A stretch of 50,597 bases of DNA. Origin: Fibrobacter sp. UWT2 (lineage in GTDB: Bacteria; Fibrobacterota; Fibrobacteria; Fibrobacterales; Fibrobacteraceae). The stretch spans positions 1 through 50,597 of the forward strand of contig NZ_FRBF01000020.1 of NCBI RefSeq assembly GCF_900142545.1, in the 5' to 3' direction. Position 1 is the first letter of the stretch. Every line of letters begins with the position of its first letter. The notes under the pieces are model-generated. The model was given only the letters and a program-made list of their open reading frames with translations, was not told where the DNA came from and did not search any database. Shown here one piece after another: positions 1-50,597 of this stretch. A program made the translations under genes and the position numbers.

Positions 1-117
1 GGCTATACTGTTGCTTCCTTTGCCGGGAAGGGGTGAATAAAAACGGCGAACCTCCTTATCCTGCGCTCGCGAAGTGACTTTTTAAGGGTCAACTAATTAG
101 TCAAAAAGGAGAAAGCT
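1..117. other. Left edge, no supportable gene
   Basis: Short open stretches run off the left edge in all three plus frames and stop at 36, 39 and 74, so the tail of an upstream gene may be present, but none can be recognised. The last 20 bases hold the AAAAAGGAG ribosome binding site of the vWA gene. No terminator or clear promoter was seen. Confidence 0.4.
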
Positions 118-891
118 ATGGCTACAAATGATCCGTTTGCGTTAGACCCGGTTCCTCGCCGCGTGACGCACCTGATTTTCTTGGTGGATACGTCGGGCAG
201 CATGTCGGGCGCGAAGATTTCGTCGCTTAATACGGCGGTGCGCGAAGCACTTGCCGATGTGGGCGAAATTTCGCACAATTGCAGCGATTCACAGATCAAG
301 GTGGCGGCCCTTGAATTCAACAGCAAGGTGAGCTGGATGTATGAGCAGCCCATCGAGGCTGAAAAGTTCCAGTGGCAAGACCTGAATGCGGGCGGTACGA
401 CAGTGCTCGGCTCTGCTTTTGCGGAACTGAATGCCAAACTTTCGAAGTCCAAGGGCTTCATGGGTGAACAGGCTGGTTGTCGTGCTCCTGCGATCCTCCT
501 ACTTTCGGACGGCGTGCCAACGGATGAATACAAGCGTAACCTTGAAAAGCTCAAGGCGAATCGCTGGTTCTCGGTGGGCGTGAAGGTGGCTATTGCCATT
601 GGAGACGATGCCGACAAGAATGTGCTCCAGGAATTCGCGGGTAATTCGGAATCGGTAATTACGGTACATAATGTGGATCAGCTTAAGAAGATGATCCATA
701 CTGTGAGCGTGTCGACTTCGGATGTGGCAAGCCAGGGAGCCTCTGTCGGTAACGAAATGCTGAGCCCGAACGAATTGGCGATAAAGAAGATCTCGGAAAC
801 GGTGAAAAACGATGAGTCGCTTTCGGGGGTCGATATGGGCTCAAGCGAGACCAACAAGGGCTCGGATTCTTGGTCCGACGGCTGGAACTAA
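118..891 (+). CDS. TerY-like von Willebrand factor A domain protein
   Basis: A 257-aa cytoplasmic vWA protein with no signal peptide or membrane segment. The metal-ion-dependent adhesion site is complete: DTSGS at residues 24-28, a Thr in the GGTTVLGSAF segment near 100, and an LLSDGVPTDE motif near 130. The closest described type is TerY/YegL, whose relatives are often encoded beside a PP2C phosphatase and a kinase in stress or conflict loci; here the PP2C gene follows after 10 bp. The vWA domain probably binds a partner through a metal ion. The C-terminal 50 residues are Ser/Asp/Gly-rich and end in WSDGWN, a tail that looks like a short recognition motif. The ATG is preceded by AAGGAG at good spacing. 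The family is clear; the partner is unknown. Confidence 0.85.
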   Translation: MATNDPFALDPVPRRVTHLIFLVDTSGSMSGAKISSLNTAVREALADVGEISHNCSDSQIKVAALEFNSKVSWMYEQPIEAEKFQWQDLNAGGTTVLGSAFAELNAKLSKSKGFMGEQAGCRAPAILLLSDGVPTDEYKRNLEKLKANRWFSVGVKVAIAIGDDADKNVLQEFAGNSESVITVHNVDQLKKMIHTVSVSTSDVASQGASVGNEMLSPNELAIKKISETVKNDESLSGVDMGSSETNKGSDSWSDGWN

Positions 892-901
892 GGGGTAGCC
901 G

Positions 902-1876
902 ATGGTGCAAAATGCCACAACATTTGCGGCCAGTTGTCGTGGCGCAAGCCATGCGCCTAAAGGTGTCCCTTGCCAAGACTATTCGCTGCAATATGCGGAT
1001 TCCGAAGCCCAGTTGATTGTTGTTTGCGACGGTCATGGTTCTTCGACGTATGTGCGTAGTGATGTTGGGGCCCGCCTTGCGGCAGAAATTGCAAAAGAGG
1101 AACTGTTGCGGTTTATGCGCTCTGCTGATGCCAGCGCATTTTTAAAAAATCAGGCGGGGGCGGTGACCGCGCGCACCGATGTGGGAGATTCCTGCTGGTC
1201 TGCAAAACAAGCGGATATGAGCGAATCGGCAATCCTTCGTGAAGAGCAGGCGAACCTGTACCAGAGCCAGATTGCAAATATCCAACCGCAGGAAAGAATC
1301 ATCCGCAAATTGTGCGCAAGCATTTGCGAAAAGTGGAAGGCCGCGATCCAGAAGGATGCCGAAGATAACCCGTTCACGGATGCCGAAAGGGAACGCCTTG
1401 GCAAAGCGGATTTGGTAAAGGCGTATGGCACGACCTTGATGGCGTACATTCAGGTGGAGTGGGGATGGCTTGCAATTCATATCGGTGACGGTCGCTTGCT
1501 TTGCCTGAATAAAGACGGTGATGCTGAAAAGTGGAAATCGCTTGTTCCGTGGGATTGTGCCTGCTTTTTAAACTATACCACGTCGCTTTGCAACGCAAAA
1601 CCTGTCGAAGCGTTTAGGTATGCATTTGACGGAACTAAAAAATTCCCGGCGGCTGTATTGGCTTGCAGCGACGGCGTCGAAGATTCCCTAGGCGATTACG
1701 ATGTGAATTCCGATCGCCTGCACGGATTCTTTTCGAAGATCCTGGCAATGGTTCTTGAAGAAGGCGTTGCGAATGCGAGTGCCCGAATGGAGATTGGCCT
1801 TACGGCAATGAGTGAAAATGGAAGCAAGGACGATATGAGCCTTGCAGGAATCATTAACCCTCAAGAGGAACGGTAA
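902..1876 (+). CDS. PP2C-family serine/threonine phosphatase
   Basis: A 324-aa soluble protein with the metal-binding signatures of PP2C phosphatases: DGHG at residues 43-46, GTTLMAYI near 176, IGDGR at 194-198, SDGVEDSL at 256-263 and GSKDDMSL at 307-314. It should remove phosphate from Ser/Thr residues of a partner using two metal ions. An insert of about 90 residues (75-165) between the first two motifs is larger than in minimal PP2C domains. The gene lies 10 bp after the vWA gene, and its TAA overlaps the ATG of the ankyrin gene by one base, so all three are probably co-transcribed and translationally coupled. No kinase is visible in the window; if there is a cognate one it must lie upstream or elsewhere. 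Confidence 0.85.
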   Translation: MVQNATTFAASCRGASHAPKGVPCQDYSLQYADSEAQLIVVCDGHGSSTYVRSDVGARLAAEIAKEELLRFMRSADASAFLKNQAGAVTARTDVGDSCWSAKQADMSESAILREEQANLYQSQIANIQPQERIIRKLCASICEKWKAAIQKDAEDNPFTDAERERLGKADLVKAYGTTLMAYIQVEWGWLAIHIGDGRLLCLNKDGDAEKWKSLVPWDCACFLNYTTSLCNAKPVEAFRYAFDGTKKFPAAVLACSDGVEDSLGDYDVNSDRLHGFFSKILAMVLEEGVANASARMEIGLTAMSENGSKDDMSLAGIINPQEER

Positions 1877-4188
1877 TGAACGGACGCCCTTTGCATCTTG
1901 TAATGCGTGAACTTGTCGATGCCTACGGCAAAGACATTGTTTGCGACTATAAATTGAGGGGGCTTCTTGCTGACGAACTCGGCACGTCTTTTAAGGAATA
2001 TCGTTCCTTGATTCAGTTGGCAGAGTTGCTGGGCATCGGCAAGGCGATGCACGATATGGCAAACCGCCCGAGTGAATGGACTCTCCAAATAAAAAAGCAA
2101 AAGCAGGCCTTTGCTTTGGCGTCTAAGCTTGACCGCGTGCTGAGCGATTATGTGGTGGATTCGTTTGCGTTTGCGCTGCGTTATGTTGCAACGGTCAAGA
2201 AGCCGAGCCTGGAAGGCACTCTTGCGGGGCTTACACAGCAGATTGCGGCCTTGGAACGCGAAAATGAATCGAATCTTCAGAAAAGCCGTGAAACGGTTCA
2301 CTATTCGCAGGTCGCATTAGGCAACGCCCGCCGCGTAAGGCGATTCGGCGTGTCGCTCACGTTGGTGGGGGCAGCCCTTTTGGCGTTGGTGACCTACTTT
2401 ATCTTGTTTGACAACGGCCGAATCCCCAGGGATCCTAAGCATAAGATGGAAAAGCTGCTTGAGGCAAGCGAAGCGGGCGATGCGAAGTACGTGGCGGAAC
2501 TGCTCCGAAACGATGCGTACGTGAATAGCCGCGATGCCGAAGGGAATACGCCTTTGCATTACGCGGTAAAAATCGGCTCGGCAGAGCTGATTGACACCTT
2601 GCTGCAGCATAAGGCGGACGAAACGGTGGTGGACAAGTTAGGTCGCACTCCGATGGAACTTGCCCTTGAACTTGGCAACGTGTATTATGTGAATATTTTT
2701 GTGCGTTCGCATTCGCACGCATGGATGCAGGCGAATTACGAACGCCTGAAAAAGTTGGCTGTCGGTCAACAGGGACTTTCGCTGCTTCAAGAAGCGCGTG
2801 ACAAAATCGACCAGATTCGCAAGGCCATTAAGGACTGCGATGTAAAGGCCCTTGAAAAGAATCTTGCCTTTAGAAACGGTCTAGATCTTTATTATAAGGA
2901 AGATGACGGCAAGACGCTTTTGCACTACGCTGCTCAAAATGCGAATGTGGCGGTGCTCAAGTATTTGGTTTCGAAAGGCTTGAACGTAGATGCCGCAGAC
3001 AATGCCGGTGAATTGCCTGAAAATTTGGCGAAGAATGCCGCCAACAAAAATTATTTGAACCATTATCGACTCAAGAATCAGTTGATTTTTGAAGCCGTCA
3101 AAAAAGGGGACATGGCGCTCCTTGACGAAGTGATTGGCTATGGGGCGAGTGTCAACGCCATCGATAGCGACGGCATTCCCCTGGTGCATTATGCGGCCAA
3201 ACGCGGCACAGCGATGCTTGAACACCTTCAAAAATTAGGAGCCGATATTTCGGTGCGTAACCGTTACAAAGAATCGCTGCTTTTTGCGGCGGTGCAACAG
3301 AACGACCTTGCGCTGGCGAAAAAGTTGCTGGTTTACGGATTTTCGGTGCATGAAAAGAATATTCATGCCCAGACGCCTATGACGATTGCGAATAATAAGA
3401 CTTCTAAATTCCTGTACGATTACACCTACAGAGACAGCCTCTTTGTTGCGGCGGTAAAGCATAAGAACTTGAACCAGGCTGATTATTATTTGCAGCTGGG
3501 CGCCGATGTGAATCACGTGTCGAACGACCGCCATTTTGCGGCGATTCATTTTGCGGTAGAAAACGACGACGCCCGCGCCCTTGATTTTTTGAAAGAAAAC
3601 GGGGCGAGCATGACGCTGCCTTACGCGAATACGACGCCTGTCGAAATGGCGCTTCTGAAGCGCAAGAAGAATGCGTTCCAGAACCTGCTTGTAAACGATA
3701 TGGCGGCGGTTTCTAGAATCGGCGCAAGCGGCAAAACGCTGATGCACATGGCCTGCGACATGTCGGGGAGTGCTACGTGGATCAATATGCTGCTTTCGAA
3801 AGGGGCAAAAGTAGATGCTTTTGACCGTAACGGGAAAACTCCGCTTGCCTATTCCATTCAGAGAAACGACAAGGAGCGCGTCTCATTTTTGCTCAAGAAA
3901 GGCGCTGATGCCCGCCGGATCGATTCCGAGGGGAATAATTCGCTGCACGTGGCAGCCCGTTATGCAGGCGGCCACATTGTAAAGATGCTAGTGGATGCTG
4001 GCGCTGACCCTTCTGTCGAAAATAATGCGGGCGACAAGCCGGTAGACATTGCCGAAGACGTGCAGAACGAATCGGCCCAGGACGAATTGGACAACTACAG
4101 CTTATTTGGAAAGGCCCGAAAAAAGCTTAAATCAGCGAAAAACGCCGGTTCCAAACTTTGGGGTAAGTTCAAAGGCCTCGCAAGCTAA
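1876..4188 (+). CDS. Membrane-anchored ankyrin-repeat protein
   Basis: A 770-aa protein with three parts. Residues 1-150 are soluble, helical and unrecognised, with a coiled-coil-like stretch at about 115-150. A single membrane segment lies at about 158-178, preceded by Arg/Lys-rich residues, which suggests an N-terminus on the cytoplasmic side. Residues 185-740 carry ankyrin repeats in several blocks (for example GNTPLHYAVKIG near 223, KTLLHYAAQNANV near 345, NNSLHVAARYAGG near 690), some degenerate. The C-terminus is Lys-rich. By topology the repeats would face the periplasm, but this is an inference. The start codon overlaps the PP2C stop (TAATG). The gene completes a vWA/PP2C/ankyrin set; the role of the ankyrin protein as scaffold or sensor is inferred from context only. 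Confidence 0.8.
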   Translation: MNGRPLHLVMRELVDAYGKDIVCDYKLRGLLADELGTSFKEYRSLIQLAELLGIGKAMHDMANRPSEWTLQIKKQKQAFALASKLDRVLSDYVVDSFAFALRYVATVKKPSLEGTLAGLTQQIAALERENESNLQKSRETVHYSQVALGNARRVRRFGVSLTLVGAALLALVTYFILFDNGRIPRDPKHKMEKLLEASEAGDAKYVAELLRNDAYVNSRDAEGNTPLHYAVKIGSAELIDTLLQHKADETVVDKLGRTPMELALELGNVYYVNIFVRSHSHAWMQANYERLKKLAVGQQGLSLLQEARDKIDQIRKAIKDCDVKALEKNLAFRNGLDLYYKEDDGKTLLHYAAQNANVAVLKYLVSKGLNVDAADNAGELPENLAKNAANKNYLNHYRLKNQLIFEAVKKGDMALLDEVIGYGASVNAIDSDGIPLVHYAAKRGTAMLEHLQKLGADISVRNRYKESLLFAAVQQNDLALAKKLLVYGFSVHEKNIHAQTPMTIANNKTSKFLYDYTYRDSLFVAAVKHKNLNQADYYLQLGADVNHVSNDRHFAAIHFAVENDDARALDFLKENGASMTLPYANTTPVEMALLKRKKNAFQNLLVNDMAAVSRIGASGKTLMHMACDMSGSATWINMLLSKGAKVDAFDRNGKTPLAYSIQRNDKERVSFLLKKGADARRIDSEGNNSLHVAARYAGGHIVKMLVDAGADPSVENNAGDKPVDIAEDVQNESAQDELDNYSLFGKARKKLKSAKNAGSKLWGKFKGLAS

Positions 4189-4207
4189 TGCCTTGCGGGC
4201 TTTTTTT
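4175..4207 (+). terminator. Rho-independent terminator of the vWA/PP2C/ankyrin operon
   Basis: A stem pairs GCC-T-CGCAAG (4175-4184, one bulged T) with CTTGCGGGC (4192-4200). It is followed by seven T residues (4201-4207). The stop codon of the ankyrin gene lies in the loop, so the terminator overlaps the gene end. It separates the operon from rmuC. Confidence 0.8.
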
Positions 4208-4242
4208 ATTAAAGGATTTTACAATCGCTCTGTTGAATGCGA

Positions 4243-4269
4243 TATATTGAATGAACGTTTAAAAGGAGA
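4243..4269 (+). promoter_or_regulatory. Promoter-like TATATTGA element and RBS of rmuC
   Basis: TATATTGA at 4243-4250 resembles the TAnATTT element found before several other genes in the window. AAAAGGAGAA at 4261-4270 is a strong Shine-Dalgarno sequence. It fixes the rmuC start at the ATG at 4277 rather than at in-frame ATGs inside the preceding gene. Confidence 0.45.
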
Positions 4270-4276
4270 ATGCTTT

Positions 4277-5749
4277 ATGACAATCGCCGTAGCAATCATC
4301 TGCGCCATCCTTGGAATCGCCATCGGATTCCTCGCTTCCCGTGTCGCGGGCGCCAAGCGTGACACCGCCGCACAACAGGCAACCATCGATATGGAAAAGG
4401 AGGTGGCCGTGTTGCGTAGCCAGCTGGAAGCTGAAAACCAGAAGAATGCCGAGCTGAAGGAATCCTCGGCAAAGCAGCTTGAAACGGCAAAAGACGATGC
4501 TGCCCGGCAGATTGCCGCCATTAAGGCCGATTCCACTAAAGCGCTCATTGCCGAAAAAGAAGATGCGGCAAAGGCTCTTGCCGCTGAGCGTGAGGCAAAC
4601 GCAAAGCGCCTCGAAGGTATGAAGCAGGATTGGGAACGCAATCACCAGAAGGCTCTGGATGATCAAAGGGAACGCTTTGACGCTCTTTCCAAGAGTCTGG
4701 TGGCCGAAGCGAAGAATGCGACCGAAGAAATGCTCAAACAGCGTGAAAAGCAAATTTCGGAATCGGGCCATGTGACCATGGAACAGCTGGTGAATCCGCT
4801 CAAGGAAACCATTGCCAAGATGGAAAAGACCATGAGCGACACGACCCTCAAGCAGACTGAATCTGTGACTTCGTTGAAGGCTGCTCTCAAGCAGTCGATT
4901 GAATCGAATACTGCTACCAACCAGACGGCGAACGATTTGATTCGTGCCTTTAAGCACGATACCAAGATTCAGGGCGACTGGGGCGAATGTGTTCTTGAAG
5001 AACTGTTGGCCTCGCTCGGACTCCAGGAGGGAATTCATTTCGAAACGCAGGCGACCTTGCGCGATGCGAATGGAAATGTCTTGCTTTCAGAAGAAACCGG
5101 GTGCAGGATGCGCCCCGATGTGATTGTGCATCTTGACCCGAAAAAGGACGTGATTGTTGATTCCAAGGTGTCGATGACGGCTTTTTACGACTACAACTGT
5201 GCCGAAAATCCGGACCAGCGCAAGGATCTGCTGAAAAGGCATATTCAGAGCCTTGAGCAGCATGTAAAGGAACTGTCGGTAAAGAAGTACGAAGATTACG
5301 TGAAAGCGCCTAGAGAAACGATTGATTTTGTGATCATGTTCGTGCCGCGTGCAGATGCCCTTTGGACTGCTCTTGCCGAAAAGCCTTCGCTTTGGCGCGA
5401 AGCCATGGAAAAGAACGTCTACATTGCCGACGAACAGACGCTCTATGCGGCGCTTCGCATTGTGAAGCTGACTTGGCGTCAGGTGGAACAGGCGCAGAAT
5501 CAGCAGCGCGTTTTTGAACTTGCGAATGAAATGCTCAAGCGCGTGGGAATGTTTGTGAAGCAGATGAATGTTGTCGGGGCTTCCCTTGATAAGGCGCAGG
5601 AAGCCTATAAAAATGGCATGGCAAAATTCGCCGACAAGGGTCAGAGCGTGCTTACGACTTGCCGCCAGTTGGAAAGCCTTGGCGCAAAGCAAGACAAGAG
5701 TAACCCGCTCCCGACCGAAGTGGATACGATCGAGATGCAGGAATTGTAA
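4277..5749 (+). CDS. rmuC: DNA recombination protein RmuC
   Basis: A 490-aa RmuC-family protein. It starts with one hydrophobic segment (residues 1-20), followed by a long Ala/Lys/Glu-rich coiled coil (about 30-175) and the conserved RmuC domain (about 200-470), with GDWGE near 233, RPDVIVHLD near 279 and DSKVS near 294, the region that resembles restriction-endonuclease-fold active sites. In E. coli RmuC is implicated in limiting DNA inversions and rearrangements; its mechanism is not settled. The ATG at 4277 has an excellent ribosome binding site, and the reading frame upstream of it overlaps the ankyrin gene and the terminator, so the shorter form is correct. The unknown gene 15 bp downstream is probably in the same operon. 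Confidence 0.93.
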   Translation: MTIAVAIICAILGIAIGFLASRVAGAKRDTAAQQATIDMEKEVAVLRSQLEAENQKNAELKESSAKQLETAKDDAARQIAAIKADSTKALIAEKEDAAKALAAEREANAKRLEGMKQDWERNHQKALDDQRERFDALSKSLVAEAKNATEEMLKQREKQISESGHVTMEQLVNPLKETIAKMEKTMSDTTLKQTESVTSLKAALKQSIESNTATNQTANDLIRAFKHDTKIQGDWGECVLEELLASLGLQEGIHFETQATLRDANGNVLLSEETGCRMRPDVIVHLDPKKDVIVDSKVSMTAFYDYNCAENPDQRKDLLKRHIQSLEQHVKELSVKKYEDYVKAPRETIDFVIMFVPRADALWTALAEKPSLWREAMEKNVYIADEQTLYAALRIVKLTWRQVEQAQNQQRVFELANEMLKRVGMFVKQMNVVGASLDKAQEAYKNGMAKFADKGQSVLTTCRQLESLGAKQDKSNPLPTEVDTIEMQEL

Positions 5750-5764
5750 GTTGGGGGAGACGCC

Positions 5765-6397
5765 ATGTTTTTTCAGAAGAAACGCTGGCTTTGCAAAGAG
5801 ATAGAGAACATGCTGCTCGCACTCCACCCGGTGTACGACATTAGCGTGAGAATGAATGTCAGTGGAACGTCGGTCTCGTTCCCGTTCCGAGACAATGACG
5901 GCAACATGATTGTAGATCCCTACGAACGGGGTGTCATCGGTCTGGATGTGGACTACATGCGCGAAGGTTTTTCGGTAGAAACGTTCTATGTAGGCAAGGA
6001 TGGACTTGATAGTTGGCGCGTTCCCTTTGTTCGTGAACGTCTTGACAAGTATGTGGCGCGGTTTCCAAAGACCAATTGGAATACGAACCTGAAGCAGCTG
6101 GGTGCAATGCGCGAAGAACTGCGCTCCGCCATCTGCAATAGCATGAACTTGAATGTGCTTCGCAATAAATACGACAATTCGCCCTCGATTACGTTTGAAT
6201 TCTCGGAGCTCTCGCCCGAAGAAAAGCGCCGCGTCTGCGATGTCATTTGCAATTTGGACAGCGATGCCGTGCCGGTGCAACTGTATTTTACTCTCGACTG
6301 CCTGAACGCCGAGCAGATCTGCACCACTCTCGATCAGCTCGCCCTGTACGATGCAGAAAAAGAAGCGGAACAAGGCGAAGAGTGGGAGGGGGTGTGA
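5765..6397 (+). CDS. Conserved hypothetical protein downstream of rmuC
   Basis: A 210-aa soluble protein that I do not recognise. It has no signal peptide and no membrane segment. The middle is rich in Asp and aromatic residues (FPFRDNDGNMIVDPYERG near 40-60), and the C-terminal 20 residues are very acidic. The ATG follows GGGGGAGA at good spacing and lies 15 bp after the rmuC stop, so it is probably co-transcribed with rmuC. Codon use matches its neighbours, which supports a real gene. No function is proposed. Confidence 0.7.
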   Translation: MFFQKKRWLCKEIENMLLALHPVYDISVRMNVSGTSVSFPFRDNDGNMIVDPYERGVIGLDVDYMREGFSVETFYVGKDGLDSWRVPFVRERLDKYVARFPKTNWNTNLKQLGAMREELRSAICNSMNLNVLRNKYDNSPSITFEFSELSPEEKRRVCDVICNLDSDAVPVQLYFTLDCLNAEQICTTLDQLALYDAEKEAEQGEEWEGV

Positions 6398-6466
6398 ATG
6401 GAATGATACCCCTTTTTGACGATTTCAAAAATTAATAATTCTAGATCATTGGATGCTGAAATTATG

Positions 6467-6472
6467 TATAAT
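6467..6472 (+). promoter_or_regulatory. Consensus -10 box TATAAT before the first STAND gene
   Basis: TATAAT lies 23 bp before the ATG. The paralogous gene has TATAAT in the same place (11206-11211, 24 bp before its ATG), so the element seems conserved between the two. No good -35 hexamer is visible at 17 bp. Transcription would start near 6479, leaving a leader of about ten bases. Confidence 0.5.
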
Positions 6473-6491
6473 TGCCTCTAGAGGCAATTAT
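6468..6491 (+). promoter_or_regulatory. Perfect 24-bp palindrome over -10 box, RBS and start codon
   Basis: The left arm ATAATTGCCTCT (6468-6479) is exactly complementary to the right arm AGAGGCAATTAT (6480-6491). The palindrome covers most of the TATAAT box, the AGAGG Shine-Dalgarno sequence and the first two bases of the ATG. It could be an operator for a dimeric repressor. In read-through RNA it could also form a hairpin with a CTAG loop that masks the ribosome binding site. Confidence 0.75.
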
Positions 6492-9400
6492 GGGAAAAGA
6501 CATCCGCACACAAGAATCGCCTGTTCCGCAGGCACTCCGTATTTTTACAGACCGAGAAGAACCTCGCCGTGCATTCTGGGAATGCTATAATAAGTTCAGT
6601 GAAGATATAGGGAGCGAAGATCCTTCAAAGCAAAAAAGTAGGGTTCTTGCCTATTATGGTGTTGGCGGTATCGGTAAAACGTCCCTCTTGAATCAATTGA
6701 TGGTTGAAATGGAGGATGCTGCGGTTGCCCAAAAAATAGGTCGCCCTTTATATGTGGATTTTGATTTGTCCATAAAGCAGGAACCACGTGCGGTTATGGA
6801 ATCTATCCGTAATGTGTTGGCGGAAAAATATGGCTTTACGTTCTTCCTGTTTGATTTGGGCTGTTTTTTTTATGCGAAAAAAATACACGAGAACATGGAT
6901 CGACCGGAGATAAAGTCGTTTATAGAACGTAGTGAGGTTCTTAAATTGGCTTTAGACTCTTTTGGAGTTGTTGATACATTAGCCGGAATGCCTATTCCAG
7001 TAGGGAACGTCGTGGCATTGGTTGCCAAGCTTGCCGATATGGGCGTTAAGTATTTTAAAAATAAAAAGGCGGCAGACAGCAAAGAGCTTAGAAACATTGA
7101 TGCTTTATCTCATGCTGAACTTCTGGAGTATTTGCCGCTTCTCTTGGCGCATGATATTTCCGAAAATATGGAAAGAATTTATAAAAAGGGAAAAGGTCGC
7201 AAAGAACCTTTGGTCATTTTCTTGGATACGTATGAATGCCTTGTAAACGAGATGGCATCCATCGGTGACCCGATGAATAACGACAAGTGGTTGAGGAATT
7301 CTCGTAATGGCTTGATAGCAGAAACTCCTTATGTGCTCTGGGTGATTGGAGGCCGTGAAAAATTAAAATGGAAGGAGATTGCTAATTGGAATGGATCGCT
7401 TGAACAGCATCTTTTAGGCGATTTTTCCGAGGTTGATGCTAGGGATTTCTTGCGGTGTTCGGGAATTGATGATTCCGAACTGCAAAAGGGACTTTATAGG
7501 CTTACTAGAGGTACGCCTGTTTATCTAGACCTTTGCGTGAGACAGTATCAGGAGGAGCGTCTTTCTCAAATAGAAGATTTCGGTAGGAATGTTACGGAAT
7601 TGATAGAGAGGTTCGCGAGGTATATGGATGATGCGAGAAAGGACATTGTCTACATGCTATCGTGCTTAGGCGAATGGAGCGAGGAAATGCTTGACGAAGT
7701 TGTAGAACAGGCATTGCCTAGCTTCAGTGACTCGGCGTATGAATCAGTAATGGGGCTTTCGTTTATTGTCGAGTCGGTTGAAAAGCATTACATTATGCAC
7801 CAAACTGTGAGGGATGTGCTTTATAAAAAATGTCCCCAAAGAATAAAACGAAAAACGACTGCCGCTGCAATTGACTATAGCGAAAAGAAGTTAAAAAAAC
7901 TTGATGCATTCTCTACGGATTACGAATATTATGTCGGCATTCTGCTCAAACAGGCGATAAGGTTCTATACCGACGATGACGACCTTTCTGAATTTTATAC
8001 GGAACATGTTCGGCCATATTTTGTACGCTTATGTGACTTGAACCGGTTCTGTTCTCTTGAGTCTCTCTTTAATCTTTTTTGGGAAAGGGCTTCCCAAAAT
8101 AAGGATGTTCAGCTATATGCTTTGGCGCAAAAAGATTATTCTATTTGGCTTCGTGGAATGGGCCGATATAAAGAATCGGAGGATATGGCTAAGTCTGCGT
8201 ATGAATTGTATGCGAAACTCTTTGGTGTAGATTCAGAAATTGCTTTGGAATCGCAGCGTGAATATGCTGTGGGACTTCGCTTGCAAGGAAAGTATCGGAA
8301 AAGTTTGAAAACGCAGAAGGACTTTTACGAAAAGAATATCGGAAAAAACGACTCTAATGTTGCTTTAGCTATACTTGATATATCTAATACTTACGATAAA
8401 ATGGGACTCTATGCTAAAGCGCTGCAATTGAAAGAACGGTTACTAAAATGGAGCAGAACTCGTTTAGGCGAAAATCATCCTGGTACATTGTGTAGTCTGT
8501 GGAGCGTTGCCGCGTCGTTTGAGCTGCTAGGTCGATATCGAGAAGCACTTGCGCTTCGTCAAGAAATATACAATCGTTATAAGGCGACGCAGGGCGATAG
8601 CTCTCCGAACACGATAACATCGCTGGGTAACATAGCTGGAAATTATGAAAGAATAGGCCAATATGGCAAGGCCTTGGATATACGGAAGACGGTTTTGGAG
8701 CAAAGAAGAAAGGCTCTGGGCGAAGACCATCCCCAAACAATAGAGGATGTTGTGCTTTTGGCAAATGTATATGGCAGAATGGGTCGTTATGCAGATGCGT
8801 TGCCGTTGAGAAAAGATGTCCTTGAGAAAAGAAGTAGACTTCTTGGTGAGTCTCATCCTGGGACATTGAAGGCTGTAATAGGTGTGACGGTAGAATTAGA
8901 GCAGCTCGGTCATTACCAGGAGGCATTGGTCTATCGTCGGGAAATATATGACCGCTACAAGGCAACGCAAGGCGAAGACTTTCCGGATACGATTGGCGCA
9001 CTGTCGGCTATTGCTGGCGATTATGAATGCTTGGGCCAATATGCCAAGGCCGTTGAATTGCGGAAGGATGTCTTGGAACGATATCGGAAAGTTCAAGGTG
9101 AAAATCATCCTAAGACAATTGATGCTATACGAGATTTGGCTAGTACTTATGGCAATATGGGTTGTTACTCAGATGCGCTTTCGTTAAAGGAACTAGTCCT
9201 TGAAAAACGTCGGAAACTCTTTGGCGAAAAACACCCTAGTACCCTGAACTCTATGGGGGGCGTAGCCTATATGTTGGAACGGCTTGGCCGCTACCAGGAT
9301 GCGCTAGTCTATCGTCAGGAAATATATGATTGCTATAAGGCAACGCAAGGCGAAGATTTTCCGAGAACGATAGGCGCGCTGTCGGCTATTGCGGGTGATT

Positions 9401-11184
9401 ATGAATCCTTGGGCCAATATGACAAGGCTGTGGATATACGGAAGGATGTTTTGGAACAAAGACAGAATGTTCTTGGGGAGAATCACCCTCGGACAATTGA
9501 TGCTATGCGAGCTTTGTCTAGCACGTATGGCAAAATGAATTGTCATGTTGATGCGTTGCTGTTGAGTGAACGGGTCCTTGAAAAGCGTAAAATTCTTTTT
9601 GGCGAGAACCATCCCGAAACGTTGAAAGCTGCAATGGGGGTGGCGCTGGAATTAGAACAGCTTGGCCGCTACCAGGATGCCCTAGTCTATCGTCAGGAAA
9701 TATATGACCGTTACAAGGCGACGCAGGGTGAAGACTTTCCGGATACGATTGGCGCACTATCGGCTATTGCGGGTGATTATGAATCCTTGGGCCAATACGA
9801 CAAGGCGATGGATATCCGGAAGGAAGTTTTGGAAAGCAGACGCAATGTTCTGGGCGAAGACAATCCTGAAACAATTAATGCAATGTTGTCTTTGTATTGC
9901 TTGTATAATAAGATTGGCCGTCACGTCGAAGCGTTGCCGTTGAGTGAACGGGTCCTTGAAAAGCGCAAAATCCTTTTTGGCGAGAACCATCCAGAAACAT
10001 TGTTGGCAGCAATGGGAGTGGCGCTGGAATTAGAACAGCTCGGTCGCTACCAGGATGCCCTAGTCTATCGTCAGGAAATATATGACCGTTACAAGGCGAC
10101 GCAGGGTGAAGACTTTCCGGATACGATTGGCGCACTATCGGCTATTGCGGGTGATTATGAATCCTTGGGCCAATACGACAAGGCGATGGATATCCGGAAG
10201 GAAGTTTTGGAAAGCAGACGCAATGTTCTGGGCGAAGACAATCCTGAAACAATTAATGCAATGTTGTCTTTGTATTGCTTGTATAATAAGATTGGCCGTC
10301 ACGCCGAAGCGTTGCTGTTGAGTGAACGGATCCTTGAAAAGCGCAAAATCCTTTTTGGCGAGAACCATCCCGAAACGTTGAAAGCAGCGATGGGAGTGGC
10401 GCTGGAATTAGAACGGCTAGGTCGCTATCGGGATGCCCTAGTCCATCATCAGGAAATATATGACCGTTACAAGGCAACGCAAGGCGAAAACTTCCCTGAC
10501 ACGATAGAAGCCTCAGAGAGAATCGCTGACGATTATGGAAGCTTGGGACAATTCACCAAAGCTGTTGAATTGCGGAAGGATGCGCTGGAACGAAGATGCA
10601 ATGTTCAGGGAGTGGATCATCCTAATACGATTAGTTCAAGGTGTATTTTGGCATGGTTGTGTACTCTTTGCGCTATGTATGATGATGCAGAAGAACTGTT
10701 TAAGGATTGTCTCAAAAGGCAGGAACGCTTGGCAGGAGAAGAAAGCTTAAAGACAATATCTGCGCTAGAAGATTTGGCAAAGTTCTATTTTTTCAAGGAT
10801 GAATCGGGAAAAGGTGTTCCTTATGCAGAAAAAGTCTTAAATTTAATAAGCCAAAATCCAAATGTCAGCGATCAGAATCGTATAAAATATACTGATACTT
10901 TGGTTCTTTTATATGCATCTGTGGATCGTTTAGAAGAAGCCTATAAAATGGCTCTACAATTGTTAAATGATGCGTTAAAAGAATATGCTTCGAATCAGGA
11001 ATTTGTTGCCGATCGTCATTACACTCTTGCCTATATTTTGAACAAGATGAAACGGTTTGGCGAGGCTTTGGAGTATGCGCAAAAGTCCTATGATGTTTGT
11101 ATGCTGAGTCTTGGTGAGTTTGACGCACGTACAAAACGTACGAAAGATCTCATGAATGAAATCAAATCTAAGCTTGGCGGTTGA
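6490..11184 (+). CDS. STAND NTPase with C-terminal TPR array (paralogue 1)
   Basis: A 1564-aa protein of the STAND/NB-ARC type. The Walker A motif GVGGIGKTS is at about 57-65, Walker B LVIFLDTYE at about 240-248, and a GGREKLKW segment near 286. A winged-helix-like linker region (about 380-540) follows, then more than 20 TPRs of 42 residues from about 545 to the C-terminus, with the kinesin-light-chain-like signature GENHPETL. There are only about 50 residues before the P-loop and no nuclease, TIR, protease or other effector domain, unlike typical antiviral STAND proteins. The ATG at 6490 is chosen because MGKDIRTQ aligns with MGKKIRTQ of the paralogue and AGAGG precedes it. STAND proteins bind a ligand with the repeat domain and oligomerise on ATP binding. 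The ligand and output are unknown here. Confidence 0.88.
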   Translation: MGKDIRTQESPVPQALRIFTDREEPRRAFWECYNKFSEDIGSEDPSKQKSRVLAYYGVGGIGKTSLLNQLMVEMEDAAVAQKIGRPLYVDFDLSIKQEPRAVMESIRNVLAEKYGFTFFLFDLGCFFYAKKIHENMDRPEIKSFIERSEVLKLALDSFGVVDTLAGMPIPVGNVVALVAKLADMGVKYFKNKKAADSKELRNIDALSHAELLEYLPLLLAHDISENMERIYKKGKGRKEPLVIFLDTYECLVNEMASIGDPMNNDKWLRNSRNGLIAETPYVLWVIGGREKLKWKEIANWNGSLEQHLLGDFSEVDARDFLRCSGIDDSELQKGLYRLTRGTPVYLDLCVRQYQEERLSQIEDFGRNVTELIERFARYMDDARKDIVYMLSCLGEWSEEMLDEVVEQALPSFSDSAYESVMGLSFIVESVEKHYIMHQTVRDVLYKKCPQRIKRKTTAAAIDYSEKKLKKLDAFSTDYEYYVGILLKQAIRFYTDDDDLSEFYTEHVRPYFVRLCDLNRFCSLESLFNLFWERASQNKDVQLYALAQKDYSIWLRGMGRYKESEDMAKSAYELYAKLFGVDSEIALESQREYAVGLRLQGKYRKSLKTQKDFYEKNIGKNDSNVALAILDISNTYDKMGLYAKALQLKERLLKWSRTRLGENHPGTLCSLWSVAASFELLGRYREALALRQEIYNRYKATQGDSSPNTITSLGNIAGNYERIGQYGKALDIRKTVLEQRRKALGEDHPQTIEDVVLLANVYGRMGRYADALPLRKDVLEKRSRLLGESHPGTLKAVIGVTVELEQLGHYQEALVYRREIYDRYKATQGEDFPDTIGALSAIAGDYECLGQYAKAVELRKDVLERYRKVQGENHPKTIDAIRDLASTYGNMGCYSDALSLKELVLEKRRKLFGEKHPSTLNSMGGVAYMLERLGRYQDALVYRQEIYDCYKATQGEDFPRTIGALSAIAGDYESLGQYDKAVDIRKDVLEQRQNVLGENHPRTIDAMRALSSTYGKMNCHVDALLLSERVLEKRKILFGENHPETLKAAMGVALELEQLGRYQDALVYRQEIYDRYKATQGEDFPDTIGALSAIAGDYESLGQYDKAMDIRKEVLESRRNVLGEDNPETINAMLSLYCLYNKIGRHVEALPLSERVLEKRKILFGENHPETLLAAMGVALELEQLGRYQDALVYRQEIYDRYKATQGEDFPDTIGALSAIAGDYESLGQYDKAMDIRKEVLESRRNVLGEDNPETINAMLSLYCLYNKIGRHAEALLLSERILEKRKILFGENHPETLKAAMGVALELERLGRYRDALVHHQEIYDRYKATQGENFPDTIEASERIADDYGSLGQFTKAVELRKDALERRCNVQGVDHPNTISSRCILAWLCTLCAMYDDAEELFKDCLKRQERLAGEESLKTISALEDLAKFYFFKDESGKGVPYAEKVLNLISQNPNVSDQNRIKYTDTLVLLYASVDRLEEAYKMALQLLNDALKEYASNQEFVADRHYTLAYILNKMKRFGEALEYAQKSYDVCMLSLGEFDARTKRTKDLMNEIKSKLGG
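9643..10398 (+). repeat. 378-bp tandem duplication inside the TPR array
   Basis: Two direct copies with a period of 378 bp (126 codons, exactly three 42-residue TPRs). I see no mismatch between 9667-9925 and 10045-10303 (259 bp); the flanks of each unit differ at scattered positions. A more diverged third copy begins at 10399. The same 378-bp period is present in the second STAND gene (for example at 13568, 13946 and 14324). The near-identity indicates recent duplication or gene conversion. Confidence 0.9.
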
Positions 11185-11205
11185 TGTCAAGTTCGATAAA
11201 TAATC

Positions 11206-11226
11206 TATAATTCTTCTAAAGAGGTC
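11206..11226 (+). promoter_or_regulatory. -10 box and RBS of the second STAND gene
   Basis: TATAAT at 11206-11211 and AAAGAGG before the ATG match the layout of the first STAND gene. TTGATG at 11181-11186 is a possible -35 element with a 19-bp spacer and overlaps the stop of the first gene. The palindrome of the first gene is not conserved here, so the two genes may be controlled differently. Confidence 0.45.
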
Positions 11227-11229
11227 ACT

Positions 11230-14200
11230 ATGGGAAAAAAGATTCGCACGCAAGAAGCTTCCATTCCACAAGCGTCCCGTATTTTTACGGATCGCGAAGA
11301 ACCGCGTAAATCTTTTTGGAAGTGTTATAATCATTTCAAGGAGAATATGAAGGATGGCGATGCAAAAGTCCTTGTCTACTATGGTGTAGGCGGCATCGGG
11401 AAGTCGTCCCTGCTAAAGCAACTCATAAAGGAGATGGATGAGGCCGCGGCGGCAAAAACGATAAGCAGCTCACTTCAAGTGTATTTTGATTTCAACTTGA
11501 AACAGGAACCACGTGCCGTTCTGGAGGCTCTACGCAACAAACTGGTGGACGACTATAAATTTGAGTTTCCTCTGTTCGATATTGGCAGCTATGTTTACGC
11601 AAAGAAGATTGGCGAGAATCGAGATAGGCCAGAGGTGAAATCTTTCATAGAGCGCAGTGTGATTCTCAGGTGTGCTTTCGCGGCTGTTGAGGATATTCCT
11701 GTTGTCGGGATCGCATCCTTGATTGCTCGGCTAGCGGATAAAGGCATTGCCGTTTTTCGGAACATGAAAGCGAAAAATCGCGATGAACTTCAAAAAATTG
11801 AAGTTATGTCCCATGAAGAGTTGCAGGACTATTTCCCTGTTCTTTTCGCTCGCGACATTGCTGCGAACATGGAAGGGAAAAATGAGCCTCTGGTGATTTT
11901 CCTGGATACCTATGAACAGTTGGTGAACGAAATGGCTGCCATTGGAGCTCCGCTGAACAACGACCTTTGGCTGAGGGACGATAACAAGGGCTTGGTGTTG
12001 AATGCGCCGAGTGTATTTTGGGTCATTGCTGGTCGTGAAAAACTCAAGTGGCCGCAGGATTGGGGAGATTCGTTGGAACAACATATCCTGGGCAATCTTT
12101 CTGAAACGGATGCGAAGAACTTCTTGCTGCATGCGGGAATTGAGGATGTTGAACTTCAGGATGGCATATATAAGCTGACGAAAGGGACGCCTGTGTATCT
12201 GGACCTTTGCGTGGATAGGTTCCAGTCCTTGATCGGAAACGGGGAAGCTCCTAGGGTAGAGAATTTTGGTAACGATATCTATGCCTTGATAGAACGATTC
12301 GCAAGGTATATGGATGATGCTAGGAAGGATATTGTTTACATATTGTCTTGTTTGGGGGTGTGGAGTGACGAAATGGCTCTTGAAATTGGCCCGAAGGTGC
12401 TCCCGAATTACAGTGTGACTACTTATGAGAAAGTGAAGGGCCTTTCTTTTATTATTGAATCAGAAAAGGGGCGCTATAACCTGCACCAGACAGTAGGGGA
12501 TGTCTTGTATAAGGATTGCCCCGAAAGCATAAAGGAAAAAACGGTTTCTGCGGCGATTGCTTATTGCGAAGAAAAACTCAGTGGCTTAGATGCATTCTCT
12601 ACGGAATTCGAGTATTATGTTGGCTGGTTGATGAAACATGCCCTCCGATATTATTGCGAGGACGATGATATTCGAGGGTTTTATATAGAACATATTCGGC
12701 CACATTTAAATAAGCTGAATGATCTAAAACGTTTTCGTTCTATAGAAGATCTGTTCAATCCTTTTTGGGAAAGGGCTTCGCAAGATAAAGAAAGCCGTTT
12801 GTATGCCCTTGTGCAGAAAGACTATTCCATTTGGCTACGAGGGATGGGGCGGTATAAAGAATCTACAGACATGGCGAAATCCGCCTATGAACTGTATGTT
12901 AAGTTGATTGGCGCTGATGATGTTATAACTTTGCGGGCACAACGTGAATATGCCATGGGGCTTCATTCGCAAGGAATGTATCAAGAAGCTTTGGAAATAC
13001 GTAAAGAAGTTCTTGAAAGGCGAATCAAAAAACTTGGTGAGAAAAATCTTGAAACAGTTGAATCGTTTGTGGATATGGCTAATTCCTATGAAAAATTGGG
13101 GATGTATGGAAAACAGTTGGAAATGGCTGAAAAAGCTTACCAATTAAGATCCATTTTACTAGATCCTAATGATCCATTTATTTTTAGATCAAGAAATAAT
13201 TTGGTGACAGGATATAGGAATTTGGGTGAAAATAAAAAAGCGTATGAAATTGGCGAAGTGTTGTTAGCGGATGTAGAAAAAAAGCTAGGGAAGGATGATG
13301 AATGTACATTAGATATAATGTCGAACCATATAGATACATTGGTAAAGCTCGGTTTGTATGACAAAGCGGTGGCATTGCGAAAGGAGGTTCTTGATCGAAG
13401 AAAGATGCTGTTAGGCGAGGATCACCCTAAAACGATTAGAGCTATAAGATCGTTGTCTAGTGTGTATGATGATATGGGCCGTTATGCCGATGCGCTGCCG
13501 CTAAGGGAGTTGGTTCTTGAAAAGCGTCGGAAACTCTTTGGAGATAGTCATCCTGATACATTGAAAGCCATATGGGGCGTTGCCTATGCGCTGGAACAGC
13601 TTGGCCGATATCAAGAGGCCTTGGCCCTCCGTCAGAAAATATATGACCTCTACAAGGAAACGCAGGGTGAGGATTTCCCGGACACGATAACTGCCTTGGG
13701 GAATATTGCTAAAAACTACGAGAAGCTGGGGGAATATGACAAGGCTGTGGCATTGCGAAAAGAGGTTCTTGAGCGAAGAAAGAAACTTTTAGGCGAGGAC
13801 CATCCTAAAACGATTAGTGCTATCAAATCGTTGTCTAGCACATATGATAAAATGGGCCGCTATTCCGACATGCTTCCATTAAAGGAGCTTATTCTTGAAA
13901 AGCGTCGTAAGCTTCTTGGAGATAATCATCCTGACTCATTGAAAGCCATATGGGGCGTTGCCTATGCGCTGGAACAGCTTGGCCGCTATCAGGAGGCGCT
14001 TGTCCGTCGCCAGGAAATATATGACCTCTACAAGGAAACGCAGGGTAAAGATTTTCCGGACACGATAACAGCTTTGGGAAACATTGCTAAAAACTACGAG
14101 AATTTGGGGGAATACGACAAGGCTGTGGAATTGCGAAAGGAGGTTCTTGAGCGAAGAAAGGCGCTTTTAGGCGAGGACCATCCTAAAACGATTAGTGCTG

Positions 14201-15114
14201 TTACATCGTTGTCTAGTGTGTATGATGATATGGGCCGTTATGCCGATGCGCTGCCGCTAAGGGAGTTGGTTCTTGAAAAACGTCGGAAACTCCTTGGAGA
14301 TAATCATCCTGACACATTGGATGCCATATGGGGCGTTGCCTACGCTCTGGAACAGCTTGGCCGCTATCAGGAGGCGCTTGTCCGTCGCCAGGAAATATAT
14401 GACCTCTACAAGGAAACGCAAGGAGAAAATTTCCCGGACACTATGACATCCTTGGGAAACATTGCTATTGATTATGAAAAATTGGGTCAGTACGATAAAG
14501 CTGTGAATTTACGAAGGGAAGCCCTGGAACGAAGAAAAAAGCTTTTTGGTGATGATCATCCTAAAACGATTGTAGCTAAAAAGAGTCTTGCTGGTTTATA
14601 TGCTCGTTGTGCAATGTATGATGAAGCGGAAGTGCTGTATAAAGATAATTTGGAGCGCCAAGAGCGCTTAACTGGAAAGGAGAGCTTAAAGACTATATCT
14701 GCTCTGAATTCCTTGGCATGGTTCTATTTCCTGAAGAATGAACCGGAAAAGGGTGTTCCTTATGCTGAAAAAGCCTTGGATTTGATAAGCAAAAATCCAA
14801 ATGTAAGTAATCGGACTCGCATAGATGACGCAGATACCCTGATTCTCTTATATGCGTCGATGGGGCGTCTAAAAGAAGCCTATGAAATGGCTCAACAATT
14901 GTTGAATGATGCGTTAAAAGAATATGCTTCGGATCAGAAGTTTATTGCCAATCGCCATTATGCTCTTGCCTATGTCTTGAACAAGATGAACCGGCTTGAT
15001 GAGGCTTTGGGTTATGCGCAAAAGTCCTATGATGTGCGCATGCGGTACCTTGGTGAATTTGACGAAAAGACAAAACGCACGGAAAAGCTTCTTAACGAAA
15101 TCAAGTCAAAATAG
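11230..15114 (+). CDS. STAND NTPase with C-terminal TPR array (paralogue 2)
   Basis: A 1294-aa paralogue of the preceding protein. It is collinear through the ATPase region: Walker A GVGGIGKSS at about 52-60, Walker B LVIFLDTYE at about 219-227, and a GREKLKW segment. The C-terminal half is again a TPR array with 126-residue super-repeats, but about 270 residues shorter than in paralogue 1. The opening MGKKIRTQ, the stretch AFSTEFEYYVG and the C-terminal helices are strongly conserved between the two; the first TPRs (about 600-700) differ most. No effector domain is visible. The pair arose by tandem duplication, and the diverged repeats suggest different ligands or heteromeric assembly. It lies 45 bp upstream of a membrane metalloprotease gene and could be co-transcribed with it. 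Confidence 0.88.
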   Translation: MGKKIRTQEASIPQASRIFTDREEPRKSFWKCYNHFKENMKDGDAKVLVYYGVGGIGKSSLLKQLIKEMDEAAAAKTISSSLQVYFDFNLKQEPRAVLEALRNKLVDDYKFEFPLFDIGSYVYAKKIGENRDRPEVKSFIERSVILRCAFAAVEDIPVVGIASLIARLADKGIAVFRNMKAKNRDELQKIEVMSHEELQDYFPVLFARDIAANMEGKNEPLVIFLDTYEQLVNEMAAIGAPLNNDLWLRDDNKGLVLNAPSVFWVIAGREKLKWPQDWGDSLEQHILGNLSETDAKNFLLHAGIEDVELQDGIYKLTKGTPVYLDLCVDRFQSLIGNGEAPRVENFGNDIYALIERFARYMDDARKDIVYILSCLGVWSDEMALEIGPKVLPNYSVTTYEKVKGLSFIIESEKGRYNLHQTVGDVLYKDCPESIKEKTVSAAIAYCEEKLSGLDAFSTEFEYYVGWLMKHALRYYCEDDDIRGFYIEHIRPHLNKLNDLKRFRSIEDLFNPFWERASQDKESRLYALVQKDYSIWLRGMGRYKESTDMAKSAYELYVKLIGADDVITLRAQREYAMGLHSQGMYQEALEIRKEVLERRIKKLGEKNLETVESFVDMANSYEKLGMYGKQLEMAEKAYQLRSILLDPNDPFIFRSRNNLVTGYRNLGENKKAYEIGEVLLADVEKKLGKDDECTLDIMSNHIDTLVKLGLYDKAVALRKEVLDRRKMLLGEDHPKTIRAIRSLSSVYDDMGRYADALPLRELVLEKRRKLFGDSHPDTLKAIWGVAYALEQLGRYQEALALRQKIYDLYKETQGEDFPDTITALGNIAKNYEKLGEYDKAVALRKEVLERRKKLLGEDHPKTISAIKSLSSTYDKMGRYSDMLPLKELILEKRRKLLGDNHPDSLKAIWGVAYALEQLGRYQEALVRRQEIYDLYKETQGKDFPDTITALGNIAKNYENLGEYDKAVELRKEVLERRKALLGEDHPKTISAVTSLSSVYDDMGRYADALPLRELVLEKRRKLLGDNHPDTLDAIWGVAYALEQLGRYQEALVRRQEIYDLYKETQGENFPDTMTSLGNIAIDYEKLGQYDKAVNLRREALERRKKLFGDDHPKTIVAKKSLAGLYARCAMYDEAEVLYKDNLERQERLTGKESLKTISALNSLAWFYFLKNEPEKGVPYAEKALDLISKNPNVSNRTRIDDADTLILLYASMGRLKEAYEMAQQLLNDALKEYASDQKFIANRHYALAYVLNKMNRLDEALGYAQKSYDVRMRYLGEFDEKTKRTEKLLNEIKSK

Positions 15115-15159
15115 TTGTAGTAAAACAATATATATGGTCAGCTTTTCTAGGAGGCATTC

Positions 15160-15771
15160 GTGTTCACGCTCCCTTCAATGAATCAGATTATAGGATGGTT
15201 TGGTTGGGGTGACGGGGTGGGAGCCCTAGCTGCCATCAGTGCGATTCTCACAGTGCTGGTGCTGCTTGCGCCGGTGGTGTTTGGACTAATCCTATATGGC
15301 TTAGAGCGTGTGCAGATTAAACTCATCGGGATGGTAAATCGGAAGTTTGCTTACTTTTTCGTGAATTATGTGACTTTCTTGGGTACGTTTGTCCACGAAA
15401 TGTCGCACCTGTGCTTCGGCGTGATTACAGGGGCCAAGGTCAACGAAATTTGCGTGTTCGAGAATGAGGGTGGTCGGTTGGGGCATATCGGTTACTGCAC
15501 CAGAGGGCCTTGGTTCATGAAGGCGGTGCAACACTCTTTGACGAGCGTAGCGCCCACGGTGGTTGGTTTTACTCTCGGCTACTTTCTGCTCCGGTATATT
15601 TTTAGTGGAAGTCACACTTTGCTGGAATATGTTGGGCTCTGGTACTTGGTGATTTCGCTCATCGACCATTCGACCATGAGCGATTCCGATTTGAAACATT
15701 ACTTTCAGGGCGTGTGGATCTTTATTTTGCCGGTATTCCTACTGTTCTTTGGATTCGGCTATTTGGGTTAA
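15160..15771 (+). CDS. M50-like integral membrane zinc metalloprotease
   Basis: A 203-aa protein with about five hydrophobic segments and a zinc-protease motif HEMSH (residues 79-83) within FVHEMSHLCFG. Further on are SVAPTVVG, which resembles the NxxPxxxG region of M50/site-2-type proteases, and a conserved-looking DHSTMSDSDLK. It probably cleaves substrates in or next to the membrane, but no substrate is known. The start is the GTG at 15160, which follows TAGGAGG at ideal spacing. The gene follows the second STAND gene by 45 bp in the same direction, so a functional link (a protease effector acting in trans) is possible. It could also be an unrelated housekeeping membrane protease. Confidence 0.75.
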   Translation: MFTLPSMNQIIGWFGWGDGVGALAAISAILTVLVLLAPVVFGLILYGLERVQIKLIGMVNRKFAYFFVNYVTFLGTFVHEMSHLCFGVITGAKVNEICVFENEGGRLGHIGYCTRGPWFMKAVQHSLTSVAPTVVGFTLGYFLLRYIFSGSHTLLEYVGLWYLVISLIDHSTMSDSDLKHYFQGVWIFILPVFLLFFGFGYLG

Positions 15772-15788
15772 AGGGACGCTGCCCTTTT
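15770..15788 (+). terminator. Short hairpin between the converging protease and sigma-like genes
   Basis: AAAGGG (15770-15775) pairs with CCCTTT (15782-15787) around a six-base loop, directly after the protease stop and just before the end of the converging sigma-like gene. The T-run is short, so it is at best a weak terminator. Confidence 0.4.
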
Positions 15789-15792
15789 ATAG

Positions 15793-16548
15793 TTACGCAG
15801 CCAACGCCATGCGGCATTCTTCATAAAGGCCGCGGTCGTGCAGGTGCTTGAGAAGCTGCTGGTGGTAATTGCTCGTGGTGGCGCGGGTGCAATCCATATG
15901 GCGGGCAGCCTCGGCGTCGGTGGGGGTGAACCCGTCATGGCAGAGATCCACGAGGGTGTCAAAGTAGCGCAGGAGCGTCGGCTTGCCCAAGAGGCTGCGC
16001 CGCATGACGAAGACGGCGTCCTTGCGGTGGATGTCGCTTTCGAAGTCTTCGAGCATACGGCTCACCATCGGGTGGTTGCGATCGATGTAGGCGTTATTCT
16101 CGGAAGACGCTGCATGGCGTTCGTCGTTTTCGCTCGTCTTCTTCTTGTAGGAACGGCGTTCCTGGGTGTAATCTGTGCGGACTTCGCGTTCGGCCTTCTT
16201 GGCGTTTTCGCGCTTGTCGGTCTGGAGCTGCCACTTGACCTTGTTGGCGGCATGGGCCATGAAGGGCACCCCGAGGGTGTTGTCGAATTCCAGGGCGGCA
16301 TTGCGGAACACCTCGTAGGATTCGCCCATGACAGATGCACGGCGTTCGGCGATGCTGTAGCCATGGTAACCGAAATCGGAATCCATGGTATAGGACTGCT
16401 TGGCGGCAATCCCTACGATTTTGTCACCGTACTGCTCCCACATCTGACCGATGGCGTTTGCGCGGGTCTCCTCATTCGGGGCGCTCTGGGCGAGCGCAAT
16501 GAGGTTGTTGATCTGGGTGGCGGCTGCCGGGGTGTTGTTGTGACGCAT
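15793..16548 (-). CDS. Sigma-70-like transcription factor
   Basis: A 251-aa protein. Residues about 35-120 resemble sigma region 2 (FRNAALEFDNTLGVPFMAHAANKVKWQL, then a basic stretch). Residues about 185-240 resemble the region 4 helix-turn-helix (DAEAARHMDCTRATTSNYHQQLLKHL). The linker (120-160) is unusually long and charged. It probably directs RNA polymerase to a special promoter set, although it could be a sigma-like activator that has lost core binding. The ATG at 16548 is preceded by AGAAGGAG; a longer in-frame form from 16614 lacks a ribosome site. A leader of about 230 bases with several hairpins precedes the gene. No anti-sigma factor lies next to it. Confidence 0.7.
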   Translation of the reverse strand: MRHNNTPAAATQINNLIALAQSAPNEETRANAIGQMWEQYGDKIVGIAAKQSYTMDSDFGYHGYSIAERRASVMGESYEVFRNAALEFDNTLGVPFMAHAANKVKWQLQTDKRENAKKAEREVRTDYTQERRSYKKKTSENDERHAASSENNAYIDRNHPMVSRMLEDFESDIHRKDAVFVMRRSLLGKPTLLRYFDTLVDLCHDGFTPTDAEAARHMDCTRATTSNYHQQLLKHLHDRGLYEECRMALAA

Positions 16549-16855
16549 GGGCGTACTCCTTCTGAGGTTGTGGTTTGCCCGCCGTGACGGACGAAAGGCT
16601 TGAGTGGACAGCAAAAGGCCCTTGATAAGATTTTTATCAAAAGACGGTGCCGTGCCGTAAATGCAAAAAATGTGGAATTATTTGGTCAAGCCGTGGGCAA
16701 GACCACTATATACATAGTGCGAGGGAACGCTCATCGGGGAGCGGGAGAACCAAACAGAGAAAACATCCAAAACTCTCATGTTTACAAATATAGCAACAAC
16801 CAGATGTCAAAAGATGACATTTTTAGGGCCGTGTTCTGAAAGTTTTGTAAATTTC
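16549..16855 (-). promoter_or_regulatory. Long structured leader of the sigma-like gene
   Basis: This 307-bp gap holds no gene. On the minus strand TATATTTG (16792-16785) is a promoter-like element, which would leave a leader of about 230 bases. Within it are GGTC-aa-GCC/GGC-aa-GACC (16684-16704), CACTAT/ATAGTG (16704-16719), CGCTC/GAGCG (16728-16743) and TTGATAA/TTATCAA (16622-16640). Between the element and the helicase gene end is a further hairpin ATGTCA/TGACAT near 16803-16819. The density of perfect stems suggests regulated translation or attenuation. Confidence 0.45.
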
Positions 16856-18592
16856 TTACACCTTGTGCCGTTGCCTGAAGACGATCAGGTGTTCTTTGGC
16901 GCGGGTGGCGCCGACCATGATCAGGTTGGTCTTTTCGGGGAGGTAACCGGGGCCGCGGGGCGACAGTTCCAAATCCGTAAGGATGACTACGCGCTTGTCC
17001 AGCCCCTTGTAGCGGTAGGCCGACACAATGTTGATGGCGTAATTGCTCAGGGAATCGTCGATATCGCTCCACTGAAAGTTGCTGTCGTTCAGGGCGGCGA
17101 GGCCCGAATTCCTGCGGCTACGGAGCGAAACCACGAGAACATCTTCGGGACCGACTCCTTTTTTGCGGAGTCGCGTGATTTCCTTGCGTAACAGTTCTTC
17201 TTGTTCGGCGGGGTCTGTGTAGGTGCGTACGTCAACGGCGCGGCCTATCGGAGTTTCGTCGTAGCAGGGGATTCTGATGTTAGTGTTATCGTAGACCCAT
17301 TCCAGGATTTTCTTGGTGCTGCGGTAGCCGCGTTTTAACACCATCACGGGCATGGTGCTAATGGTCTTGTTTGCGCTAAAGTTGCGGCCCTTGTAAATGG
17401 CCTGGTGGCTGTCGTAGAAGAATCGCACGATTCCTTTTTTAGGGTCTTTCAACAGCTGCAAGGAGGCGTCGATCCAGCCGCTTTGAAAATCTTGCCCTTC
17501 GTCGATAATGAGCGCATCAAAAAGTTGCTTATTCTTTTTGCGGAGCTCCTGAATGGCGGGAGCCAGGTTGTCTGCTGCCGCTTTATAATATTCAGTCAAG
17601 TCGGTGCCGTCTTTAGGTTCATGGTGGGCGAAACCTTCCACTCTTGCGGCACGGACGTACTTGCAGGCGAGCTTATGGAAACTTGCCGCGACCACCTGGC
17701 TGTCGTCGAAGCCCTTCTTTTTAAAGGTGTTTTGCATTTGTTCGGCGAGCAGGTCGTTAAAGCAGAGTACTACGACGCGTTTGCCTTCGGCGACGAGTCG
17801 GCTCGTTTCCCACTGTACCAGGAGCGATTTGCCGGATCCGGCGACGCCTTCGATTTGCATGCGCGGGTTACGGGTGATCGATTCCATGAGCATTTCCTGG
17901 AATGCGGTGGGCTGCAGGCGGGCGCCCGATTCCATTTCCCAGAGTTCCGGCCAGGTCGGCTCGTCATAGCAACCCAAGAAACTGGTGAGGCGGTTGTAGT
18001 CTTCGTCGGTCAACTTGTCGTTCGGGAAGGGGTTGCCTCCGTGCGATTCTTCCTTGGTTTCCAGAATCTTCTTGATTTTGCGTTCGAGCGTGTTGTAGCT
18101 TTTAAGATCCTGCTTTAAAATGATGCGCTTGGGCTGGATGGCGTTGGCGCCGATTTTGCCCATGTTTTCCATGTCGGCAAAGCACACTGCCCATTGTACG
18201 CGCACCTTGTAGTACGAGTTTCCGCCTTCTTTGGGGAACATTTCGCTGAAGTGGTCGTGGAGCGGGTGGATGCTTTGCTCAATTTGCTGGATGGGAGAGC
18301 GGTCCATAATGCGGTGACCCTGTTTCCAGATGAATCCGTTTTCGGTACCTTGGGCTTCTTCGGTCGAAATTTGGTTGTCCTTGCATTCGATCAGGAGCAT
18401 GCCGTAATCCCTGTGGTACAGGATGCAGTCTACTTCGTGGTCGATGCTCTGGGAGTTCTTTTTGTCGTAGAATTTCAGCTGCGGGTTCATCCAGACGTCC
18501 CATTTGTCGTTCAGGCAGAGGGCGGTATCAAAAAGGGCTTTTTCGGAACGGGATTTGGGATTTGAGGAAATTCTTTTGCGGATGGTAGACAT
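16856..18592 (-). CDS. NERD-domain superfamily 1 (UvrD-like) helicase
   Basis: A 578-aa fusion. The N-terminal NERD domain (about 12-135) has the nuclease-type residues D55, E69 and K71 in EVDCIL...IECK. The helicase part has Walker A GVAGSGKS at 249-256, motif II DEGQD at 364-368, a GYRSTKKILEWV segment, and late motifs SAYRYKGLDKRVVIL and VGATRAKEHLIV. It should bind and unwind or nick DNA using ATP. NERD-helicases are scattered among bacteria, often in mobile or defence settings; the biological role is unsettled. The gene stands alone on its strand, with TATATTTA (18628-18621) as a promoter-like element about 30 bp upstream. No interruption is seen. Confidence 0.85.
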   Translation of the reverse strand: MSTIRKRISSNPKSRSEKALFDTALCLNDKWDVWMNPQLKFYDKKNSQSIDHEVDCILYHRDYGMLLIECKDNQISTEEAQGTENGFIWKQGHRIMDRSPIQQIEQSIHPLHDHFSEMFPKEGGNSYYKVRVQWAVCFADMENMGKIGANAIQPKRIILKQDLKSYNTLERKIKKILETKEESHGGNPFPNDKLTDEDYNRLTSFLGCYDEPTWPELWEMESGARLQPTAFQEMLMESITRNPRMQIEGVAGSGKSLLVQWETSRLVAEGKRVVVLCFNDLLAEQMQNTFKKKGFDDSQVVAASFHKLACKYVRAARVEGFAHHEPKDGTDLTEYYKAAADNLAPAIQELRKKNKQLFDALIIDEGQDFQSGWIDASLQLLKDPKKGIVRFFYDSHQAIYKGRNFSANKTISTMPVMVLKRGYRSTKKILEWVYDNTNIRIPCYDETPIGRAVDVRTYTDPAEQEELLRKEITRLRKKGVGPEDVLVVSLRSRRNSGLAALNDSNFQWSDIDDSLSNYAINIVSAYRYKGLDKRVVILTDLELSPRGPGYLPEKTNLIMVGATRAKEHLIVFRQRHKV

Positions 18593-18654
18593 TTTTGGAC
18601 CTTTTTACATCGTTTTCGCCTAAATATACATTAGACACCGCTCCTTCATTTTTC

Positions 18655-18809
18655 TACATTTACGCCCGCTCGGGTAATTACGCTCGGGTAAAACCAATCA
18701 CCGGCTTGCGAGAGTCGCTTCGGTGGCGAGGTCCACACCCCTAGGTCAGGTCTTCGCTTCGCGGCTTAATTGCAGTCCGGGTAGTAACAACCGAAAAGGA
18801 AAATACATT
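18655..18809 (+). promoter_or_regulatory. rpsB promoter element and long leader
   Basis: TACATTTA at 18655-18662 is a promoter-like element, giving a leader of about 140 bases. The leader starts with a direct repeat of CGCTCGGGTAA (near 18667-18677 and 18681-18691), followed by a hairpin CACCG/CGGTG (18699-18725) with an inner GCGA/TCGC stem. Ribosomal protein S2 operons in several phyla have an autoregulatory leader; here that is an inference from position and structure. Confidence 0.45.
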
Positions 18810-19550
18810 ATGGCAAATCTGCCTTCTGTCGAAGATCTGCTTGCTGCAGGCTCCCACTTTGGTCACCAGACTCAGCGCTGGAACCCGAAAATGAAACCCT
18901 ACATCTTGGCTGAAAAGAACGGCATCTACGTTCTCAACCTGTCCAAGACTCGTGAACTCCTTGAAGAAGCTGCCAAGGCCGCTGCCAAGATCTCTGAATC
19001 TGGCAAGACCGTGCTCTTCGTTGGCACCAAGCCGACCGCTCGTCAGTGCGTGCTCGACGCTGCAGCTTCTTGCAACCAGTTCTCCGTGACCAACCGCTGG
19101 CTCGGTGGTATGCTCACGAACTTCCAGACTGTCCGTAAGTCCATCAAGAAGATCGACAAGATCGACGCTATGGAACAGGATGGTACCTTCCAGGCTCTCT
19201 CCAAGAAGGAAGTCCTCGACAAGAACCGCGAACGCGAAAAGCTCCTTTCCGTGTTCGGTGGCATCCGTGAAATGGTGAACCTCCCGGGCCTCCTCGTCGT
19301 GACCGACCTCGCTCACGAAAAGATTGCCGTGGCTGAAGCTCGCCGCCTCCACATTCCTATCATCGGCATCTGCGACACGAACGTCGACCCGACTCTCGTG
19401 GACTATCCGATTCCGGCTAACGACGACGCCGTGAAGTCTCTCACGCTCATCGTTGACTACATTGCCGCTAACGTTGCAAAGCGTTCTGCTGACAAGAAGG
19501 CCGAAAAGGAAGAAGCTAAGAAGTTCGACAACGGCGAGGAAGAAAAGTAA
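18810..19550 (+). CDS. rpsB: 30S ribosomal protein S2
   Basis: A 246-aa full-length S2, a protein of the small ribosomal subunit. The family signature LLAAGSHFGHQTQRWNPKM is at about residues 8-26, and PIIGICDTNVDPTLVDYPIPANDDA lies near 190. The C-terminus is a charged Lys/Glu tail. The ATG at 18810 follows AAAAGGAAAA; the frame upstream has no ribosome site. Codon use is extremely biased (AAG, CTC, GAA, GCT), as expected for a highly expressed gene. It is followed after 1 bp by tsf, the standard rpsB-tsf pairing. Confidence 0.98.
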   Translation: MANLPSVEDLLAAGSHFGHQTQRWNPKMKPYILAEKNGIYVLNLSKTRELLEEAAKAAAKISESGKTVLFVGTKPTARQCVLDAAASCNQFSVTNRWLGGMLTNFQTVRKSIKKIDKIDAMEQDGTFQALSKKEVLDKNREREKLLSVFGGIREMVNLPGLLVVTDLAHEKIAVAEARRLHIPIIGICDTNVDPTLVDYPIPANDDAVKSLTLIVDYIAANVAKRSADKKAEKEEAKKFDNGEEEK

Positions 19551-19551
19551 T

Positions 19552-20433
19552 ATGCAGATTACCGCTTCCCTCGTTAACGAACTCCGTCAGAAGACTGGCG
19601 TGGGCATGATGCAGTGCAAGAAGGCCCTCACCGAAACTGACGGCGACATGGACAAGGCCGTTGAACTCCTCCGCAAGCAGGGTGCTGCTGTTGCCGCCAA
19701 GCGTGCTGACAAGGCCGCTAAGGAAGGCCGCATCTACCTCATCGAAACCGCCGACAAGGCTGCTGCTTTCGAACTCTCTTGCGAAACTGAACCGGTTTCC
19801 AACAACGACGACTTCGTCGCTCTCGCCAACATGGCTGTGAAGGCTGTCGAAACTCAGGCTATCGCCTCTGTCGAAGACCTCAAGAACGCCGTTGTTGATG
19901 GCAAGAAGATCAACGATGTGCTCCAGGACGTGCTCGTCAAGATCCAGGAAAACATCGACTTCCGCAAGTTCGCCGAAATGAAGAAGACTGCTAACTCCGT
20001 GTTTGGCGTTTACAGCCACATGAAGGGCAAGATCGGTGTGATCACCGAACTCGCTTACGAAGGCTCTGCCGACGAAGCTGCCCTCAAGGCTGCCGCTAAG
20101 GACATCGCTATGCAGGCCGCTGCTTTCGCTCCGGTTGCATTGAACGATGCTGCAGTTCCGGCTGAAACGATCGAAAAGGAAAAGGAAATTGCCAAGGCTC
20201 AGATCGAAGCTTCCGGCAAGGCTCCGAAGCCCGAATTCCTGCAGCGCCAGATTGACGGCCGTGTCGCCAAGGTGCTCAAGGAAATCGTTCTCGAAGACCA
20301 GGAATTCTTCATGTCCGAAAAGAACCCGAAGAAGCTCAGCGTCAAGGACTACCTCCAGGAAGTCGTCGCCAAGCAGCTCGGTCTTTCCAGCCTGAAGGTC
20401 GTGAACTTCATCCGCTTCGAACGCGGTAACTAA
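19552..20433 (+). CDS. tsf: Elongation factor Ts
   Basis: A 293-aa full-length EF-Ts, the nucleotide exchange factor for EF-Tu. The N-terminal UBA-like region has LVNELRQKTGVGMMQCKKAL, and the EF-Tu contact region includes CETEPVSNNDDFVALA near residues 77-92. The ATG is one base after the rpsB stop, so the two are translationally coupled. Codon bias equals that of rpsB. Unlike many bacteria, pyrH and frr do not follow; the operon ends at a strong terminator. A 7-bp repeat with stop codons in all frames starts two bases after the TAA. Confidence 0.98.
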   Translation: MQITASLVNELRQKTGVGMMQCKKALTETDGDMDKAVELLRKQGAAVAAKRADKAAKEGRIYLIETADKAAAFELSCETEPVSNNDDFVALANMAVKAVETQAIASVEDLKNAVVDGKKINDVLQDVLVKIQENIDFRKFAEMKKTANSVFGVYSHMKGKIGVITELAYEGSADEAALKAAAKDIAMQAAAFAPVALNDAAVPAETIEKEKEIAKAQIEASGKAPKPEFLQRQIDGRVAKVLKEIVLEDQEFFMSEKNPKKLSVKDYLQEVVAKQLGLSSLKVVNFIRFERGN

Positions 20434-20435
20434 TT

Positions 20436-20466
20436 AGTAGACAGTAGGAAGTAGGCAGTAGACAGT
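20436..20466 (+). repeat. AGTAGRM heptamer repeat after tsf (four units)
   Basis: Four tandem 7-base units of the form AGTAGRM plus a partial unit. Every unit contains TAG, and because the period is 7 the TAGs (20438, 20445, 20452, 20459) fall in all three frames. A related three-unit copy overlaps the stop codon of cysS at 28392-28415, in the same orientation relative to its gene. Confidence 0.8.
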
Positions 20467-20506
20467 GATGTCGTTGCTGAAAACTCTGTAGTAGCTACAA
20501 TTAAAT

Positions 20507-20537
20507 TGGCCGTCCCACTCGGGGCGGCCAGTTTTTT
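20507..20537 (+). terminator. Rho-independent terminator of rpsB-tsf
   Basis: TGGCCGTCCC (20507-20516) pairs with GGGGCGGCCA (20521-20530) around a four-base loop, with one G-T pair, and is followed by six T residues (20532-20537). Confidence 0.93.
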
Positions 20538-20542
20538 ATTGC

Positions 20543-20550
20543 TACATTTA
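20543..20550 (+). promoter_or_regulatory. Promoter-like TACATTTA element of the first FISUMP gene
   Basis: TACATTTA is identical to the element before rpsB. It lies directly after the tsf terminator and 44 bp before the ATG of the lipoprotein gene. Confidence 0.4.
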
Positions 20551-20593
20551 GAATGTCGGGCTGTAGCTTCAGCCGTTAATATGAGAGGAAAAC

Positions 20594-23500
20594 ATGAGAG
20601 TCTTTTTGAAGGCATTTCTCCTTTTTGCCGTATGCGCTTTTTTTGTGACCGCATGCGGTTCGGATTCCGGGTCTGATTCCGTTACTCCCTCTGAAGTTTC
20701 TTCCGATGACGATGACGGTTCCGAAGGCGACGTTTCCGAAAAAGGTTCCAAGGACAATAGCGGTTCCAAAGAGAATGGCGACTCCAAAGATAAGGGCGGT
20801 TCTGCAAATTCCGGAACTTCAACGAAGGATACCGAAGTTGACAGCAAGGCGACCGACGAGCCGGTTATCATTAGTAGTGTGAAGGATTCCTACTCCGGCG
20901 ATTCAATCAAGACGGTGCAAGTCGGCAGGTATATCTGGATGGCGCAAAACGTGTCGCATGTCGGCTGGAGCGTCACGAACGTTTGCTACGACAAGGACGA
21001 ATCGAATTGTGAAAAATACGGTGCACTTATTGATACGGCGTCGGCTGGTTTTGCGTGCCCGAGTGGATTCTTTGTTCCGACGATGAATGACTGGCGCTGG
21101 CTCAGCAACTATAGCAGCAAGTACCCGGAGGTCATGAGTGCCTTGCAAATGCAGTACGGCGGCTATTGTTCCCGCGTACAGGATTCGCTAGTCTGTAAGG
21201 GCTTGGACGATTACGGCAAGTATATGGCTCAAGACGGCATCGCGACGCTTTATCCGATGAATATGAAGCCGACTTCTGAGACGGCGGACTTCCATGACTT
21301 TTACTTGTTGCGCTGCGTGAACTACACCTACATTGTCGAAAGCGTCAAGGACCTGCCCACTTGCGACAGTGTAAGCAAGGAAACTTTAAAGCCGTTCTAC
21401 GTGGTAAACGAAAAGTCCAACTACAAGTGCCTCGGCAACCGTTGGGAAGACGACTTTACCGATGACTGCAGCCACGTAGTCAACAGGACGGCGGCGACAA
21501 TTAATGATACGATGTACATCTGCAAATATAAGGAATGGCAGGTGGCCGATGTATCGGATGCCCGCGAAGAATGTACATCGAAAAACGATTCTACGACGCT
21601 GTTGTTTAACGGGAAACGTTATGCTTGCGAAAACGGCTACTGGAGAGCTTTCTCGGAAATTGAAGAAAAGCTGGGGTACTGCCGCGGCAAAATGATTGGC
21701 GCATTCGACACCCTAAAGACCCGCACCGATACGCTCGTGAAGAAGCAGGAATATATCTGCGACACGAACGGTTGGCGTCTTTCCGAGATGACGGACCATG
21801 TAGGTTTCTGCGACAGCTTGAGGGTCTTTGACGAGGTGAAGTACTCGGGACGGTCTTATGTGTGTCGCAGCGATCGGTGGGAAACGTTTAGCACGCTGGA
21901 AAATGAAATCGGCGTATGCTCTCCGAAGAAGAACAAGGTGATTGATTCGACCGAATCGGGATCGACTTATATCTGCGACAGCACTTCATGGCGCTATACG
22001 GTGCTGGAAGACTTTATTGGGATATGCGATTCTACCATCATCGGAACGATCAAGAGGCATGCAGGGGCCGGTTACTTGTGCAAGGCTCGCGGCTGGAATC
22101 GTCTGAGCGATTTGGAAAATGAAATCGGCGCCTGCTACGAAACGGTGGTGGGAACACTTGCCAAGACCGATGCTGGTGTCGATTATGTATGCGCTTCTTC
22201 GGGCTGGACGCGCGCCGCAGCTGCTGATATCGGTGGCGTATGTGACAGTACCAAGCGATACAAGACGGTAAAAGTCAGCGGCGTCAGTTATTACTGCACG
22301 GGTTACAGCTGGAGTAAAATGAATTCGATCGACAGTGCACTCGGCTTCTGCACTGAAAACATTCGAGGGAAAATTGATTCGATTGGCGCCGGTGCTACAG
22401 CGTCCCGCTACTCCTGCGAATGGAACGGCTGGACGAAATTGAGTGACTTGGATTTCCGTTTCGGGATCTGCAATACGAAAAACGACAGCACCAAAAAGGT
22501 AGTACACGATTCCGTTTACGTGTGTAGCAAGAATGCCTGGAAGCTAGGGTCGCTTACGGATATGTACGGCGTCTGTGATTCTCTTGCCGCAGGCAAGACG
22601 GGGACGTTTATGGGCACGGCGTATGGCTGCCGCAAAAAAGCCTGGACGAAGATGAGCGACTTCGAAATTGCAAATGGATTCTGTAGCGAAAAGAATGCGG
22701 GCGAGAACATTAAGGTGGGTTCCGAATATTACGAATGCACCGTTACTTCTACGAACATTTACTGGAAGAAAACGAATGAGTTCAAGTATGTCATGGGAGA
22801 ATGCCCCAAGGATACGACCTTCCGCAAGACCTATAAGGATACTTTGTATAAGTGTAGCAACGCCAAGTGGAATCGTGTTACAATCAATGAAGAATATGGT
22901 TACTGTGAACAGGGTTCTCCGAAAAAGACCGTCGTGTTCAACAAGCAAGAGTATATATGCGATTACGGCGTAGTAGATGTCGATTGGCACCGCATGACGA
23001 CCATGGATTCCCTGTATGGAGTTTGCGATAGGACAAGGTATGGCGATACGGCAACCTATAAAAACAATCATTACTTTTGCAATACAAATCGCGATGGCTT
23101 TATTTGGGACTATGCCAGTTACAGACAGTATATGGGACAGTGTACGTCTGCCAGGGAAGGGCATGAAATGTTTAACGGGTTCAATACAAGCAAATGCACC
23201 TCTGGTAAGTGGGTCGCCATTATCAATGACTATATGACGGATAGCCGCGACGGGAAAAAATATAAGATGGTTACGGTCAAGGGACAGAATTGGATGGTTC
23301 AGGATTTGAACTATGTGACAACGTCTAGTGATACCAGCTGGGCGATGAATTCTAGAAGTGATGCTCGCCTGTATTCCTGGACTGCGGCAAAGAAATCGTG
23401 CCCGTCAGGGTGGCGCTTGCCGACTAAAACCGAATGGAGTACTTTCCGTTCGAACTTTACGTCTTTGTATGATTATGGTGGTGAGTCCGGCATGCTTGCG

Positions 23501-23743
23501 GGCAATTGGAGTAACCTTAATGGCTACACGGCCGATGACTTCTTTGGTGTAGCAATTTATCCGACAGGATATATGGAAGATTATTTGTCGGGAGGCTATT
23601 CGGTGATAGCGCAACAAAATGGCGATAATGGAGCTTATTTCTGGGCTTCCGATGGCTCGTTTATGACTTTTGGCCAATTTACGTCTTATCCGCGAATGGG
23701 TGGCTATGCTGTGGGCGCTGCCATAAGGTGCGTCAAGGACTAG
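20594..23743 (+). CDS. FISUMP-domain surface lipoprotein 1
   Basis: A 1049-aa exported lipoprotein. The signal peptide ends in FVTAC with the lipidated Cys at residue 21. A Ser/Asp/Gly/Lys-rich linker follows (about 22-90). Next is an N-terminal FISUMP-like module (about 95-250), then a long array of about 16 repeats of roughly 40 residues, each with paired Cys and a central Trp (pattern Y-x-C-x4-GW ... L/I-G-x-C). The C-terminus is a FISUMP domain (about 890-1049): DGKKYKMVTVKGQNWMVQDLNY, CPSGWRLPTKTEW, and a final AIRCVKD. FISUMP proteins are abundant at the Fibrobacter surface, but their role is not established; adhesion or fibre attachment is possible. The ATG follows AGAGGAAAAC. The paralogue lies 32 bp downstream. 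Confidence 0.85.
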   Translation: MRVFLKAFLLFAVCAFFVTACGSDSGSDSVTPSEVSSDDDDGSEGDVSEKGSKDNSGSKENGDSKDKGGSANSGTSTKDTEVDSKATDEPVIISSVKDSYSGDSIKTVQVGRYIWMAQNVSHVGWSVTNVCYDKDESNCEKYGALIDTASAGFACPSGFFVPTMNDWRWLSNYSSKYPEVMSALQMQYGGYCSRVQDSLVCKGLDDYGKYMAQDGIATLYPMNMKPTSETADFHDFYLLRCVNYTYIVESVKDLPTCDSVSKETLKPFYVVNEKSNYKCLGNRWEDDFTDDCSHVVNRTAATINDTMYICKYKEWQVADVSDAREECTSKNDSTTLLFNGKRYACENGYWRAFSEIEEKLGYCRGKMIGAFDTLKTRTDTLVKKQEYICDTNGWRLSEMTDHVGFCDSLRVFDEVKYSGRSYVCRSDRWETFSTLENEIGVCSPKKNKVIDSTESGSTYICDSTSWRYTVLEDFIGICDSTIIGTIKRHAGAGYLCKARGWNRLSDLENEIGACYETVVGTLAKTDAGVDYVCASSGWTRAAAADIGGVCDSTKRYKTVKVSGVSYYCTGYSWSKMNSIDSALGFCTENIRGKIDSIGAGATASRYSCEWNGWTKLSDLDFRFGICNTKNDSTKKVVHDSVYVCSKNAWKLGSLTDMYGVCDSLAAGKTGTFMGTAYGCRKKAWTKMSDFEIANGFCSEKNAGENIKVGSEYYECTVTSTNIYWKKTNEFKYVMGECPKDTTFRKTYKDTLYKCSNAKWNRVTINEEYGYCEQGSPKKTVVFNKQEYICDYGVVDVDWHRMTTMDSLYGVCDRTRYGDTATYKNNHYFCNTNRDGFIWDYASYRQYMGQCTSAREGHEMFNGFNTSKCTSGKWVAIINDYMTDSRDGKKYKMVTVKGQNWMVQDLNYVTTSSDTSWAMNSRSDARLYSWTAAKKSCPSGWRLPTKTEWSTFRSNFTSLYDYGGESGMLAGNWSNLNGYTADDFFGVAIYPTGYMEDYLSGGYSVIAQQNGDNGAYFWASDGSFMTFGQFTSYPRMGGYAVGAAIRCVKD

Positions 23744-23775
23744 GGTAAGTAACAGTTTTGCTTAGGGAGAATATC

Positions 23776-26442
23776 GTGAACTCTGCAATCAAGGGACTAT
23801 TCATTTTGACACTGTCGAGCCTTTGCTTGACGGCGTGCGGTGGCGATTCGGGAAATTCTTCGAAGCCTGCCCCTGAAGAGGAAGAAAATTTAAGTTCTTC
23901 GATCTCTCATCAGCGTTCTTCAAGTTCGGCTTCGATTACGAGCGCGACGACGGTCGTTGATTCCGATGCGCATGACCTTAAGAAGGATGAACCTTTCGAG
24001 GGCGAGGTTGTCGATCGCTCGACGTGGACTGTCTATAGCACCCGTTCGATAGGCGTTTACACGTGGCTTGGAAACATGAACGAAAAAGACGCCTCGGTCA
24101 AGAGCACCTGCTACGCTTACGATGATTCCAGATGCGATCTTTACGGCAGACTCTACATGAAAAAGAATGCAGAAGACTTGTGCCCTTCAGGTTTCTCTTT
24201 CCCGTCGGTTTCGGACTGGAAATACATCATGGAAGTGGATTCCAAATCGGTTCTCTATTCGGGAATTTGCTTCAAGAGGGATTCTCTGGAATGTACGGGG
24301 ATTAGTGATTCGGCGCAGTACTTTGCTGCTGGTGACAGCGCCGTGATGGTTGACCGCTTCGGACATGTTACGGCGACAAAGGCGGCCGACAATGGATTCT
24401 ATTCTCTGCGTTGCATCAAGTACCGGAGCATTGTTGAAAAAATGTCGGACTTGCCTGATTGCGGTAGCGATACCTACAACAGCTCTACGATATTCGTTGC
24501 TACAAAAGATTCCAGCTACTATTGCCGTTACGGGGAATGGAAAAACGAATCGAACCGCGGAACTTGCCTCAGTAGCGAAACGGGTGAAAAATACCTGATT
24601 AAGGACTTGGTCTATATTTGCAAGGGTGGCTATTGGCAGCTGACGACTATCGAAGATACCGATATTGAATGTGTCGACGAGAATTTGTATGAAGAATATG
24701 TCGTCAACGGAACTCGCTACGCCTGTACCGATACGGGAATGGCTAAGTTGAGTTACCCTGCGTCTAAAATCGGCTATTGCAACCCGGATCGCAACGGCGA
24801 TATGATTGAACTCGATAGCACAAATTATGTCTGCCGCGATTTTGTGTGGCGGTACGCTACGGTTTCGGACTTTTACGGGGAATGTAACGTTTCGAAATAC
24901 GGCTTGGTGGTGACTGTTGATGGCAAGCGCTACATTTGCTCTGCCAAGGGCTCTTGGCGCCTGACGAGTGATACCGAAGATGAACTTGGTCCATGTACCG
25001 AAAAATTGCAGGATTCCATTCTGAAAAACAAGAGCGGTGCTTACTATTTGTGCGATAACTGGGAATGGTATCGCGCGTCTAAAAACCAGGTGCTGGGTAC
25101 ATGTTCCGATGCCAATGAGGGCGATACCATTACTTATGAATCGTACCTTTATGAATGCTCCGAAAAAACTTGGAAAACGCATAGCCTTATTTCTAAGGAG
25201 CTCGGCTTTTGCACCACGAAGAATAAGGGCGCAAAAGGCGTGTACCGCGATACGGTCTATTACTGCTATTCGGACCGCGGCAAGGATTGGGCGAAAGCCT
25301 CGGAACTGGAATTGCTGCTTGGCTTTTGCCGCAAGGATACTACGTACATCGTAGAAAAAGAAGGAATCTTCTATAAGTGTTATTCCGGATCTTGGAAAGA
25401 TGCAGCGCAAAGCGATGTTCTGAAGTCGTGCTATTCGACTGCTGGCGAAAAAAAGGTGTTCAATGGCAAGGAATTCGTTTGCGACACGACCGCCTTAAAT
25501 AGCAGCGGCGCCTGGTATGCCTTGACGGCGCTTGACTCTGCTATAGGAGAATATTGTAGAACTGCGATTCTGGAAAAAAAGGTGAGATTGGGGAATGATG
25601 TCTATGTCTGTAGAGTCGATGCGTCGGCGAAATACAGGAAAACTTGGCAAGATTATTCGTTGGGTGATTATCTGAGATACTGTGACAAGGACCGCGTGGG
25701 CGATCGCGAGTTTAATGGCGTGGATACGAGCGTGTGTATACAGAATGTCTGTGGCTCCGACATGATTGAAGAATATGCCTACGACGGAAAGAAAACCACG
25801 TTGTGTGTTAGATTGAACCATTCCGGATATTGGTGGCAGCCCATTATGAGGGAACGTATTGTTGATGCCCGCGATGGTGAAGTCTATGGCGTTGTAAAGC
25901 TGGGGTCGCAAAAATGGCTGAATAGGGATTTGGCCTATTGGATTACAACGGCTTATGAAGATGATGGAAGGCTGGCCACGTTGTCTCCGGAGCAATATAG
26001 GGAATTTGAGGGCTGGAATTATAACTTGTTCTATGTATGGAAAGATGCTTTAGGTGGCTCGAAGGATATTTGCCCTGCAGGAACGCACATCCCGTCTAAG
26101 GCGGAATGGAAAACGCTGTTTGAATATGCCAAGGAACTTTCGCCTAAAGGAGGAATTCGTACTTTGTTCAATAAATGGGACAATCGAACAAGTCTGATCG
26201 GCTGGGACCTCTATGGCCTTGCTCTGTATAAAAATGGTTTTATGGATATGGATTATTATCCGCCGGGCAATGAGGTAAGAGCAGGTGAAAATGACTACAT
26301 GACGGCTTACTATTTGACGTCTGATCTGGGAAAAACAGATGGCACCGCAAATGCAGTTCATGTAGATAGCACGATGGCTATTGATTATGAATTTAGCGCG
26401 TTGAAAGAAGACGCCTATAAAATCCGCTGTATTGTAGATTAG
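23776..26442 (+). CDS. FISUMP-domain surface lipoprotein 2
   Basis: An 888-aa paralogue of the preceding protein with the same layout: lipobox CLTAC with Cys at residue 21, Ser/Glu-rich linker (about 22-75), N-terminal FISUMP-like module (CPSGFSFPSVSDWKYI near 140), about 12 Cys/Trp repeats, and a C-terminal FISUMP domain (DGEVYGVVKLGSQKWLNRDLAY, CPAGTHIPSKAEW, final IRCIVD). The start is taken as the GTG at 23776, which follows TTAGGGAGA; a TTG at 23758 has no ribosome site. The 32-bp gap without a terminator implies one transcript with gene 1. Its sequence is well diverged from gene 1 in the repeats, so the duplication is not recent. Confidence 0.85.
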   Translation: MNSAIKGLFILTLSSLCLTACGGDSGNSSKPAPEEEENLSSSISHQRSSSSASITSATTVVDSDAHDLKKDEPFEGEVVDRSTWTVYSTRSIGVYTWLGNMNEKDASVKSTCYAYDDSRCDLYGRLYMKKNAEDLCPSGFSFPSVSDWKYIMEVDSKSVLYSGICFKRDSLECTGISDSAQYFAAGDSAVMVDRFGHVTATKAADNGFYSLRCIKYRSIVEKMSDLPDCGSDTYNSSTIFVATKDSSYYCRYGEWKNESNRGTCLSSETGEKYLIKDLVYICKGGYWQLTTIEDTDIECVDENLYEEYVVNGTRYACTDTGMAKLSYPASKIGYCNPDRNGDMIELDSTNYVCRDFVWRYATVSDFYGECNVSKYGLVVTVDGKRYICSAKGSWRLTSDTEDELGPCTEKLQDSILKNKSGAYYLCDNWEWYRASKNQVLGTCSDANEGDTITYESYLYECSEKTWKTHSLISKELGFCTTKNKGAKGVYRDTVYYCYSDRGKDWAKASELELLLGFCRKDTTYIVEKEGIFYKCYSGSWKDAAQSDVLKSCYSTAGEKKVFNGKEFVCDTTALNSSGAWYALTALDSAIGEYCRTAILEKKVRLGNDVYVCRVDASAKYRKTWQDYSLGDYLRYCDKDRVGDREFNGVDTSVCIQNVCGSDMIEEYAYDGKKTTLCVRLNHSGYWWQPIMRERIVDARDGEVYGVVKLGSQKWLNRDLAYWITTAYEDDGRLATLSPEQYREFEGWNYNLFYVWKDALGGSKDICPAGTHIPSKAEWKTLFEYAKELSPKGGIRTLFNKWDNRTSLIGWDLYGLALYKNGFMDMDYYPPGNEVRAGENDYMTAYYLTSDLGKTDGTANAVHVDSTMAIDYEFSALKEDAYKIRCIVD

Positions 26443-26450
26443 TAAGCTTC

Positions 26451-26500
26451 TGTCATCCTGAGTCCTTCAACAAGCTCAGGGTAAACTCCGTCGAAGGATC
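26451..26500. repeat. Intergenic palindromic repeat (GTCATCCTGAG type)
   Basis: A repeat-like sequence between the converging FISUMP and acyltransferase genes. CCTGAG (26457-26462) pairs with CTCAGG (26475-26480), and TCCTTC pairs with GAAGGA further out. Sequences beginning GTCATCCTGAG and ending GAAGGATCT are common dispersed elements in many bacterial genomes. It may also act as a bidirectional terminator, as no other terminator is seen here. Confidence 0.6.
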
Positions 26501-26506
26501 TAACAC

Positions 26507-27643
26507 TTAATTTCTGATGCTTAAGCTCTCGCGGAGGCTCACTTTCTCTTTTCCGAGTAGCTTGTAGAGTTTGCACCGGAAAAGGGGAATGGCGATGATA
26601 ACGCCTGCGGTCACAATCAGCGTGGAAAGGTAAGCGATTCCGGGCTGGTTGATTTCGGCGCGGTATAAAAGCCGCATTACAAGCAGGATGTACCAATGAA
26701 CCGCAAGAATCACGAGCGCATTGCGTGAAATGTTGCGGAGGATTCCCTTGATAATTCGAATGGGAGCCTTGTTCGGCAATTTGTCGGCGAGAATGAACGC
26801 GGCAACAAGTCCTGCGATTCCGAAGAAGGAACTCGCGATGAATCCGACGAGGCTTTTGCCGAGATTGTTGTTCATGATGCTAAAGTACGGATCCGGATTC
26901 TCGACGATGGCGTAGAGGACAAAGGCGATGATTGCAATGGCTGCTGTCAATAAGATGCCAGAGTTGCTCCGAAGGACTGCATCTTGATTATTGTTATGCA
27001 GAATGCTTGATATTTTCTTTATCGGCTCGCGGCACAGCCAGCCACAAGCGAAGAAGAATAGCACCGTCAAATCCCGCTCAATTCCCAGCGGCAACCGAAT
27101 ATGATTCTTGTATAGGAGCCAACCTCCTGCAAGGCTTACGATTGCGGCAAGTGCGATTAGAGGTTTCTTCGCCGCACGATGAATCCCATAGAACATCAGG
27201 CTCACTGAATACAGCGTGAAAACGAACCACAGCGGCCCCGACCCAATGGAAGATTTCCCTGCCACAAAAATCTTCGCCAAATTCCAATAGAGGTAATCCC
27301 ATACGCTCGCAATTTCGGGCCGAATGTTCATTACCGTCATGCGCGGCGCTTTCGGAAACAAGTCGAAATTGTACACGACCGGGTCTAGCGCCAAGAACAA
27401 CATCGAAAGCATGATGTAGGGGAACAACAGGACTTTGCTCTTATGGATGAAATAACTCTTGAAATCAGGAAAACGGCGCGTACTGAAAAGCATCCCCGAA
27501 ATAAAGAAGAATGCTGACATACGTAGCGCGCTCAAATGCAGCGTTCCCATCTGCGCATACGAAAACGATTGCTCCACATGGTACAGGCATACGAGCAACA
27601 ACACGAATCCCTTGAACTCGTCAATCCACCCAATTCGACCCAT
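26507..27643 (-). CDS. Acyltransferase family 3 membrane protein
   Basis: A 378-aa integral membrane protein with about ten hydrophobic segments. The family signature is at the N-terminus (IDEFKGFVLLLVCLYHVEQSF, with the likely catalytic His at residue 22), and FFISGMLFSTRRF follows near 50. Members transfer acetyl, succinyl or other acyl groups to cell-surface sugars. The ATG at 27643 overlaps the stop of the upstream MBL gene (TGATG), so the two are coupled; a TTG codon one position earlier is less likely. The C-terminus is basic. The substrate cannot be told from context. Confidence 0.8.
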   Translation of the reverse strand: MGRIGWIDEFKGFVLLLVCLYHVEQSFSYAQMGTLHLSALRMSAFFFISGMLFSTRRFPDFKSYFIHKSKVLLFPYIMLSMLFLALDPVVYNFDLFPKAPRMTVMNIRPEIASVWDYLYWNLAKIFVAGKSSIGSGPLWFVFTLYSVSLMFYGIHRAAKKPLIALAAIVSLAGGWLLYKNHIRLPLGIERDLTVLFFFACGWLCREPIKKISSILHNNNQDAVLRSNSGILLTAAIAIIAFVLYAIVENPDPYFSIMNNNLGKSLVGFIASSFFGIAGLVAAFILADKLPNKAPIRIIKGILRNISRNALVILAVHWYILLVMRLLYRAEINQPGIAYLSTLIVTAGVIIAIPLFRCKLYKLLGKEKVSLRESLSIRN

Positions 27644-28299
27644 CAATACCAGCGCCTCTCATCCGCAATCGTCGTCATCGGCCCGTGTCCGGGAAATACG
27701 ACGGTTTTTTGCGGGAGTGTGAGCAGTTTGCTCTTGATTCCACTGACGAGCGCATGATCGTCATCGCCGAATAAATCGCTGCGTCCGCGGCTGCCTGCGA
27801 ATAGAATGTCACCGGGAAACAGCAACGGCGGCACATTCGCTTGGCCGTTGACTTCGCCCGGGTTTTCGCAGTAAAACGCGATGCCGCCGGGAGAGTGCCC
27901 GGCCACGTGAATCACTTGCAAGCGGATGCCAGGCACCTCGACGGCATCGCCCTCGGCAAGGTAGTTGCCGAGTCCGGGCGAAGGCTCACGCATCGGGAGT
28001 CCGTACATTTGGCTCTGTTCTTCTTGCAAATCCAAGAGGAATGCGTCTTCTTCGTGCGCCTCGGGCTGCACACCATAAGTCTTGGCGATGAATGCATTGC
28101 CAAGCACATGGTCCAAGTGCAGGTGTGTGTTTAGCAGGTGCTTTACCGTAAGCTTGTTCTGCTCAATGTAGCGGGCGAGGGCTTGTTCCTCTTGCTCGCT
28201 TCCTGCGCTCGGGTCAATCAGAATGGCATCGCCGGCGTCGTTGCTTAAAACGAAACCGTTCACGCCGAACGAGTTGAATGTAAAAGCCTTTAGATTCAT
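27643..28299 (-). CDS. MBL-fold metal-dependent hydrolase (glyoxalase II-like)
   Basis: A 218-aa metallo-beta-lactamase-fold protein. The metal ligands are in THLHLDH (H59, H61, D63, H64), HVAGHSPGG (H135), a later GDILFAGSRGRSD, and FPGHGP. The size and motif spacing match the small hydroxyacylglutathione-hydrolase-like group, which hydrolyses thioesters, but many relatives have other substrates. AAAGAGAA precedes the ATG. TATATTAA (28313-28306) is a promoter-like element just before it, directly behind the cysS terminator. It is coupled to the acyltransferase gene downstream. Confidence 0.85.
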   Translation of the reverse strand: MNLKAFTFNSFGVNGFVLSNDAGDAILIDPSAGSEQEEQALARYIEQNKLTVKHLLNTHLHLDHVLGNAFIAKTYGVQPEAHEEDAFLLDLQEEQSQMYGLPMREPSPGLGNYLAEGDAVEVPGIRLQVIHVAGHSPGGIAFYCENPGEVNGQANVPPLLFPGDILFAGSRGRSDLFGDDDHALVSGIKSKLLTLPQKTVVFPGHGPMTTIADERRWY

Positions 28300-28309
28300 T
28301 TCTCTTTAA

Positions 28310-28343
28310 TATAAAAAAGGAAATGCCCGCACGATGGCGGGCA
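28310..28343 (-). terminator. Rho-independent terminator of cysS
   Basis: Read on the minus strand, TGCCCGC (28343-28337) pairs with GCGGGCA (28330-28324) around a six-base loop and is followed by a T-rich tail (28323-28310). The T-rich tail merges into the promoter-like element of the MBL gene. Confidence 0.8.
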
Positions 28344-28391
28344 TGATAATGTTTGTGGAGGCCGCAGCGGCTTTAGGGTGCTGCCCTGACC

Positions 28392-28415
28392 ACTGTCTAC
28401 TGCCTACTGTCTACT
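28392..28415 (-). repeat. AGTAGRM heptamer repeat after cysS (three units)
   Basis: On the minus strand this is three 7-base AGTAGRM units plus AGT, overlapping the TAG stop of cysS (28416-28414). It differs from the copy after tsf only by lacking one unit. Both copies sit at the 3' end of a gene in the same orientation. Confidence 0.8.
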
Positions 28416-29868
28416 ATCCCTTGATTTCCCAGGTCGTGCCTTCCTTGCTGTCCTTGATGACCACGTTCATGGCGGCAAGTTCGTCGCGGATGCGGTCACT
28501 TTCGGCCCAGTTCTTGTTGGCACGGGCTTCCTTACGGGCGGCAATCAGTGCTTCAATCTTTGCGACATCCACTCCGTCGTTGGCGCCCTTCTTGGCATAT
28601 TCTTCACGAGGCTGGTCGAGCTTCAAACCGAAAATCTTGTCGAAGTCGGCAACGAGGGAGGCCTTTTCACCGTCATCGATATCGCTCTTGAGCATCGTGT
28701 TCATGATACCGAGGGCGCGCGGCATGTTCAGGTCATCGCCGATGGCGTCCTTGAATTCATTCTGGAATGCCTTGGCTGCTTCGCTAGTGATAGCTGTAGC
28801 CTTACCGATCAGCGGGTCTGTCTTCTTGTGCAAACTCTTCAGGCCTTCCTTAGCGCCTTCCAAAGCTTCCCACGTGAAGTTCAGATAGTTGCGGTAGTGA
28901 CTGCCGATGGCGAAGAAGCGGTAGTCGAGCGGATTGAAACCGCGGTCCATGAGGAGCGAGACCGTCAGGAATTCGCCGCTGGACTTACTCATCTTGCCGA
29001 ACTTCTGTTCGGTGGTTCCGTCTTCTAGCTTTTCTTCGCTAACAGTACGGAGGAATTCGCCGTGCATCCAGAAGCGGGCAAACTGCACGCCGTTGGCGCA
29101 TTCGCTCTGGGCGATTTCGTTCGTGTGGTGCACGCGGATGTGGTCGGTGCCGCCGCAGTGAATGTCGAGGGTCGGACCATTGTACTTCATGGCCATGGCG
29201 GAGCATTCAATGTGCCAGCCGGGGAAACCGACGCCCCACGGGCTGTCCCATTCCATGGCGCGCTTCTTGTCCTTCGGGCTGAACTTCCACAGAGCGAAGT
29301 CGGTGGCGTTCTTCTTTTCGCCCATGTCGATGCGGCTACCCTTGCGCAGGTTTTCCACGTCGAGGCGGGCAAAGTCGGCATAGCGCGGGAACTTAAGGCT
29401 ATCGAAGTAGATGCCGTCGCTGGTGCGGTAGGTGTAACCTTTTTCTTCCAAGGTCTTCACCAGGTCAATCTGTTCCTGGATGTGCTGCGTGGCAGGAGTC
29501 CAGCGGGTCGGTTCTTGGATGTTGAGACGGTGCCAGTCGGCCATGAAAGCGTCGGTGTAGAATTTTGCGATATCCCACACAGACTTGCCTTCGCGGGCGG
29601 CGCCCTTTTCCATTTTGTCGTCGCCAGAGTCAGCGTCGCTGGTCAAGTGGCCCACGTCGGTGATGTTCACGATGTGGTTCACCTTGTAGCCGTAGTAGTT
29701 CAGCGTACGCACCAGAAAGTCTTCGAAAATGTAGGTGCGGAGGTTGCCAATGTGGGCGAAATGGTACACCGTCGGGCCGCAACAGTACATGCGCACGGCG
29801 GGAACGCCTTCAGGAAGTGTGAAAATCTCTTTCTTACGCGATGCAGTGTTGTAGAATTGAAGTGCCAT
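28414..29868 (-). CDS. cysS: Cysteinyl-tRNA synthetase
   Basis: A 484-aa class I aminoacyl-tRNA synthetase that charges tRNA-Cys. The ATP-binding HIGH motif is HIGN at residues 39-42, with a zinc-ligand Cys just before it (MYCCGPTVYHFAHIGN). KMSKS lies near residue 290 in FGKMSKSSGEF, and WHIECSAM precedes it. The length is slightly above the usual 460. The ATG at 29868 follows GGAGG; the frame continues 17 codons upstream, but without a ribosome site. TATATTTG (29924-29917) is a promoter-like element about 50 bp upstream. A terminator follows the gene. Confidence 0.97.
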   Translation of the reverse strand: MALQFYNTASRKKEIFTLPEGVPAVRMYCCGPTVYHFAHIGNLRTYIFEDFLVRTLNYYGYKVNHIVNITDVGHLTSDADSGDDKMEKGAAREGKSVWDIAKFYTDAFMADWHRLNIQEPTRWTPATQHIQEQIDLVKTLEEKGYTYRTSDGIYFDSLKFPRYADFARLDVENLRKGSRIDMGEKKNATDFALWKFSPKDKKRAMEWDSPWGVGFPGWHIECSAMAMKYNGPTLDIHCGGTDHIRVHHTNEIAQSECANGVQFARFWMHGEFLRTVSEEKLEDGTTEQKFGKMSKSSGEFLTVSLLMDRGFNPLDYRFFAIGSHYRNYLNFTWEALEGAKEGLKSLHKKTDPLIGKATAITSEAAKAFQNEFKDAIGDDLNMPRALGIMNTMLKSDIDDGEKASLVADFDKIFGLKLDQPREEYAKKGANDGVDVAKIEALIAARKEARANKNWAESDRIRDELAAMNVVIKDSKEGTTWEIKG

Positions 29869-29916
29869 TTTAAGCCTCCGGTTAGTTAATGCGGCGCAAC
29901 TTGCGTCGTTCGCGGC

Positions 29917-29924
29917 CAAATATA
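29917..29924 (-). promoter_or_regulatory. Promoter-like TATATTTG element of cysS
   Basis: On the minus strand TATATTTG matches the TAnnTTTG core known from Bacteroidota promoters. It lies 49 bases before the cysS ATG, in the 64-bp gap after the Crp/Fnr-family gene. Confidence 0.5.
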
Positions 29925-29932
29925 GAATTATT

Positions 29933-30604
29933 TTACAGGATTTTCTTCAGTCCGTTGATGTCGCGGAGCAGGATTCTGCCCCTCTTGATTTCGACAAGGC
30001 CCTTGGCGGCGAATTCTTGGAGCATGCGGGCCACCACTTCGCGGGCAGAATTCACGTCGCGGGCGATTTCTTCCTGCGTTTTCTTGACTTCGTCCTTGCC
30101 GGTGCTTTCAAAAGCCGAAATCAGGTAAGAGGCCAGACGCTGGTCGAACCGTTTGAACAGCATGAGCTGAATCGCCCAAATGGTCTGCGAATAACGCTCC
30201 GTCTCTTTTTCGAAGATGAATGCCCGCACATGGATGTTCGTATCCATCAGCTTGGCGCACAGGGCAGCCGGAATCACCAATGCGGTCGTGTCTTCTTCGG
30301 CGGTGACCTGGGTCTCGAAAGTCAGCTGGTGAATCACGCAAGAAGCGGTCGATACGCAAAACTCGTTGGCGTGGGCACGGTACAGGGTGATTTCGCGTCC
30401 TTCGTCAGAGATGAGTCCTACGCGAATCCCTCCACTCAGAATAAAGATGATTCCGAGGCAAGAGGTTTTGCTGTTGTGAATCATCTGGTTCTTGCCGAAG
30501 CGCTTTGTAACGCAACGGTCCGAAACCATCGCCTTTTCTTCGGGCGAAAGATTCTGCCAAAAGGGCAGATTCGGAAGGAAGTGACTGAATGGACCTAAGC
30601 TCAT
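29933..30604 (-). CDS. Crp/Fnr-family transcriptional regulator
   Basis: A 223-aa regulator with an N-terminal cyclic-nucleotide-binding-type beta roll (about 15-125; LGIIFILSGGIRVGLISDEGREITLYR) and a C-terminal winged helix-turn-helix (about 150-215; TQEEIARDVNSAREVVARMLQEF). There is no N-terminal Cys cluster of the FNR type. Two Cys (in EFCVSTASCV) sit in the beta-roll region and could sense redox state. The ATG at 30604 follows AAGGAAGGTG, and TATATTGC (30630-30623) lies upstream. A TGTGAC/GTCACA palindrome lies 470 bp away, in the promoter region shared by trxA and the next gene, and may be a target. The ligand is unknown. Confidence 0.88.
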   Translation of the reverse strand: MSLGPFSHFLPNLPFWQNLSPEEKAMVSDRCVTKRFGKNQMIHNSKTSCLGIIFILSGGIRVGLISDEGREITLYRAHANEFCVSTASCVIHQLTFETQVTAEEDTTALVIPAALCAKLMDTNIHVRAFIFEKETERYSQTIWAIQLMLFKRFDQRLASYLISAFESTGKDEVKKTQEEIARDVNSAREVVARMLQEFAAKGLVEIKRGRILLRDINGLKKIL

Positions 30605-30693
30605 AAAAGATGCACCTTCCTTGCAATATACAAAAAGGTGCATCGCCTTAAGGAGGACAGTTTAATCGATCAAGCGTTTAGCCAATAATGCGT

Positions 30694-31005
30694 TTAGCTG
30701 AACATGTTGACAATCTGGTCTTTTGGACGTACCCCGACTACGGAGTTGACGATTTTACCTTCCTTGATGACCACGAGCGTGGGAATGCTCATGACTCCAA
30801 AGAAAGACGCCAGTTCGCCCTGTTCGTCGACATTCACCTTGCAGACCTTCACCTTGTCGCCGTGTTCTTCGGCGATTTCGGAGATGGTGGGCGAGAGCAT
30901 GCGACAGGGCCCGCACCAGGGTGCCCAAAAGTCAATCAGAACGGGCTTGTCGGAGTTCATGACTTCTGTTTCAAAGTTGCTCTTGGTAATATTCAATTCG
31001 GTCAT
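30694..31005 (-). CDS. trxA: Thioredoxin
   Basis: A 103-aa classical thioredoxin with the active site WCGPC (C31 and C34) within FWAPWCGPCRMLSP and the cis-Pro segment SIPTLVVIKEG. It reduces protein disulfides in the cytoplasm with electrons from thioredoxin reductase. GAGAGG precedes the ATG. It is divergent from the adenosylhomocysteinase-like gene, and both may share control elements in the 111-bp gap. The Crp/Fnr-family gene lies 89 bp downstream on the same strand. Confidence 0.96.
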   Translation of the reverse strand: MTELNITKSNFETEVMNSDKPVLIDFWAPWCGPCRMLSPTISEIAEEHGDKVKVCKVNVDEQGELASFFGVMSIPTLVVIKEGKIVNSVVGVRPKDQIVNMFS

Positions 31006-31041
31006 TTTTTACCTCTCTTTGTTTTTATTCTTGTTTACACC

Positions 31042-31086
31042 TATATTTTACCTAATGTGCGTCCGCTTATCTGTGACTAGGTCACA
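31042..31086 (+). promoter_or_regulatory. TATATTTT element and TGTGAC-N3-GTCACA palindrome
   Basis: In the divergent gap between trxA and the next gene, TATATTTT (31042-31049) is a promoter-like element for the plus-strand gene. TGTGAC (31072-31077) and GTCACA (31081-31086) form a perfect inverted repeat, close to the Crp site TGTGA-N6-TCACA but with five bases between the half-sites. Lying downstream of the promoter element, it would suit repression of the plus-strand gene or activation of trxA. Confidence 0.45.
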
Positions 31087-31116
31087 TTACCCGAAAAATT
31101 TTCTAAATTCGGCGCC

Positions 31117-32232
31117 ATGATTTTTTCCGAAATCATCAAGGAATCTTACGAACCGAGAGAGTATCCGGCGCTGGCTCTGCTTTCAGATGAGTGGCTGCAG
31201 ACGCGCCCGTTTTGGGGCTGTAAGGTTTTGGTGGCGACTCCGATTTTCAGGAACACATTGGTAGAATACCGTGCACTAATGGCCGGCGGTGCGAGCCTTT
31301 ATGTGGGCTATTCCGTTGGAACGTCGGGGGCGGCCATGCCTTGCGACAAGAAAATCGTCGAATTCCTGAAAGAAAAAGATGTTCCCGTCGTTACCGATGA
31401 AGATATCAAGAGCGGTAAAGTTGCCGATGATTTCGACTTGATTTTGGATTGCGCCGGACAGTTTGCTTTTTGCCACCCGAAAAAGGGTTTTGTAGAACTC
31501 ACCCGTAGCGGTGTGCAGTTTTATACGAATTCGGAGCATCCGGTATATGTTGCCGATAGCGGAATAGTCAAGCGCATCGAAACCGTGCTCGGTACGGGCG
31601 ACGGTTACTTTCGCGGATTGGAATCGTTGGGCTATACCAAATTCGAAGGAAAATCGCTTGTGGTATTTGGTAGCGGCAAGGTGGGTTGCGGCATTGCCCT
31701 GCATGGCGTGCGTCGCGGCATGAACGTCTGCACCATCACCAATACCCGTAACGATGATTCCAACTCGAATTTCAGCAGCGTGCTGCTGAACAACGACGTC
31801 CGTATTGAAGATTACTTGGACGACGAAATAGTGGCGGATGTGATTGCCCACGCCGATTTTGTGGTGACCGCAACAGGCCGCAAGAATGCGCTGACCCAGT
31901 CTGCTGTTTCTGCAATTCTAGCCAATACCAAGGCTGTCGTGGCCAACATGGGTGTCGAAGACGAATTTGGCGAACTTGTTCCCCATACAAGAGTGCTGAA
32001 CGGAAAGTCTCCCTTGAATTTCGTGCTGGACGAACCCACTCACCTCAAGTACATCGATACTAGCCTTGCTTTGCATGCGGCCTTGGGCGAACGCCTGCTG
32101 CAAGAATGTGCCGAAGCGGCTAGTCCTTTCAAGGGCGTGCAGAATCCGCCTAGTGAAATTGAGCAACGTTTGTTGATGACGACCATTCAGGACGGGGTTA
32201 TTGGCCCTGAAATCTGCGACATGATGCGCTAG
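31117..32232 (+). CDS. Adenosylhomocysteinase-like NAD(P)-binding protein
   Basis: A 371-aa protein that resembles S-adenosylhomocysteine hydrolase in overall plan. A substrate-domain-like start (ATPIFRNTLVEYRALMAGGASLYVGYSVGTSG) is followed by a Rossmann domain GKSLVVFGSGKVGCGIALHGVRRG near 185-205, VVTATGRKNALTQ near 248 and VVANMGVEDEFGE near 268. True enzymes are usually 430-470 aa and end in a Lys/Tyr motif that I do not see, so a different reaction on a related ligand is likely. The ATG is placed by the start of homology; no strong ribosome site precedes it. The gene stands alone between two promoters. Confidence 0.6.
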   Translation: MIFSEIIKESYEPREYPALALLSDEWLQTRPFWGCKVLVATPIFRNTLVEYRALMAGGASLYVGYSVGTSGAAMPCDKKIVEFLKEKDVPVVTDEDIKSGKVADDFDLILDCAGQFAFCHPKKGFVELTRSGVQFYTNSEHPVYVADSGIVKRIETVLGTGDGYFRGLESLGYTKFEGKSLVVFGSGKVGCGIALHGVRRGMNVCTITNTRNDDSNSNFSSVLLNNDVRIEDYLDDEIVADVIAHADFVVTATGRKNALTQSAVSAILANTKAVVANMGVEDEFGELVPHTRVLNGKSPLNFVLDEPTHLKYIDTSLALHAALGERLLQECAEAASPFKGVQNPPSEIEQRLLMTTIQDGVIGPEICDMMR

Positions 32233-32299
32233 GCGCTGTGCCGAAGCGGGCGATAAGCCTGCATTCTATGTAAAAAGTGCAGCCTTTGTAAATAAATTC

Positions 32300-32328
32300 T
32301 TGCTTTTTTGACTTTTTTAAAGTATAAT
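32300..32328 (+). promoter_or_regulatory. Sigma-70-type promoter of the outer-membrane protein gene
   Basis: TTGCTT (32300-32305) and TATAAT (32323-32328) are separated by 17 bp within an AT-rich stretch. Transcription would start near 32335, giving a leader of about 23 bases before the ATG at 32358. This is the best classical promoter in the window. Confidence 0.7.
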
Positions 32329-32357
32329 TGCAAAAGAATATAAACAAACGAGGTTGT

Positions 32358-33791
32358 ATGAATATGAAGAAAACTTTTGCAATGGCTCTCGTGTCTGTAG
32401 CTTTTGCTATGGCGCAAGAACAGCCTGCCGCCGCTCCCGCTGAAACAGCAGCGCCTGCGGCTCAGCCCGCCGCCGTAGCGGCTCAAACCGCAGCCCCTGC
32501 CGAAGCGCAGCCTGCCGCTGAAGTTCAGCAACCTGCTCCGGAGGCCGCCTCCGCTGAAACTGCGGCACCCGTTGCTCAGCCTGCCGCCGAAGAAGCGCAG
32601 CCTGCTGAACAGCCGAAGCCCGCAGAACCTGCCGCAGCAGCCGAAGCGCCCGCCACTCCCGCCGCTACCGCGGCTCCTGTCGAAGTGGCTGCCGCTCCTG
32701 AAGCTGCACCGGAAGGTGTCGTCCGCAAGGGGCCGCCCAAGACGCCTTTTACCGTACTTCACGGCAATGCCTATAACCGTGTCGAAAACGAAGCCGCTGG
32801 CGACAACGTGAATACGCTGCTGAACAAAAGTTTGACCAAGATGGCCTTCAACAAGTTCTTCTACATTGAACCCTCTGGCGAAATGGGTGCATTCTCGCTG
32901 GGCGGCTTCTTTGGTGCAATGGATATTTCCGGTGAACTCGGTCGTGCTACGGCCGGTTACGCCACACCAGGCTTTGCTATCGAAGCTCGCGTAGGCTTAG
33001 GACAAATCAAGACTGAAACCAAGGGTGCCGACATCAAGGAAACAGTGGAAGGCGATGACTGGGGGCTTACGTTGTCCAAAACGCTCGGCGGCTATTCGTT
33101 GACCTTGGCCGGCGACTGGACTACATACGCCAAGGAAACGAATATTGATCCCAAGAGGGGCCCTGAAACGGAACAGCGCTACCGTGACCTGGATGCATCC
33201 TTGATTTTGACCAACGGCCCCTCTGCCCAGAAGCATTTCTGGGCTACTGGCGTGGCCTTTAGCCGTCACGAAGACGAAATGGAAGTCGACGGAACCCTGA
33301 TTGGCGATTCCCTGACGTCGAACGTGACGATTGTCCCGGTGTTCAATTATGGCTCTCCGGTGCTTCGTACCAGCTACGCCAACCTCTATATGGGTGTTAA
33401 CGTTGCTGTGCCGGTCACCATTTATGATAAGGCCGACATGCGCGACTCCGTTTCTGGCGAACTCAAGGAAGCTTCGCTCTTCACGGCAGGCTTGAGCCTC
33501 TCTCCCAACATTTTGGGCGAAGTCCTCCTGACCGAATCCGTGATGCTCTTTGGCGAAGCGAGCTACACCTGGGAAGCCTTCCGCTATATTGACAGCAAGA
33601 CCCCTTATGACGAAGTTGAAGTCAAGAAGAGCGTCGCTGACAAGGTGGACGCCTCCCTGGGCTTCCGCTACCAGTATAAGGATTGGGCTGCCTGCGAATT
33701 TGCCTTTGGCGATTCCTTCTTCACCGACACCAAGTCCATCTTCAACGGTGAAGGTGTGTTCGTAAACTTCGGCGCCTTCATCTACTTCTAG
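32358..33791 (+). CDS. Outer-membrane beta-barrel protein with Ala/Pro-rich linker
   Basis: A 477-aa exported protein. The signal peptide is residues 1-19 (cleavage AMA/Q). Residues 20-120 are almost only Ala, Pro, Glu and Gln in a loose repeat. Residues 125-477 alternate polar and hydrophobic residues in many beta strands and end in FVNFGAFIYF, a C-terminal Phe as expected for barrels inserted by BamA. No known porin family could be named with confidence. The linker may span the periplasm or contact the peptidoglycan. The ATG at 32358 follows ACGAGG; the strong promoter and biased codons suggest high expression. A terminator follows about 115 bp downstream. Confidence 0.75.
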   Translation: MNMKKTFAMALVSVAFAMAQEQPAAAPAETAAPAAQPAAVAAQTAAPAEAQPAAEVQQPAPEAASAETAAPVAQPAAEEAQPAEQPKPAEPAAAAEAPATPAATAAPVEVAAAPEAAPEGVVRKGPPKTPFTVLHGNAYNRVENEAAGDNVNTLLNKSLTKMAFNKFFYIEPSGEMGAFSLGGFFGAMDISGELGRATAGYATPGFAIEARVGLGQIKTETKGADIKETVEGDDWGLTLSKTLGGYSLTLAGDWTTYAKETNIDPKRGPETEQRYRDLDASLILTNGPSAQKHFWATGVAFSRHEDEMEVDGTLIGDSLTSNVTIVPVFNYGSPVLRTSYANLYMGVNVAVPVTIYDKADMRDSVSGELKEASLFTAGLSLSPNILGEVLLTESVMLFGEASYTWEAFRYIDSKTPYDEVEVKKSVADKVDASLGFRYQYKDWAACEFAFGDSFFTDTKSIFNGEGVFVNFGAFIYF

Positions 33792-33799
33792 CCGATGCT

Positions 33800-33871
33800 G
33801 TCATGCCGAACTCGATCCGGTATCAAGTCATGCCGGTCGCTCGCCTAGTCATGCCGAACTTGTTTCGGCAT
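33800..33871. repeat. Cluster of GTCATGCC palindromic repeats
   Basis: GTCATGCC occurs at 33800, 33827 and 33848. The third copy forms a perfect hairpin, ATGCCGAA (33851-33858) with TTCGGCAT (33864-33871); the first forms a weaker one. This looks like a dispersed extragenic palindromic element inserted between the outer-membrane protein gene and its terminator. Confidence 0.65.
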
Positions 33872-33907
33872 CAGCTTGCCTGATTGGAGCATTATTTTAC
33901 AGAAGGG

Positions 33908-33933
33908 GCCCTGCCGTATGGCGGGGCTTTTTT
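33908..33933 (+). terminator. Rho-independent terminator of the outer-membrane protein gene
   Basis: GCCCTGCC (33908-33915) pairs with GGCGGGGC (33920-33927), with one G-T pair and a four-base loop, followed by six T residues. It ends 17 bp before the next start codon. Confidence 0.88.
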
Positions 33934-33950
33934 CTATTTTTCAGCCCACT

Positions 33951-34838
33951 ATGGCAAAAATTCTCTTTAAAAAACAAATGTCTTCCGCGGTCTACATGTT
34001 CCGCGTCGAGGCCCCGCTGATCGCTCAAGAGCGTAAGGCCGGCCAGTTTATCATCCTCCAGACGAACAAGGATAACGGCGAACGCGTGCCTCTCACCATC
34101 GCCGATGCCGACACGACTGAAGGCTCTATCACCCTGATTTTCCAGACGGTTGGCAAGACCACCACCGAACTTTCCAAGTTCGAAGTCGGTGACGATATTC
34201 CCGTGCTCGTGGGCCCGCTCGGCTCTCCGACCCACATCGAGAATTTTGGCCACGTGGTTTGCGTGTGCGGTGGCGTGGGTATCGCCCCGATGCACCCGAT
34301 CGTTCAGGCCCTCAAGGCTGCAGGCAACAAGGTCACCATCATCATGGGTGCCCGTAACGAAAGCCTGTTCCTCATGAAGGACGAAATGACCGCTCTCGCC
34401 GACAACATCATCTTCATGACCGACGACGGTTCTTATGGCCGCAAGGGTCTCGTGACCGAACCGCTTAAGGAACTCTGCGAAGACACCAAGGGCAAGCCTG
34501 ACATGGTGATCGCTATCGGTCCTCCGATCATGATGAAGTTCTGCGCCCTCACCACCAAGCCCTACGGCGTGAAGACCGTGGTGAGCCTCAACAGCATCAT
34601 GGTGGACGGAACCGGCATGTGCGGTGGCTGCCGCGTGACTATCGGTGGCAAGACGAAGTTCGTCTGCGTCGATGGCCCGGAATTCGACGGTCACGAAGTC
34701 GACTGGAACAACATGCTCCAGCGTATGGGCGCTTTCAAGCCCCAGGAACAGGAATCTCTGCACCGCTTCGGTGCAAACGATGGCCACAAGTGCAACATTG
34801 ACAAGATGGCTGACGCAAAGGCCAAGGAGAGCAAGTAA
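33951..34838 (+). CDS. NfnA-type ferredoxin-NADP reductase subunit alpha
   Basis: A 295-aa flavoprotein subunit related to NfnA/SudB and dihydroorotate dehydrogenase electron-transfer subunits. It has an FAD-binding beta barrel (about 1-95), an NAD(P)-binding region (CVCGGVGIAPMHPIVQAL near 105), and a C-terminal [2Fe-2S] site (C224, C227, C239 in CGGC...FVC, with a nearby acidic residue as the possible fourth ligand). With the next gene it should form NfnAB, which couples NADH, NADPH and ferredoxin by electron bifurcation; a simpler NADPH-ferredoxin reductase is the alternative. The ATG at 33951 is where homology starts; no strong ribosome site is seen. Its stop overlaps the next start. Confidence 0.88.
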   Translation: MAKILFKKQMSSAVYMFRVEAPLIAQERKAGQFIILQTNKDNGERVPLTIADADTTEGSITLIFQTVGKTTTELSKFEVGDDIPVLVGPLGSPTHIENFGHVVCVCGGVGIAPMHPIVQALKAAGNKVTIIMGARNESLFLMKDEMTALADNIIFMTDDGSYGRKGLVTEPLKELCEDTKGKPDMVIAIGPPIMMKFCALTTKPYGVKTVVSLNSIMVDGTGMCGGCRVTIGGKTKFVCVDGPEFDGHEVDWNNMLQRMGAFKPQEQESLHRFGANDGHKCNIDKMADAKAKESK

Positions 34839-36337
34839 TGTCTGAACATTTGACTCGTGAACAGTTGGACGCCGCCGCCAAGGTGGAACTTGAAAAGATT
34901 AACGCCCTCCCGAAGCCGCTCAAGCCGAAGGACAAGAATGCCATTCCGGCTCAGCCGATGCCGCAGCTCGAACCGAGCTACCGCGCTCGCGTGATGGAAG
35001 AAGTGGCCCAGGGTTATACCGAAGCCCAGGCCATTGTTGAAGCTAACCGCTGCCTCGCTTGTAAGAACCAGCCTTGCGTGGAAAGCTGCCCGGTGCACAT
35101 CGACATCCCGGCCTTCATCGCCAAGATTGCTGAAGGTGACTTCAAGGCCGCTATCGCCAAGATTAAGGAAACCAGCTTGCTCCCGGCTATCTGCGGCCGC
35201 GTTTGCCCGCAGGAACGCCAGTGCCAGATGAACTGCACCATGGGCAAGATGCACAAGGACGTGAACCAGGCTGTGGCTATTGGCCGTCTGGAACGCTTTG
35301 CTGCCGACTATGAACGCAACAACGGTGGCGCCTCTGTGCCGGCCGTGAAGCCCGCTACCGGCAAGAAGGTGGCTGTGATCGGTTCCGGTCCTGCCGGCCT
35401 GGTTGTCGCTGCTGACGTTCGCCGCGAAGGCCACGACGTGACCATCTTCGAAGCTTTCCACAAGCTCGGTGGTGTGGTCCGCTATGGTATTCCTGAATTC
35501 CGTCTTCCGAAGAAGATCGTGGACAATGAAATTGAATCCCTTGCTGCCATGGGCGTGAAGTTTGAGACAAATTTTGTCATCGGCCGTACCCGTAAGCTCA
35601 AGGACCTCATTGAAAAGGATGGCTTCGATGCCGTGTTTGTCGGTACCGGTGCAGGCCTCCCGCTCTTCATGAACATCGAAGGTGAAAACCTGGTCGGTGT
35701 GTTCGCCGCTAACGAATACCTGACCCGCGCTAACCTCATGCGCGCCTACGACAAGGAACATGCCGATACTCCGATGTGGCCCGGTAAGAACGTGGTCGTT
35801 CTCGGTGGTGGTAACGTCGCTATGGACGCTGCCCGTATGGCTCTCCGTCTCGGTGCCGAAAAGGTCCGTATCATTTACCGCCGCAGCATGAACGAACTCC
35901 CGGCCCGTAAGGAAGAAGTTCTCCATGCTCAGGAAGAGGGTGTCGAATTCTGCGTTCTGCAGAACCCGGCCAAGATCCTTGGCGACGAAGCCGGCCACGT
36001 GCGCGGCATGCTCGTCGACAAGTACGAACTCGGCGAACCCGATGAAAAGGGCCGTCCGCGTCCGGTCAAGGTCGAAGGTGCAAGCTTCGAAATCGAATGC
36101 GACACCGTGCTCGTTGCTATCGGTAACGGTTCCAACCCGCTTATCAGCAACACCACGCCGGAACTCTCTGTCGACAAGAAGGGTCACATCCTTCTCGAAG
36201 ATGCTGCTGCCAACAAGACCTTTATGGAAAAGGTCTACGCCGGTGGCGACATCGTGCTCGGCGCTGCAACTGTGATCCTCGCCATGGGCGAAGGTCGTCG
36301 TGCTGCTGCCGGCATCAACGAATTCCTGAAGAAGTAA
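34838..36337 (+). CDS. NfnB/glutamate synthase small-subunit-like oxidoreductase
   Basis: A 499-aa protein of the GltD/NfnB family. The N-terminal part has two Cys clusters for [4Fe-4S] centres (CLACKNQPCVESCP near 69 and CGRVCPQERQCQMNC near 119). An FAD site (VIGSGPAGLVVAADV near 179) and an NADPH site (VVLGGGNVAMDAARMA near 318) follow. A glutamate synthase large subunit is not nearby, whereas the NfnA-like gene overlaps by one base (TAATG), so an NfnAB complex is preferred over glutamate synthase. Such a complex balances NADH, NADPH and ferredoxin pools in a fermenting cell. Codon bias is strong, suggesting high expression. A terminator follows. Confidence 0.9.
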   Translation: MSEHLTREQLDAAAKVELEKINALPKPLKPKDKNAIPAQPMPQLEPSYRARVMEEVAQGYTEAQAIVEANRCLACKNQPCVESCPVHIDIPAFIAKIAEGDFKAAIAKIKETSLLPAICGRVCPQERQCQMNCTMGKMHKDVNQAVAIGRLERFAADYERNNGGASVPAVKPATGKKVAVIGSGPAGLVVAADVRREGHDVTIFEAFHKLGGVVRYGIPEFRLPKKIVDNEIESLAAMGVKFETNFVIGRTRKLKDLIEKDGFDAVFVGTGAGLPLFMNIEGENLVGVFAANEYLTRANLMRAYDKEHADTPMWPGKNVVVLGGGNVAMDAARMALRLGAEKVRIIYRRSMNELPARKEEVLHAQEEGVEFCVLQNPAKILGDEAGHVRGMLVDKYELGEPDEKGRPRPVKVEGASFEIECDTVLVAIGNGSNPLISNTTPELSVDKKGHILLEDAAANKTFMEKVYAGGDIVLGAATVILAMGEGRRAAAGINEFLKK

Positions 36338-36359
36338 TCAATTACTTCGGCTGAAAACA

Positions 36360-36390
36360 ACCCCGACTCTTTGCGAGCCGGGGTGTTTTT
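36360..36390 (+). terminator. Rho-independent terminator of the nfnAB-like operon
   Basis: ACCCCG-A-CTC (36360-36369) pairs with GAG-C-CGGGGT (36375-36384) with one internal mismatch and a five-base loop, followed by a T-run (36386-36391). Confidence 0.9.
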
Positions 36391-36430
36391 TATGGGTATT
36401 AAACCTCGCATCCAAGTTAAAAAATATAAA

Positions 36431-36613
36431 TTGACAGATTTTCAACACTTTTCTAAACATATACTTGTTCGTTCAATGCATATATATGTAAATTACTATG
36501 TATAGATATTGTTTTGTGGTATAGTAATGATTTTGAATCACGAGTTTTTTGTGTTACGCGAAGAATCTTCAGCTGTTGAAGGGCTGGGGACGAGCGGGAT
36601 TTGAGGTGACAAT
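36431..36613 (+). promoter_or_regulatory. Promoter and leader of the exopolysaccharide operon
   Basis: An AT-rich gap separates the terminator from the first polysaccharide gene. TTGACA (36431-36436) with TAAACA (36454-36459) at 17 bp is the best promoter; TATAGT at 36520-36525 is an alternative -10. A small hairpin CTTCA/TGAAG (near 36569-36583) lies in the leader, followed by a G-rich stretch. No ops (GGCGGTAG) element was found. GAGGTGA is the ribosome site of the first gene. Confidence 0.45.
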
Positions 36614-37363
36614 ATGTGCCGCATCAAGTTTATGAACACCGAAATTGATAACCTGACAATGACGGAAACATTGTTGGCTATAGATGAATTGATTCAAAAA
36701 AACAAGAATGCTTATGTAGTTACGCCGAATGTCGATCACATTGTTAAGCTGGAAAAGAATGAAGATTTGAAAAATGCATATTCTGAAGCAGATTTGATAT
36801 TGACTGACGGCAAACCCCTAGTTTGGGCTTCTAGGTTGTATCGTAATCCTATTAAGGAAAAAATTTCCGGGTCAGATCTTTTCCCGGAACTTTGCAAGCT
36901 TGCAGCAGAAAAGCATTATTCCATGTTCTTTTTGGGAGCCAAAGAGGGCGTTGCAGCAAGAGCTGCAGAAAATCTAAAAATCCAGTATCCTGGTTTGGAT
37001 GTGGTTGGATGCTATGCTCCGCCTTGGGGTTTTGAGAATGATTCTGCAGAACTTGATAGAATTGAAAAAATGATCAAGGATGCAAATCCTCATATTTTGA
37101 TTTTGGCTCTTGGATGTCCTAAACAGGAAATTTTTGCGCATCAGTTCCGTAACCGTTTTAATGTGCCGGTGTCCTTGTGTCTTGGGGCAACGCTTGATTT
37201 TTCGGCGGGCAATGTGAAACGTGCTCCACGCTGGATGGCAAATGTTGGCTTGGAATGGCTGTACAGATTGTGTCAAGAACCCAAGCGTATGTTCAAACGC
37301 TATGTACTTGAAGACTGGAAATTCGCTGGATTGTTGTTTAAATATTGGGGAGATGCCTCGTGA
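36614..37363 (+). CDS. WecG/TagA/CpsF-family glycosyltransferase
   Basis: A 249-aa GT26-family enzyme. Typical segments are VVTPNVDHIVKLEKN near 35-50, ADLILTDGKPLVWASR near 59, FFLGAKEGVAARAAENL near 100 and LALGCPKQEIFAHQFR near 155. WecG/TagA proteins transfer ManNAc, ManNAcA or another sugar to a lipid-linked first sugar, so this enzyme probably adds the second residue of the repeat unit on the cytoplasmic side of the membrane. The initiating phosphoglycosyltransferase is not in the window. The ATG follows GAGGTGA. Its stop overlaps the GTG of ugd by three bases. Confidence 0.92.
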   Translation: MCRIKFMNTEIDNLTMTETLLAIDELIQKNKNAYVVTPNVDHIVKLEKNEDLKNAYSEADLILTDGKPLVWASRLYRNPIKEKISGSDLFPELCKLAAEKHYSMFFLGAKEGVAARAAENLKIQYPGLDVVGCYAPPWGFENDSAELDRIEKMIKDANPHILILALGCPKQEIFAHQFRNRFNVPVSLCLGATLDFSAGNVKRAPRWMANVGLEWLYRLCQEPKRMFKRYVLEDWKFAGLLFKYWGDAS

Positions 37364-38688
37364 ATATTGCGATCGTAGGAACTGGTTATGTTGGTCTTGT
37401 GAGTGGAACTTGCTTTGCAGAAATGGGTGTAGACGTCACATGTGTTGATGTGAACCAAGCAAAGATTGATTCTCTCCAAAAGGGCGAGATTCCTATTTAT
37501 GAACCGGGCCTTGATGAAATGGTTCTCAGAAACCAGCGGGAGGGCCGCCTGCATTTCACGACAGATCTTGCCAGCGTCCTCGATAGTGTAGAAATGGTCT
37601 TTAGCGCTGTAGGTACGCCTCCGGATGAAGATGGTTCTGCAGACTTGCAGTATGTGTTGGCTGTGGCTCGTACATTTGGCCAGAATATCAAGAAATATAC
37701 TGTTCTAGTCACTAAATCTACCGTTCCTGTGGGAACGGCGAAGAAGGTCAAGGCGGCTATTCAGGAAGAACTGGATAAGCGCGGTGTCAAGATTCCGTTT
37801 GACGTGGCAAGCAACCCGGAATTCTTGAAGGAAGGCTCAGCCATTACGGATTTCATGAAACCCGACCGTGTCGTGGTGGGTGTGGAAAGTGAACGGGCTA
37901 AGGAACTCATGACCCGCTTGTACCGCCCGATGATGCTCAACAACTTCCGTGTCATCTTTACCGACATTCCTAGTGCAGAAATGATCAAGTATGCAGCGAA
38001 TAGCATGCTTGCAACTCGTATCAGCTTCATGAACGATATCGCGAATCTCTGCGAACTGGTTGGGGCCGATGTGAATATGGTCCGTCACGGTATTGGCAGC
38101 GATTCCCGAATCGGTAGCAAGTTCCTGTACCCCGGTTGCGGATACGGTGGAAGCTGCTTCCCCAAGGATGTGAAGGCTCTCATCAAGACCGCCGAAAAGA
38201 ACGGCTACAAGATGGGCGTGCTCAAAGCCGTAGAAGAAGTGAACGAATTCCAGAAGACCGTTCTCTTCAAAAAGCTCTGTAAACATATGGGTGGTGAACA
38301 GAACCTGAGGGGCAAGACTATTGCCATGTGGGGGCTCGCCTTCAAACCTGAAACCGATGACATGCGCGAAGCAACCGCGTTGGTACTCATCGACTTGTTG
38401 ACAAAGGCAGGAGCGACCGTTCGCGTCTATGATCCGGTTGCCATGAATGAATGTAAGCGCCGTGTAGGCGACATCGTCACTTATTGTAACGACATGTACG
38501 ATGCGTTGCTCGATGCCGATGCACTTTTGCTCGTCACTGAATGGAAACTGTTCCGTATGCCGAGTTTCGGCGTGATGAAAAAGTCCATGAAGAACGCCCT
38601 TATCATCGATGGCCGTAATATTTACGATGCCAAGGAAGTCGGTGAATATGGGTTTGTTTATGATGCAATAGGATGTTTTCGTTGTTAA
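37360..38688 (+). CDS. ugd: UDP-glucose 6-dehydrogenase
   Basis: A 442-aa UDP-glucose/GDP-mannose dehydrogenase. It has an NAD site GTGYVGLVSGTCFAEMG near residue 7, STVPVGTA near 125, NPEFLKEGSAITDF near 151 and the catalytic Cys near 266 in GYGGSCFPKD. It oxidises a nucleotide sugar, most likely UDP-glucose to UDP-glucuronate, giving an acidic sugar whose carboxylate could be a target for the ATP-grasp enzymes of the cluster. The start is the GTG at 37360, after GGGGAG; it overlaps the wecG-like stop. Codon use is closer to the core genes than in the rest of the operon. Confidence 0.93.
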   Translation: MNIAIVGTGYVGLVSGTCFAEMGVDVTCVDVNQAKIDSLQKGEIPIYEPGLDEMVLRNQREGRLHFTTDLASVLDSVEMVFSAVGTPPDEDGSADLQYVLAVARTFGQNIKKYTVLVTKSTVPVGTAKKVKAAIQEELDKRGVKIPFDVASNPEFLKEGSAITDFMKPDRVVVGVESERAKELMTRLYRPMMLNNFRVIFTDIPSAEMIKYAANSMLATRISFMNDIANLCELVGADVNMVRHGIGSDSRIGSKFLYPGCGYGGSCFPKDVKALIKTAEKNGYKMGVLKAVEEVNEFQKTVLFKKLCKHMGGEQNLRGKTIAMWGLAFKPETDDMREATALVLIDLLTKAGATVRVYDPVAMNECKRRVGDIVTYCNDMYDALLDADALLLVTEWKLFRMPSFGVMKKSMKNALIIDGRNIYDAKEVGEYGFVYDAIGCFRC

Positions 38689-38703
38689 AAAGGTTACTCC
38701 GCC

Positions 38704-39786
38704 TTGAGTAGTGTATTGATATTGATGCCGCTCCTTTTTGCTGGAGGTTCCGAAAAGCAGGTCCGATTAATAGCGCAGGGGCTTGCCAAGAAGGGACTTC
38801 CTGTCACATTGTTGATAGAGAACGGTGTTGCTGAAGATTACAAGTCCTTTATTGACGAAAATAAAAATATTGATTTTGTCTTTTTGAAGGGAAAAATCAA
38901 TAACGAAGAAGATAAAACAGTTCTAAAAAAAATCCTTGCTTTGGCTAGAATTTGGTGCTGGCTCTTGCGTCACTGTAGCAGGAAAACTTATTCCTGGGTG
39001 ATGTTTACGAATTTGACCGGCTTGTTTTGCGTTCCTTTCGTGAAAATTAGGGGATCGAAAGTCCTGTTCAATGAGAGAAACGCGGGTGCCAAAATGTGTA
39101 ACAGCAAGGTAAAACGCGTCCTGTTGAACCTGTGTACGAAAATTGTTGCCAATTCCCGAAATGCTTCTGCGATTCTTTCCGAAACTTTGCATAGGAACGT
39201 GGAATGTATTAATAATGGGGTCTCCGTTGACCGCTTGCCTGGCAATACAAAATCTTTAGGTTACATCTTAGTGCCTGCAAGAGTGACATCGATAAAGAAT
39301 CAGATGGTTGTATTGAAGTCCATGCTTCACTTTGCTCCTGAGCAAAGGCCCAAGGTTGTATTTGCGGGCGTACAGAATGATTCCACTTACCAGAATCAAT
39401 TGGATTCGTTTATTGATTCACATGGATTGCGTGAGTGTGTGGAATTTGTAGGCTATGCTTCTAATATAGCGCAGTATTATAGCGAAGCTGGAATCGTCAT
39501 TTTGCCATCGTATGAAGAAGGAACTCCAAACGTATTGTTGGAGTCCTATGCAATGAAGGCTTTCTGCTTGGCATCAGACATCGTGATGAACCGTGATGTT
39601 TGCATGAATGACAAGATTCTTTTTTCTCCTGATGACGATGAATCCCTGAGTCAACGGATTACTTGGGCTTTTGGATTGTCCGATGAAGAAAAACAGGTGA
39701 TTTTGGATAAGAACTTCGATTTTGTTATGAAAAATTATTCTATAGAAGTAATGCAAGATCGTTATTACGCTCTATTTTCGGCATAG
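38704..39786 (+). CDS. GT4-type glycosyltransferase
   Basis: A 360-aa GT-B-fold glycosyltransferase. The N-terminal acceptor domain begins LILMPLLFAGGSEKQVRLI. The donor domain has SLGYILVPARVTSIKNQ near 193, CVEFVGYASNIAQYYSEAGIVILPSYEEGTPNVLLESYAMK near 240-280, containing the E-x7-E motif for the nucleotide sugar. It should add one sugar to the lipid-linked repeat unit. The start is a TTG at 38704; an AAGG lies upstream at a longer than usual distance, so the start is less certain. Confidence 0.88.
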   Translation: MSSVLILMPLLFAGGSEKQVRLIAQGLAKKGLPVTLLIENGVAEDYKSFIDENKNIDFVFLKGKINNEEDKTVLKKILALARIWCWLLRHCSRKTYSWVMFTNLTGLFCVPFVKIRGSKVLFNERNAGAKMCNSKVKRVLLNLCTKIVANSRNASAILSETLHRNVECINNGVSVDRLPGNTKSLGYILVPARVTSIKNQMVVLKSMLHFAPEQRPKVVFAGVQNDSTYQNQLDSFIDSHGLRECVEFVGYASNIAQYYSEAGIVILPSYEEGTPNVLLESYAMKAFCLASDIVMNRDVCMNDKILFSPDDDESLSQRITWAFGLSDEEKQVILDKNFDFVMKNYSIEVMQDRYYALFSA

Positions 39787-39799
39787 TTGGATTGGCTGT

Positions 39800-40975
39800 A
39801 TGAAGAATGTGATGATATTATCAAAGGCTTTAACCTTCGGAGGTGCTGAACGTGCTGCGGCCGCATTGGCTGGTTATATGGCGAAAGAGTGTAATTGCAT
39901 TTTAGTCGTAATAGATGATGAAAATAAGACCTACGAGAGCGACGCTAAAATAATTACGCTTAAACAATCCGTTGTCAATAAAGGGCGCGGGCTGACCTTG
40001 CTAATGTGGTTTGTAAAGCTATTTTTTAAGGTCAGAAAAATTCGTCGTGAATATGAAATTGACGAATGCATTAGTTTCTTGACGGAACCGGATTTAATCA
40101 ATATTTTAACCGGCTCGAAAAAATCCAAGTCAACGATATCTGTGAGAAATTTGAGATCTGCAGTGGTAAAAGGCAAAATCAAGAGGCTGCGAGATAAATG
40201 GCTGTTTAAAAAAGCTAATCGAATTGTAGCCACGTCTAAAATGGTTAAAGACGATTTGATTAAAGTATTTGGTGCTGATGAATCAAAAATTGAAATTGTC
40301 TATAATATTTGCGATCAAAAGCGTATTCTAAATGCCGCACAAGAAGATTGCCTTACGGATGAAGAAAAAAAGTTTTTTGGAACAGGAGATGTTGTTATTA
40401 CCACGGGTCGATTGACAGGTCAGAAAGGACATTGGCATTTGATTCGTGCGTTCTCCGCTGTCGTAAAAGAGCATCCGAATGCGAAATTGGCAATTCTTGG
40501 ACAAGGCGAATTGAATGATTATTTGCAGAAACTTATAGATGACTATTCATTGACCGATTCCGTTCGTATTTTGGGATTCAAGAAAAATCCCTATGCATAT
40601 TTGAATAAAGCGAAAATTTTTGCGTTCAGTTCCTTCTTTGAAGGTTGCCCGAATGCTATTTTGGAGGCTTATGCGGTTGGACTTCCCGTTGTGACGACAG
40701 ATGGCGTAGGGATACGTGAAATTGTTGCTCCCGAAACCCACTATGCGAAAAAAACTGATTGTTTGGAGCACTGCAGTTATGGCGTGTTGACTCCAGTCTG
40801 TGATGGCGAAAAATATGATGCGGGTAAACCTTTGACTCAAGCCGAAGTAGAAATGAAAAAGGGTATTTCGCTGCTTTTGGAAGACAGAGAGTGCCTTGAA
40901 CATTACAAGCAGGCTTCGGAAGAAAGAATAGGTTTCTTTACAAAAAAATCGATTTTAGGAATGTGGATCCGATAG
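39800..40975 (+). CDS. GT4-type glycosyltransferase
   Basis: A 391-aa GT-B-fold enzyme with FGGAERAAAALAGYM at the start, SVRNLRSAVVKGKIKRLRD in the acceptor domain, TTGRLTGQKGHWHLIRAF near 200 and FFEGCPNAILEAYAVGLPVVTTDGVG near 275-300, which holds the E-x7-E motif. The order of segments is that of GalNAc or glucosyl transferases such as PglJ/EpsF, but the sugar cannot be named. The C-terminal part is longer than in its neighbour (an insertion near 310-340, CLEHCSYGVLTPVCDGEKYDAG). It lies 13 bp after the preceding gene. Confidence 0.9.
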   Translation: MKNVMILSKALTFGGAERAAAALAGYMAKECNCILVVIDDENKTYESDAKIITLKQSVVNKGRGLTLLMWFVKLFFKVRKIRREYEIDECISFLTEPDLINILTGSKKSKSTISVRNLRSAVVKGKIKRLRDKWLFKKANRIVATSKMVKDDLIKVFGADESKIEIVYNICDQKRILNAAQEDCLTDEEKKFFGTGDVVITTGRLTGQKGHWHLIRAFSAVVKEHPNAKLAILGQGELNDYLQKLIDDYSLTDSVRILGFKKNPYAYLNKAKIFAFSSFFEGCPNAILEAYAVGLPVVTTDGVGIREIVAPETHYAKKTDCLEHCSYGVLTPVCDGEKYDAGKPLTQAEVEMKKGISLLLEDRECLEHYKQASEERIGFFTKKSILGMWIR

Positions 40976-40993
40976 CGGAATGATGGCTGTAAA

Positions 40994-42328
40994 ATGATTT
41001 TGTTGACAGATTTATTTATTGTTGCTGTGTGCTGCATGATTCTCTTGGATTTTAAGAGAGGCTTTTTTGTTGTAGTATTGGCAAAGCTGTTTACTCCGGT
41101 TTATGTACGGTTCGTGCTTGGCCCAGTAAGTGTTGATGTTTTTGACCTATGGACTGTCGTCATGATTATGTCTCTGGTAGTGCATAGGGTGAAATTATCT
41201 TCTGTAAAGAGATATCCTTTTCTTAAATGTTTCTTGCTCTATAGTGGCGTGTTAATCGTGTTGGCGCTCTTTGCTACTAGAATGCCGTTGGGTTCGCAGT
41301 TGTATTACATCATCAAACAAAACTTGTTCCAAGAGATGTTGATTTGTTATTTTGCCTATTTGGTTTTTATCGAAAAACAGTCTGCGGGCCGATTCGTCAA
41401 TTATATGGTGATTGTTTGCATCATTTGCGGCTTTTATGGAATACTAGTTTACCTGATGCAAAAGAATGTGTATATAGATTCCCTGTCTAGGGCTTTTGTT
41501 GGTGAGAAAAATATTTATGCGGATTTTCTCAATGACGCTAGAATGGGGTTGAAGGGGCGCTCAAGTGGAACCTTGCCACACCCTCTGTCTTGGGCGCAAT
41601 ATTGGTGTGTTATAGTCAGTTTTGTATATCTTATCAAGGACCATCTTAAGAAAAATCTCTATTATATTCTTTTGTTCCTTGGATTGACAAATATCGTTCT
41701 TTCGGGATCGAGAGCGGCCTTGTTAAGCTTGTGCCCCCTGCTTTATTTGTATTATCGGCGGGCGGATTTGTCTAAAAAAGTTATTTGTTTGATGGCTTTA
41801 TTGGTTGCCGTGGTGGCAATTCTTGGTTATTCCAATAAGGGTGAATCTTTATTGAATATTGCCCGATCCTTGATTGTAGATACCTCGGGCAGAGCGGCAA
41901 CAGGCAGTTCTTCTACCATGAGACTTTCTCAATTTGAAAATATGATGAACATATTGAAAGGCAAGGATTTTCTGTTTGGTTACGGTTCAGGATTCCTAGC
42001 GTCTGAATCAAATTTGAGAGAATCTTTGACCTTGGAAATGCGAGGTTTTGAATCTGTGATTTTCCAGAAAGTGTTCGACTCGGGGATTTTTGGTTGCATA
42101 GCGTTTTTTGTCTTTTTTAAACGGTTGTTTGATACGTTAAAGATTCAGTGTACTTCTCAGGGATTTTCGCTGGCAATGTTTTTCTTGTCCTATTTAATTG
42201 CGGTTTTGCTAACCGGTGTACAAGGTGGTTCTTTTTCGTTCTTCCTGGTGTTTAGTTTTGCCTGTGTGTTTTTTTTGCAAAAGAAAGAAGAAAAAAATAC
42301 TGAGAGAAAAAACGCAAAAATCGGGTAG
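40994..42328 (+). CDS. Wzy polymerase/O-antigen ligase-like membrane protein
   Basis: A 444-aa protein with about 11 hydrophobic segments and a large loop at about 170-200 and again at 290-345, the pattern of the O-antigen ligase/polymerase superfamily. The short stretch GRSSGTLPHPLSWAQYW near 190 and VLSGSRAALLSL near 233 are typical of it. Given the other genes it is more likely the Wzy polymerase that joins repeat units at the periplasmic face. The C-terminus is a short Lys-rich cytoplasmic tail. It lies 18 bp after the preceding glycosyltransferase gene and 5 bp before the next. Confidence 0.82.
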   Translation: MILLTDLFIVAVCCMILLDFKRGFFVVVLAKLFTPVYVRFVLGPVSVDVFDLWTVVMIMSLVVHRVKLSSVKRYPFLKCFLLYSGVLIVLALFATRMPLGSQLYYIIKQNLFQEMLICYFAYLVFIEKQSAGRFVNYMVIVCIICGFYGILVYLMQKNVYIDSLSRAFVGEKNIYADFLNDARMGLKGRSSGTLPHPLSWAQYWCVIVSFVYLIKDHLKKNLYYILLFLGLTNIVLSGSRAALLSLCPLLYLYYRRADLSKKVICLMALLVAVVAILGYSNKGESLLNIARSLIVDTSGRAATGSSSTMRLSQFENMMNILKGKDFLFGYGSGFLASESNLRESLTLEMRGFESVIFQKVFDSGIFGCIAFFVFFKRLFDTLKIQCTSQGFSLAMFFLSYLIAVLLTGVQGGSFSFFLVFSFACVFFLQKKEEKNTERKNAKIG

Positions 42329-42333
42329 GGAAT

Positions 42334-43491
42334 ATGAGAAAACTTCGGGTTCTACATTTGATATGGTCAATGGGTGCTGGAGGTGCTCAGCAGATTGTCT
42401 TGAACTACCTGCGTGATTTCCAAAATGATCCTGATATCGACTTGAAATTGTGTGTTTACACTGGCAAGACGAAATCTAAATACGATCAAGAAATTGAGGA
42501 AAATCACTACAATGTACAGTATTTAAACTTCCCAAAGACATGCGTCAAAATTCCTTATTTGAAAAGATATTTTCAAATTCCTGTTTCTAAAAAGAATTGG
42601 CGAAAGGCTATTGAGGATAATCGTCCCGATATTGTGCATGTGCATATCTCTGCGCTGCTTTCAATCACGTTGGATGCTGTAGTAGATTTGAATGTGCCGG
42701 TTCGATTTGATACATTGCATAGTGATCCTAGGCGCTATAGGGGCAGAGAATTGCGCTATATAAAGAGAGCTTTTAGTAAAGAAGGCTTCGTTCCCTTATG
42801 TGTAACAAAGGAACAAGTTTCTTTGGCGCAAGGCCATTATGGAAATTTTGACTATGAATTAATCCCTAATGGTGTCGATGTTGAAGCGCTAAGAAGGGAG
42901 ATTGTAAGTAAAGAATCTGCACGCAGAAAACATGGTTTGTCTTCTGAGGATTTTGTTGTCCTTGCCGTGGGAAGAATCAATCCGATCAAGAATTTCTCTT
43001 TGCTCATAGATGCATTTGCTTTGTTGTTGAAAAAGAATCCTCGGGGCTTGCTGGTTTTTGCTGGTAGTTGCGTTCCTCGTGAAAAGGCAAAACTGGTCCG
43101 TAAGATTGAATCTTATGGGATTGCTGACAGGGTGCAGTTTTTAGGGTCGTTGTCGAATGTCGTCCCTCTGTATTGTGCCGCAGATGTACTTGCAGTCACG
43201 TCTATTTCTGAATCTTTCTCCTTGGTTACTCTGGAAGCTCAAATCTGCGGAACACGCTGCGTGATTTCCAACGGAGTTCCTTCTGAAGTTATTGTGTCGA
43301 ATGCCGTCAGAAAGATGGATGCGCAAGATAGCGCTGAGACCTGGGCTGAAGCGTTGCTGGACACGGCGTATAAAGGGGAAAAAGTTTCTGATATAGAAGA
43401 GTTTGATGTTCATGCTGTTAGCAGAAAACTGAAGAATGTGTATTTGAAGAAGTGGAATGAATACATGGAGAGGGCGAATGCAAATCAATAG
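42334..43491 (+). CDS. GT4-type glycosyltransferase
   Basis: A 385-aa GT-B-fold enzyme. It starts LRVLHLIWSMGAGGAQQIVLNYL, and has PDIVHVHISALL near 97, LIPNGVDVEALRREI near 172, VVLAVGRINPIKNFSLLIDAF near 205 and ADVLAVTSISESFSLVTLEAQICG near 285, with the E-x7-E motif (E-S-F-S-L-V-T-L-E). It adds a sugar to the repeat unit; donor unknown. It lies 5 bp after the polymerase-like gene and overlaps the acetyltransferase gene by 14 bp, which suggests coupled expression. Confidence 0.9.
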   Translation: MRKLRVLHLIWSMGAGGAQQIVLNYLRDFQNDPDIDLKLCVYTGKTKSKYDQEIEENHYNVQYLNFPKTCVKIPYLKRYFQIPVSKKNWRKAIEDNRPDIVHVHISALLSITLDAVVDLNVPVRFDTLHSDPRRYRGRELRYIKRAFSKEGFVPLCVTKEQVSLAQGHYGNFDYELIPNGVDVEALRREIVSKESARRKHGLSSEDFVVLAVGRINPIKNFSLLIDAFALLLKKNPRGLLVFAGSCVPREKAKLVRKIESYGIADRVQFLGSLSNVVPLYCAADVLAVTSISESFSLVTLEAQICGTRCVISNGVPSEVIVSNAVRKMDAQDSAETWAEALLDTAYKGEKVSDIEEFDVHAVSRKLKNVYLKKWNEYMERANANQ

Positions 43492-44047
43492 CCGTAAAGA
43501 TTTGAAATATTTTTTGGAAAGAGACCGCATTGCCTTAAAAAGGAAAAAATCCTTTTTTAAAGATGATATTTGGAAATTTGAAATTTTGCTCAGAAAGGCG
43601 GAGTATTATTGTAACTGCATGCCGGGCCCTTTGAAAAAAATAGGTTCTCTGTACAAGAAACGCTTATATGCCTTAGGCAGAAAGTGCGGTGGGTTCTCGA
43701 TACCGGTGAATGCGTTTGGACCCGGTTTGTCCATTGCTCATTATGGAACCATAGTGGTGAATGAAACTACAAAAGTGGGCTGTAATTGTAGAATACACGA
43801 AGGCGTTACCATTGGCGCTACGGGACGTTCGGGGCAAGCCGCTCACATCGGTGACAACTGCTTTATTGCTACGGGTGCAAAGATTATCGGTGCCGTAGAA
43901 CTGGGCGATGATGTTGCTATAGGGGCAAATGCCGTTGTAACAAAATCTTTTGCTGAAAACCACATAACTCTTGCAGGTGTTCCCGCCAAAAAAATCAGTG
44001 ATCATGGATCTCATGATTTTTTAGCGGAGGGATTATTCAATGAATGA
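43478..44047 (+). CDS. Serine acetyltransferase-like hexapeptide acyltransferase
   Basis: A 189-aa left-handed beta-helix protein. The C-terminal half carries hexapeptide repeats (VGCNCRIHEGVTIGATGRSGQAAHIGDNCFIATGAKIIGAVELGDDVAIGANAVV), and ends with the usual LAGVPAKKI. The catalytic His is probably the one in IAHYGTIVV or RIHEGV. Such CysE-like proteins in polysaccharide loci O-acetylate sugars with acetyl-CoA. The N-terminal 60 residues are basic and helical. The ATG at 43478 follows GGAGAGG and overlaps the previous gene by 14 bp; an in-frame ATG at 43457 lacks a ribosome site. Confidence 0.85.
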   Translation: MQINSRKDLKYFLERDRIALKRKKSFFKDDIWKFEILLRKAEYYCNCMPGPLKKIGSLYKKRLYALGRKCGGFSIPVNAFGPGLSIAHYGTIVVNETTKVGCNCRIHEGVTIGATGRSGQAAHIGDNCFIATGAKIIGAVELGDDVAIGANAVVTKSFAENHITLAGVPAKKISDHGSHDFLAEGLFNE

Positions 44048-45161
44048 TTTTAGCAGAAAGGTTATTGTTTTTGGTGGAAATCATCATAATCCTCTGGGCG
44101 TAATCAGAGCCTTGGGAAGAAAGAAATTAGATGTTTTTTTCTTGACGTCTGTAAAAAACTCTTTTGTCGCACATAGTAAATACGTTACAGAAACAATCTT
44201 TCTGGAAAAAGATGAAGACGCTCCTCAAGTTTTGTTGAACCGTTTTTCTTCAGAACTTGTTAAACCCGTTATCGTCTGCTGTGGAGACGGATTTGCCGCT
44301 ATTATCATGAATAGCCGCGAAATGCTAAAGAAAGCCTTTATTATGCCTTATGCAAAGGTGTATCAAAAAGGCAATATCTTTGATAAAGGCTTTCAGGCTG
44401 CCGTTGCGAAAGAATGTGGTATAGAAATGCCGCAAAGTCAGGTGCTTGAATTATCCGAAGCAAAAGAACTTTTGAAAAACTGGAATTCATTTCCCAGTAT
44501 TGTAAAGCCTTTGGATAGCCTTATGGCTTTCGGTGGGAAAGATGATATACGTATTGTCGAAAATTCAGAGGAACTGAATGCCGCGTTAGAAAAAACACAC
44601 TCTATCAAAATCCAGATACAGCAGTATATAAAAAAGAAAATGGAATTTCAGTTGATCGGCTGCTCTTTGGATGAAGGGCGAATCGTGATTATCCCTGGAT
44701 TTACGCATATTTTGCGTCAACCGCCTAATACCAATACAGGTTTTTTGAAATACAGCAGCTGCGAAAAACTTAATTATGATTTGAGAAAAATTAAGGATTT
44801 TATGCGGAGAGTCGGTTATTCGGGCCTTTTTTCCGCAGAATTTCTGCGAGAAGAAAAAGGAGATTACTTCATGGAAGTTAATTTCCGTAATGATGGTAAT
44901 GCGTATGTTGTGACCCAGGCAGGAGTAAATTTGCCTTATTTATGGGTGTATTATTGTTGCGAAGGTAAATTACCACCTAATGAACCTGAGACGATAAAGA
45001 GAGAAACTTTTTTTATGCCGGATTTGCAGGATATTCGCAATGTGATGCATGGCGATCTTTCTTTGATTACTTTTATTCGAGATTGGTTTAAAACCAAAGC
45101 GCATGCGGTTTATGATTTGAAGGATTTAAAGCCTTTCTTACATCAACTCTTCCTTCACTAG
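44040..45161 (+). CDS. ATP-grasp carboxylate-amine ligase-like protein
   Basis: A 373-aa ATP-grasp enzyme. An N-terminal pre-ATP-grasp domain (VIVFGGNHHNPLGVIRALG, 8-26) is followed by ATP-binding Lys 156 in SIVKP, the acidic loop IQIQQYIKKKMEFQLIG near 190 and the metal site EVNFRND (E279, N281). Members activate a carboxylate as an acyl phosphate and join it to an amine or similar nucleophile. The protein is collinear with the C-terminal half of the BCCT fusion 3.6 kb downstream (same FG..H.NPLG start and E-x-NFRN site), so the two are paralogues. The last 60 residues have no known motif. The ATG overlaps the acetyltransferase stop region by 8 bp. Substrates are unknown. Confidence 0.85.
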   Translation: MNDFSRKVIVFGGNHHNPLGVIRALGRKKLDVFFLTSVKNSFVAHSKYVTETIFLEKDEDAPQVLLNRFSSELVKPVIVCCGDGFAAIIMNSREMLKKAFIMPYAKVYQKGNIFDKGFQAAVAKECGIEMPQSQVLELSEAKELLKNWNSFPSIVKPLDSLMAFGGKDDIRIVENSEELNAALEKTHSIKIQIQQYIKKKMEFQLIGCSLDEGRIVIIPGFTHILRQPPNTNTGFLKYSSCEKLNYDLRKIKDFMRRVGYSGLFSAEFLREEKGDYFMEVNFRNDGNAYVVTQAGVNLPYLWVYYCCEGKLPPNEPETIKRETFFMPDLQDIRNVMHGDLSLITFIRDWFKTKAHAVYDLKDLKPFLHQLFLH

Positions 45162-45172
45162 GAATAGAAAAT

Positions 45173-46099
45173 ATGAGCGAAAAGTATTTTGTCATTACCA
45201 TTGACACGGAAGGTGATAACCAATGGAATCTTTCTAAGAGTCCTTCAACGGAGAATGCGAAATTTCTACCGCGCTTTCAGGAACTAAGCGAAAAGTACGC
45301 ATTCTTTCCCGTATGGCTGACAAATTATGAAATGGCGTGTGATTCGTTTTTCGTTGAGTATATGCAAGATCGCCTAAAGGCAAGAACCTGCGAAATAGGA
45401 ATGCATTTGCATGCTTGGCATAACCCTCCGGAACACCATTTGGAGAAGAAGACGAATCAGCGTTCCTATCTGATTGAGTATCCTGAAGAAGTAATGGATC
45501 AAAAGATCGGCTATTTGACGAATCTTTTGGAGGATACTTTTCAGATAAAGATGGTTTCTCATCGGAGTGGCCGCTGGACGACTAATGACGTTTATTTTAA
45601 ACTTTTAAAGAAATATGGTTATAAAGTGGACTGCTCCGTAACACCGCTTGTCAATTGGGAAGCGTGTTTGGGAGAGTCTGGCGTTCCTGGGTCTGACTAT
45701 TCTTGTTGTCCGTCAAAGCCTTACTTAATATATGATGGTCTATGGGAAGTTCCTGTGACTATAAAGTATTTACATGATTTCTGCATAGACAGAATCCATT
45801 CCGTAAAGGGCTTTGCCAAAGAGATCAAATGGGCTTTGAAAGGCCGAAATGAGTGGATCCGCCCGGATGCATCTTGCTCTTTCTTGAAGATGAAAAAAGT
45901 TTTGGATGCGTCCCGTGATAATGAATATGTTATGTTTATGCTTCATTCTTCAGAGATGATGCCTGGTGGAAGCCCTTCGTTTCCAAACGAAAGATGTATT
46001 GAAAAATTGTTTGGTTGTATAGAGCGCCTTTTTGATTATGCGAAGGGGCTTGGGTATAAAGGTATTACTTTGGCAGAATACCAAAAATTGCTAAAATAA
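45173..46099 (+). CDS. Polysaccharide-deacetylase-like protein
   Basis: A 308-aa NodB/carbohydrate-esterase-4-like protein. Metal-site candidates are TIDTEGD (D11, D15), HLHAWH (H78, H80, H83) and SHRSGRW (H130, R131). There is no signal peptide or membrane segment, so it acts in the cytoplasm, perhaps on a nucleotide- or lipid-linked amino sugar. Removing an N-acetyl group would create the free amine that an ATP-grasp ligase needs, which fits its position between the two ATP-grasp genes. Spacing to both neighbours is under 12 bp. Function as deacetylase is inferred from the fold motifs. Confidence 0.75.
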   Translation: MSEKYFVITIDTEGDNQWNLSKSPSTENAKFLPRFQELSEKYAFFPVWLTNYEMACDSFFVEYMQDRLKARTCEIGMHLHAWHNPPEHHLEKKTNQRSYLIEYPEEVMDQKIGYLTNLLEDTFQIKMVSHRSGRWTTNDVYFKLLKKYGYKVDCSVTPLVNWEACLGESGVPGSDYSCCPSKPYLIYDGLWEVPVTIKYLHDFCIDRIHSVKGFAKEIKWALKGRNEWIRPDASCSFLKMKKVLDASRDNEYVMFMLHSSEMMPGGSPSFPNERCIEKLFGCIERLFDYAKGLGYKGITLAEYQKLLK

Positions 46100-46106
46100 A
46101 TGATGT

Positions 46107-47600
46107 ATGGCTGAAGTAGCGAACAAAAGCATTGTTAAGAGTCTTTTTTGGACTTATGGAGAAAAACTCAGTACGCAGTTTGTATCCATTCTTGTGACCA
46201 TTATTCTAGCTCGTCTTTTGTCTCCTGATGACTACGGTGTCATTTCCATAGTCATGGTGTTCATTCTTTTTTGCGACATTTTTGTGACGGGTGGATTTGG
46301 TCAAGCTCTAGTGCAAAAGAAAGATGCAGATGACTTGGATTTTAATTCAATGTTCATATGCAGCTGTGTAATGTCGTTGTTGCTGTATGGCGTGATTTTC
46401 TTTGGTGCCCCTTTTATAGCTGATTTTTATGAACGTCCCGTAATTGTTCCTGTATTGCGTGTTCTAGGATTGCGACTGATTGTATCTAGTTTCAATACGA
46501 TTCAGCAAGCCAAAATCCAAAAGTCGATGACCTTCAAAAAATCTTTTTTTGCTACAGCGGTGGCTACGTTGTTGTCGGCTGTTGTTGGCGTGATTTTGGC
46601 TTATTGTGGCTTTGGCGTATGGGCCTTGGTGGGGCAGTATTTGGTTTCCATTTTTGCGGTGACGATTGCTCTTGCTCGAATTTGTGATTGGTCTCCGCGG
46701 CTTCAGTTTTCATGGACTCGCTCCAAACTTCTGATTAACTTTGGCTGGAAGGTCCTGTTGACAACGATTTGCTTTACCTTGGTGAACGACTTTAGAAGCC
46801 TTGTTGTTGGAAAAAAGTTTGGCCCAGGTGATTTAGCTTTCTATGATCAAGGGCAGAAATTTCCGAATTTAATTGTAACGAATATCAATGCTTCCATAGG
46901 AAGAGTGCTGTTTCCTGCCTTTTCTAATCGGCAGGATGATTTGGCGTATGTAAAACAGTTGTGCAGGAAGGGGATTAACTTGTCGACGTTCCTGTTAGCG
47001 CCACTTCTTATTGGGTTGATTGCTGTTGCAGATACATTCGTTGAAGTGATTCTTACGGAAAAATGGATCCCTTGCGTATTCTATATGCGTATGTTGACCT
47101 TGATGTTTTTGGTAAGACCTTTCACGACGACATGCCATCAAGCTATTATGGCGTTAGGGCGAAGTGACATTACTTTAAAGATTATGGTTGTAATTAATGT
47201 GATCGCCTTGATTTTACTTTGTATTGCTCTGTTTGTGTTTAATAGCGTGCCGATGGTGGCCGTAGGAAGTGTCTTATCTGAATTAGTTAGTGTAATTCTA
47301 TTTATGTTTTATATAAAAAAGTTTGTTGGATATACATACACGGAGCAGGTTCGTGATGTCTTGCCCAGTTTAGTGTTGTCTGCAATTATGGGTAGTGCAA
47401 TATTTGGCTTGTCGTTTTTGGTGGCGGATAAAATGATGCTGTTTATTGTCCAGCTTGGAATAGGCGTGCTGGTTTATGTCGTTGGTAGTACAGTCTTTAA
47501 AATGAGCGGGGTTGTCTTTATTCTCGGCAAAATGAGCCGGAAAATGCCTCGGGTATGGTTCGTCGACAAACTTTTGGCATATTTGAATATAGCAAGGTGA
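46107..47600 (+). CDS. Wzx-type polysaccharide flippase (MOP superfamily)
   Basis: A 497-aa membrane protein with about 14 hydrophobic segments, of the WzxC/TuaB type. The N-terminus NKSIVKSLFWTYGEKLSTQFVSILVTIILARLLSPDDYGVISIVMVF is typical, as are GFGQALVQKKDADDLDFNSMF near 68 and LGLRLIVSSFNTIQQAKIQKSMTFKKSF near 122. It would carry the finished lipid-linked repeat unit to the periplasmic face, where the Wzy-like protein polymerises it. It lies 7 bp after the deacetylase-like gene and 39 bp before the BCCT fusion. Confidence 0.9.
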   Translation: MAEVANKSIVKSLFWTYGEKLSTQFVSILVTIILARLLSPDDYGVISIVMVFILFCDIFVTGGFGQALVQKKDADDLDFNSMFICSCVMSLLLYGVIFFGAPFIADFYERPVIVPVLRVLGLRLIVSSFNTIQQAKIQKSMTFKKSFFATAVATLLSAVVGVILAYCGFGVWALVGQYLVSIFAVTIALARICDWSPRLQFSWTRSKLLINFGWKVLLTTICFTLVNDFRSLVVGKKFGPGDLAFYDQGQKFPNLIVTNINASIGRVLFPAFSNRQDDLAYVKQLCRKGINLSTFLLAPLLIGLIAVADTFVEVILTEKWIPCVFYMRMLTLMFLVRPFTTTCHQAIMALGRSDITLKIMVVINVIALILLCIALFVFNSVPMVAVGSVLSELVSVILFMFYIKKFVGYTYTEQVRDVLPSLVLSAIMGSAIFGLSFLVADKMMLFIVQLGIGVLVYVVGSTVFKMSGVVFILGKMSRKMPRVWFVDKLLAYLNIAR

Positions 47601-47639
47601 CTTGTTGATGTGGATAAGTATTTATAAAAAGGGGAAAAA

Positions 47640-50276
47640 ATGAATATTCAACGTGTTGTGAAAAAAATGAAAAAAGAAAGCAGTTCAATTATCGCATTTT
47701 GCCTATTGATGGCGATAATTCTTCCGTTGCCGCTGTTGAATATAGACAAGTCATTTTTTGGACAAATGTTTCACGATATTTGTGTGGCGACAAGAGAGTT
47801 TGTAGGCTTTTCTACTGTATTCTGCCTTTTAGTGATTTTATTCTTTGTTTTTTCAAAGTACGGGAGTGTCAAAATTGGTGGCCAATACGCTAAACCGGAG
47901 TACAGCAATGTATCTTGGGTATCCTGTCTTATAATGGCCGGCTTGGGAATAGGGATCGTATTCTATTGTGAGGAACCTCTATTCCACATGAATAGTAATC
48001 CGTATTTTGGGAATGTGGCTGGAAGTGCGGAAGAAGTCGCGTATTCTCTTACTTTGTTTGATTGGACTTTGAATGCTTGGAGTATGTATGGAGTACTTGG
48101 TGTTATCATTGCGTATTTCCATTACAATAAAGGTCGCGAACTGAAACTTAGTGCTGCGTTCCCAGGCAGAACAAACCGTTGGTTAAAGAAAATCGTTGAT
48201 ATAGTCATGGCTTTAGGCATTGTTGCTGGTTTGACAACTTCCTTGGGCCTGGGTGTTGCTCAGTTGAAAGGTGGCGTGGAATATGTTTTTGATTACGATA
48301 TCAGTCCTTATCTGTTGATGGCTGTAATTGGTTTGGTTGCTGTATGGTCTGTTAATTCGGGCTTAAAGAGGGGCGTGAAGTGGCTTTCAAATGTTACAAG
48401 TGTCTTAATTGTTGTTATGCTAATTGTTGTTGTTGTTCTTGGTTATCATTCATTTGATTTGAAATCCTCCTTTACAGGGTACACTTTGAGGGGTGTGAAA
48501 AATTTTGCTCAAAATTTTGTTAGTTACAATAAGTTTTGGGAAGAATTTTCTGATGAATGGGCTGCCAGTTGGGCGGTTTTCTATCAACTTTGGTTTGCGG
48601 CTTGGGCTGCATTTGTTGCCGTTTTCCTTGCAAAAATTTCCAAGGGACGCACAATCCGTGAAACAATGATTGCCATTGTTCTTTTGCCTACAGTGCTAAC
48701 CGCTATTTGGTATGGTGTTTTTGGCAATGTAGGTTTAGTTGTCAAAGATGAACTTTTTGCTCTAATGCAACAAAATCTTCCCCATTCATTATTTTATCTT
48801 CTCAAACAGTTGGCGGGAGAGTCCGGATCTGTTGTTTTGTCCGTCGCGGTGATGCTTACCATATGCTGTATTTTTGTCACTTCTTCTGATTCCAGTTCTT
48901 ATGTTGTGGCGACGCTATTGTCAAAGGATAAGGAAGTTCGTGCGCTTAATAAGATTGTTTGGGGATGTGTCCAATGTGGATGCGCCATGCTTCTGTATTA
49001 TTGTGGCGGATTGTCTCTAATTCAGTCTGCATCAGTTGTTCTTGGACTAGCCGTTCTTGTTATTATATTGCTTGGTAGTGTGTATTTTATCTATGTTTTG
49101 GTTCGGGAAGATCGAAGCAAGTCTGCAAAGATGCCGTTCTCTAATTTGTGTATCGTTTTTGGCTCGGATCATTATAATCCTCTGGGAATAGTACGTTCTT
49201 TGGGGGAAATCGGCGTGTCTCCGGTTGTTGTTTTGGTTGGTGAAAACCCTGTTGCGATCCCTGCTAGCAAGTATCCTCAAAAAATCCATTATGTGAAAAG
49301 TAATGAGGAAGGTTTGGCCTTGATAAAAAGCGAATACGGTCGTAGAAAAGAAAAATGTTTCATTCTGACGGGCAGTGATGATACTACGGCATTGCTGAAT
49401 GAACATTATGATGAATTGAAGGATGACTTCTATTTCTACAATTGTGGTGAACAAGGACGCTTGAATCATTTTATGCAGAAAGAAGTTCTGAACCAATTGG
49501 CAGAAGACTGTGGGGTGAATGTTGCTCGACGTGAAGTTGTAAAAAGGGGAGAGTTGCCCAAAAATCTTCGATATCCCATAATTACTAAGGCTGTTAATTC
49601 CTTATCTACAAGCTGGAAAAATACCATGCATATTTGCCACAATGCGGAGGAACTGCTTGGCGCCTATAAAGATATAGAAGATGAAGATGTTTTGCTTCAG
49701 GAATATATTATCAAGAAAAATGAATTGTGTATTGACGCTGTGGCTTGCAATGAAGGTAAAGATGTCTTTATTCCCATAAATTCCTTCTACCACAGATTAT
49801 TTGATAAAAGCTATGGCTATTACTACTATTTTACACAATTTGACAACAAAGATCTTACGGAAAAAATTAGCTTGATGCTTCAGAAAGCCAAATTTACGGG
49901 CATTTTTTCGGTGGAATTTCTTGTAGATGAAAATGACCAATTGTATTTTTTGGAGATTAACTTCCGCAATTCAACGTGGAGTCATGCTTCCACAGCAGCG
50001 GGCTATAATCTAGTTCATTCTTGGATAGATGCGACCTTGAATGGGCGCATCAATCGTGAAAGTGTAAACATTACTAAGTTGCCTTTTAATTGTCTTGTTG
50101 AAATTAATGAGTATAGGGCGAATGTTAAGACAAAAAAAATTTCCAAGCTTCAGTTTATGAAGGATATTAGAAACAGTGATTATTTGACTTATTGGAATAG
50201 AGAAGATAATGGCCCCTTCTGGGCTATTGTGAAAAATATTTTGGCAAAGAAGCTCCCTTCAAGAAGAAACTCCTAA
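47640..50276 (+). CDS. BCCT transporter fused to an ATP-grasp ligase
   Basis: An 878-aa two-domain protein. Residues 1-490 are a complete BCCT-type transporter of about 12 membrane segments: glycine motif GLGIG (101-105), FDWTLNAWSMY (140-150), WFAAWAAFVAVFLAKISKGRTIRE (318-341) and TSSDSSSYVVATLL (414-427). By comparison with BetP, W142, W147, Y150 and W322 would match aromatic-box residues, and F319 replaces a Trp. Residues 503-878 are an ATP-grasp ligase: IVFGSDHYNPLGIVRSLG, Lys 650 in IITKA, and E772/N774 in EINFRN. The C-terminal domain is paralogous to the enzyme encoded at 44040. The frame is continuous across the linker (490-502). AAAAGGGG precedes the ATG. It probably imports a small zwitterion and ligates it, or an activated form, to a polymer precursor; this is inference. 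Confidence 0.88.
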   Translation: MNIQRVVKKMKKESSSIIAFCLLMAIILPLPLLNIDKSFFGQMFHDICVATREFVGFSTVFCLLVILFFVFSKYGSVKIGGQYAKPEYSNVSWVSCLIMAGLGIGIVFYCEEPLFHMNSNPYFGNVAGSAEEVAYSLTLFDWTLNAWSMYGVLGVIIAYFHYNKGRELKLSAAFPGRTNRWLKKIVDIVMALGIVAGLTTSLGLGVAQLKGGVEYVFDYDISPYLLMAVIGLVAVWSVNSGLKRGVKWLSNVTSVLIVVMLIVVVVLGYHSFDLKSSFTGYTLRGVKNFAQNFVSYNKFWEEFSDEWAASWAVFYQLWFAAWAAFVAVFLAKISKGRTIRETMIAIVLLPTVLTAIWYGVFGNVGLVVKDELFALMQQNLPHSLFYLLKQLAGESGSVVLSVAVMLTICCIFVTSSDSSSYVVATLLSKDKEVRALNKIVWGCVQCGCAMLLYYCGGLSLIQSASVVLGLAVLVIILLGSVYFIYVLVREDRSKSAKMPFSNLCIVFGSDHYNPLGIVRSLGEIGVSPVVVLVGENPVAIPASKYPQKIHYVKSNEEGLALIKSEYGRRKEKCFILTGSDDTTALLNEHYDELKDDFYFYNCGEQGRLNHFMQKEVLNQLAEDCGVNVARREVVKRGELPKNLRYPIITKAVNSLSTSWKNTMHICHNAEELLGAYKDIEDEDVLLQEYIIKKNELCIDAVACNEGKDVFIPINSFYHRLFDKSYGYYYYFTQFDNKDLTEKISLMLQKAKFTGIFSVEFLVDENDQLYFLEINFRNSTWSHASTAAGYNLVHSWIDATLNGRINRESVNITKLPFNCLVEINEYRANVKTKKISKLQFMKDIRNSDYLTYWNREDNGPFWAIVKNILAKKLPSRRNS

Positions 50277-50320
50277 TTTTGAAATACGAACGAGATATCA
50301 ATTTCAGTCAAATAAAAAAT

Positions 50321-50554
50321 ATGATGAGAAAAACATCTACATGGATACTGGTGTTTCCGTTTGTTCTGATATTATTGATTGCGACTACATTTGCAAATTC
50401 GTCAAACGTAGCTTCTGCTCCGGCGTCTGAGTTTTCGATTAGAAAAGGAATCAATATCAGCGAATGGATGGAACGAGAAAATTCTCCATATGAACATTTA
50501 GATAGTCGTCCCTTAAAATCCCGCCCAGCCCGCATAACTATTGGGAAAAACTGA
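50321..50554 (+). pseudogene. Short remnant with GH5-like N-terminus
   Basis: A 77-aa reading frame with a hydrophobic, signal-like segment (about 7-25) and then SIRKGINISEWM, which resembles the first strand of GH5 cellulases (RGINISHW). The homology stops within 15 residues, and the frame ends at 50554 without any catalytic region. No good ribosome site precedes the ATG or the TTG at 50279. It is best read as a decayed or frame-shifted start of a glycosidase gene, or as a short secreted peptide. The window ends before this can be decided. Confidence 0.3.
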
Positions 50555-50597
50555 TTTCTACCCTGTGAAAATATTGCAAGGTTTTCTAAAATATGAC

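Follow-up and report, generated by a model that had tools for sequence, protein, structure and literature searches.

Does a single protein of rumen Fibrobacter both import a small compound and ligate it into a surface polysaccharide? The question is raised by the gene at 47640..50276 of contig NZ_FRBF01000020.1 of Fibrobacter sp. UWT2 (assembly GCF_900142545.1; the whole stretch analysed here, 50,597 nucleotides, is termed the window). An initial annotation, made from the letters alone, had read a full betaine/choline/carnitine-type transporter (BCCT) running in frame into a full ATP-grasp ligase, within an exopolysaccharide operon. Both parts of this reading held: the gene is one 878-codon frame in which both domains pass their Pfam cut-offs, and wzx, Wzy_C, ugd and glycosyltransferase genes lie in the same run. 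The features are as follows.

36614..37363, + strand: WecG/TagA/CpsF glycosyltransferase, start of the cluster (PF03808, E 1.6e-64)
37345..38688, + strand: UDP-glucose 6-dehydrogenase (ugd), TuaD-like (TIGR03026, 455 bits against a cut-off of 189.8)
38704-39786 and 39800-40975, + strand: two GT4-type glycosyltransferases (PF00534/PF13692)
40994..42328, + strand: Wzy/O-antigen ligase-like polymerase (Wzy_C; PF04932, E 3.1e-12)
42334-43491, + strand: GT4-type glycosyltransferase (PF00534)
43457-44047, + strand: hexapeptide acyltransferase (PF00132)
44040..45161, + strand: second, separate ATP-grasp ligase, 373 aa (25% identity to the fused domain, a distant paralogue)
45173..46099, + strand: 308-aa protein, possible sugar deacetylase (NodB-like motifs TIDTEG, EIGMHLHAWH and SHRSGRW)
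46107..47600, + strand: Wzx-type flippase, immediately 5' of the fused gene (PF13440, E 3.9e-93)
47640..50276, + strand: fused BCCT transporter-ATP-grasp ligase gene, single open frame, 878 aa
47640..49133, + strand: BCCT transporter part, residues 1-498 (PF02028 at 35-484)
49134..50276, + strand: ATP-grasp ligase part, about residues 503-870

The fused gene starts with an ATG that has a good Shine-Dalgarno sequence (AAGGGGA) 5' of it, and a spacer of about 15 residues separates the end of the BCCT domain from the start of the ATP-grasp domain. The related genes of Bacteroidales are separate, as would be expected if a sequencing or assembly error had joined two genes here, but no stop codon lies between residues 490 and 503, where one would have pointed to such an error, and the ATG at codon 499, a possible internal start, has no convincing ribosome-binding site. 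The fused gene is also intact in the F. succinogenes metagenome-assembled genome (MAG) RUG13981 (L002:10001-12637), in which 9 of 2637 nucleotides and 4 of 878 residues differ from the window, none of them at the junction. Because an independent, slightly different assembly has the same open junction, a joining error is refuted in practice and its probability is negligible; the BCCT/ATP-grasp fusion in rumen Fibrobacter is real. It is known from only two distinct, very similar genomes, the window's and RUG13981 (fused copies in G076 and G170 have identical contig coordinates and were both taken as this same MAG), and no further carrier was found among 168 Fibrobacterota genomes.

In the ligase half, residues 682-805 match ATPgrasp_Ter (PF15632) with 29.6 bits, just above the cut-off of 29.1; this was the only Pfam match, and none of the TupA type was found up to E 0.01. 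Against solved structures, the half matches N5-carboxyaminoimidazole ribonucleotide synthetase (PurK). An AF2 model of the full-length protein is confident for residues 501-870 only (pLDDT mostly 70-90), and a Foldseek search with this part returned the complete ATP-grasp ligases PurK, L-amino acid ligase BL00235, PurT and PylC, with E values down to 6e-14. The ligase half is thus, according to the model, full length and of carboxylate-amine ligase fold. The alignment invariants K152, E261, E274, N276 and R278 (domain numbering) are present, and the conserved lysines and the E-x-N-x-R metal/ATP motif are kept, so that fold, lysine and motif together predict an ATP-grasp carboxylate ligase. Enzymes of such fold convert a carboxylate to an acyl phosphate, which is then passed to an amine or another nucleophile.

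The transporter half matches PF02028 over residues 35-484 with 358.3 bits (cut-off 27; E 7e-107), which places it in the BCCT family, and its matches among solved structures are TmaT, BetP, BetT and CaiT (best E 2e-65). None of the NCBIfam BCCT models gives it a score over the cut-off: 295.8 against 650 for the betaine transporter, the best-scoring model, 216.8 against 695 for BetT, 149.2 against 541 for CaiT and 278.5 against 407.55 for TIGR00842. Nothing is claimed from the modelled transporter half, because its pLDDT is near 30; instead, BetP numbering was mapped via an alignment to the solved BetP chain. By this alignment, W189, W194 and Y197 of the first cage segment are kept, as are T467 and S468 of the Na2 site (T414 and S415 in the fused protein), which predicts a Na+ site. 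The signature of TM8 is changed (W371Q, A372L, W374F, P379A), and the full betaine cage of W189, W194, Y197 and W374 is incomplete, with Phe in place of W374. The fused protein therefore resembles BetP, TmaT, BetT and CaiT in its full-length Pfam match, W189/W194/Y197 and T467/S468, but differs from them in its TM8 signature, its sub-cut-off NCBIfam scores and its C-terminal ligase.

The altered signature is found in the nearest relatives also. In the BCCTs of two Bacteroidales loci, L003 and L004, the changes are W371N, A372L, W374F and P379A, and in that of the Fibrobacter locus L031 they are W373C, W374Y and W377Y; W371 and W374 are kept in 35 of 35 comparison BCCTs and likewise in the BCCTs of phosphocholine loci. 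In BetP, W374 helps to form the cage that holds the trimethylammonium group; because it is lost, the substrate would differ from glycine betaine or would be bound differently, and is probably not ordinary glycine betaine. As read from the alignment, the loss of W374 argues against a betaine transporter but leaves BCCT ancestry untouched. Both ends of a BCCT are cytoplasmic, as is established for BetP and CaiT, and the ligase half would therefore face ATP.

Flippase, polymerase and glycosyltransferases in one gene run identify the surroundings of the fused gene as a Wzx/Wzy polysaccharide cluster. Its G+C content (37-40%) is below that of the first 30 kb of the window (49%), which suggests lateral gain. 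Among the neighbours that the initial annotation had named, ugd (whose product is UDP-glucuronate) and the second ATP-grasp gene stood, whereas the deacetylase-like assignment of 45173-46099 rests on short motifs: the protein had no NodB or polysaccharide deacetylase match in Pfam, NCBIfam or PDB, profile comparison was negative, and its AF2 model was of poor quality. The 308-aa NodB-like protein comes after an ATP-grasp gene both in the window and in L038, where the same pair as at 44040-46099 lies beside a LicD-like gene; this region (L038:1604-8374) also holds genes that, read by eye from the sequence starts, resemble a 2-aminoethylphosphonate pathway (PEP mutase-like and phosphonopyruvate decarboxylase-like). 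A PIG-L type deacetylase gene with an HPDDE motif is found at L004:6030-6708, upstream of a sugar transferase and an ATP-grasp gene, and has an in-frame stop in the assembly.

Downstream of the fused gene, L002 encodes a GH5 cellulase-like protein and a HAD-like protein. In the window, the last ~93 bases (50505-50597) are wholly unlike L002 and break the GH5 cellulase-like gene; an insertion, or a repeat at the end of the contig, may account for them. Elsewhere the window encodes a von Willebrand A domain protein (118-891) upstream of a 770-aa ankyrin-repeat protein (1876-4188), and a 1570-aa protein consisting mostly of TPR_12 repeats (6472-11184; 13 matched stretches).

The BCCTs nearest to the fused one come from the two Bacteroidales genomes (L003, 51% identical; L004, 49%). 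The order in L004 is sugar transferase, ATP-grasp (7317-8450), BCCT (8548-10056), a small gene and ATP-grasp (10726-11850), with the BCCT and ATP-grasps as separate genes of one polysaccharide cluster; a second fusion, hinted at by an "open frame 1101" value, was rejected, since stops from 10054 on separate the genes. Downstream of the L003 BCCT, which also belongs to a polysaccharide cluster, come in turn genes for a sugar transferase, an ATP-grasp from a different family, a PLP enzyme and one more ATP-grasp. Fibrobacter G077 has a divergent BCCT at L031 (28% identical), 8 bp from an ATP-grasp gene whose product is 51% identical to the L003 ATP-grasp. L031 is the same chromosomal site as L002, because the downstream flanking genes are common to both; the site carries wholly different polysaccharide clusters in the two, a situation that we liken to serotype switching, and BCCT and ATP-grasp genes are present in both clusters.

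A recognisable ATP-grasp gene lies within 1.5 kb of the BCCT in all three unfused cases (L003, L004 and L031) and of 0 of 35 comparison BCCTs from Bacteroidota and Fibrobacterota, which is a contrast rather than an independent statistical test, because the four ATP-grasp-linked BCCTs (these three and the fusion) were found via similarity to the fused BCCT and three of them are related. Their partner ATP-grasps belong to two different families. In a tree, the fused ligase half, both L004 enzymes and L029:9819 of G053 form one group (support 1.0), outside which the window's second ATP-grasp (44040..45161) falls. The closest ATP-grasp relative of the ligase half, that of Fibrobacter G053 (43%), is encoded in a polysaccharide cluster, and no BCCT was found in this genome, which is 80% complete; the fused type of ligase can thus apparently work without the transporter. 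Across 80 Fibrobacter genomes there are five full BCCT genes (two are the fused gene, one is at L031 and two lie with LicA-, LicC- and LicD-like genes), and because all five are in polysaccharide loci, the Fibrobacter BCCTs found serve, by position, surface-glycan clusters. Viral contigs contained no relatives, the plasmid matches listed were only ordinary BetT-type BCCTs with no record covering 80% of the query, and overlapping draws of 393, 395, 297 and 397 Bacteroidota genomes yielded no close BCCT besides those of G168 and G169. The link between BCCT and ATP-grasp functions that had been proposed from the fusion is backed independently by the separate neighbouring genes in polysaccharide clusters of these Bacteroidales and of another Fibrobacter.

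With moderate confidence, we favor the interpretation that the fused protein is a two-step decoration module of a Wzx/Wzy surface polysaccharide, in which a small compound is imported and then joined to the repeat unit in an ATP-dependent reaction. The fusion, its two complete domains, the polysaccharide setting and the recurrent BCCT/ATP-grasp neighbourhood can be read directly from the DNA; we infer the direction of transport, the substrate, the bond (amide or ester), the timing and any hand-off within the fused protein. The BCCT half would import a small zwitterionic or amino compound; plain glycine betaine is unlikely because the aromatic cage is altered. The cytoplasmic ATP-grasp half would turn a carboxylate into an acyl phosphate at the expense of ATP and, while the lipid-linked repeat unit still awaits flipping or export by Wzx, would couple the imported compound to one of its sugars. 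Two chemistries may be envisaged. The imported compound could supply the carboxylate and a sugar amine accept it, the amine being that of an amino sugar freed by a deacetylase, for which 45173-46099 is a candidate by its motifs. Alternatively, a uronic acid derived from the action of ugd could be activated and the imported compound supply the amine; a ugd-derived uronic acid is a possible partner because an ATP-grasp domain of C. jejuni capsule synthesis acts on glucuronic acid. A stronger form of the two-step proposal, in which the ligase captures the substrate as it enters via the joined secondary transporter (vectorial ligation) and so feeds the surface polysaccharide, is doubtful at present.

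The same pathway could operate without coupling, if neighbouring cluster genes were fused in frame and the two halves worked independently; the fusion would then merely fix the ratio of the halves and put the ligase at the membrane. We regard this as possible, if on the unlikely side. Bacteroidales L004 and L003 and Fibrobacter L031, where the two genes are neighbours but unfused, indicate that the fusion is dispensable, and it occurs in only two very similar Fibrobacter genomes. Against this, the frame is still open in both and no more than 4 amino-acid changes separate the two proteins, a point of little weight, since the genomes are too close. It is improbable, by comparison, that the protein transports an osmolyte, carries at its C-terminus an ATP-grasp domain that is unrelated or regulatory, and is in the cluster by accident. 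BCCTs are classically betaine, choline and carnitine osmolyte transporters, BetP has regulatory terminal extensions, and the best-scoring NCBIfam model is a betaine transporter, although its 295.8 bits are far under the cut-off. However, the betaine-cage residue W374 is lost, the catalytic motif of the ATP-grasp half is intact, and the fused BCCT is the sole BCCT of its genome; moreover, full BCCTs occur in only 5 of 80 Fibrobacter genomes, all in polysaccharide loci, which argues that they are not housekeeping proteins in this genus.

Imported choline that decorates a glycan is a known pattern (PMC8027243), and the cluster could be a variant of the phosphocholine pathway, in which choline brought in by the BCCT feeds a Lic-type decoration and the ATP-grasp has a separate task. 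Choline-type BCCTs do occur with LicA-, LicC- and LicD-like genes in Fibrobacter (L055 and L056) and Bacteroidales (L057), and the genome of the window has five LicD matches, on other contigs. Yet a Pfam and NCBIfam scan of the cluster genes found none of LicA, LicC and LicD, which together define the Lic pathway in a locus, the best choline kinase score in the genome was 19.6 bits against a cut-off of 29, which none passed, and the BCCTs of phosphocholine loci keep W371 and W374, which the fused BCCT does not. We therefore hold a phosphocholine pathway here to be improbable. In the loci that do have such genes, the BCCT adjoins LicC-like and LicA-like genes (L055:8542-12647, L056:4006-8067 and L057:2569-5662; the LicA-like call in L055 is by PF01633, 62.7 bits), with LicD-like genes near the BCCT in L055 and L056; judged by gene content, all three are probable phosphocholine loci with a BCCT in place of LicB.

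The two-step decoration module that we favor has partial parallels in known systems. It shares with the Lic pathway (import by LicB or BetT, then LicA, LicC and LicD) an import step dedicated to glycan decoration, which BCCTs provide, by position, in other Fibrobacter and Bacteroidales loci, but neither kinase, cytidylyltransferase nor LicD was found in the cluster of the fused gene, and an ATP-grasp ligase stands in their place. Amide formation on capsule sugars by ATP-grasp ligases is established: Cj1438 of Campylobacter jejuni is a GT2 glycosyltransferase fused to a TupA-like ATP-grasp amidoligase, and its Cj1438C part forms an amide of ethanolamine-P or serinol-P with glucuronic acid of the capsule (PMC11800379). 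Both proteins join an ATP-grasp domain to another function in capsule or polysaccharide synthesis; in contrast to Cj1438, the Fibrobacter ATP-grasp, a predicted ligase, is of another, ATPgrasp_Ter-like subfamily, and its partner is a transporter. CA_C2189 of Clostridium acetobutylicum, annotated as an "ATP-grasp amino acyl ligase" (PMC4000134), is one example of an ATP-grasp ligase encoded alongside sugar-modifying enzymes in an operon for surface polysaccharide, but it has a gene of its own, with no fused transporter. The initial annotation knew of no described protein of this architecture, and the literature searched, which covers the field in part, likewise gave no earlier account of a BCCT/ATP-grasp fusion and nothing relevant on Fibrobacter surface glycans. 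Each half is of a known kind; what appears to be undescribed is their union in one protein, together with the pairing of BCCT and ATP-grasp in polysaccharide clusters.

That transporter and ligase are fused argues strongly that both activities belong to one pathway. It points to decorations of surface polysaccharides that are made from scavenged small molecules via ATP-grasp enzymes, beyond phosphocholine, and it provides a testable handle on what is transported by BCCTs whose betaine cage is incomplete. The fused protein is also a candidate for transport coupled to covalent capture; vectorial ligation, if true, would link import to covalent modification in a new way.
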